64,000 bases of DNA from Cristatella mucedo (Eukaryota > Bryozoa > Phylactolaemata > Cristatellidae): assembly GCA_009760855.2 (NCBI GenBank), contig WPIO01000156.1, forward strand, positions 308,501 through 372,500. The letters are read 5' to 3'. Position numbers and translations under genes: made by a program. Positions 1 through 64,000 of this stretch are shown in pieces; within the stretch, counting starts at the first letter, position 1, and each line of letters opens with the position of its first letter. Under the pieces are notes generated by a model. The model had not been told where the DNA came from, did not search any database, and saw only the letters and a program-made list of their open reading frames with translations.

Positions 1-7
1 AAGCTTA

Positions 8-421
8 AGTTTTACTGAAAAGGTCGACTACTGGGGTCGCAGCAAAACCTGGTCTCTGCAGCCTATCGATATTGCTCCATAGTAGCTGCACAGGATTCAA
101 ATCAGGCAGGTGGCTGAGCCACTGCAACAAAGAAGGACACCTCGAAGGTTACTTTACTCAAAGTCGTTGTTGGACAAGAAAAGTGGATTGCAAGGCTCAA
201 ATACTCCGTTTGGGGTTTGGCACTTTTGGCAGCAAGATGACGACCCTGTGCAAATTGCCTGGAAGGTGACAAACGTTTGGACGAATCCTTACTTGATACT
301 GATGCAGTGGCTCAACCGCCCACCTGATTCGAACCCTACAAAACTATAATGGAGCAATATAGACAGACGGCAGAGGCCAGGTGTTCGGCCTACACCAGTA
401 TCCAACCTTTTCAGTAAAACT
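8..421. mobile_element. Fold-back element with long imperfect inverted repeats
   Basis: A 17-bp perfect terminal inverted repeat (AGTTTTACTGAAAAGGT at 8-24 and its complement at 405-421) opens imperfect arms of roughly 120 bp. These share ATATTGCTCCAT, TTCRAATCAGG and GAGCCACTGC. Each arm carries a tRNA B-box-like GGTTCGAATC-type motif. The loop has no coding signal. The element may continue left of base 1. Confidence 0.65.
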
Positions 422-424
422 CAG

Positions 425-2290
425 GCTCTTTGAATGTGCTACGATAAAAAAAGACAGCACAGAAGCTGTTAGCCTCTATTCCTCTCCAGATAAGAGGGGT
501 CATAAAGAATCATGGTAGGACGATGCCATATTAAACGCATGCATACTAACAACATATCTGTTTGTTTTTGGGTTGTCAATAAATATTATTTTCACACAGT
601 TAGCACAACTTTAGTATGCATGCACAAAAAACCCTCTGATTACCCGAACAAATTTACAGCCACAGCATCGACGGCCATACTACAAGGATATTTTTTGTGC
701 CTGAGTGTATATATGGAAGAACAAAATGGATTTAAGCCTTGTGAGTACATTCCAACATCTATTCAAACATCTAGAGTGAGGCTGGTACCTCCTACAGTGG
801 CCATATGTTTTGGCGGTGGTCGAGTTCTTGTCCAAAGAGCAGCATTAATTATTGGTTAGTCAAGCCGACTCGGCCCACTTAAATATAAGCAGGTGATACT
901 TAGCCGGTACGTCTCGGTATCGCCATAAGAGTTATCTCCGGCCCACGGTTCTAGATAATAATAATACAGACGTAGCCAGTAGGAATCGGCTATGTATCGG
1001 CAATGCAGTGAAGTTAGTCGTGTGGCCTTAGCTTAAGAGACCTCTCCTCCAAAAACTCGAAGGAAACCCACACTTTGCCAATGCCAGCAAATCATAGCTT
1101 AAGCTCATCACTTTAGCTAGCATGCTGCTTTGTGGCGGTTCCAAAGGAGTGTCAGGCCACCACCCCCATCGGTAGGAATTTGGGTAATGCAGCCTCCAGC
1201 CAGCAGGTGTTGGTCATCCAGTAGCTATCACATGCAGTCACATAAAAGCACAAACTCACCATCCACTCACACAGACGGCCCAAACATTGCCCTCACCACC
1301 ACAAATCCGGAGTTTTTTGAACTACCGTCAACACTCAGCATCTTTGCTGACAAACTGGCTTCCAGCTACGTGTTGAATCTCAGCTGCGCATTGATACGTT
1401 TGAGCTCAGAACTGAAAGAGAGATATCAAGCTAGATTTACATCTGCTGGCAGACACCATAGAGAGGTCACGCAAATGGGATATGCCTCTCTCGACCGACA
1501 CAGACCCTAGATCGGAGAAAGAAAGCAACCCACCACAGGAATGAACTCAGCTACACAGCCGCTTATCAGCTATTCTCAGACGGCGGCATTCAGCCATTGT
1601 CGGCCGGCATTATGCACGTCGACCACATGCCTGCAAGCATCAGTGCCTGGGTGCAATAGTATAATGCACACAGCATGTTAAGCGAGCGTACACCGAGTGG
1701 CATTCGAAATACCGGAGATTAAGCAGCCACTGCACAGCCAATGCTGCACACGCGTGCCTGTTCCGACCGATGCCGCATTGGCACCGAGCTCCTCACCCAA
1801 TGAGGGCAGACCGACGAGGCCCCAGGGAAGAATGGCAGCAGAGAAGGGCTCGGAATAGGGCGTGCAGTGCCAGTTAGTGGCCACAGCCTCCTTTTGGAAC
1901 CAGACGTCAAGCAAATACAAACTTTTGCCGAAAGCCCGATCTGGTCCCTGTTACTGTTAAACCTCTGGAGAACACACAGCATAAGGACGGCCACTATTCA
2001 TCGGGATGCCATACCTGCAGGGGCTCTGCATCCATCGACCGTCTGGAGAGGGAGCAGACTCAGCTAGCACGGTCTGACAGAAATCAGGATGGATGGAGCG
2101 ACCGTATGGGGTTAGCAAGACGTGTGGGGTTGATGCAGGACTAGAGCTGAAGGAGCAAGAAGATGGGTGTTGGCCAACAGAATGGCAGAAGGAGCCAGCG
2201 GAGGCCGTTCACGGGCCTGAAAAAAGACCCCGAGCCGGTAATGAGACACAACCAGAAATCAAGAGAATGTATGAGACAGCAGGGAGAAGA
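425..2290. other. No recognised gene (sideroflexin intron or beyond)
   Basis: I see only short open frames without homology. No further sideroflexin exon was found here on the minus strand. Confidence 0.5.
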
Positions 2291-2291
2291 A

Positions 2292-2294
<3 letters not shown>

Positions 2295-2368
<74 letters not shown>
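2295..2368 (+). repeat. (GA)n microsatellite
   Basis: 37 uninterrupted GA units. They create spurious Arg-Glu and Ser-Leu open frames. Confidence 0.97.
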
Positions 2369-2371
<3 letters not shown>

Positions 2372-2615
2372 CATAGGTTTGCAAAAGTGCAGGCGGCAGG
2401 CTGGGTTTAGTGAGGGCAAAGTTCGGCCCAGGCATAGCTCTCGAACCTATGTATAGAGCTGTGGTCAGAAAGGACGGGGCACTGTATTATCCAATGAATG
2501 AAACGGTTATCAAAAATTGCTAGACCGACCGTCCAGATTAAAACAGCACTCGCTGGCTCCTACGAGCAGCCGTGGCACAGAAAACGAAAGACAAGCCCAT
2601 GCCGGCCTCACGAAT

Positions 2616-2793
2616 TGTGCATGCTGACCCTGTGCATGTCACCCCTAACCATGTTATTCATGTTGTTTATCAAGCATGATATTACTCACCATTCAATCGC
2701 TTTTCCCTTTGCAGCAAATGCAAAGCGCCTAGAAAGAGATTGAGTTATCTGAGGGTGCTTTATCAAGTGCATTATTATTACTCTTATTGAGCC
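2616..2793 (+). mobile_element. LINE-A 3' end
   Basis: Carries the family signature: CTGACCCTGTGCATGTCACC, CTTTGCAGCAAATG, AAGCGCCTAGAAAGAGATTG and a TTA-rich tail. It is truncated upstream, as is usual for non-LTR elements. Confidence 0.85.
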
Positions 2794-3182
2794 TGCCACG
2801 ATGAGTAGCTGCACCTTCAGGTGCCCTATGATTGGCTAATCCGGTCAAGGGGAAGGCTGGCCTCCTGCTTGGCTCATTCCAAGTAATGTTTCTACCATGC
2901 CTACCGATGGAAGCCTTAGACGCCTTCGGTCGAGGTAAAACACAAGCTCATATAATAAGCAGGGTCACATAAGACGGGCTGCCCGAATAAGGAGTAGCAG
3001 ATCGATCAGCCTGCGGCAGGTACACCACGGCCAGAGCCCGCAGGCAGGCTCCCCCAAGCGCCCATGCACTGCACTAGCTACTGAGCTCGGAAAATACACA
3101 TACAGCATATTTCCTGTAGTAAATGCACAAAATCTGTCCTCTGGTGTCTTTTTCCAAAGTGACCTTTTGCTAGACGATAACA

Positions 3183-4040
3183 TCTACTCTACAGCTCAAG
3201 TTTGCCTACAATAAACTAACTAGCACTGCGAAAATACAGGCCTGGTTAGACAAGGATACTACATCTACATGATTTGGCCAAATGGTAAGATGCTTGGCTG
3301 CGTTGAACAGGGTCGTAGGCTATAGCTCAGCAGCATGTGTAAAGAGCCTGGATAGAGATTAAGTTCTCTTTGGGTGCTATACAAATGAATTATATTTACG
3401 TCTAAGTAGGTCTATGCATTTGTGACATCCCCTCACGGCTTTTGTAATGCACTACTTGCATGTCTTCCAGCCTTTGAAATAAGCCATTTACAGTTGGTGC
3501 AACACTCTTCAGCATCAGGCTTGTCTGTCATGAGCAGTACAGCTGGCACGTTACACCACGTCTCACAAACCTGCACTGGTTCCCTATCAAGCAGCACATC
3601 GACTTCCTCGCTCCCTTTTAGGTCCCTTCATTATCTTTCTCCAGCTACCTACCTATCAGAATTATGTCCTGATCAGGATAGGCCTCACACAACCACCTGA
3701 ATCAAGTCGTTTGGCTGTGCCTCGACCAAGCCTCAAATCCTTAGGAGACCGTGCCTTTAGTTTGTATGCACCCAAAGCCCGGAGCTCACTCCGGACTTAC
3801 GTCACGACATCACCTGATCTTGCGACATTGAAATATAAGCTAAAATGCACTTGAACCTCATGGCATTTGCAGGATCCTAGCGAATAGACCTTTGTGTGCT
3901 TAGCAGAGCTAATGCTGCTTATCTTTTCATTAACTTTATTGACATGCTTCGTATACAGCATGTGTACAATACCTAGAAAAAGATTGAGTTCTCTTAGTTC
4001 TATCAGTTCTATGCAAATGTATCATAATCATTATTATTAC
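3183..4040 (+). mobile_element. LINE-A fragment ending at sideroflexin exon 2
   Basis: Degenerate C-terminal reverse-transcriptase sequence and 3' UTR, split by a SINE-1 at about 3272-3400. The TTATTATTA tail stops directly at the sideroflexin exon 2 donor. Confidence 0.82.
3272..3400 (+). mobile_element. SINE-1 nested in LINE-A
   Basis: tRNA-like head (TTTGGCCAAATGGTAAG) and the GAATAGAGATTAAGTTCTC-type tail ending in GGTGCTATACAAATGAATTA. It interrupts the LINE sequence between its ACATCTACATG and GTCTAAGTAGG parts. Confidence 0.75.
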
Positions 4041-4164
4041 CTGAGCCGACATCCTGCCAAGGATGAACATCTTCTCCTTCGTGTCGGGATGGTACGCCGA
4101 GTCATAGAGGTGCTTCGCACTCCACAGCTCGTCCTCGGTGAGGTTCGCTGGGTCCTGGCCCTTC
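4041..4164 (-). CDS. SFXN: Sideroflexin coding exon 2
   Basis: Acceptor ctgcag|GAAGGG. It encodes [14 protein letters not shown] through GRMSAQ and ends at a codon boundary. The donor CAG|gtaataataat is the reverse complement of a LINE-A TTATTATTAC tail that begins at the next base. Confidence 0.88.
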
Positions 4165-4625
4165 CTGCAGCGATTCAGCAGGCAGGCTGCACAGTCGCCG
4201 CGACGGCAGCAGTGCACGAGGCAAAGCAGCGAAGCAGGAACCTGCTGCAGAGGAACCTCGAGCTCGAGCTACTTCCCGGTCCCGTCCCGGTCCCCACCAG
4301 CGTTTGCACCAGCTCCCGCCCAACTCGGGTACACGGTGGTAACCCGGTATCCAGCGCTGCTGCTGCTGCCACATCACCACAGGCTGATGCAGAGCAGCAG
4401 CCCTGCCCGACGCCGAATTTCTGTCTGCGAGCGAGGAGGCGGCAGAGGCAGAGGCGAGCAGACGTGGTACCTGTGCAGCTCCACTATGCGCTTGGATTCC
4501 TCCAGCTGCGCGCTGGTGGCCAGCAGATTGAGCGGGTTCGTGGTGATGAAGAAGTGCTTCGCCCGGCCCCAGTAGGTGCCCTGGTCGAAGCGCGGCTGCT
4601 CTATGTTGACTTTCGACAGAGACAT
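4041..4625 (-). CDS. SFXN: Sideroflexin (SFXN1/3-like), 5' part of gene: coding exons 1-2
   Basis: Sideroflexins are multispanning inner mitochondrial membrane proteins; SFXN1 and SFXN3 import serine for one-carbon metabolism. Exon 1 (4625-4471) and exon 2 (4164-4041) join in phase (AG|G = Arg) to give 93 residues of the soluble N-terminal region. Family hallmarks are visible: [16 protein letters not shown] at about residues 11-26, [10 protein letters not shown], the YDSAYHPDT box and the terminal GRMSAQ. The start is the ATG at 4625, a few residues before the first conserved block, as in the family. The transmembrane exons are not in 1-4040 as far as I can see and presumably lie beyond the left edge. 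The gene begins in a GC- and CpG-rich tract (about 4050-5700). The exon 2 donor abuts a LINE-A tail. SFXN1/3 fits better than SFXN2, but paralogue assignment is uncertain. Confidence 0.9.
4471..4625 (-). CDS. SFXN: Sideroflexin coding exon 1
   Basis: 51 codons plus 2 nt, starting [16 protein letters not shown] and ending in VELH plus AG. The donor is CACAG|gtacca. The reading frame is conserved to the last base before the donor and loses similarity after it. Confidence 0.88.
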
Positions 4626-5700
4626 TTCTCTAGCACAGGCCACACCTAAGGCGTTCAGAGTGAGAGGTTCGCGGCGAGGGGCTCCCGAGCCGGCGGCCGG
4701 AACGCCGGCGACACGCCAGCGACAGGTGCGCTTCGCAGCAGCGACGATTGTGCCGAAAAGATCGGTAGTTGCGGTTCGTGCCAGAGAACAACAAAACGCC
4801 TGCTGCCCGGCTTCGACGGCGGACTCCTTCACCAAACGGTCGCCCAGCCACGACCGAGCGCTTTCACATCCGGTAACTCGCCTCACGCCGGCGCTGGTTC
4901 AAGCTAACGGGAACGACAGACGCACAGCCAACGAGCTATGCGAGCTGCAGCAAGGTAGATGGCAAGGTGCGAGGAGGCCGTCGGGGCGGATGCTAAGCAA
5001 AGCTGCCAGCTTGGCCGACATGGCCGCGTCCGCGAAAGCAGGCCTACGCGCAGCACGCAGCGGCGAAGGCGGCCGGGCTGGGCCGGCGTCACTCGAGCGA
5101 ATGCGAGCGACCTCAGCCGGGATGCAGCAGCAGCAGCAGCAGCAGCGCAGGCGCCAAATAGGCAGGCGCCCGCGCAGGCTACTCGCGTGCGTGGCCGTCG
5201 GCTAGCACCGCTCGGCAGCTCTGCAGAACGCGCGCAAAGCAAACTGGCCGCCCGCTAGCGCAGCGCTCTGCGGACTGACAGATGCCAAGCAATGCGCAGG
5301 CTGCGACGCCGCGGCGATAACGAGCGGCCTCGGCGAGGGCAACTACGGCACCGCGAGCCGGTTAGCGCCGGCGCCACCGCTGCACCCGCCACGTCGGCTC
5401 GGGGCGAGATAGTGAGCAGACGCGCTGTAGCGCCAAGGACCCGCTAAATATTCAGAAAGTGAGCCCTGCAAGCGCTGCCAGCGAAGCTGGACGTACCGTA
5501 CGGGCGACTGCAACACGTAAACAGCCAAACGTCGACGGACCACTTACCGGCCTCCTAAATAGAAGATCCCGAACAACGGGGGCTCGCTCTCACGTGACTC
5601 ACCGCAGCCAATCGCAGCGCCGACCCCGGCGTCCGAGGCCCCACCCCCAGCGCTCGCGTACCCTACTCCGGGCGCCGATGCTCAAGCTCAGGTACATGCA
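4626..5700. promoter_or_regulatory. GC/CpG-rich region upstream of sideroflexin
   Basis: This stretch is clearly richer in GC and CpG than its surroundings and includes a (CAG)7 run at about 5122-5142. It covers the expected 5' UTR and promoter of sideroflexin. Open frames occur on both strands, but they are compositional and none resembles a known protein. An unrecognised first exon of a plus-strand gene cannot be excluded. Confidence 0.45.
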
Positions 5701-5799
5701 TTGTCAGCACTACTCTAATACTTCGATGCCGTTAAACCGAAATTTTCCGTTGCGTCAGCCTCGTGCCTTGACGCTGACATTCGTTGGCCAGACTAGTAG

Positions 5800-6186
5800 C
5801 GCTCTCTGGCTCCAGCCTACCTATCGGAACAACCCGCTGTTCTGACTCAAATCGTTTAGCCATACCTCGCTCGTACGAACCTCAACAATCTTGGAGACCG
5901 TGCCTTTAGTTCCCACACTCCAAAAGCTAGGAACTCACTACCAACGCATGTCACAATGTGTCCTGACATGAAGACATTTAAAAAGAAGCTTAAACCGCAC
6001 TTGTTTATTACAGCATTTGGTGAGTCTTCGTGTATCGTCTCTCTTGTGCACGTACCTGCTTACAATGTGCCTGAAACTTGCAGACGTTACCACCAATCAA
6101 TTCGCAATGCTTTCTATACGATATCTTGTAAATCCTAGAAAGAGATTCAGTTCGCTGATGGCGCTACACAAATATATTATTCTTGT
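5800..6186 (+). mobile_element. LINE-A 3' fragment
   Basis: Shows the GGAGACCGTGCCTTTAGTT, ACATTTAAAAAGAAGCTTAA and CCTAGAAAGAGATTCAG blocks in LINE-A order, with a short ATTATT tail. Confidence 0.82.
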
Positions 6187-7430
6187 GCCGTAACGATCCC
6201 GAAGTTTTGCTTCGCTTGAAAAAAAATACGGCAGAGCCAGTTGCAAGTTTCCTCAAGTCACCCGTGAGCATTGCCTCTAGCCGTGATTAGGATTTCCGTA
6301 CAGTTAGTAAGCTCAAAGAAAACGGTATGTTAAGTCTTTTGTAAACCACCCTAAGTGAACTGAATCTCTCTATTCAGGCGCTTTACAGCTACAACGAAAG
6401 CAATAGTGAATGACAAGCAATTTTAGTATAATTACTGTTCTTATTTTATAGAATCTGTACAATACCGAGTTGTATATTACAGGGTATGATGCAGCCCCCA
6501 AACCAACTATACATGCAAACTATAACACTTTCGACCGAGTTTGACCGCATACAAGTTGGCGCCAGCACATCGACCTGTTCACCGAAGAAATAGCGCCGCG
6601 CGGCGCGAACGATGATCTTCAAGGATTTTTATGACTGCATTGAAAAATTGTATTATACATGTGCATACTGTATAGCGGGATCAGAAAAGTTGGGTTATAC
6701 TGAACACATGGTAAAGTTGTGACTCCTAAGGCGCGGCAGATGAGGCGTAACCCGCCTCTTACCAAGTGGAGTAGCCTTCCGCTGAATGCGATTAGGTTTG
6801 CGTCTACGCGCAATAAGGTGGCCAAGCGAAAGAGCGTTTCTAGCGCCAACCTACTCACCGTTACTAAGGGGTCGTGAGTTCATGGCGTGAATAGGAGGTA
6901 TATGCACACACCTATAGGGGATCTTACTCAGCTAAATTCGCAAGTTGCTGCGCGTCTAGTTCAGTTTTATCCTCACATTCCTCGCAGGCTCTCAACAAAA
7001 CAAGCACTGCGGGGGACTGCAGGGGGGAATACGTCGCCGAACTTAAGCTTCCTCCATCTATAGTCGGGAACGACCCAAATGGACGGAGTGCCCGAACAAC
7101 CGGATTTTAAACCCCGACCGGAAAACCAAGATTCCGCCTCCACCTTCGCAAAGGCAGAAAAACCCCCACCTTCGCCAAGGCAGAAATACTGGGGGTGGTT
7201 TCGCCTACGAAGAAACCTCCCCTATGCTTCGCGGACTACTTCTAGTTCACAGCTGAAAATCCCTACGCCGGTACCGCGCGCGCGTACACACATCCAAAAC
7301 GCAAAATGTGAACCACGGGCGCTATACAACTATATTCGGTGGCGCCCACCGAATTCTCCTGGCCCCGACTTTCTGTCTCGTCGATCGCCCGCGGACAGCC
7401 CGAACTCCTCCCTCGCTTTCAGAGAGAATG
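6187..7430. other. No recognised gene
   Basis: Mixed-composition sequence with a GC-richer part after about 7020. The open frames have no family features. Confidence 0.45.
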
Positions 7431-7960
7431 AGTCCGGCAACTGCCGGCGTTGAAACCGAGCCGAAGAATGAACCCTGGGTGAGCGTCGTCCTACTCTTAA
7501 TCAGCTCGCCGGGATAATGGGGTTGACGGGCCAGCAGATATCAATTAGGATGCTGGTCCTACCGCGACCGCTGCGTCCTCCTCTTGCTCACAGCTCGAGA
7601 GCGCAGGTGCTTTTCAGCCACCTCTGTCGTTCTCATGGGAACCGTCTACCACGACCACTGCGTCCTAGAGGACGCAGGTGCTTTTCAGCCACCTTTCTCG
7701 TTCTCAGGGAAACCAGTCCAGCAACTGTCGGCGACCTTAGGTGAGCGTTGCCCTATTCTTAAATAGCTAGCCGGGACTACAGGCCGGCCGATGTCAATAG
7801 CCTTACGATCCCACTACGACGGCTGCGTCCTCTTGCTCAATGCTCTAGCACAGAGGTGTTTCCCGCTGAGCAGTTCTTGTGCGCCCTAAAATTGTGCCAG
7901 GCCGGCGCTGTACTACAAAGTGCTGCGGCAGGCATGCAAAAAAGCACACCGGGAGACACT
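7430..7960 (+). repeat. Diverged tandem duplication, period about 262 bp
   Basis: GTGAGCGTCGTCCTACTCTT at 7479 recurs as GTGAGCGTTGCCCTATTCTT at 7741, with matching flanks. A smaller internal repeat (GACGCAGGTGCTTTTCAGCC type, about 7600 and 7672) lies within. Confidence 0.6.
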
Positions 7961-9120
7961 GGCGGACGCTGCCTAGCAAGACCTCCGCGTTAGTAACGTG
8001 CACTCAAATAGCGTGCTGGCAAGCGAGGAGCGCAGGAAAAGACGAACTCACAAAGACCCTCTACAAAGCCAAGTTGAGCCCTCAGTCTTGACGTACCCAA
8101 TTTCGTAATGCACAACCGCGAAAATTCGGACAAAGTGGAGGTTAACTTTTAACTGCACTCCGAATTAACTTCGCTGCTGCATTCATTCACAGCAGTTACG
8201 AGCGTGGTGTGCGCCTTCCACGTCCGGTCAGAACTTCACCGCAAACGCCGAGCTCTTAACGGCGCTAGTCTCAGCCACCGCGGCAGCGAATACTGGTGAC
8301 GCCTGCATCTTGTATCGCCGCTAGGGACTTGTAGATGCTGCACCAGCGCACGCAGATTTGCTCGCAGCATGAACGCGGTAGCAACGAAGAGCGCTAACAG
8401 CCTAACAAATGAAGTCCGTATCCATAATGTAGACAAGTCTATTTGACAGCAGTGGACGGCTACAAGAGTTTAACAGCGGCCACGGCTCTTCGGCCTAATG
8501 AGAGTGACTCTACAGGCTTGTAGATCGATGCGTTCAAGGCGCTTCTCCAAAAGATGCAGCCACTATTTAAGATGAAGCGATAAAAACTGCTAGTGTGGGT
8601 TGCCTTGGGCGCCTGCTGAATAAAGTCGGTATCAAGGACAGCGGGCAGGGGGGGGGGGGGCTACCGTTGGTCTCCCGAGAGTCAATCATTTTCTCAGAGA
8701 CCCTATTTTAGATAAGTAATTATTCTTAACCGGTTTAAAGGGGTTTGCAGAGCAAGGTGCCTTCACAGCCCCCAAAATGGTGGGGTTGCATAACTTATTT
8801 TTTAGGATGTAAAAGAGGCTTTTGGGCGACATGACTTTACCTAGGAGCTTCCAACTCAATCAAAGTGTTCTCACTGTTATAAGTGCAAATGAATATTTAA
8901 ATAAAAATCTTTCGTGGAGCAATGAAGCCAGACATGACGGATTTAGAAGTTAAAGTTCTACTATAAAGTGACTATATCTGTGGGGACGCGACCATCTCTT
9001 TCCTACCCTGAGGTCAATTAAAACTAGTGGAGTCGCAATTGTCACGAGCTCTAAGCTCAATTATTTTAAGCTGCAACAGTCACACCGAAGCAATCATTCG
9101 AATAATGATAATAATATTAA
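7961..9120. other. No recognised gene; short poly-G run
   Basis: Nothing identifiable apart from a run of about 13 G at roughly 8648-8661. Confidence 0.45.
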
Positions 9121-9124
9121 TATA

Positions 9125-9460
9125 TTTATATAGCGCCACATCTTAACTTAATCTATTCATATAATTCATTTGTATAGCACCACAAGAGAACTAACATCTC
9201 TATTCCGGCGCTTCACATATGCTACGGGGCTCGAGCCCATGACCTTGGTCACGGCAAGCACACTAACAGCAGGGCCAAACCAGCACAGCACTTACATATG
9301 CTGCAAAGGAAGCACGATCAAATGATTAGTGGTGACATGCACAATGCCAATGAGCATTATATGGTTGGAGCTAACATGCACATTGTCAACATGTAAATAT
9401 GGCAGCATACAACCTGCTAGAATGCATGAGCACACAAAGGACAAATAGCAAGGATCCACA
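9125..9460 (-). mobile_element. LINE-A 3' fragment with nested SINE-1
   Basis: Reverse-strand LINE-A tail, then a SINE-1 at about 9158-9288 (TTTGTATAGCACCACAAGAG... GGGCTCGAGCCC), then LINE-A sequence resuming at GCTGCAAAGGAAGCACGATC. Confidence 0.75.
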
Positions 9461-10291
9461 AAATGCAGCAAGAAACAAGTGCACGAGTGTAAACCAGAAA
9501 CGAGTTTTCTTTTAATAGCAAGATTCCAAAATTGGCAGTAATCAATCACCCCCATATAATGAAACTTATAATTATAATTCGATTCTGCATTCCAGAAATC
9601 ATTTTCTCGAACTTGGCGATGGTTAGCATATTGATAACCTAACTGACACCTAAGAGCCGAATTTTATTTATTGGCAGGTTCATTTTCTCTCGCGGCTAAT
9701 CTACACGGCCCCATTCACAAGAAAAGATCGCTCTCTATTAAATATTCCCTAGCGATTATTCGCTCATGCTAATATAAGATTTTTAACATTTGATCACGTG
9801 TGGATCTCTGGCTCTACAGTTTGTAGCACTTTGATATCAGCCCAGCTAGCAAAAGCTATCTGATGGTAGTTGATCAGTGTACACTAAGGACACGGTCTTA
9901 TTATAACGTGGTCGCTCTTGATTACTGCAAAACTCTGCAACCATCAGCATACCGATGCATTAAGCTGCTGGATATGTATGTCACCTTATACATCTAATGG
10001 AGCTTTTCAAGTAACAGCTTTTCAGCGAAACGCTTATAATTCATCGGCACCTAATGTTTATTGCACATGCGACAGACACCGATTGATTTTTGACCAATTG
10101 GCAACCAAGCCAAGATGCATAAATACAGTACTTGCGGCAAACCTTGCCACATTCTTTGACTGGAGCAATAAATATGCACCGCCGTGATTCAGTTTCCATT
10201 CAGCAGCACGGCCCACATCCAGTTTTGAATGATGAACGCGTAGGGCGCAGGTCAAAAAGTGAACAACGAATGGATTTACGTAAGTCAGCTC
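9461..10291. other. Cyclin T 3' flank
   Basis: AT-rich; holds the probable 3' UTR and polyA signal of cyclin T. No other feature recognised. Confidence 0.45.
10057..10062 (-). terminator. Candidate polyadenylation signal of cyclin T
   Basis: TTTATT on the plus strand, i.e. AATAAA on the cyclin T strand, about 230 nt beyond the stop codon. The spacing is suitable, but there is no transcript evidence. Confidence 0.4.
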
Positions 10292-29621
<19,330 letters not shown>

Positions 29622-30021
29622 CAGATAGGCTTACCGCTTGCAAACAGACAGACGGAAGTGCATGTCCGTGAACAGAGGTAATGGTCAAAATAAAACTCGG
29701 TGATTTGCTTAAAATTATCAAGCATATATATTCTTAATACAGACTTTTTAAATTTAGAATTATAATTTCGTCGTGAATAAGTGTAAATAACAACGGAAAA
29801 CTTTGTTAGCCGGGGTGCAGGGGAACCTGCTAATTTATTTCTTTTGCTGATTTTCTGGAAAGAAGCGATGTAAAATAAAACGCTCTTTCAATCGTACGAA
29901 GTTGAAGGTAGGATTTAATTAAGCACATTAACAGCTTCGGCAGTAGGCCCAGAGGGTTGTGCTGTGGTAATACCGTCTCGCTGCGTATGCGGCTGTTGTT
30001 TGTATCGCCTGCGCATTTTTA
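29622..30021. promoter_or_regulatory. Putative bidirectional promoter between cyclin T and KANSL2
   Basis: These are the 400 bp between two divergent start codons. The centre is AT-rich and the flanks are richer in CpG. An ETS/GABP-like core CGGAAGTG lies at 29653-29660; such sites are common in animal bidirectional promoters. No clear TATA box can be assigned to either gene. No repeat was recognised here or within about 300 bp on the KANSL2 side. Confidence 0.6.
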
Positions 30022-30230
30022 ATGATTAACCGACGCTCTATGCACAGCGATAATGGATTCTGCACATCTTCGCAGAGAAATTGCACCAGGCGAAAGCTAG
30101 AGGGCTACCAGTTCTGCTGGCGCCACATACTGGAGGACAGGAGTAGCCCGTACCGACAGTGCAGCCGGGCATCTGCCCAAACTGGGCGGCGATGCACCAA
30201 TGCTGCGCCGAAGTCGGATAGGAAAGAAGG
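30022..30230 (+). CDS. KANSL2: KANSL2 coding exon 1 (first C3Hc3H module)
   Basis: ATG at 30022, donor GAAGG|gtgagt. It encodes RRKLEGYQFCWRHILEDRSS, RRCTNAAPK and DRKE. The N-terminus is about 17 residues shorter than the human protein, and another upstream start is possible. Confidence 0.92.
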
Positions 30231-33200
30231 GTGAGTGAGTGCGTGCTCATTCTATAGAATATCTGATTATACGTGCACCAGAGCATGCATTGAACAGCTC
30301 TAAATTCGAAGCTGATTTTCGTCGTCTTATAGTGGGATTTTAATAATATTAATATAAATACATTTGCTTGGCGCCCCAGAAAACTTAATCTCTTTCTAGG
30401 CACTTTATGTATGCTGTAACGGAATTATGATACAATGTTTAGCGGTAACATGGACGGTGTCAACGAGAATAATATGGTTATGTGTAACATGCTCAGTGTC
30501 AACATGCAAATATTGGTAGTGATACAATGCGAAATGTCAGCAAGCGTAAGCACACAAAGGACGGATTATAAGAGCCCACCAAATTCCATGATGAACAGGT
30601 GCGTTGGAAGTCCCTTTTTAAATATTGCCAAGTCAGGGGATGTCGTGACGTCTGTCGGGAGTGAGTTTCATGCACTAGGAGCATACGAACTAAAGGCACG
30701 GTCTCCAAAGGATTTGAGGTCGGTTTGAGGCATAGCTAAAATATTCGAGTCCGCAAAGTGGGTTTACGATGTCTAGCCTGTTCGGCAAGTAAGTCACGAC
30801 ATTCCCTGACATGACATTTAAAAATTTCTTACGCAACGACATCTACTCTCGAACTGCCGGCTATGGCACATCTTTTTCAGCGGTCCTGAACTGTTACTTC
30901 TATGCTACTCACTACCTCAAATGCTCTCCTGACTCTGCTATGCTTCCCACTCTCTCTTTTTTACGTGAGACGAAGTATGTTGGGTACCGAATGCGTACCG
31001 AAAGCCGCTAAGGCTGTGAGTGCGCTATACAAAACTCTCCTGCGTAACACCCACATGGTCTTTATGACTTTGTGGAGTTACTGACGGAGATACATTACAT
31101 TACATTACATTACATTACATTATCGCCTCTGCAAGTGTTGCAGACGGAGATGCATTACATTAAAATGTAGTGTAAAATACACCTGTTTATTATAGCATCG
31201 AGTGGACCTTTGTGATTCTTCTTTTGTGTGCGTGTGCATGCTGCCACTAACGATATTTTTTGCATGCTGACTCTGTGCATGTCACACCTAGCACTGTTAT
31301 GCTTGATGACATTGCTGCATGTTACCACTAATCATTTGGTCATGCTTGCTCTACAGTATCTTTAAAGTGCCTAAAATGAGATTCAGTTCTCCGAGGGTGC
31401 TAGACAAATGTATTCACATTAGTATAGGTGCCAGCCCATGGGTCAAGGTTTCGCCTTTGATGACCAAGGTTAAGATGACCAAGGTTTGACCACCATTTAA
31501 AAAGAACTTTAAAAACACCTATTTAGGACAGCATTTAGTGGGTCCCTGTGATTCGTCCTTCATGTGCTTATGCGTGCTGACACTGTGCATATTGCCACTA
31601 ACCACATTTGCATGCTGACCCTGTGAATGTCACCCCTAACCACGTTGTTCATGTTGTTTATCAAGCATGATTTTACTCACCATTTAATCGTGTTTCCCTT
31701 TGCAGCAAATGTAAAGCGCCTACGAAGAGATTAAGTTCTCCGAGGTCGCTTTATCAAGTGCATTATTATTATTATTAAGGTCAAGGTAAAGGCATTTGAT
31801 GACCGAGGTCGTGGGCTCGAGCCCAATGGCATTTGTAAAACGCTTGGATATAGATGAAGTACTTATAGGGGTTATACAAATCTATTGTATACATATATAC
31901 ATAAATATTAAGAACTACTGTAGATTGTACCAATCGATCCTAGTAAAGGCCAATTCTAGCTTCTATAAAAACATTGTTGAATCACAAATGCACAATCCAA
32001 AAATGCTGATCTCGACGATCAACCATCTCTTTAACTGCTCCTTGGTTAGCTCCTTACCTAGGGATCCCTGTGATGATCTAGCTGATCGCTTCTCCAACTT
32101 TGTTGTCATGGAGATAGACAAGATCAGGAAGTCCATCCCTAAGATGGCAGCATCCGCCTGGAGTGCTGTCCCTCAATTCCATGCAGCTCCTTAATGTCTA
32201 CATTCAATGTCACTAGTGACCTTGTTCAGAAGTTCATATCCCTATCAAAGAAGACAACTAGTCCTCTGGACCCTATTCCCACTGTCCTGCTTCTACGATG
32301 CATGGATCTGCTTCTGCTTTGCATAACTAACATCTTAACTATGTCATTAGCCTCAGGTCATATCACAGCACCTTTCAAAAAGGCTATAGTCAGGCCACTA
32401 CTCAAGAAAGAAACACTGGACCAAGAGAATTTGAGCAACTTTCTGCCCAGCCTCTCTTCTACCGTTTCTATCAAAGACAGTGGAACGAGTCGTGGCAGAC
32501 CAGATGAACTCTTATATTGAAACTTCAAACTTTGCTTGTAAGTTTCAGTTTGGTTTTGGAGATAATCACTCACAGCAATTGCAGCATTGTTTTGGGTGTA
32601 AACCGACCTACTTAAGAATGCAGACTTAAGTAGAGTATCTCTGCTAGTTTGGCATGATCTCTCGGCAACTTTTGATACTATCGATCACCGAGTCCTTATT
32701 GCCTCTTATCTCGCCTGGGCATCACGGGCACTGCATTGCAATGGTTCAGGTCCATGGGATCCATCTCAGTGGGAAGCTCCAAAGTACTGGTCTGAATGGA
32801 CAAAGATTATCAGGGACTTGCATGCTGACCCTGTGCATGTCACCCCTAATTATGTCATTCATGTTGTTTATCAAGCATTATATTACTCACCATTCAGTCG
32901 CGTTTCCCTTTGCAGCAAATGTAAAGCGCCTAGAAAGAGATTGAGTTCTCTGAGGGTGCTTTATCAAGTGCATTATTGTTATTATTGTTATTAGGGAGCC
33001 TCTGAAGTATAGGGTGTCTTAGGGATCTGTGTTTGGCCTGTTCTTTTCACGGTTTACGCTCTCCCTCTTGCCGATGTGATTGCCAGGCACAATCTAGGCT
33101 TTCATCTCTGTGCAGGTGACAGTTGTACCTCTGCTTTGACCCCTCCCAGCCCTCCAGCACGTCGAATTCTCTCAAATCCCTTGCTGCATGTATTGGTGAC

Positions 33201-36200
33201 ATCTGCACATGGATGGAAGCAAACTTTCATAAATTGAATGATGATAAAACCAACTTAATAGTTATGGGCAAACCTAGTGTGATTCAGAGATTGGAACGGA
33301 TAGTGCTCGAAATCGGCTGTGCCAATCTCCTGTTAAATCTGCACGAAATCTAGGCATCATGTTCCAAGTGACCTTTCATTAGACGATCACATCAGCTCCA
33401 CAATCAAGTCTGCCTACTTTCAGATACAAAACATTGCTAAAATTCAGGCTTGTTTAGATAAGGATACAACGTCCAAGTTGGTCCATGCATTTATGACATT
33501 CCGTCTTGACTTCTGTAACTCACTGGTTTGTGGTCTATCGGCCTGTGCAGACAGGCTGGTGCAATACTCTGCAGCTAGACTCGTCTGTCGTGAGCAGCAC
33601 AGTTGCCACATCTCACCCTTTCTCGGCGACCTGCACTGGCTCCCAGTTAAGCAACGCATCGACTACAAACTTTTGTCACTCAATTTTATGTCCCTTCATT
33701 TCTTGACTCCAGTCTAGCTATAAAATCTACTCCCCCACCAGGCCAAGCATCGTACCACTCTCTTTTCGGTATCCAATTGTTTACATATACCTTGTACAAA
33801 CCTCGAATCCTTTGGAAACTGTATCTTAAGTTTGTATGCTCCTAAAATCTGGAACTCAGTTCTGACTTGACCACATTTAAAAAGAAACTAAAACCACATC
33901 TATTTGTGACAGGATTTTGTGGGTCCCTATGCATCCTTAATGTGCTTATCCATGCTGACACTGTGCATGCTGCCATTAACCATACTTGCATACTGACCCT
34001 GTGCATGTCACTCCTAACCATGTTATTCTTGTTTATTGAGCATGCTACCACTAAAAACATAAAAAATATAATTCATTTGTGCAGCACCCCAAGAGAACTT
34101 GTTCTCTATTCAGGCGCTTTACATATGCCTCGGGGCTCGAGCCCACGACCTCAGCCAGGCGTTGGTCGGGGCGAGCACCTTAACCGCTATACCAAACCAG
34201 CTCGGCACCATTCGATCGTGCTCCCTTTGCAGCAAATCTAAAAAGAGATTGAGTTCTCTGAGCGTGCTTTATTAAATTTATTGTCATTATTATTATTATT
34301 TTATGGTATGCTTAGGGTACATCATATGCAAAGTGCCTAGAAAGAGATTTAATTCTCTGAGGGCCCTAAATAAATTTGGTATCATAATAAGAATAAATTT
34401 AATTATTAACATTAAATTGTTCATGGGCCTTTTTCAATGTGAAGCTCCACGTTTCTTTTGTGCAGCTGCTAGGTAAAAAATGGAAAGGGCCTCTGGCAGT
34501 GTCCAACTGCGCTCTCATTCAAGCAAACAGCAAACCGGTCTTATAAAGAAAGCATTTGGGAGGTCGGCAAAACTGCCAATATGCAATGACCACAGGTGAC
34601 CACTGTCTCTCTTGGACGTTGGGTCTCGTGGCTCAGGTGTTTGTTCTCCTGAGCAGATGCAGCAGCAGCCGTGCTGCAGCAGCAGCAGTGCAGCTGACCG
34701 TTGCTGGGCATTGGTGCCAGCTGATGACAAGCTGCTGGCGGCTCGCTCGTGCAGGCTTTGCGTAGAGCACCAGGCGCAGGCTGCACAGTCGTGTCAGAAA
34801 GATGCAGCTCGCCGACGCTGTCAGACCGCGGCCAGCCTGCTCGAACGACTCGAGCACTACCGGCCAGCGGCTCCCGGCCGGCCCTCTGTAGCTGCCACCA
34901 TCGGCGGTGGAGGAGGTGATGCAGCTACCAGCGCTCTGACTGCAGCGGCGGCGACTACCAAGCTGCTGTCAAAGCATGGAGGCGTGCAGCCGATCCGAGC
35001 GGTGGCCACGCAGCATGGCTCAGATACCACAGCTGCTGGTGAGTGGCACTGCTGCTGCTGGCTGGCATGTCGCTTTTCGGAATCCAACAGTCTACCAATA
35101 CCTCGTACAAACCTCAAATCCTTTGGAGACCGTGTATTTCGTTTGTATGCTCCCAAAGCCTGGAACTCCTCCCGACTTGCATCAGAACATCCCCTGACTT
35201 GACCACATTTAAAAAGAACTTTAAAACACACCTATTTAAGACAGCATTTATTGGGTCCCTATGATTCGTCCTTGATGTGCTCATGCGGGCTGACACTGTG
35301 CATGCTGCCACTAACCACATTTGCATGCTGACCCTGTGCATGTCACCCCTAACCATCATATTCATGAGTTTATCAAGCATGATATTACTCACCATTTAAT
35401 CGCGTTTCTCTTTGCAGCAAATGTAAAGCGCCTAGGAAGAGATTGAGTTCTCTGAGGGCACTATATCAAGTGCATTATTATTATTATGCCGAAGCACCGA
35501 GTGACCTAGCCTGGGTAATCATGCCGGGTCGATCAAGGGATACAGAGATAAGTTCTGCTGACCCACACGGCTTGGCTCCTTCATGCCTAGCTGTGAACTC
35601 CCTCTCCAATCTCAGCCTCTTCTGCCCTGAGGTCTTCTATGGATAATAACATAGCTGTTCTGTTCCTTAGTGTAGAGACCGTTGACTGCAGGTCATAGAC
35701 TGTGTAAGTCACTTCTACAATTCCTAGGCAACGACATCTCTTCTACGGGTGGCACATTCTTTCCAGCTGTCCTGAGCTGTTACTTTCATTCTATCCACAA
35801 CATCGACTGCTCTCCTGACTCAGCTATGGTTCTCCTTTTTTCTTTGTTGCATGAGATGAAGTCTGATAGCTGCCACATACATACCGACCGAAAGCTGCTT
35901 AGGCTTTGATTGTGCTACATAAAGCTCTCCTGCTATATAAAAATCTGCTATATATAACTCTAGCTATATACAACTCTCCTGCTATTATAAAACTCCTGCT
36001 CTATAAAACTCTCCAGCTATGTACAACTGTTTTGCTATATAAAACTCTCCTGCTATATAAAAATCTGCTTTCTAAAAATCTTTTGCATAATAAATACCCA
36101 CCCTGTCTTTGTGGAGTTACAGGCGAAGATACATAGACACACACTTTCGCAGAGGTGAGCATTGTTCCTGCCATCATTTTCCGATCTGTCTTTTCGGCAT

Positions 36201-39200
36201 GAAGGGTGATGAATCCTTAATGAGTATTTCACGAAATGCTCTCATATGAGGAACCGCATGGCAGAACTGACTTAACGATGTTGCCTGACTTGACATCGTT
36301 TAGAAAGAAGCAATAAACCCGCATGTTCCTCACAGCAATTATTGGGTCTTTGTGAATCGTCCTTTAATAATATAATAATAATAATAATAATGCACTTGAT
36401 AAAGCACCCTCAGAGAACTCAATCTATTTCTAGGCGTTTTACATTTGCTGCAAAGCGAAATGCAATTGAATGGTGAGTAATATCATGCTTGATAAACAAA
36501 CAAAATGAATAACATGGTTAGGGGTGACATGCACAGGGTCAGCATGCAAATGTGGTTAGTGGCCTTTCTGTGCTTATGCTTGCTGACACTGTGACCTAGT
36601 TATCACCAACCGTATTTACATGCTTTCTTTATAGCATGTCTTAGGTGCCTCAAAGATATGTACTTTTCTTAGGATGCTATACAAATGTGTTATTATTATT
36701 ATAATTTTTAGAGCTGTTTCTATGGTGTGCAGCTAGACTAAAGCTGCCTTGACAGGTACCAACTGAAGTTAAACCAAAGCTTTCAAATTAGGCATATATA
36801 AAAAAGTCGTCTTATCAAGGAGCCTCATTCTTATAGTTGCAGAAGAGCCTTAGAGGACATCACCACTTTCAGTGATGCAATACAACATTCTTTGGACTCA
36901 AACTTACGACCTTGGTCATGAAGTGTGAGCGTGTTACCCCTGGGCGGTCACTGGTAGCTGCTGGGCTGGGGGAGAGCTTAGCTTAGTTGGTAGGACCCCA
37001 GTCACAGATACATGGCTAAGTTGAACATTTTAATTTTAGCCCATAGTTGCATGTTCAGCCAGCCAGTGATGGATGTGCCCTTTGTAGACATGTACCCATA
37101 CCGATTGACACATACGACAGCCCATGTCATAAGAACCTGGCAATGAAAAACCTGCCATAGATAATATCTCAGCAACTTGAGAACTGACTGGTTAGCAAGG
37201 CAGCATGTTTCCCACCGAGCCACTCTCTCATAAGTCGGGAAAACTCCGAATTGCTACCCACCTCCTCTTCAAGAACACGGCTTAGGTTTCACAATGGATG
37301 CATTGACAATATTGCCATCTAACTCTGTATGGGGCACGTCTTGGCTAGGACGAGTCTAGACAGTGACATACATACTGCTTTGGACCGTGTAAATGATAGC
37401 TGGACGGTGTCGTTTGAGAATAAGGTGTCGTTCGAGAATAAGTTCGAGGCATTGGTTGCCACAGCCTTGTGGTTAGTTGGCATTGCACTGCGATTGCCTG
37501 CGCTTCATCAGATCCAACTACCGGCCAGCTGCTGGCTGCTCTTACACGCTAAGCTTCCACAATGTCGTTCAGTGTTAGTGGTGATATCGGGCAGACTTAT
37601 ATTTATTCTTTCTCTTTTTTTTTCTATTCTAATTGTTATTCTTATTTTTCTATTTATTACTTTTGTCTCTTCTATCATGTGTTTCTCCATTCTACCTCCC
37701 TCTCTTCTATTGCTTTCCTCTGTCTTTCTCGATCTGTCTGTCTTTATATTCTCCCTCTCTCGTTCTCTCTCTCCCTTTCTCTCTCCCTTTCTCTCTCCCT
37801 TTCTCTCTCCCCTTCTCTCTCCCCTTCTCTCTCCCCTTCTCTCTCCCCTTCTCTCTCCCCTCTCTCTCTCCCTCTCTCTCTCCCTCTCTCTCTCTCTCTC
37901 CTTCTCTCTCTCCCTCTCTCTCTCCCTCTCTCTCTCCTTCTCTCTCTCCCTCTCTCTCTCCCCCTCTCTCTCCTCCTCTCTCTCCTCCTCTCTCCCCCTC
38001 TCTCTCTCCCTCTCTCTCTCTCCTTCTGTGCCCACCGGGGCTGCCTCTTTTCTATCTTGGGGTGTGGCCGCTGCACCCGGAGAGCGGCAGCGCTGTCATG
38101 TGCTTGAGGTGTGGCTTAAGAAGGGGTCTTGTTCCTTCGTTGTGGTGGAGGTGGCGTTGACTCGACAATGGGACTTTCTGACTGACCGGTTGCGCCTGTG
38201 AAGTGCCCTACCAATGCATCTTCGGCGCTTGCAGCCTCCCCACTGCCCCAAGTCGCTGCTTTGCTCTGCTTGCTGGTTGTAGACTGTCTATCTTCCTCTC
38301 CTCTGCCGCTTCTCAGGCTCTCACCCATTGGTCAGCCGCTGCTCTTTCGCTGTGCGGCGCTAACCCGTGTGCTGGCTTTTTGACAAGCCCTCCTGATCTT
38401 GCTGTGATCTTTGTTGCTCTTCGGTACTGCGTTTGTACCATCAGCTTGAATTACTGCGATTTCGCCGAACCTTATTTTTAATTGGGTGCATGACACCTCA
38501 TCGAGGTGTGAATCGTTTTCGGATTGATTTCCTTTGCCATATTCAAATGTTGACATGGAAAAAAGTTTCTGCACCGGACAGTGCTGCCCCTCAAGCTTGA
38601 CGCTGCTGCATCTCGAGCAGCAGCCCATGAAGGGCTGCACTTCAGATGTTGGTGGGAAAGCTGCCCTGGCGCCGTCGTCCGGCTGTTTTGTGGAGCGCAC
38701 GCTGTTTCGTTTGTTGCCCGTCGTGGCAAAGTGTCAAGGTTGCATTTGTCGGATTCGGGCGCACGCAGGCTGGACGAGCGCGGAGGACTCGTGCTCCGAG
38801 GAGCCACTGCCGTGCGACTCTGCTTGGCGTGGCGAGCCGAACAGCGACAACGACAGCGGCGACAGCGAGGCCGACGATCCTTTCAAGTGAGCCTGCCTTA
38901 CCAGCACCCCCCCTGCACCGTTAGGCAGGCATAGGCCCTGCTCTTATTACTCGTGCGAGAGCTGCCAATTTGGGCTGCGCCGTTTAGCATGCCATCTTCT
39001 GCGCCAGCAGCATGTTTGAATGCATCACTGTAATCATTTACGCAGTCTTCTTGTCGAGCTGCAATGCTGTTTTAAAAAAAAGTTGCTTCTGGCCCTTCAA
39101 AGGGCTTCTGCTCTAAACAGTTTTCTGTGGCCAGGGTTTTGAGGTTGAAGGCTGCTTGGAGCCCTGCTGACCTAGCTAGCGCATGTATTAGGTGGTCTGC

Positions 39201-39965
39201 TGGTGGTTGACCAGGCAACTACTCACTATCACTACTGTGATGACATGCCACTAGGGTGCCATCCATTATTTTAACAGAATATCACTCATTTGTATAGCAC
39301 ACCGAGAGTACCGAATCTCTATCCAGGCACTTCACATATGCCCGCAGGGCTCGAACCGACGACCACGGTCATCAAAGGTAAGCACCTTGACCCGTGGGCC
39401 AAGCCAGGGCTACTTAAGATGTCAGTTATTCTTTGGGCATACTAACGATCACGGTGAGCAGTAACCTATAGTGAGTGCAGAGTCTCTTAATGCGGTGACC
39501 TGTGCTGCAGGCCTGGTGATTTGACAGTAGCCCACCACAACGTTTGCCACCTCGAATATAGCCACCGACACTTTTCTTGAACACGTGGTCGCAGATATGC
39601 ACTGTCGTGCTTGAAAGGGTGTCCTATGTCATGCAAAAAAGCATCTAAGTAGACTGCGTATACTGGGTCCCACCGGAAGGCAAGGTTATATTTCTTGTTA
39701 TACCGCTGCAGCCGATGGATGCAGAATCGCTAGGGCAATAGAGCAGTATAGGGAGAAGGCTGCTGCCGACATAGCGCCGACTCTCAAGTTCCAGTGCCAC
39801 CTTTGATGTTGAACCACTGAACTAGTTTGTCTGAGTAGTACGATTGATATGTCTTCTCCCCCAAGCAGCAGAGGTCCCACTTGCTGGAGGATTTTTCCTC
39901 TTTCTTTGATCCGACCGTGCACCTAAACCGGCAGTCTTCCGGAGCATTTATTTAACGAATTTGCA

Positions 39966-40000
<35 letters not shown>

Positions 40001-43000
40001 AGCACTTGGACCGCCTGTCTACCTTGTGCAGAGAAATATCTGAGACTGACTGCGCATACAAAACTTCAAAGGAAGGCATGTTTTCTGGGGCACTCCCTGA
40101 AAAGTGGCGGCCTTTTTCCGACCTGGCAGTCGTTCGGGATTCATCATTCTCAGGGTGCTACCTTCTCTAAAATGGAGATGCACTGTGAAAGGCAGGCATG
40201 AAAAAAATGGTTTCGACACTGGTTTTGTCTTTGTTAGATATAAGCTAGCGGATTTTACAAGAGTTAAGCAAGACTATGTAACGTTGTAGTGCCCTGCTGC
40301 CTCCCAGTTCTGCATGCAGACTGTCTCGTCTGTCTGATAACCCGTGGACTTAAGGCGTGCTTGGAGGTCATTCGTGTTGCATTTTAAATTTTACTTTAAC
40401 ATAGGTCCTACATCATTAGGGTGCCGCAAATTCGGCGCCTTCCTGCCAACAGGCGTGCCTGTGTCACTGCTGTGTATGCAGGTACGTGGACGTGTTCACT
40501 GAAGAAGAAGCCGTCAAGATTACACGCGAGAAGCTGATACGCTTGCAGTCGCTGTACGTAGACCAGTTCAAGCATCTCCAGCAGAAGCTTGTCGATAGCC
40601 ACCTGCGCTACTTGGCTGCAACTGCTAAGGTCGACAGTGCCTCTGCTCAAGGTAACTCAGGTGGTAGCAGTGCCACCATGCTTGCGTGTGCATGCGACAG
40701 GCACTCAGCACACGCAGGCAAGGCACAGTTACGACGTATGCTATGCGGTCTATGCTGTCATGTTTGACTTGTAGGTTGATCCTTCACCGCATGCCTGTAT
40801 GCTGTAGGTTGATCCTTCACCGCATGCCTGTATGCAATGTCACCTTCTTACGAGCTTGATTTTGTGGAATAGAGTGTGTTGTCAGTCTTTCAGGTGGTCT
40901 TTCTTGTGGTTCGTAGTGATCAGCTTTGGTCTCTGGTGTGTTTACCTGTTTAGGTGCTGACTGTGGCAGCCTAAAAGGCAACCAGTAAATGCAGTGGTTT
41001 GCGATGCCCAGTTGTTATCACCTAGGTAAGGAATGTGAAACTAGGTTATGCAGTGTTACTTACATTCTGTTACTTACATGCCTTGCTTTGGTGAGCATCG
41101 ATCTCCAGGATCTGGACGTGTGGATATGTGGTTAATGGTTATGTATATATGGTTTACGATGCCAGGCTTAGAACCGGCAAGAGAGATCTTTTTGGCAATT
41201 CTCTGTGGCTTTTGTGTCACAGCAGACTCTCCCAACCTATGGGTGCCTCTACTTCTGCCGTGCTGTGGCAGTGCTTCACCGGTCGTCCGTGCTACCACCT
41301 CCCCGGCAGGCTGCCAGCTTTGGGACAGGATGTAGGGCTACACTTGACTAAGTATGGTCAATGCTAAGCTGATTCAATAAAAAACTTTCAGGTCCTGTCC
41401 CCACCTTACGTGCTGCCTCGCCGTACATCCAGCTACATCCAGCTACTGCTTAGTCTTTTGCACGGTGGTCCCTAGGTTCGTTCAATTGTTTCTTGTGACT
41501 GGTAGCTCTGATCATCATCGATGGCAAAATGTGACACTGTGTGAGCAAATGTTCTTTCACTACAAAGTGGCCTATTTCACATGTCAAAAGAATAGAGCGG
41601 TGGCCGGATCAGTACTGCTCTAGTGGGAGTTGCCGTGCTGTTAAGCAACACTTGGAGGAGGCTGTCCTGGGCTGCAGTCAAAATGGCTAGTACTTTTTCT
41701 ATACCGAAATACATAGTCTCGTAACAGGTTTGAACCTGTTATCTGAAACGGCTAATGAGCACAGTATCGCAGAGTCACGTCAGAATCCGATGTGATGCAT
41801 CCTAGTTTAACCTTATAACTCGGTTAGTAAGCCAGTGACATAATTTCTCTAGGTTTTTTATCGATCAAGATCATGTTATTTCGTTGCCACTCGGAGTTTT
41901 TCACCACCTGTAGGCTTTTAATTTACAATCATGAAAACCTGCAGGGAGAGAGTTACATAAGTCTAGACTAGGTGTCACGAATGCACGGACTACCGTATCT
42001 GTTAGCTGTTTAATGTTCTCTCTGTCTTATGCTTACTGTGTCATTTGCTGTTTTTTTTACAGGCGCTTCTGCGCCACCCCATTATTTGCCGCCCTCGATG
42101 GACAGTAGCGGCAGCACAGCAGCCGCTACTGCCTCCAACATTCTGGCAAGGGAGCGCAACCGGGCTGCAGTTCGCTACAGGAAGAGGACTGGCATCGTGA
42201 GCATGCCCCTCCCAATGTGCTGTGCAGTGCTTCCATGTACGCCAGCGATGCGCCAGCGATGCCCCTTTGCCCGTGCATTTGAGGAAGGAGTGTTGTATGT
42301 TAAGCAGTGTTTATATTATGTTTGGAGCAAATGTGCTCTTTTCAGTAGTCGCACTCGAGTAAAACTGCATTTACACTATCGACTTGCCTCCTTGCCGATG
42401 CCGACTTTCCTCCTAGTTAATACATTTACAATAATCGATTCGGGAAACACTGATGGCTGACTCAGTCCCGCCTACTGCTGCCTGCTCCAATGCGGCATGG
42501 AAGACGGTTTTCAGGAAAACCGCCAAGCAAATGCCTGCATACTTAAAGTTTTCCACTGCAGTCATCATTGTAAACAAATTTGAGAATAATAGAACGAAAA
42601 GAAAGATAAACATAAAAAAATTGGCGAAGTGCATAGTGCTAGGTTATGTATACCGTTAGGTCTTCATCGCTACAATGCATAAGCATCCCATTAAAAAAAA
42701 AAATCCTAGCTGATTTAACAGCCTCTTTTTGTATAGCGACAGAAGAGTCTTTACGGCTATCACCACCGCTTGCTGTGGCGATAATGGATCGCCAACCGCA
42801 GGAATCAAACCCACGACCTCGTGACCGAGGTCGTGAAGGCAACCGCCTTACCTAGTGTGCCATCACGGCTACAGGGACATGCTCTGAACACCTCAAGATA
42901 ACTCGAGCCGGCTAACGTCAGCTATTGTTATTTTGGCTGTTGGGTGTATGTGCCGAGCCCCGGGTTTATGATTGGTCGGCTGGTACGACTAGGAGACATC

Positions 43001-44799
43001 AAGTAGAAACAGCTTCTCCTTCATGACAAAACAGCCTGTCGATTTTGCTCCTCCACGATGTGGGATGTAGTAGCACCAACCAGATATAAATCGGCACCGA
43101 TTTAGGAGTAAAGTCGATTGTCTAAATGCAGCTTAACTCAAGCAACAGCAGCCGATGTTCAAGGGGCTTGCCAGGTTCTGCTTTATGTCGTTGCTCGGTG
43201 ACCCTATTGCAAACGCAACTAGAACAAATATGGTAGACATCTTTCTCAGACCCAAACTCTAGTGGGCTGCAGGCTGATGTGCTGAATAACTACCTTGGTT
43301 TTTCCCAGTGGTAAGTTGCTTGCCTTTGATGACCGAGGTCGTGGGCTTGAGCCGGGTGCCATATGTGAAGTGCCTGGATAGAGAGTAAGTTCTTTTAGGG
43401 TGCTGTACAGGTGAAATATACCGTATTTTACCGTGTATAAACCCCCACGATGTATAAGTCCCTCAAATTTTCGAACCAATTTTATGCTCTTTTCGGAACT
43501 GTTTAACTATACTTCAAGCAAACTCAAATCCTTTGGAGACCATGCCTTTAGTTCGTATGCTTCCAAAGCCTCGAACTCACTCCCGACTTGCGTCACATGT
43601 CCTGACTTGTCCACATTTAAAAAGAAATTAAAAATGTGTCTATTTATGACAGCATTTAGTGGTTCCCTGTGATTCGCCCATTTGTTGCATGCTGCCACTA
43701 ACCACACTTGCATGCTGACCCTGTGCATGTCACCCCTAACCGTGTTATTCTTGTTGTTTATTGAGCATGCTACCACTAACCATTCGATCATGCTTCCTTT
43801 GCGGCAAATGTAAATCACGTAGAAAGAGATTGAGTTCTCTGAAGACGCTTTATCAAATGCATTATTATTATTATTATTATTATCATTATTATTATGGAAA
43901 ATATTTTTTGTTCACTAATTGAATGAACTGAACAATATCAAGGCTCATAATGATCACTCAAAGCCACTCCCACTATCCTCTGTTTTGACCAAGTCCGTCG
44001 TTGTTTTGGCTGGATTCGTCGTTTTGGCCGGATCCTCCGTCCTCCAGGTCCTCATCTGTGCAGTCATCGATGTCAATGACACCATCACCTTCATCCTCCA
44101 TTGTGAGGGCTTTCCAAGTCCGTGTAATGTCGAATTTGTGTTGATAAACAAGCCTATCGAACACTTTTTGGTGACCAGTTAATCTTTGTTGGTTGGCATT
44201 CAAATCAGGAACTTTGTTTAGCACTATATTAAAACAAATAAGTAACCTCCCATGTATAAGCCCTCTCTCCATTATCTGACCCCAAATTTCGGATAAAATG
44301 GGATTATTATATATGGTAAAATACGATATGGCATATATATATATGCAACACATAGATAGGCACATGCAGCAGTGAGTGTCTTGGCCCACCAGATTTTTAT
44401 TTTTAGGGCAACATATTCTTCTCTTTCTGGGGCTGCCATGTGGTTATATGGGTTAGCTCAATGTGTGTTTATGTGTGTATATATTTTGTGAACTTGTGTG
44501 TGTGCGTATTGCTGAACAGCAAACGACTGGGAGCTCTCGGAATACAACCGAACTTAACAACCTTTAATCAACGACTCTGTTCTGCAGACGTCAATGCTAA
44601 CGGAGCTTCCTCTCGTCTGTGCCCAGGAATGCTGCACTCCGATTGGCCAGCGCCGTTGCTAGCGCCAGCAGCAGGAATGCTGCGCCTCGATTGGTCAGTC
44701 AAGTCGGGAGGGCGGCTCCCCAGCCCAGTACCGGCAGACAACATATAGGAGCTGCGCTGTTGTAGGCTGGGGTATGCATTCTCTATTACGATCTCAACT

Positions 44800-44874
<75 letters not shown>

Positions 44875-47800
44875 CTATACCGGAAGGTAGTGGTAAGGCC
44901 ATTTGTGGTTGCTGCCCTCGGCAGCTGGTGGTCAGATAATGAAGCCCGTCTGGCAGACCTCGGCATTTTTTCGCAGCATAACGACCGCATTTCGGCTGCT
45001 TTGAGTCTCGGATGCCACCTCCAAGCCGTGTGGTCCCAGGATTCTTAGGTAGCACCCCCGACCCCGGCAGGGCAGGGTTCCACCAGTTAATGTTCACATT
45101 TTCAATAAATCATTCTTAAACACACAGATATATAGGAAACACTATAGAATATACTCGACTCGGCATTTAAGAATATCGGATATAGGATTACTCCACTTAT
45201 AAGAATAGCTGTTCTGCATCCCTGATTTATTCCAGCTATAGTCTCACTCCGCACATGGGAATGAATAATCCACCTATAAGAATGGCCATATGCTGGCCTG
45301 AGAGTATTCTTATAAGCTCTATAATACTTGTATCTACTGTATATACTGTATCTTATATCTACTGTATATTTATACACTGCCCTTCAAAAGTCTCTATGCG
45401 CCTCGTCCATCGATCAGAGTTCGGTTGTTACTAATGCTACAGTAATTGATTAAATTGCAGCAATCTGTCAATACAATTTTGGCCTCGTCGCAGTTTGCTA
45501 TGTTAGCCTTAGTGAGTAACTGCATTCGCACCTGCAACTGTCACTGTCAGTGGTTTGCATGTAAACAGAGGGGCATGTGTGGTTACGTGACTACAAACCA
45601 CCTCGGGGAATCCATCTGGCAGAACCTATTTTTGGCCCGTTTTGTCACGGACGATACCTTGGCCAATGATGAGCTTAGGTACCCGGATGGCCTCCAAGAA
45701 GTGAGGGAAGAATCACGTGACCACACAGGTTGCATCAGCACGTGACCTGTTGACCCTTGACCTCTTGGGGCCAGCTCCTGTATTGAAGCTCACTACACGA
45801 CCAGAACATGTTGTGCTGACAGTTGCACTGCTTTTTGAAGATACGAGAGCGTTTGGATGTTGCTTCACGGATATGGCCATTCAAATAAAGAAATCGGAAG
45901 GTGGCTGAAGATTTCAGAGAGCACTGTTAGGATCATTATTAGGAAACATCCGGTTTATGAGTGCACAGAGGCACTGCCTCATTCGGGTTACCCTTGAGTA
46001 ACGTCTCCGAGGGAGGACCGGCTCCTCAAAAGCATGGCTCCAAACAGGTTTGCCACTGCTAAAATGCACTGCCAAAGTCTCTGCCAAGCTACCGGAGCCG
46101 TCATAAGCCAAAATACCGTGAGTGGACTGTTTAATGAACAAGGACTGGCGATTTTGGCAGTAAAGGTTAGCCCACTGCAGGCTTCGTACCCACGACGTTG
46201 ATTATGAAAGCAAGTACCTTACCACCTGGGCTATCACGGCCCTGCTTTAGTCCTGGACAACTGCAAAGTGGTGGACTGATGAGTCCAAATTGGATCTCTT
46301 TGGCTTCGACAAAAGGATGGAGCACATTCGCCCGATACTGGGTAAAGCGTACATATATTGTTATCTTCAAAAGACCTCAAAATTTGTTCATGGAAGTGTA
46401 ATGGTATGGGGTTGCTTCTTAACTTCCGGTGTTGGGCATCTGTAGTAGATTCAAGGAACTGTTAATCAGAATGTCTATATTGACATTGTACAGAATGTTG
46501 GCATGCCATGTGCTTAGGCTCTTCACGAGTTGATTTCTGTTGGCAGTATGACAACTATCCGAAGCACACTGCTGTGGCAAACAGTTTTTTTTTTACGAAC
46601 CCCCTCCACTTCGGCATCGAGCCAATTGAGATCATGTAGTGGCCAAGACAAAGCTGCACTTGAACCCAATAGAGCATCTGTAGGACACAGTCTACCGTGG
46701 CCTAAGGTTCAGAGTTCTCCGGTGCATGAAACCCGATGAGTTGTTTGAGGTTTTGAAGGATTGCTGGGCGTCAATTCCTTCAGACACGTGCTGGTGAAGT
46801 CGATGCCGAGATGGTTGAGTGAAGTTATTAAAAATTACAGTGCCTCGGCAAGTTATTGATTGTACCCAATAAATTACATATAGTTATATATTTCTTAGCT
46901 TTTCTGCATAATAAAAAAGTGCTACACAGTTAGGTCCAATCTAAATTTTGTGTTTTGAGTAAAATAGTATGCTGGTAGCAGGGATGCAGAAACTTTTGGA
47001 GGGCAGTATACATGTTCTGCCGGGAGGTATTTCTGAAGGGCCTTCCTTGACTAACCCTGGATAGTGGTAGCCGTGCCAGGCTGTGCCATGGAGGTGGCTC
47101 CCACCTACTACCACGTCCCAACGTGCCGACCTCTGGCCACTTGCCGTGTCACTTTTGTGGGAAACCTTGTTAGCCAAGATCAGCCTCACTTTATATAGCA
47201 GCAGAAGAGCCTTTACGGGTATCACCGCCACTTTCGGGGGCCAATAAAGGATTGACCACAGCAGGACTCGAACTTTTGACCATGATAATAATAATAATAA
47301 TAATACACTTGATAAATCACCCTGTGGTGAAGAGCGAGCACCTTAGCTCTGGGCTAGGACCCAGGGGCTCAGATAACTTGGCCGGTCCGTATGTCTCCGG
47401 CCGGCTCTTTGCCTGCTGAGAGTCTCTCCACTCATTTCGAAACAGTAGGTGGTTCTCACCCGAGTCATCCTTCAGCTCTAACCCCACCCATCTCTGACCT
47501 ACCTGACTCTTCTCCTACCCTATCGCTCGATTTACCAAATCGCAATGTTGGTGCTTCAATGGGTCTTTTGGTGCAAAGCGGACATCCATTTCAGCCGCCC
47601 TGAGCTGCTTCTTCCTTGCTACTCACGTCTTCGACTGCCTTGCTGACTCAGCTATGATTATCAATTTTTCTTTGTTACAAGAGATGAAGTCTGTTGGCTG
47701 CCTCATGTGTACCGAAAGCCTTAGGCTTAGAGTGCACCGTAGAAAACTTTGCTTCGCCTAACACCCACTTAGTCTTTATGGTTTTGTGGAGTTACAGACC

Positions 47801-50208
47801 AAGATACATTACATTACCTTACAGGTTAATTTGATGTTTTTGTAGCTGCATGCATATCTGTTCGAGTGTTTCCGCATGAGCTCTTGCCTCCCTGAATGGG
47901 GTGCTTTGTGATGTTTTTTCGAACCGTGAGTCTACGACAGTGTCACGGTAGCCACAATTAAGCATCATTGAATGGAGCTCACATTACTGCTTTTTTGCAG
48001 GAGGCACTAATGCATCAGCGATCCAAGGAGTGCCTCACCGCTGTCCGGAGCGGTGCAGCTCTGCACGAACACACACTGTTGCCCGCCATGCAGCGCTGCA
48101 ATGCCGGCGCCGGCCGAGCTGGCCGCTGCAGCAGCCGCGTCGTTCCTCTGTCCAAGTACTGCCTTCGTCGTATCCTTTTGTGTATGGGCATATATCGGCT
48201 GCTAGCCGCCGGGCCAGGTGTCTAGCACCGTCGTGCCGTCATGCACTGATCTGCGAAGCCACGAGGCAGATCGTCACGTGACACGATCTAGACCGTCACG
48301 TAGCCCGATCTGGGCCGTTGGTGGGCCAAGAGGCAGCCGTCTCATATCCCCTTGGTTTTGGGGGCGCAGCAGTATGGCTGCTATGCGATTTCTCAGCATG
48401 CAGGCGCTGTGTGCATAGCATGGTCGCACAACGACTTGTCGTTGAGTTGTCCGGGTTTGAAGTGCTCGGCTACTGATTGTGTCTTTTGGTGCAGCGCGCC
48501 GAGTTCTCCTTGACTACGTGTCTCACAGACATCTTGAGCGATCCGCACCAAGTGCTGTTCAAGCAGTGCAGCTTCCTCGGTGGCCGTTGTGAGAGGCTCG
48601 TGCCCGCCGTCTTCAGCAGAGCTCCGCGGTGCGACTTGCACGAAGGGTTCAGCAGCAGCCGAGCGGCGGCCATCATCCAACGAGCCCAGCACCCGGTGGC
48701 CGCACCACTACCTCTGCTGCTGCCGGCGCAGCAGCAGCAGCATCGGGTGTCGCCCACTACTGGGGAAGTGGAAAATGGCGCAGCTGACACAGCTGATGCA
48801 GCTGATTCAGTGGCCGCAGCTCTGGTGAGCGCTTGCGAGTGAGCCATAGGCAGCCGACGCTCATTACCATTTTTGGGTCGGCTAGAAAAAGTCGGCTAGA
48901 TGTACAGATAGGTGCCCTGTAGGTGCCCTGCTCTCCGTTTGTCATCATGCTTTGCCAGCCAGGGCATCACACTCTCGTTCAATGGCCATGTCTTAGTCCG
49001 TTGTTGCGTCTCGTGTTGTGCACATGCCTGCCGCTTTCCTAAAGAATTACTTATACACTGGGAGGTTGTGCATCGACCGCCTGCTGGCCGGTGCTATGTC
49101 ATATAATGCTAATACTACTACTACTACTACTACTAATAAAAATACATTTCTATAGCACTCTCGTAGAACTCAATGTCTTTCTAGGCACTTTACATGAGTT
49201 GCAAAGGAACCATGGTCGAATGGTTAAAGGTAGCATGCCCGATTTCAACAAGCATAACATGGTTAGAGGTGACATGCACAGAGTCAGCATGCAAATATGG
49301 TTAGTAATAATTATAACAACAATACACTTATAAAGCGCCCTTAGAGAACTTAATCTCTTTCTAGGCGCTTTACATTCGCTGACAGCTTAAGGCAGCATTG
49401 ATGGAGATATTGTTGACTGATAAGCATGATGGTATGATGTCCATAATTATGTTGTTACTAGCTATTTCTATTGTCATTGGGACGAGCACGTAGCCACTCT
49501 TCGGTTCCGACAGACTAGCTTTTTGTCTTATCTCGATAGTAAGTCATGCATTGTTGATTTTGGATGTCAAGCTCGACGACGAATGCCACTGTTCTCTCAT
49601 GCTAACGAATATCAGTAGCTGTTAGCCGCCATGTCAATGTGCAACACACCGTACAATCAAGCCATGTAGGCTGCTTTGGTAAGGCGCTGCTGTGAAAGGG
49701 AAATAGCTAAGTTCTCTCCGGTGCAATGCGCACCCCCATCAGGCCGGCATGATGTGTTCCTGCCTTGGTTGAGCTGACACAGGATGCCTCTTTACTCATT
49801 GTGTACTTGTGACTAGTTGTTTCTGGTGGCAGGGTCGCATCCTAGCCGAATTGTCACCATCAACTATCGGTGTGGGTATTAAAGAGCAAAATGCATCCGT
49901 CACCGACATTTATGATGCTGTACTGGACCAGACTCCGGTCAGTGTAGGCGACCTGCATCTACAATCTATCACGGTAAAAGCTAAGGTGGTGCACCTACAT
50001 GCTGTGTGGCTGTGTAACAAATCGGTTAAAACTTTAGTTGCACGATGCATGCAACTGCTAGTGTCAACATTGAGTGGCCGGCCGATCTTACCTTGTTATG
50101 CTATCATCTTTTGTACGATTTGCATTTACCATATGTCTTGTCTTTTAGGTTAGTAGCACCATTGGCAGTCAGGCAGACCCACCAAATGATAATGATAACG
50201 AGCACTGA
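30022..50208 (+). CDS. KANSL2: KANSL2, NSL complex subunit 2 (nine coding exons, 526 aa as modelled)
   Basis: KANSL2 (Drosophila Dgt1/NSL2) belongs to the NSL complex, where KAT8/MOF acetylates histone H4 at active promoters. Exons: 30022-30230, 34755-35038, 38769-38886, 40482-40651, 42063-42196, 48001-48169, 48529-48824, 49833-49973 and 50149-50208. All splice sites are GT-AG and in frame. Two zf-C3Hc3H modules are seen. The first uses C14, C21, C32, H35, C47, C58, C72 and H75, with FCWRHILED between. The second uses C338, C348, C359, H362, C375, C382, C396 and H399. Between them are an acidic stretch (WRGEPNSDNDSGDSEADD) and the helix EKLIRLQSLYVDQF near residues 220-233, both diagnostic of KANSL2 rather than INO80D. 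Human KANSL2 is 492 aa. Exon 3's start is the weakest boundary. Confidence 0.93.
30340..30745 (-). mobile_element. LINE-A 3' fragment in KANSL2 intron 1
   Basis: Antisense copy with TCTCTTTCTAGGCACTTTAT, the CTGACAC/GTCAGC 3' UTR blocks, and the end of the RT frame near GGTCTCCAAAGGATTTGAGG. Confidence 0.8.
30795..31130 (+). mobile_element. LINE-B 3' end with (ATTAC)n tail
   Basis: Shares CGACATCTACT, GGCACATC, TGCTCTCCTGACTC and CACCCACATGGTCTTTATGA with the 23.7 kb copy. It ends in five to six ATTAC units. Confidence 0.78.
31158..31775 (+). mobile_element. Two LINE-A 3' ends in tandem, SINE-1 remnant between
   Basis: First 3' end at 31158-31412, SINE-1-like CTTTGATGACCAAGG remnant at about 31418-31482, then a second 3' end starting CATTTAAAAAGAACTTTAAA and ending (ATT)n at about 31775. 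Confidence 0.78.
31778..31893 (+). mobile_element. SINE-1
   Basis: TTTGATGACCGAGGTCGTGG, GCTCGAGCCC, then a decayed tail ending GGGGTTATACAAATCTATTG. Confidence 0.72.
31905..34300 (+). mobile_element. LINE-A, longest copy (RT domain and 3' end), decayed
   Basis: Contains the RT start (SPLDPIPTVLL, then FKKAIVRPLLKKETLDQENL at about 32245-32440), the DLSATFDTIDH-like palm near 32660-32690, and LGFHLCAGDS at about 33095-33122 where active elements have YADD. The C-terminal part and 3' UTR follow. The catalytic DD is lost, and stops and frameshifts are present. A LINE-A 3' end (about 32818-32995) and a reverse SINE-1 (34063-34205) are nested inside. Confidence 0.82.
34063..34205 (-). mobile_element. 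SINE-1 nested in LINE-A 3' UTR
   Basis: Antisense copy with GGGGCTCGAGCCCACGACCT and CACCTTAACCGCTATACCAA. It interrupts the LINE-A sequence ACCACTAA|CCATTCGATCG. Confidence 0.82.
34755..35038 (+). CDS. KANSL2: KANSL2 coding exon 2
   Basis: Acceptor cgtgcag|GCTTTG completes Gly70 and gives LCVEH, the last Cys/His pair of the first zinc module. An Ala/Thr-rich linker follows. The donor GCTGCTG|gtgagt is 30 bp before a LINE-A fragment. Confidence 0.85.
35068..35489 (+). mobile_element. LINE-A 3' fragment starting 30 bp after KANSL2 exon 2
   Basis: Well-preserved end of the RT frame (GGAATCCAACAGTCTACCAA) through TTATCAAGTGCATTATTATT. Same orientation as the gene. Confidence 0.88.
35495..36145 (+). 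mobile_element. LINE-B 3' fragment with internal minisatellite
   Basis: Matches the 23.5-23.9 kb copy. At about 35920-36075 a unit of roughly 18-22 bp, like ACTCTCCTGCTATATAAA, is repeated about eight times imperfectly. The element's own sequence GCTATACAAAACTCTCCTGC is the evident source. Confidence 0.75.
36285..36705 (+). mobile_element. LINE-A 3' fragment with inverted LINE-A nested
   Basis: Plus-strand LINE-A up to about 36368, a reverse LINE-A tail at about 36369-36565, then plus-strand 3' end to (ATT)n at about 36705. Confidence 0.72.
36800..36955 (-). mobile_element. SINE-2 (diverged)
   Basis: GCAGAAGAGCCTTAGAGGAC, then ACGACCTTGGTCATGAAG; reverse orientation. Confidence 0.6.
37740..38026 (+). 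repeat. Long polypyrimidine tract (CCCTYTCTCTCT)n
   Basis: About 290 bp almost purely C and T on the plus strand, with 10-12 bp sub-periodicity. Three overlapping open frames here are artefacts of composition. It could adopt triplex (H-DNA) structure; that is inference. Confidence 0.95.
38769..38886 (+). CDS. KANSL2: KANSL2 coding exon 3 (acidic segment)
   Basis: Donor TTCAA|gtgagc is firm. It encodes WTSAEDSCSEEP, AWRGEPNSDNDSGDSEADD and PFK, matching the human WRGDPDSEAD region. The acceptor at 38768 (gcacgcag) keeps frame but has a poor pyrimidine tract. In-frame acceptors further upstream (for example near 38647) would lengthen the exon. Confidence 0.75.
39286..39412 (-). mobile_element. 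SINE-1
   Basis: TTTGTATAGCACACCGAGAG, CAGGCACTTCACATATGCC and AGGGCTCGAACCGACGACC; reverse orientation in KANSL2 intron 3. Confidence 0.75.
39968..39998 (+). repeat. Short (AC)n microsatellite
   Basis: About 16 AC units. Confidence 0.9.
40482..40651 (+). CDS. KANSL2: KANSL2 coding exon 4
   Basis: Acceptor tgtatgcag|GTACGT, donor GCTCAAG|gtaact. It encodes FTEEEAVKITREKLIRLQSL and YVDQFKHLQQKL, the longest stretch of near identity to human KANSL2. Confidence 0.93.
40771..40836 (+). repeat. 33-bp tandem duplication
   Basis: Two adjacent copies of a unit beginning GTAGGTTGATCCTTCACCGC; they differ only at the last base. Confidence 0.93.
40840..42050. other. KANSL2 intron 4, no recognised feature
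   Basis: No mobile-element signature or second gene was recognised. Confidence 0.45.
42063..42196 (+). CDS. KANSL2: KANSL2 coding exon 5
   Basis: Strong acceptor (eight T then acag), donor GGCATC|gtgagc. It encodes NILARERNRAAVRYRKRTGI, corresponding to the human LLAKEREN...RRYRQRYGV helix. Confidence 0.88.
42690..42869 (-). mobile_element. SINE-2, full length
   Basis: Sense reading: GTGATGGCACACTAGGTAAG, GCGGTTGCCTTCACGACC, GGTTTGATTCCTGCGG, GCGATCCATTATCGCC, AGCCGTAAAGACTCTTCTGT, CGCTATACAAAAAGAGGCTG, then an A-rich tail. Confidence 0.85.
43290..43422 (+). mobile_element. SINE-1
   Basis: CTTTGATGACCGAGGTCGTG, then GTGAAGTGCCTGGATAGAGA and GGGTGCTGTACAGGTGAAAT. Confidence 0.75.
43418..44330 (-). 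mobile_element. TIR DNA transposon remnant, split by LINE-A
   Basis: Imperfect terminal inverted repeats: ATACCGTATTTTACCGTGT at 43418-43436 and the complement of ATATCGTATTTTACCATAT at 44329-44311. The minus strand between about 43970 and 44330 encodes what looks like a transposase C-terminus with a short acidic end (MEDEGDGVIDIDDCTDEDLE). The superfamily is not assignable from this piece. A LINE-A 3' end at 43505-43893 sits inside. Confidence 0.55.
43505..43893 (+). mobile_element. LINE-A 3' fragment nested in TIR element
   Basis: From AATCCTTTGGAGACCATGCC to the (ATT)n tail; same blocks as other LINE-A copies. Confidence 0.85.
44560..44760 (+). promoter_or_regulatory. Duplicated CCAAT-box segment, promoter-like
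   Basis: Two copies of GGAATGCTGCRCYYCGATTGG about 60 bp apart (near 44627 and 44671), each with an ATTGG (inverted CCAAT) core, followed by a TATA-like ACATATAGGAGCTGCG. It could be the regulatory part of an LTR or another mobile element; no matching second LTR was seen. Confidence 0.35.
44803..44873 (+). repeat. (AC)n microsatellite
   Basis: About 35 AC units. Confidence 0.96.
45375..47008 (+). mobile_element. Tc1-like DNA transposon, decayed (about 1.63 kb)
   Basis: Inverted ends CACTGCCCTTCAAAAGTCTC (from 45375) and the complement TACTGCCCTCCAAAAGTTTC (from 47008), each preceded by TA, the Tc1 target duplication. Transposase pieces in order: a helix-turn-helix-like ESTVRIIIRKHP region (about 45915), ALPHSGYP, WTDESKLDLFGFD (46271-46309, a catalytic Asp region), VHGSVMVWGCF (about 46388) and GTVNQNVYIDIVQN. 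Multiple stops and shifts, so it cannot move itself. A SINE-2 piece is nested at about 46166-46243. Confidence 0.88.
46166..46243 (-). mobile_element. SINE-2 head nested in Tc1
   Basis: Sense reading GGGCCGTGATAGCCCAGGTG, GTAAGGTACTTGCTTTCATA and a B-box-like GGGTACGAAGCC; tail absent. Confidence 0.72.
47180..47372 (-). mobile_element. SINE-2 split by a LINE-A tail
   Basis: SINE-2 body (GCAGAAGAGCCTTTACGGGT, ATAAAGGATTGACCACAGC) at 47180-47282, a short LINE-A (TAA)nTACACTTGATAAA piece, then the SINE-2 head (GAGCGAGCACCTTAGCTCTG). Confidence 0.68.
47385..47826 (+). mobile_element. LINE-B 3' end
   Basis: Shares CCTGAGCTGCTTCTTCCTTG, TGACTCAGCTATG, GAAGTCTGTTGGCTGCC and the ending AAGATACATTACATTACCTT with other LINE-B copies. 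Confidence 0.78.
48001..48169 (+). CDS. KANSL2: KANSL2 coding exon 6 (start of second C3Hc3H module)
   Basis: Acceptor ttttttgcag|GAGGCA, donor CTTCGTC|gtatcc. It encodes EALMHQRSKECLTAV (human EALLHRQLKERR) and Cys338, 348 and 359. The His362 codon is split across the intron. Confidence 0.87.
48529..48824 (+). CDS. KANSL2: KANSL2 coding exon 7 (end of second C3Hc3H module)
   Basis: Acceptor tctcacag|ACATCT completes His362 and gives ILSDPHQVLFKQC, aligned without gaps to human CLTHICQDTNQVLFKCC. It continues to Cys396 and His399, then an Ala/Gln-rich linker. Donor GCTCTG|gtgagc. Confidence 0.88.
49009..49071 (+). repeat. 63-bp perfect direct repeat, copy 1 (KANSL2 intron 7)
   Basis: Begins TCTCGTGTTGTGCACATGCC and ends GGGAGGTTGTGC; identical over 63 bp to 50456-50518. 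Flanks are unrelated. Confidence 0.95.
49110..49385 (-). mobile_element. Two adjacent LINE-A 3' tails in KANSL2 intron 7
   Basis: Reverse copies at about 49110-49300 (with a CTA/TAA repeat tail) and 49305-49385 (ACACTTATAAAGCGCCCTTA, TCTCTTTCTAGGCGCTTTAC). Confidence 0.8.
49833..49973 (+). CDS. KANSL2: KANSL2 coding exon 8
   Basis: Acceptor gtggcag|GGTCGC, donor ATCACG|gtaaaa; 47 codons in phase 0. The sequence (RILAELSP..., then VTDIYDAVLDQ) is only weakly like the human KEIAEDPVDILGQ region. Placement rests on frame, splice sites and position. Confidence 0.72.
50149..50208 (+). CDS. KANSL2: KANSL2 terminal coding exon 9
   Basis: Acceptor tgtcttttag|GTTAGT, then 19 codons and TGA at 50206-50208. 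The tail is short and acidic/Asn-rich (NDNDNEH). No canonical AATAAA was seen between the stop and the next LINE fragment at 50776. Confidence 0.68.
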   Translation, partial: VSSTIGSQADPPNDNDNEH

Positions 50209-50455
50209 CCGGTCGCCCTGACTCAAGATCAGTCATCATCGTCTATCGTATCAGGGGCTGCTGGAGCTTAAACTGCAGCCGTTGGCTAGCTGCGACTTCA
50301 CTCGCGAAAACTCGTATCTGCACATGAACTTGCACCCTGCCTGTTGCTCAGCAGCCATGTACCATCTAGGCAGTGGCTTGACAGCATGTTCAGTTTGTAT
50401 TTAAGTACTTTCATACTTGAATTGTGTAATGAACAAGTAAATGTTTTTCAAAAGT

Positions 50456-50518
50456 TCTCGTGTTGTGCACATGCCTGCCGCTTTCCTAAAGAATTACTTA
50501 TACACTGGGAGGTTGTGC
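50456..50518 (+). repeat. 63-bp perfect direct repeat, copy 2 (KANSL2 3' flank)
   Basis: Identical to 49009-49071, about 250 bp after the KANSL2 stop codon, so possibly in the 3' UTR. Confidence 0.95.
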
Positions 50519-50775
50519 TGAGCCCTGTACAACCTCGGAGCAGCTAGCTGCTGTAGTGAGAAGAATGGTTGTCTGTTGCTAGGCAACAAAGCCGTGGACT
50601 ACTCACCAACTGCATGTGTAGTTGATTTTCCGGGATCCCAGCTTGCTAGTGACTCGTTAAGGAGAATAGGTGCAATGGGATTCTGTTTTAGCATGTTTCT
50701 TATCGAAGTATGGTGCCTGGTCATTGGATCACAGGATTTTGTATGCTGGCTTAACAGTGTGCTCAACGATTTTAA

Positions 50776-51237
50776 TGATAATAATAATCATACATTTGAT
50801 ATAGCACCCTCAGATAACTCAATCTCTATCTAGGCACTCTGCATTTGCTGCAAAGGAAGCACGATCGAATGGTTAGTGGTTTCATGCTCGAAAAACAACA
50901 AGAATAACATGGTTAGGGGTGATATGCACATGATCGGCATACAAATTTGGTTAGTGGCAGCATGCAGTGTCAGCAGGCATAAGCACATAAAGGACGAATC
51001 ACAGGGACACACTAAATGCTGCGATAAATAGTTGCTTTTTAAGTTTCTTTTTAAATTAGATAAGTCAGGAGATGTGGCACAAGTCGGGGGTGAATTACAA
51101 ACTAAAGGCTCGGTCTCCAAAGAGTTGGAGATTTGTAAGAGGTATGGGTCAGCAGTTAGATTCGAAAAGCTGGTGGCACGATGCTTAGCCTGGTGGAGGA
51201 GTAGATCTGATAGGAAGGCTGGAGCCAAAGAATGAAG
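50776..51237 (-). mobile_element. LINE-A 3' fragment
   Basis: (TAA)n tail, GATATAGCACCCTCAGATAA, then antisense 3' UTR and the end of the RT frame (146-codon minus frame with LHSLAPAFLSDLL). Confidence 0.82.
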
Positions 51238-51244
51238 ACGTAAA

Positions 51245-52298
51245 AGCAACCCAGCCTTCGAGCACCTCAAATTCTCTCAACTCACTTGCTGCATGTATTG
51301 ATGACATCCGCACGTGGATGGCAGCAAATTTTCTAAAACTAAACGATGATAAAACTACATACTAGTTATGGCCAAACCCAGTGTGATTCACAAATTTGAA
51401 AGGCTGACGCTCAAAATTTGACTCGGCCAGCATATCTCCTGTCGAATCAGCTCGAAATCTAGGTGTCATATTCCAAAGCGACCTCTCGTTAGACGACCAT
51501 ATCAGCTCCACAGTCAAATCGGCCTATTTTCAGCTTCATAAAATTCGGGCTTGTTTAGATAAGGATACCACGTCTAAGTTGGTCCATGCATTCGTGACAT
51601 CTCGTCTCGACTTCTGCAACTCACTGCTTACTGGCCTACCAGCATGTGCGATCAGGCGATTGCAGCTGGTGCACACCTCTGCAGCTAGGCTTGTCTGTCG
51701 TGAGCGTCGCAGTTGCCACATTACACCACTTCTCGCCGACCTGCACTGGCTACCAGCAACGGATTGACGTCAAGGTTTTGTCGCTCACTTTTAGGTCACT
51801 TCATTCTTTGGCTCCAGCCTATCTCTCAAGATATACTACCCCATCAGGCCAAGCATCGTACCACCCGCTATTCGGAATCCAACAGTCTACAAATACCTCG
51901 TACAAACCTCAAATCCTTTGGAGACCATGCATTTAGTTCGTATGCTCCCAAAGCTTGGAACTCCCTCCCGAACTGCGTCAGAACATCCCCTGACCTGACC
52001 ACATTTAAAAAGAACTTATAAACACCTATTTAGGACAGCATTTAGTGGGTCCCTGTGATTCGTCCTTGATGTGCTTATGCGTGCTGACACTGCATGCTGC
52101 CACCAACCGCATTTGCATGCTGACCCTGTGCATGTCACCCTTAACCATGTTATTCATTTTGTTTGTTTATCAAGCACTACATTACTTACCATTCAATTGC
52201 ATTTCGCTTCGCAGCAAATGTAAAGTGCCTAGAGAGAGAGGGAGAGAGTTCTCTGAGGGCACTTTATCAAGTGCATTATTATTATTATTACTATATGT
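51245..52298 (+). mobile_element. LINE-A fragment: RT C-terminus and 3' end
   Basis: Starts in IDDIRTWMAANFLKLNDDK-like sequence. It continues with SRLDFCNSLLTGLPACAIR and LVCRERRSCHITPLLADLHW, then the full 3' UTR with (ATT)n. One of the better-preserved copies, still with frameshifts. Head-to-head with the fragment at 50776-51237. Confidence 0.87.
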
Positions 52299-52470
52299 GA
52301 GTGAAAAACCTTGGAAGTCGATATGTTGCTTGACTGGGAGCCAGTGGAGGTTGGCGAGAGGTGGTGTGATGTGGCAACTGCGACGCTCACGACAGATGCC
52401 TAGCCACTGAGGTTTGGACCAGCTGTAAGCGCCTGATTGCACAGGCCGGCAGGCATGCAGCGGTTCAGGC
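52299..52470 (-). mobile_element. LINE-A RT fragment, reverse
   Basis: GAGCCAGTGGAGGTTGGCGA, TGTGGCAACTGCGACGCTCA and GGCCGGCAGGCATG match the antisense of the ADLHWLPVKQ and GLPACA coding blocks. Confidence 0.8.
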
Positions 52471-53024
52471 ATGGCTTATGTTGGTTTGTTGTATTGTAAG
52501 GCCCTTTCAGTTGGGTGTTGTGAGATTGGTGAAGGTGACTTAAGAAACTATGGAGCCGGCTTGCAACCTCTTTTAAGTTGGGACTAGCTATGAACCGCTA
52601 TGCTAGTAGGTGGGGATGCAGGTATTAGTCTGGATTGTCGTCGGATTTTCGGTGGACCCGATCACGCCGAAATTCCGGTTCCTCTTCCAGGCCTGGTCGC
52701 TAAATGTGAGCCACATCTGTAGCTGTTGACACCATTCGTGTGAACGATTAGGCCACCTACGTTTTGACAGATAAGTCTGATGTTCCTACTGCTGTCGCTG
52801 ATGCGTCTATATACTGATGTTACTATATAGGAATTTCCAATTGGATTTGCTTTCCCTGCTATAATTATAGGCGTAATAAAAGGAACGTTAAATAAATGAA
52901 TCCGTAAGTAAAGGCTACTTCCGATGCAATGTCTGCGAACTGCAGTCTTAGATCCTTCATTTTTAGCTTCTATCAATGCATCTGTATGCTGATATTTTTT
53001 GAGCACTTCGCTCGAGTGTTTGCT
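52471..53024. other. No recognised feature
   Basis: No homology or repeat recognised. Confidence 0.4.
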
Positions 53025-53074
53025 CTTGCATCTATGCCGGGTCGCCATTCTTGCATCTATGCCGGGTCGCCATT
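53025..53074 (+). repeat. 25-bp tandem duplication
   Basis: CTTGCATCTATGCCGGGTCG plus CCATT, twice in direct succession and identical. Confidence 0.95.
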
Positions 53075-53985
53075 ATAGCCGATTCTGTGTCGTTGCTGGT
53101 ACCTTGCACCACAGTTTTTCGGTTTCATTAGAATCCTTGAAGGGACTCCTGACGATTTGGATCTGGTTGTGCTGCCTTGTTAAAAGACGAGCCACTCAAC
53201 CTTTGGGTTAAAGGTTGGGAGTTCGCTTCGACTAAGACACCGGTGACTGAGCACATATGAAATAACTCGCTTCTAATCGCAAGGAACGGCGGCTCAATTC
53301 TTCCAGGTTCCCAGTGGTCTTTTTTTCGGACTTCCTGGTACGGAATGCTAGGTTTTTCATTCATCGTGTAGCAGTGCACGTTTAGTGACAGTACTAAGTA
53401 AACAGAGGGTTGTGGTATCGGCAGAGTCGTGCGAACCCCAGTGTAAAGGGTACAAGCTTTCGAAGACAGTATTTACTGCCCACAAGAGTTTTGTAGCTTC
53501 GCCTAGTCGCGGAATTTTGGATCAACACGTCGCTCATGAGGAGAGGTGCAAAGGAGTTAGAAATATCAATGTTTACATTCCTCGCATTGACTAGCACCCA
53601 AATGTCAGTGGACAACAATCGTAGTGCAAAGCGCCCCTGACTCCTGTTTCCGTACCTGTTAGTCATTTTTACAAAACACGCCCGTATACGCTTATGTGCC
53701 AGTGTATATATATGTATATATATATATATATGTCTGCTTGCAAGTCAGGTACGAATATGTTTCAGGTGCTACTGAATTTAAAGGAAATCTGTTTCGCACA
53801 TTGTCTTCCACCGGGCACCTGCCACCTGCCCTAATGGGTAACTGGCAGGTGGCCATAGCTCCGGGGCCAAGTGCTTAGCTACTCACGAGTAGTCCGTCGC
53901 ATCAGCTTACCCCAGGGAACGTGGCCCTGTGGAAGCATGATAGCGTCTCTTCGGAGGCAAGGAGAGGGCTAAGTGGGAGGTCTGA
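53075..53985. other. No recognised gene; diverged SINE-like patch and short (TA)n
   Basis: A weak tRNA-SINE-like stretch at about 53190-53270 and a TA-rich run at 53704-53732. Otherwise unassigned. Confidence 0.4.
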
Positions 53986-54007
53986 GCAGGGCTGTGATAG
54001 CCTAGGA

Positions 54008-54194
54008 CAGTGGTTCTCAACCTTCCTAATGCCGTGACCTTGTAATACAGTTCCTTATGTCGTAGCAACCCCCGACCATAAAATTATTGTGTGCGAAGTG
54101 TGGAAATCCGTGTTTTCCTATAGTGTTAGGCGACCCCTGCAAAAGGGTCGTTCGACCCCCAAAGGGGTTGCGCCCCACAGGTTGAGAACCGCTG
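54008..54194 (-). mobile_element. SPIN-like (SPACE INVADERS) non-autonomous hAT element
   Basis: A 187-bp element with 16-bp terminal inverted repeats matching at 15 of 16 positions (CAGTGGTTCTCAACCT and the complement of its partner CAGCGGTTCTCAACCT). It is flanked by 8-bp duplications GCCTAGGA and GCCCAGGA (7 of 8). Internal blocks on the minus strand (AACCCCTTTGGGGGTCGAAC, GACCCTTTTGCAGGGGTCGC, GGAAAACACGGAT, AATTTTATGGTCGGGGGTT, GGAACTGTATTA, GGCATTAGGAAGGTTGAGAA) follow the SPIN_NA consensus as I remember it. It encodes nothing and depends on an autonomous hAT transposase. Confidence 0.88.
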
Positions 54195-54240
54195 GCCCAG
54201 GAGGTAAGGTGCTCGCTCTTCACGACCGAGATGGCGGGTT

Positions 54241-54340
54241 TATAATAATATTGCACTTGCACTTGATAAAGCGCCCTCAGAGAACTTAATCTCTTTCTAG
54301 GCGCTTTACATTTGCTGCAAAGTGATACGCAATAGAATAG
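54241..54340 (-). mobile_element. LINE-A 3' tail nested in SINE-2
   Basis: TATAATAATATTGCACTTGC, GATAAAGCGCCCTCAGAGAA and TCTCTTTCTAGGCGCTTTAC, then TTGCTGCAAAG. Confidence 0.85.
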
Positions 54341-54479
54341 AGTTTGAACGCTTCTGTTGGCGATCCTTTAATGCTCACCGCAAGCGGCAAGCGGTGGTTA
54401 TGATAGACATTAAGGCTCTTTGCCGCTACACAAACGAGGCTGTAAATCAGCCAATATATATTAGCATAAATAAATAAAT

Positions 54480-54625
54480 AAGTGTATATATATATATTTA
54501 TACATATACATTGACATACACATATACATATATGTATATATATTTGCAGTGTTTATATGGCTACACACACACACACACACTCACGTACGCACACACATAC
54601 ACACACACACATATATATATATATG
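54480..54625 (+). repeat. Compound (TA)n/(CA)n microsatellite
   Basis: Alternating TA, CATA and CA runs with interruptions. Confidence 0.88.
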
Positions 54626-54796
54626 TATACTTATGTACATGGCTAGAGAGTAACGTCCAAACTTACAAGCATATTTAAAGCCCATCTGACAATGCCATAA
54701 CTTTAGGGCTAAATGCATGTTTTCCCTCAGCTGCAGCTGGCTGTAAGTCCGGCCTAACAAACGGGGAGAGCACGACAGAGATATCGCTGATAGTAG

Positions 54797-54945
54797 AGTA
54801 TATAATGCATTTGTATAGCGCCGTAAAATAACTTGATCTCTATTCAGGCGCTTCCCATATGCCACGGGGCTCGAGCCAACGAACTCGGCCAGACTGTGGT
54901 CGGGGCGAGCACCTTAACCACTGGGCCAAACCAGCGCGGCGAGTA
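54797..54945 (-). mobile_element. SINE-1, full length
   Basis: Antisense: TTTGTATAGCGCCGTAAAAT, CAGGCGCTTCCCATATGCC, ACGGGGCTCGAGCC, CACCTTAACCACTGGGCCAA. Confidence 0.83.
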
Positions 54946-55449
54946 GTGCGAAGCACTGATAGTTACAGTGGCATAGGATGTCTGTTGTAAATTAAGGTGA
55001 GTAATGTTGGACGTTCACAGAGGTCCTGCCAGTCCCTGCTGTCCCAGATTTTCACGGCGGAGTTGTGTGTTTATATGCCTTGTGGCAGCGTTCATGTAGA
55101 TCAATGTTTGGCATTCAAAACAAACTCTCGACCTATATAGAATGTGCCCCAGCATGAAAACCTAACGATATTTCGCAGGTGATGGACTTTTGTGTGCAGG
55201 TTGCCTGAGGATTCTGTTAATTTCCCCCAGATTACGCCAATTTATCGGCAGATTGCGTCAGGCTCTACTCATAGTGTATAGTTTTTGATCAAACGTGGGT
55301 CTCTCGGTCACGTGTGAGTTTGTGTGCAAGGGCATGCTCCGAGGAGCATTCGAAATGTTAAGCGTAGGCTGGTGCAATCGCAACAAATTGCTATCGTATA
55401 GGTAGCGGTCGATTGGGAAGCCCCAGCTCTTGCAACAGAGCTTAACTGT

Positions 55450-55550
55450 AATCATAATAAATTTGCCTATAACTCTCAGAGAACATAATCTCTTTCTAGG
55501 CACTTTACATATGCTGCAAAGGAAGCATGGTTGAAGCATCAGTGGTAGTG
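55450..55550 (-). mobile_element. LINE-A 3' tail
   Basis: AACTCTCAGAGAACATAATC, TCTTTCTAGGCACTTTACAT and GCTGCAAAGGAAGCATGG. Confidence 0.8.
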
Positions 55551-55944
55551 TTGTGTGCGCCTGCGGCTTCTGCTGTTGTAATTAGCGAAGCGCCTGACAC
55601 TAATGTACATGCCTCACCTGTGGCCAATAATTAAGCCGTTGAAGCAGTGCAGCGTCCGGCCACAAATGCAGATTATATATTTCGTGTCGTCTGCTGCGAT
55701 TGATTGATGATCCCGTATATGTGCCCGTTGAGAGGAATGAAGTAGAGTCTCGTTTACTGCGCACGTGCGCTCGCTGTGTCTCCGTGAGACTCCCACAAGA
55801 ACAGACGCTGCCGGAGCCACTGTCATACAACAGTAGCGGTTAATGAGGTCGGAGGCTAAGAGCCCGTGCAGAGCGAACCCAGATGCTCCCGATCAGAAGT
55901 CGTGCAACGAACGGTGTTCATTAGCCAGTGGCCTGTCGGTCAGT

Positions 55945-56125
55945 TGGCTGTAGCAAGTGGCTCACTAGGTAAGACGGTTGCCTTTCACGACCTCCGCCCC
56001 GAGGTCGTGGGTTCGAATCCTGTGGTGGGCGATCCTTTATCGCCACTGCAAGCAGTGGTGATAGCCGTCAAGGCTCTTCTGTCGCTATACAAAAAGACGC
56101 TGTTAAATCAGCTAGTATTTGTTAT
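55945..56125 (+). mobile_element. SINE-2, full length
   Basis: GTGGCTCACTAGGTAAGACG head, perfect B box GGTTCGAATCC, GCGATCCTTTATCGCC, AAGCAGTGGTGATAGCCG, CTCTTCTGTCGCTATACAAA and CTGTTAAATCAGCTAGTATT. Best-preserved member in the window. Confidence 0.87.
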
Positions 56126-58187
56126 TTATTTAGCAAGTAATGCCGTAGCAGAAGCTGACTGTTTGGAGGACCGAAGTGGAGATCTGTGGAAACCTAGAAG
56201 AAGGCCAACCGTAGTTTTGCGAAGCAGGTGCCTGGAAATCAGTCAACATTGTCTAACAGCATATCCGTGGGAGCAAAAGTCACAGGGTCAGTTGAGCGAA
56301 TCACCTTGGCCTTCGCCACGGTGGTAAATCGTGAGCTCGCGCTGGCATCCCCATAGAGCAGCTAATAGTTTCCGCTTATACTAAACGCATCTGGAAGTAC
56401 TCCTCGCTATGAAAAGGAAAAATGCATTCAGTTGGATGTCTATTAAAACATCGTCGAACCGAAACTTGTAGAAGAGGCAGAATGATATCCTGACTTCGCC
56501 AGCATTGCCTAGGCTTTCCGGCAGATTGGTCATGCAGATGTAAAGGCTTTGTAGTAATTCCACCCTCTTCGAATAGTGCCCATTGCGTTCCCTCAGCGAC
56601 CGACTGGGCGTGGCTGGATGCTGCTGGTCGGTCGAACGAGTACACGTAGTTCACGAGTTAAAATTTCCGACACGGGCCGCCTGCGGGAAGTGTACCTGCA
56701 GGAAGATGCTGTCAGTTTTGATGGTGATCAATTCAAGCTGCTGGCGAACATCTAGAATAGATACTGTCACTTTTGTCACCTTAGGCTATGTTTCAATCTG
56801 ATAGCTCATTCACGACGCATTCGTGTCAATCTGACCATCTTCCCTACGGTGAAACGCTCCTGCTGATGAGGAGACGAGAGGGGCTTTCAATAGATTCTGG
56901 CGCATCTTGAAAGGAGCCAGTTAAGACCACGATAGACCAGTCAATAGACCAGTGAAGACAGCTTTCTCATGTTAGCAGTGAAAGAAATTATCCCCGAGAG
57001 AGATTACGGAAAATATAATTATTCGAGTACAGTTTCATACTCAGATTTATAACTTATTTTTTATTGTGTGTGCCGAGCTATTATTTGCTGGTTTTGCGGG
57101 TTTTCACGACCCTCGAAATGAGATGTGGGCGTGTTACTCCAATGCCACATTGTGTTGGGTTGAGTAGCGAAAGCCCGAACGACAAGGGAGACGACCGACT
57201 TTTTTTTGTAAGAAGACACCCCTTCCTTATGATGCATCGGTATGTGAGCTCTTAACTTCGCACTTTTAGCACGCTTTTAACGAAGTGCTTTTTTAAGGCT
57301 TTCGGTGGCCACACACATTAGCAAACTGTATTGGATGGAGACGGTGTAGGATTGTGGGCAGCGTATTAGCTTGACTGGAGGCTGCCGAAAGGACGGATAG
57401 AGGCGAGGTTGAATTCCCGAAAGACCAATCCTCCAATCAGGTTGAGTTTGCGGCGGGGACTCTTTCTTTATCCGTGGTCCTAGGGTATATCGCTTCGGCC
57501 GCGTACGTGATCAAATTACCCCCGGGGCGGGTTTCTGGATCGTCACTAGGGGCTGCATTTCAAATTGCATTAAGCAAGGCTAGCCGACCTGTTCAGACAG
57601 ACATCGGCGACCTCCGCTCGTTCGCTGCTTGCTTGGGGTGAGGGATGACTGAATCACAATATTTCCGTATCCGAAATGCAGAGGCCAGGCAATTCCTACA
57701 CTCAAGACACTAGCTGCCAGCCAACTGGAAAGTGCTCAATAATGGCTGCTCAATTACCCCGCATCCTAGTATTTACGAAGTTAAATGTCGATGGGCACGT
57801 CCAAGAAAAGCCACTGACGTTGTGCTCGTCGCCGGGACGAATCCAATGGGTGCGCAGGCAGCAGCCCGACGATTGTTGCAATGCGCGCCGCCGCCGCCGT
57901 GCGATCGCTAGCCCACTTGCCGAGTGCCAGCAGACAGCATGCTTCCAAGGTGGCCGGCCAGCTCTCCCAAACTTGCCTATCGCGAGTGCCGTCCAGCTGC
58001 AGTAGGCGACACTGCTGAGTCTGCACAGTTGGCCGAAGTCCGAAGCCTGCAAGTATCGCACTGCCTCGCTAACGAGATTAATCGGGCGTCGGACGGGCGA
58101 GAGCATCGTCGCGCCCAGGTGCCGACCGAATTTCGCCGCATTCCACCTCAAACCGCCGAAGTATACTCTAATTAAGCGAAACAGACT
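56126..58187. other. Unassigned; CpG-richer patch near 57.8-58.15 kb
   Basis: No mobile-element signature. The GC-rich patch at about 57830-58150 has open frames on both strands (109 codons plus, 133 minus) with no recognisable family. It could hold a first exon or promoter of a gene I cannot identify. Confidence 0.35.
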
Positions 58188-58435
58188 GGAAATCGCCGGC
58201 GAAAAGCTCGAATTTCAAATGATTATTGCAGTACGCGGCTCTTTATATAATGTACCCAGTAGATGCTATGCCATCGAGCTCGTCCTTTCTCATGCAAATG
58301 GGATGTCGAATGGGAAATCGCAGGCGCAAAGCTCGAATTTCGAATAAATATTGAAGTACACGGCTCTTATGATGCACCAAGCAGATTCTATGCAATCGCA
58401 CTCGCCCTTTCTCATGCACATGGGATGTACAGACT
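58188..58435 (+). repeat. 124-bp tandem duplication
   Basis: Two diverged copies (starting about 58188 and 58312) sharing GAAATCGC, AAAGCTCGAATTTC, CACGGCTCTTAT-like, GATTCTATGC-like and CCTTTCTCATGCA blocks. Confidence 0.85.
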
Positions 58436-58979
58436 CTGACCACTCAGACCGCAATCCACCGCAATTCACTGCAAATTCGCCAAAAATTGACTATTGGGGT
58501 ATAGGAGTTCGCGATTGGAATCCAGAGAGAAGGAACTTGCAATGATAACTTACCAAGCCATAGGCTACAGAGCTGGCTAAAAACGCAGTCAGTACAGTGC
58601 TGATATGACAACTGCTTGTATCTGATCGAGTAATGAACTGCAATACTTGAGTGGCAATCTCCGTGTGATTTATTTGGACTAAACGTACGTACACGGAGCA
58701 GCAGTGCTCGCACGACTAAAGCAGCAAGGGATTACTAAGCATAGCATCTACATGACTATAGGAAGGAGCTGAACGTCGGCGGATTATGCTTGAGCTCTCA
58801 GTAGCTCTCAGGTCGCGTCCAATTCTAGCTATAGTCACTCGGAAGAACAGGAAACGACTGACAGCTAATGTGAATGGAGCGTATTTCTTGACGAGGGAAC
58901 TGTCAAACACAAGAGATTAGACATGCTTGAGAGCTTATGTAATGTGTCTCCGCGTATAACTCCAAAAAAGCCACAAAGA

Positions 58980-59840
58980 CTATAATAATAATAATAATAA
59001 TAATGCACTTGATAAAGTGCCCTCAGATAACTCAATCTCTTTCTTGGCACTTTACATTTGCTGCAAAGGGAAACGCGATTAAACAGTGGGTAACATCATG
59101 CTTGATAAACAACATCAATAACATGGTTAGGCGTGACATGCACAGGGTCAGCATGCAAATGTGATTAGTGGCAGCATGCACAGTGTCAGCACGCACAAGC
59201 ACATGAAGGAGGAATCACAGGGATCCACTCAATGCTATCCTAAATAGCTATGTTTTTAAGTTCTTATAAATGTGATCAAGTCAGGACATGTTCTGACGCA
59301 ACTCGTTCTAGGCTTTGGGAGCATACGAACTAAATGCATGGTCTCCAAAGGATTGGAGGTTTGTACGAGGTATTGGTAAACTGTTGGATTCCGAAAAGCG
59401 GGTGGTACGATGCTTGGCCTGGCGGGGAGTAGATCTGAGAGATAGGCTGGAGCAAAATAATGAAGTGACCTAAAATTGAGTGATAAAACCTTAAAGTTGA
59501 TGCTTTGCTTGACTGAGAGCCAGTGCAGGTCGGCGAGAAGTGATGTGATGTGGCAACTGCGACGCTCACGACAGAAAAGCCTAGCTGCGGAGTTTTGCAC
59601 CAGCTGTAATCGCCTGATTGCACATGCCGGTAGGCCAGCAAGCAATGAGTTACAGAATTCAAGATGGGATGTCACAAATGCATGGACCAACTTGGACGCG
59701 GTATCCTTATCTAAACAAGCCCAAATTTGAGCAATTTTACGTAGCTGAAAGTAGGCAGACGTGATTGTGGAGCTGATGTGGTCGTCTAACGAGAGGTCAC
59801 TTTGGAACATGACACCTAGATTTCGAGCTGACTATTGGGT
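58980..59840 (-). mobile_element. LINE-A fragment with 184-codon RT C-terminal frame
   Basis: The minus frame 59810-59256 is uninterrupted and reads FQSDLSLDDHISSTITSAYF, LVHAFVTSHLEFCNSLLAGL, RRLQLVQNSAARLFCRERRS and LHYFAPAYLSDLL. This is the conserved C-terminal end of CR1/L2-type ORF2 proteins, downstream of the catalytic palm. The 3' UTR and (TAA)n tail extend to 58980. Confidence 0.88.
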
Positions 59841-59859
59841 GTTAAGCGGGAGAGATTTT

Positions 59860-59925
59860 TTCTAGCAAACTCACAGCCTAAGCGGCTTTCGGTACGCATT
59901 CGGAAGCCAACAGATTATCTAAGTT
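59860..59925 (-). mobile_element. LINE-B scrap
   Basis: AGCCTAAGCGGCTTTCGGTA is the antisense of the LINE-B 3' region (TACCGAAAGCCGCTAAGGCT at about 31000). Confidence 0.6.
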
Positions 59926-60029
59926 CTTGACGTTAGCACCAGTTATGGATCGCCGGGCGCGACTGCCCTTTGATGGATGCTGTCGCCGTCCTCAGCTGCC
60001 AGCGGTCAATTTTTACCTCCCGAAATCAG

Positions 60030-61035
60030 AGGCTTAGGCCCCCTACCTCAGTGTCAAAGTGCAGATGTAAATAGCTGTCGACAATTTAGGGAGCCCTTAC
60101 AGCACTGGGTACGTAAGGGTTCAGTCTTAAGCCCGCTTCTTTTTGCCGTCTAAATACTCTCTATCTGGCCGGTGTCGTAGCCAAACGCAATCTTGCCTTG
60201 CATTTCTACACTAATTACACCTAGCCCTACTCATCTTTTGACCATTCTAAGCCTTGCTCCTCATCTGACTAATTAGATTTCCTTATATCCTGCAACGACG
60301 ATGTTCATGCTTGGATAGCTGCCAAGTTCTTGATGCTTAACGAGAACAACCTGTTAGTCATAGGAAAATCTAGTGTCGCCCGAAAGCTGGAAGACCTCAC
60401 CCTCAAGATTGGTTCAACCAACATCGCTCAGCGGTGATGTCTGCCCCTTAATTAAGGCGTACTATTCCACAACGACATGTCAATTAATGAGCACATATTC
60501 TTCAGTGTCAAGTCGGCCAAATTTAATCTCAGTCACGATGAAACCGCACTCAGAATACCCCCCTAAATACAGCACATCACTGTTCTTATTTTTATAATAC
60601 ATTTTTAAGATCAGAGAGACCATCCGAAGTATACTATCCCTGCAGGACACCCCTATTTTTGCAGCTCCACTCCAAAAATCTTTTCCCTCCGCATCCGACG
60701 TCAACTTGAGGTTCACTTCCCAGTCTAAGAAGCCCACTAAGCAGTCACTGTGTACCTACCATCATCCTTTTTATTTGCCTTGATTTAGGTATTGCGACTC
60801 ACCATCACCTGCACAATAATTATATAGTTGCATGCTGCCACTAAGCACACTTGCATGCTGAACCTGTCCATGTCACACCCTAACCATGTTATTCTTGCTG
60901 TTTATCAAGCATGTTGTTACTAACCATTCGATTGTGCTTCCTTTACAGTAATTGTAAAGCGCCTAGAAAGAGATCGAGTTCTCAGAGAGTGCTTTATCAA
61001 CTGTATTATTAATAATACTATTATTATTATATCAA
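60030..61035 (+). mobile_element. LINE-A fragment, highly decayed
   Basis: RT palm-downstream remnants (GGGTTCAGTCTTAAGCCCGC for QGSVLSP; DVHAWIAAKFLMLNENN-like at about 60300) and a clear 3' end CATGCTGCCACTAAGCACAC to (ATT)n. Confidence 0.75.
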
Positions 61036-61500
61036 CAGACTCCGGTGTTGTCCATACATCTTTTTGAAAGACTTTTTAGGGCTTATCTTCAAAAAGTCAC
61101 GAACAGATCATGAAAACTTAACGAACTTATGCCCTGTTTATCGTCTGCGGTTCCTGTAAAAGTCGCTAGTACGACTAGTGAAAGACCAGCTACAATCTTA
61201 TACCAAATTTTCAAATTCGGCCAGCAAATTCCGGTCAGTATTTAGAGGCAACAATGCCGCAGATAGGCATAGCACTTAGGTGAGTTTATGACAACCACCT
61301 TATGCATGTTGGCTAATGTGGAGTTTCTCTGCTGGTTGATTTTGTTGAAAGAGATTCTCTATTAGTTCTGCTACGTCTCTTGGAAAGTTTTGATACTATT
61401 GATCACCTGATCCTTTTTGAGCACCTGTCAGGTCGGTATCACAAACATTGAACTGCAATGGGTTTAGTAATTTGCCATGCCTGACATCACCACCTCCTTG
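61036..61500 (+). mobile_element. LINE RT fragment, decayed
   Basis: Remnants of LVKDQLQSYTKFSNSASKFR-like sequence and SFDTIDHLILFEHLSGR near 61385-61435. Confidence 0.6.
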
Positions 61501-61612
61501 AATTAAAATGTCAAGCTTTGCTAAAAAACGCACTACTTCCTCACTGTACTGCTTTTACCCACATGAAGCCTTCCTTATGTGTTACTATGCGCTACAATCT
61601 TAATAGTTAGCA

Positions 61613-61745
61613 GAGCGGGTTTGGTCTAGCGGTTAAGCTGCTGACCAAGGTCTGACTGAGGTCGTGGGCTCGAGCCCCGAGGCATATGTGAAGCGCCTGA
61701 ATAGAGATTAAGTTCTCTTGGGGCGCTATATAAATGAATTATATA
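61613..61745 (+). mobile_element. SINE-1
   Basis: Nearly identical to the 26415 copy: GGTCTAGCGGTTAAG, GGTCTGACTGAGGTCGTGGG, CTCGAGCCCCGAGGCATATG, AGCGCCTGAATAGAGATTAA, TTGGGGCGCTATATAAATGA. Confidence 0.87.
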
Positions 61746-61954
61746 TTATATTTTTATATAATTTATCATGACTAACCACTTGATATGCTACCGTGGCAGC
61801 CTGCGTGGCGCGTGTAGAAAGAGATTCATTTCGCTTACGGTGCTTTTGGAATACTGTTTTACAATTGTTTTAATGGTATCCCGAGCCACACCAGGATCTT
61901 AAAATGCACTACAATTATCTGAACACACTATTAACACCTAATACTTTATTTGCA

Positions 61955-63430
61955 AGGGAACTTTCGGCAGGATTTAATACAATTAGCCACTTTGAGGTTC
62001 TTCTTGAGTGCCTCTCCACTCACCTGGGTTTCGCTGGCACTGCACTGCACTTATCTAAGTCGTCCCTTAGTGTGATTAGAAATTTAGACACTGATGTCAA
62101 CGGGCAGCAGTCATCCGTAGTAGCGGCATCCAACGGAAGTGTGTTCGGTCAATTTCTTTTCAAAATTCACACTCTCGCTCTCTATCTCTCTCCATTGCTA
62201 ATTTAATCGTTAAGAACAATCTAGGCTTTCACTTTTATGCTGACCGCACGCAGGTGTACCAGTGCCTAATGTCTTCACAGCTTTCCAGCACATCGAACTG
62301 TCTCTATTCGCTTGCTGCACGTGTTGCTAACATTTGCACTTGAATGAACGCAGGATACGTTTAAAATTAATTGGCTTTAAAACCACCGTATTAGTTATGT
62401 GCAAATCTAGTGTTAATCGAAAATTTGAAAAACCAATTTCGGCTAACTTTGCGAGGCTACGACCATTTTGCTGAATCAGCGGGTCTGAAAAGAGAATTAA
62501 TTTAACTTCATGCTCTAATTTGCATGAACTTCCGCTATTTAGTTCGCAAATCTAGGGCTATTCAGAAATACGAAAAACAATCATTCAAATTGGGCTGGGC
62601 TAGCATATCTCATATAGAACCTGCCCGAAATACGGAGGTGCTGCTCCAAATAATTAAATAAATATGAGCTGATTTAACAACCTCATAATTATAGCGGCAG
62701 AAGAGCATTAACGGCTGTCAATACCGCTTGCAGTTTGCAACAATGGATCACATGCTGCAGTGTTTGAGTCCACGACTTCGGTCGTAAGAACGAGCACCTT
62801 ACCTCCTGGGCTATCGCGTCAATAGACCTATCACTAGATGACCGCGTCAGCTCCACAGTGAAGTCTGCCCACTTTCATCTAAGTAGCCTTGCGAAAATTC
62901 AGGTGTGCTTAGATAGGGATACCACATCAAAGTCGGTCCGTGAATCAGTGACATTCCGCCTCGACTTAGTAACCACTACTCGAAGCGTATCTGCTTCTTC
63001 AAAAAGGTGCTTACACTTGGTGCACAACTCAGCAGCTAGGCTCGTCTGTCACGAGCGTCGCAGGTTTCCACATTAAAGCACTTATCACTGACCTGCACTG
63101 GGTCTCCATCAAGCAGCGTACCGACTTCCAAGGTTTGCCACTCACTATTTATGCCTTTTGTTCTCTCGCTCTAGCCTACCTATCTCACCAACTTCTCAAT
63201 GAGGCCAGGCGGCATCGTGCCAGCCGCTATTCTGACTCAAGTCGTATAGCCTCGAACCAAACACAAACCCTACAGAGACCATATCCTAAGTTCGAATGTT
63301 CCCAAATTCTGGAACTCACTCCCGACACGTTATCGAGAACAAATTGTCAGGCTTCCTTTACAGCAACTGTCAAGAAAGGCATTAAGTTCTCTTAGGTTGC
63401 CGTGCAAATATCTTACAGTTAAAATGTTTA
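61955..63430 (+). mobile_element. LINE-A copy split by SINE-2, decayed
   Basis: RT palm to C-terminus in broken frames: GFNTISHFEVLLECLSTHLG, LGFHFYADRTQVYQCL-like at 62225, LSLDDRVSSTVKSAHFHLSS-like at 62825-62880, and a final GCATTAAGTTCTCTTAGG. A reverse SINE-2 lies at about 62655-62818. Confidence 0.75.
62655..62818 (-). mobile_element. SINE-2 nested in LINE-A
   Basis: Sense reading: GCGATAGCCCAGGAGGTAAG, GTGCTCG, ACGACCGAAGTCGTGG, CTCTTCTGCCGCTATAATTA and GGTTGTTAAATCAGC. Its head is the uninterrupted counterpart of the SPIN-like insertion site at 54.0 kb. Confidence 0.78.
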
Positions 63431-64000
63431 TTCTTATTGTCACTTAGTGTCAGCCTCGAGTATGGAGGCGTAGCGTCGCATTCTTTGCGCTTCATCGTCT
63501 AGGATCAAGAGGCGTAGTGCCGCATACTTTTCGCTCCATCGCCTGAGGGTCTGAGATGAAAATTCAGCTGCCTCACCCATGCGGCTGGAATCGCGAGAAA
63601 CAATAGCAACTCTCCAAGGATCGAATCGAGTGACGACGCCTCCTCCGGCGATGTAAGAACCTCCTTGACTTTAGCGACGGCTTCTTGTTGAGAATCTTCT
63701 CAGTCCCACTCATCATGTTCTACAAAAACTCTCTCCTTGGAGCTATCGACGATGCCACTGAAGGCATGAGTGGCGCCATCTTATTTAATTCCACGAAGCT
63801 CACTTTTGTTGGAGGATTCAGGAGGATGCAAGACAGCCGGAAATCTTTTTTTGAGCTTATCTGCGTAGACACCCGCCTGATTGATAAGATGGCCAAGACA
63901 ACGAATAAGCAAGAAGTTGGTAGATGCTGGCGCTTATTGACACGAAGAACTATTATTGCTCTAGGCGCCGAAGAGGTCGTTTGAGTGAGGCGTCGTGGGT
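63431..64000. other. Unassigned right edge
   Basis: A diverged repeat of about 50 bp (GGAGGCGTAGCGTCGCATTC and AGAGGCGTAGTGCCGCATAC, 63465-63550) is followed by a 99-codon plus frame (63685-63984) without recognisable domains. Confidence 0.35.

Follow-up and report, generated by a model that had tools for sequence, protein, structure and literature searches.

A probable SPIN hAT transposon copy nested in a SINE of an invertebrate genome, and its likely horizontal origin

The stretch of DNA analyzed here (64,000 nucleotides, hereafter the window) contains at positions 54008-54194 (+) a 187-bp sequence with the appearance of a non-autonomous hAT transposon. Does it belong to the SPIN family, and, if so, how did SPIN come to be in this genome? 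A previous sequence-only reading had proposed the family name and a possible horizontal transfer. Our analysis leads to a similar view: the element is very probably an inactive, internally deleted form of SPIN, a Buster-type hAT, and SPIN would have entered an invertebrate lineage horizontally.

The element, read in the direction CAGTGG...TTCCTAATG, starts with the terminal inverted repeat CAGTGGTTCTCAACCT (54008-54023, +) and finishes with CAGCGGTTCTCAACCT (54179-54194, -, read from 54194 to 54179 on the other strand). These 16-bp repeats are complementary at 15 positions. Both ends of the element are directly adjoined by 8-bp direct repeats matching at 7 of 8 positions: GCCTAGGA on the left (54000-54007, +), with a central TA, and GCCCAGGA on the right (54195-54202, +). 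The 187-bp element with inverted ends and the imperfect 8-bp duplication described previously are thus both borne out, the former with exact coordinates. They agree with the traits of the hAT superfamily given in a passage of PMC11008031, i.e., target-site duplications of 8 bp and short terminal inverted repeats of about 15 bp. We looked throughout the window for pairs of inverted 16-mers that agree at 15 or more positions, delimit 80-1000 bp, and have 8-bp direct repeats (7/8 or better) immediately outside them. This resulted in 42 pairs, including the element; the other 41 are AT repeats, 39 of them within an (AT)n run at 21.2 kb and two elsewhere. The same thresholds gave no match in 161 runs (12 + 149) on first-order Markov copies of the window. 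A search of the window did not find a second copy of the 187-bp element.

The ends of the element say less about its family. With up to 3 mismatches allowed, about one occurrence of its end motif is to be expected in a stretch as long as the window, and by itself the terminal motif of the element proves little about identity. The SPIN nucleotide reference that we used is a working sequence and not a database consensus; its check consists of a 36-residue stretch of a bat protein and of the finding of its own internal core in the genome. The window copy is identical to this working reference at 72 of 81 positions at the left end and at 80 of 90 at the right end, and has a short filler between the two SPIN ends instead of the internal core. 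One might thus suspect another hAT-Ac/Buster family, with only the terminal CAGTGGTTCTCAACCT motif in common with SPIN, since hAT ends are alike across families and the window copy alone is about 89% identical to the working SPIN reference at each end and lacks the core. We regard this explanation as very unlikely, given the protein match, the control family, and the genome-wide copies described below.

The off-frame, minus-strand translation of the end of the element matches A0A7J7Z4F3, an uncharacterised protein of Myotis myotis (E = 1.6e-7), which was the only candidate and the only match among 5.8 billion proteins. The second base of the terminal repeat is where the alignment begins. The working SPIN reference translates, letter for letter, to the last 36 residues of this protein and its stop, an agreement that checks the right-hand third of the reference. 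The consensus of 39 other copies from the genome (see below) is identical to the SPIN part of the protein, in this accidental frame, in the first 28 of the 36 residues, which speaks against another family; the remaining 8 fall past the start of the internal deletion. The window copy itself has 25 of the 36. Vespertilionid bats are among the SPIN carriers named in a passage of PMC5857283, and SPIN_NA_1_Et is named in Myotis lucifugus in a passage of PMC3183009.

SPIN was also searched in collections of contigs. Two patterns had no match in the viral collection, and there were nine matches in the genome collection, all bacterial, covering only 16-32 bases from the end and attributable to chance. 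As a control we used the hAT MER5A, likewise as a working sequence. Its best forward match comprises only 13 terminal bases with a score of 26 (29 in the reverse orientation), which again argues against a family that merely has SPIN-like ends. In the same comparison the working SPIN reference scores 135, and shuffles have a mean of 15.6 and a maximum of 26. The match to SPIN extends from one end to the other. Hence, the identity to SPIN is far better than to this one control family, a comparison that the sequence-only reading had proposed as a check.

The genome assembly has 572,011,866 bases in 688 contigs, where a first look gave 2154 SPIN candidates. Among these, 40 places were scored, all with at least 85% identity, one of them being the window copy. 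The consensus was built from the other 39 short copies, which are the best-scoring ones, so that mean divergences are biased low. Outside the internal gap, 181 positions of this 187-bp majority consensus align with the working SPIN reference, and 178 of them are identical. The 39 copies have a mean K2P distance to it of 6.1% (3.3-9.2%) in this low-biased sample. The window copy, at 10.4%, is more diverged than all of them. At the exact border of the element, 32 of the 39 have an 8-bp duplication matching at 6 or more positions, and 7 have none of this quality at the computed border. The dinucleotide TA occupies positions 4-5 of the left duplication in 31 of the 32, and of at least one side in all 32, for a background frequency of 7.7% in the flanks. 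Buster-type hATs have the target consensus nnnTAnnn, and the preference of the SPIN copies fits it.

The core of the working SPIN reference (159 bases) was also found in the genome, with a best E of 9.1e-49 and up to 94% identity. Since the window has no such core, chance is a most unlikely source of scores like these. We scored 40 of the 108 candidates of this search and read 22 of the 40 (4 loci and 18 regions): 17 have both ends uncut, 4 lack a recognised right end, and 1 is cut. The uncut copies are 280-360 bp long, except for one of 642 bp. The consensus of the 16 is identical to the working SPIN reference at 298 of 308 aligned positions, with 16 gap columns. Taken with the 178 of 181 positions of the short form, and with the internal core now included, this is hard to reconcile with another family, and the SPIN name previously given to the element holds. 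The long copies diverge from their own consensus by 10.6% on average (6.6-19.2%), and 9 of the 17 have a duplication of at least 6/8 at the computed border, the other 8 being below this. Relative to mammalian SPIN_NA, the 187-bp form has lost the core and has a short, different filler. We assign the window copy to SPIN because of its ends and of the longer forms in the same genome; by its sequence, it is an inactive internal deletion derivative. The divergence of the window copy and the ranges among the short and long copies indicate that the SPIN family in this genome is not very recent.

The element is inserted in a tRNA-like SINE. The start of the SINE head, with the box A region, lies to the left of the insertion (53994-54007, +, left limit approximate), and the head continues to its right (54195-54241, +). 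The same SINE then carries the 5'-truncated 3' end of a LINE (about 54242-54344, -, limits by eye), followed by the SINE body (54345-54480, +, right limit approximate). Hence, the locus was interrupted twice, by the SPIN copy and by a LINE 3' tail in minus orientation. When the flanks are joined, blastn reveals uninterrupted relatives of the SINE head at 62778-62815 (E = 1.0e-9), 46205-46246 (E = 4.4e-8), and 47324-47356 (E = 6.5e-6). With the first two of these relatives and the joined flanks combined into a profile, one more head is detected at 43303-43348 (E = 2.2e-6), along with others of weaker score. The sequence of the uninterrupted heads of the window is GATAGCCCAGGAGGTAAGG or nearly so, and removing the element together with one copy of the duplication restores GTGATAGCCTAGGAGGTAAGGTGCTCGCTCTTCAC. 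This site thus displays the target clearly, since uninterrupted copies of the same SINE are present within the window. The earlier description of an insertion into a SINE-2 is right in its main point, given the box-A-like head, found in several SINE copies of the window, and the uninterrupted copies; the label SINE-2 itself is backed by box A and the repeat copies, Rfam and ARAGORN having recognised no tRNA or other RNA at the insertion locus.

One of the 39 other copies (L035), elsewhere in the genome, is inserted at the same position of the SINE and has GCCTAGGA on both sides. For this reason, the original target was probably GCCTAGGA, the right copy in the window having mutated. The reverse case, with GCCCAGGA as the original, is allowed by copies of the SINE in the window with CCCAGG. 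The LINE 3' tail, with a stretch at 54239-54330 here, matches 30 other places of the window at E up to 1e-3. Elsewhere in the window, a LINE ORF at 59256-59831 has fishes and the coelacanth as named relatives among the 120 matches listed of 440; its two best matches are unnamed, and the best one (P0001) ends in a stretch that is also read from the LINE tail.

These observations are compatible with the following scenario, which draws on the general biology of hATs. A SPIN transposase, supplied in trans, would bind the terminal repeats, excise such elements, and reinsert them into target sites of 8 bp that have TA in the middle. Here, GCCTAGGA in box A of the older SINE was the probable target and would have been duplicated upon insertion. 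Mutations would then have accumulated in the element and in the duplication.

The source of such a transposase was sought among the hAT domains of the genome. PF05699 gave 138 matches (150 scored of 766 candidates), and none of the 30 loci read has an exact SPIN end. PF14291 gave 46 matches (150 scored of 237 candidates), and blastn found no SPIN ends in the 30 loci read. No Pfam hAT domain was found at E up to 0.05 in the six frames of positions 49001-64000, by a method that finds the sideroflexin of the window and misses its LINE pieces. Two autonomous-looking hAT families were considered as sources of SPIN and rejected, because their ends differ from those of SPIN in the loci read. The first is a very young, Hermes-related family (e.g., C62:104187-104423; L057-L086): 55 of the 138 PF05699 matches have the same score of 76.8 bits, the 30 loci are about 97-99% identical where aligned, and many ORFs of about 640 aa have no stops. 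Many of its copies are shortened at the 5' side. From its sequences, this family may still be active. The second is an autonomous-looking family with CAGGGGTGTCCAAC ends, of about 2.7 kb and with DUF4371 (L114, L116-L118, L120, and L121). Its copies are 91-97% identical, and 8-bp duplications with a central TA occur in all six copies read, a target preference that it has in common with SPIN.

Which organism carries these copies? In the mitochondrial contig (C688), COX1 is open under translation table 5 (invertebrate) and broken under table 2 (vertebrate), the two tables compared. It has 15 TGA codons and 11 AGA/AGG codons, and the latter fall at what we take to be conserved serines. A nuclear insert of mitochondrial DNA in contig C166 (L088, C166:4375626-4376390 and flanks) includes 2268 bases at 97.1% and 1505 bases at 96.0% identity. 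The mitochondrial DNA thus belongs to the same genome as the SPIN copies, one of which (L022) is on C166. Given the genetic code of COX1 and this insert, the host of SPIN is not a vertebrate. A lamprey had been a candidate: the GC content of the window (about 47%) and the GC3 of its sideroflexin fit the lamprey pattern described in a passage of PMC3141671, and the named relatives of the LINE among the matches listed are fishes and the coelacanth. It was rejected on account of the COX1 reading frame, which the vertebrate code interrupts and table 5 leaves open, of the AGA/AGG codons at presumed serines, and of the nuclear insert.

The same evidence bears on contamination of the assembly by vertebrate DNA. 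This is scarcely conceivable, and we found nothing in its favor. Numerous long contigs, the largest of 24.8 Mb, contain SPIN copies, and the insert of the host's mitochondrial DNA lies on one of them. Furthermore, two copies are nested in a SINE that belongs to the host itself, and such nested repeats refute a contamination.

The gene order of the mitochondrial contig (21,008 bases; L122, L123) was established by eye for 18.5 of 21.0 kb, on the basis of ORFs without annotation and of tRNAs predicted by ARAGORN, including weak and overlapping ones. This order is not known from pulmonate snails. The block nad1-P(-)-nad6-cob-S2-T(-)-nad4L-nad4-H-nad5 agrees with the part of the table for the ribbon worm Lineus viridis given in PMC2728741, and the host is therefore likely a lophotrochozoan. 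This agreement is not specific to ribbon worms, because the same source, in the passage concerned, describes the order of protein genes in Lineus as common to a brachiopod and some gastropods. Differences from Lineus are also apparent. The latter has trnY before P (PMC2728741, same table), whereas trnY was not found there in our reading of C688, and outside the block the molecule is rearranged, with several tRNAs on the other strand and a different base skew. The contig also has a repeated unit of about 2.1 kb, a partial second nad3, and an unusual gene order. The mollusc haemocyanin family PF14830 had no matches in the genome, a result without weight for or against a mollusc host, as the control had none either.

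Other features of the window are given here for completeness. GC3 is 0.84 and 0.88 in the two sideroflexin exons (4038-4166, -, and 4470-4625, -) and 0.47-0.66 in four further stretches of lower certainty. An exon encoding a cyclin-T C-terminal domain (PF21797) lies at about 19802-19906 (-). The long ORF at 10292-12265 had no match when searched against proteins; our guess is that it is part of the cyclin gene, and, as another guess, KANSL2 may lie near 40.5 kb. The remains of a Tc1-like transposase, interrupted by stops and frameshifts, span about 45760-46900 (+) and have a SINE head inside (46186-46237). The helix-turn-helix of the Sleeping Beauty type in this relic (about 45863-45967) scores 21.3 bits, under the cut-off of 43.

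How, then, did a non-vertebrate come to carry SPIN? The consensus sequences are about 97-98% identical to the working reference of mammalian SPIN at aligned positions. This identity and, independently of that reference, the 28 residues in common with the bat protein are incompatible with the descent of non-coding DNA from a common ancestor. Vertical inheritance since the ancestor of vertebrates and this invertebrate is thus highly improbable: non-coding DNA would be saturated over such a time, yet the consensus identity is this high, and the short copies in the sample diverge from the consensus that they form by a mean of about 6%, a low-biased value that is too little for descent since the split between bats and this invertebrate. 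On these sequences, horizontal transfer is the best explanation of the likeness between bat and invertebrate non-coding DNA, and the entry of SPIN into the invertebrate lineage was presumably such an event. The transfer previously suggested is supported by the identity to mammalian SPIN in a host that is not a vertebrate. The divergence of the sampled copies, proposed previously as a check on their age, also agrees with it, within the low bias of this sample.

As to the direction of transfer, SPIN may have passed to vertebrates from invertebrates, whether parasites themselves or the hosts of parasites, or from a third source to both, a serious possibility to which we give somewhat less than even chances. 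In the snail Biomphalaria glabrata, a passage of PMC5440852 describes about 1,000 copies of a SPIN-like hAT. We found nothing specific against such a route; the transfers to mammals are dated to 15-46 Myr ago in a passage of PMC5857283.

The presence of SPIN in invertebrates is already known. What is new is the host, without any claim that it is unreported. Tentatively, and with slightly worse than even odds in our judgment, SPIN may have invaded a lophotrochozoan lineage where it was unreported, perhaps outside molluscs in view of the mitochondrial block that agrees with Lineus viridis, and been amplified there to a large copy number as long and 187-bp forms. If so, the reach of SPIN, one of the familiar examples of DNA transposons that have moved between phyla, would extend to another invertebrate phylum. 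To our knowledge, few invertebrate carriers of SPIN are known. An invertebrate host with a high copy number and with both long and deleted forms offers countable material to ask when SPIN arrived, from whom, and how often.

Known carriers of SPIN include a frog and the pond snail Lymnaea stagnalis. The hosts of SPIN_NA (SPACE INVADERS) listed in a passage of PMC5857283 are vespertilionid bats, tenrec, galago, murine rodents, and opossum, and squamates are added in a passage of PMC11008031. The vertebrate SPIN_NA has the same ends, subterminal GACCCC/GGGGTC blocks, and, according to the working reference, core as the copies described here. The 8-bp duplications with TA are also the same, the TA being a Buster trait; besides the deleted core of the 187-bp form, the difference is that the present host is an invertebrate. 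In Rhodnius prolixus, fewer than 5 SPIN copies are given in a passage of PMC11614815, a figure that concerns piRNA clusters only, whereas the 2154 first-look candidates here are genome-wide. Rhodnius and Lymnaea are like the present case in that SPIN occurs in an invertebrate and is taken as horizontally transferred. The likeness to Biomphalaria, by description and not by sequence, is that a lophotrochozoan has many copies; no intact transposases are reported from its assembly in the passage of PMC5440852. Finally, the MER5A/Charlie-type hAT MITEs have in common with our element the first 13 bases of the end and the 8-bp duplication, but the forward comparison with the working MER5A sequence aligns nothing beyond this end.
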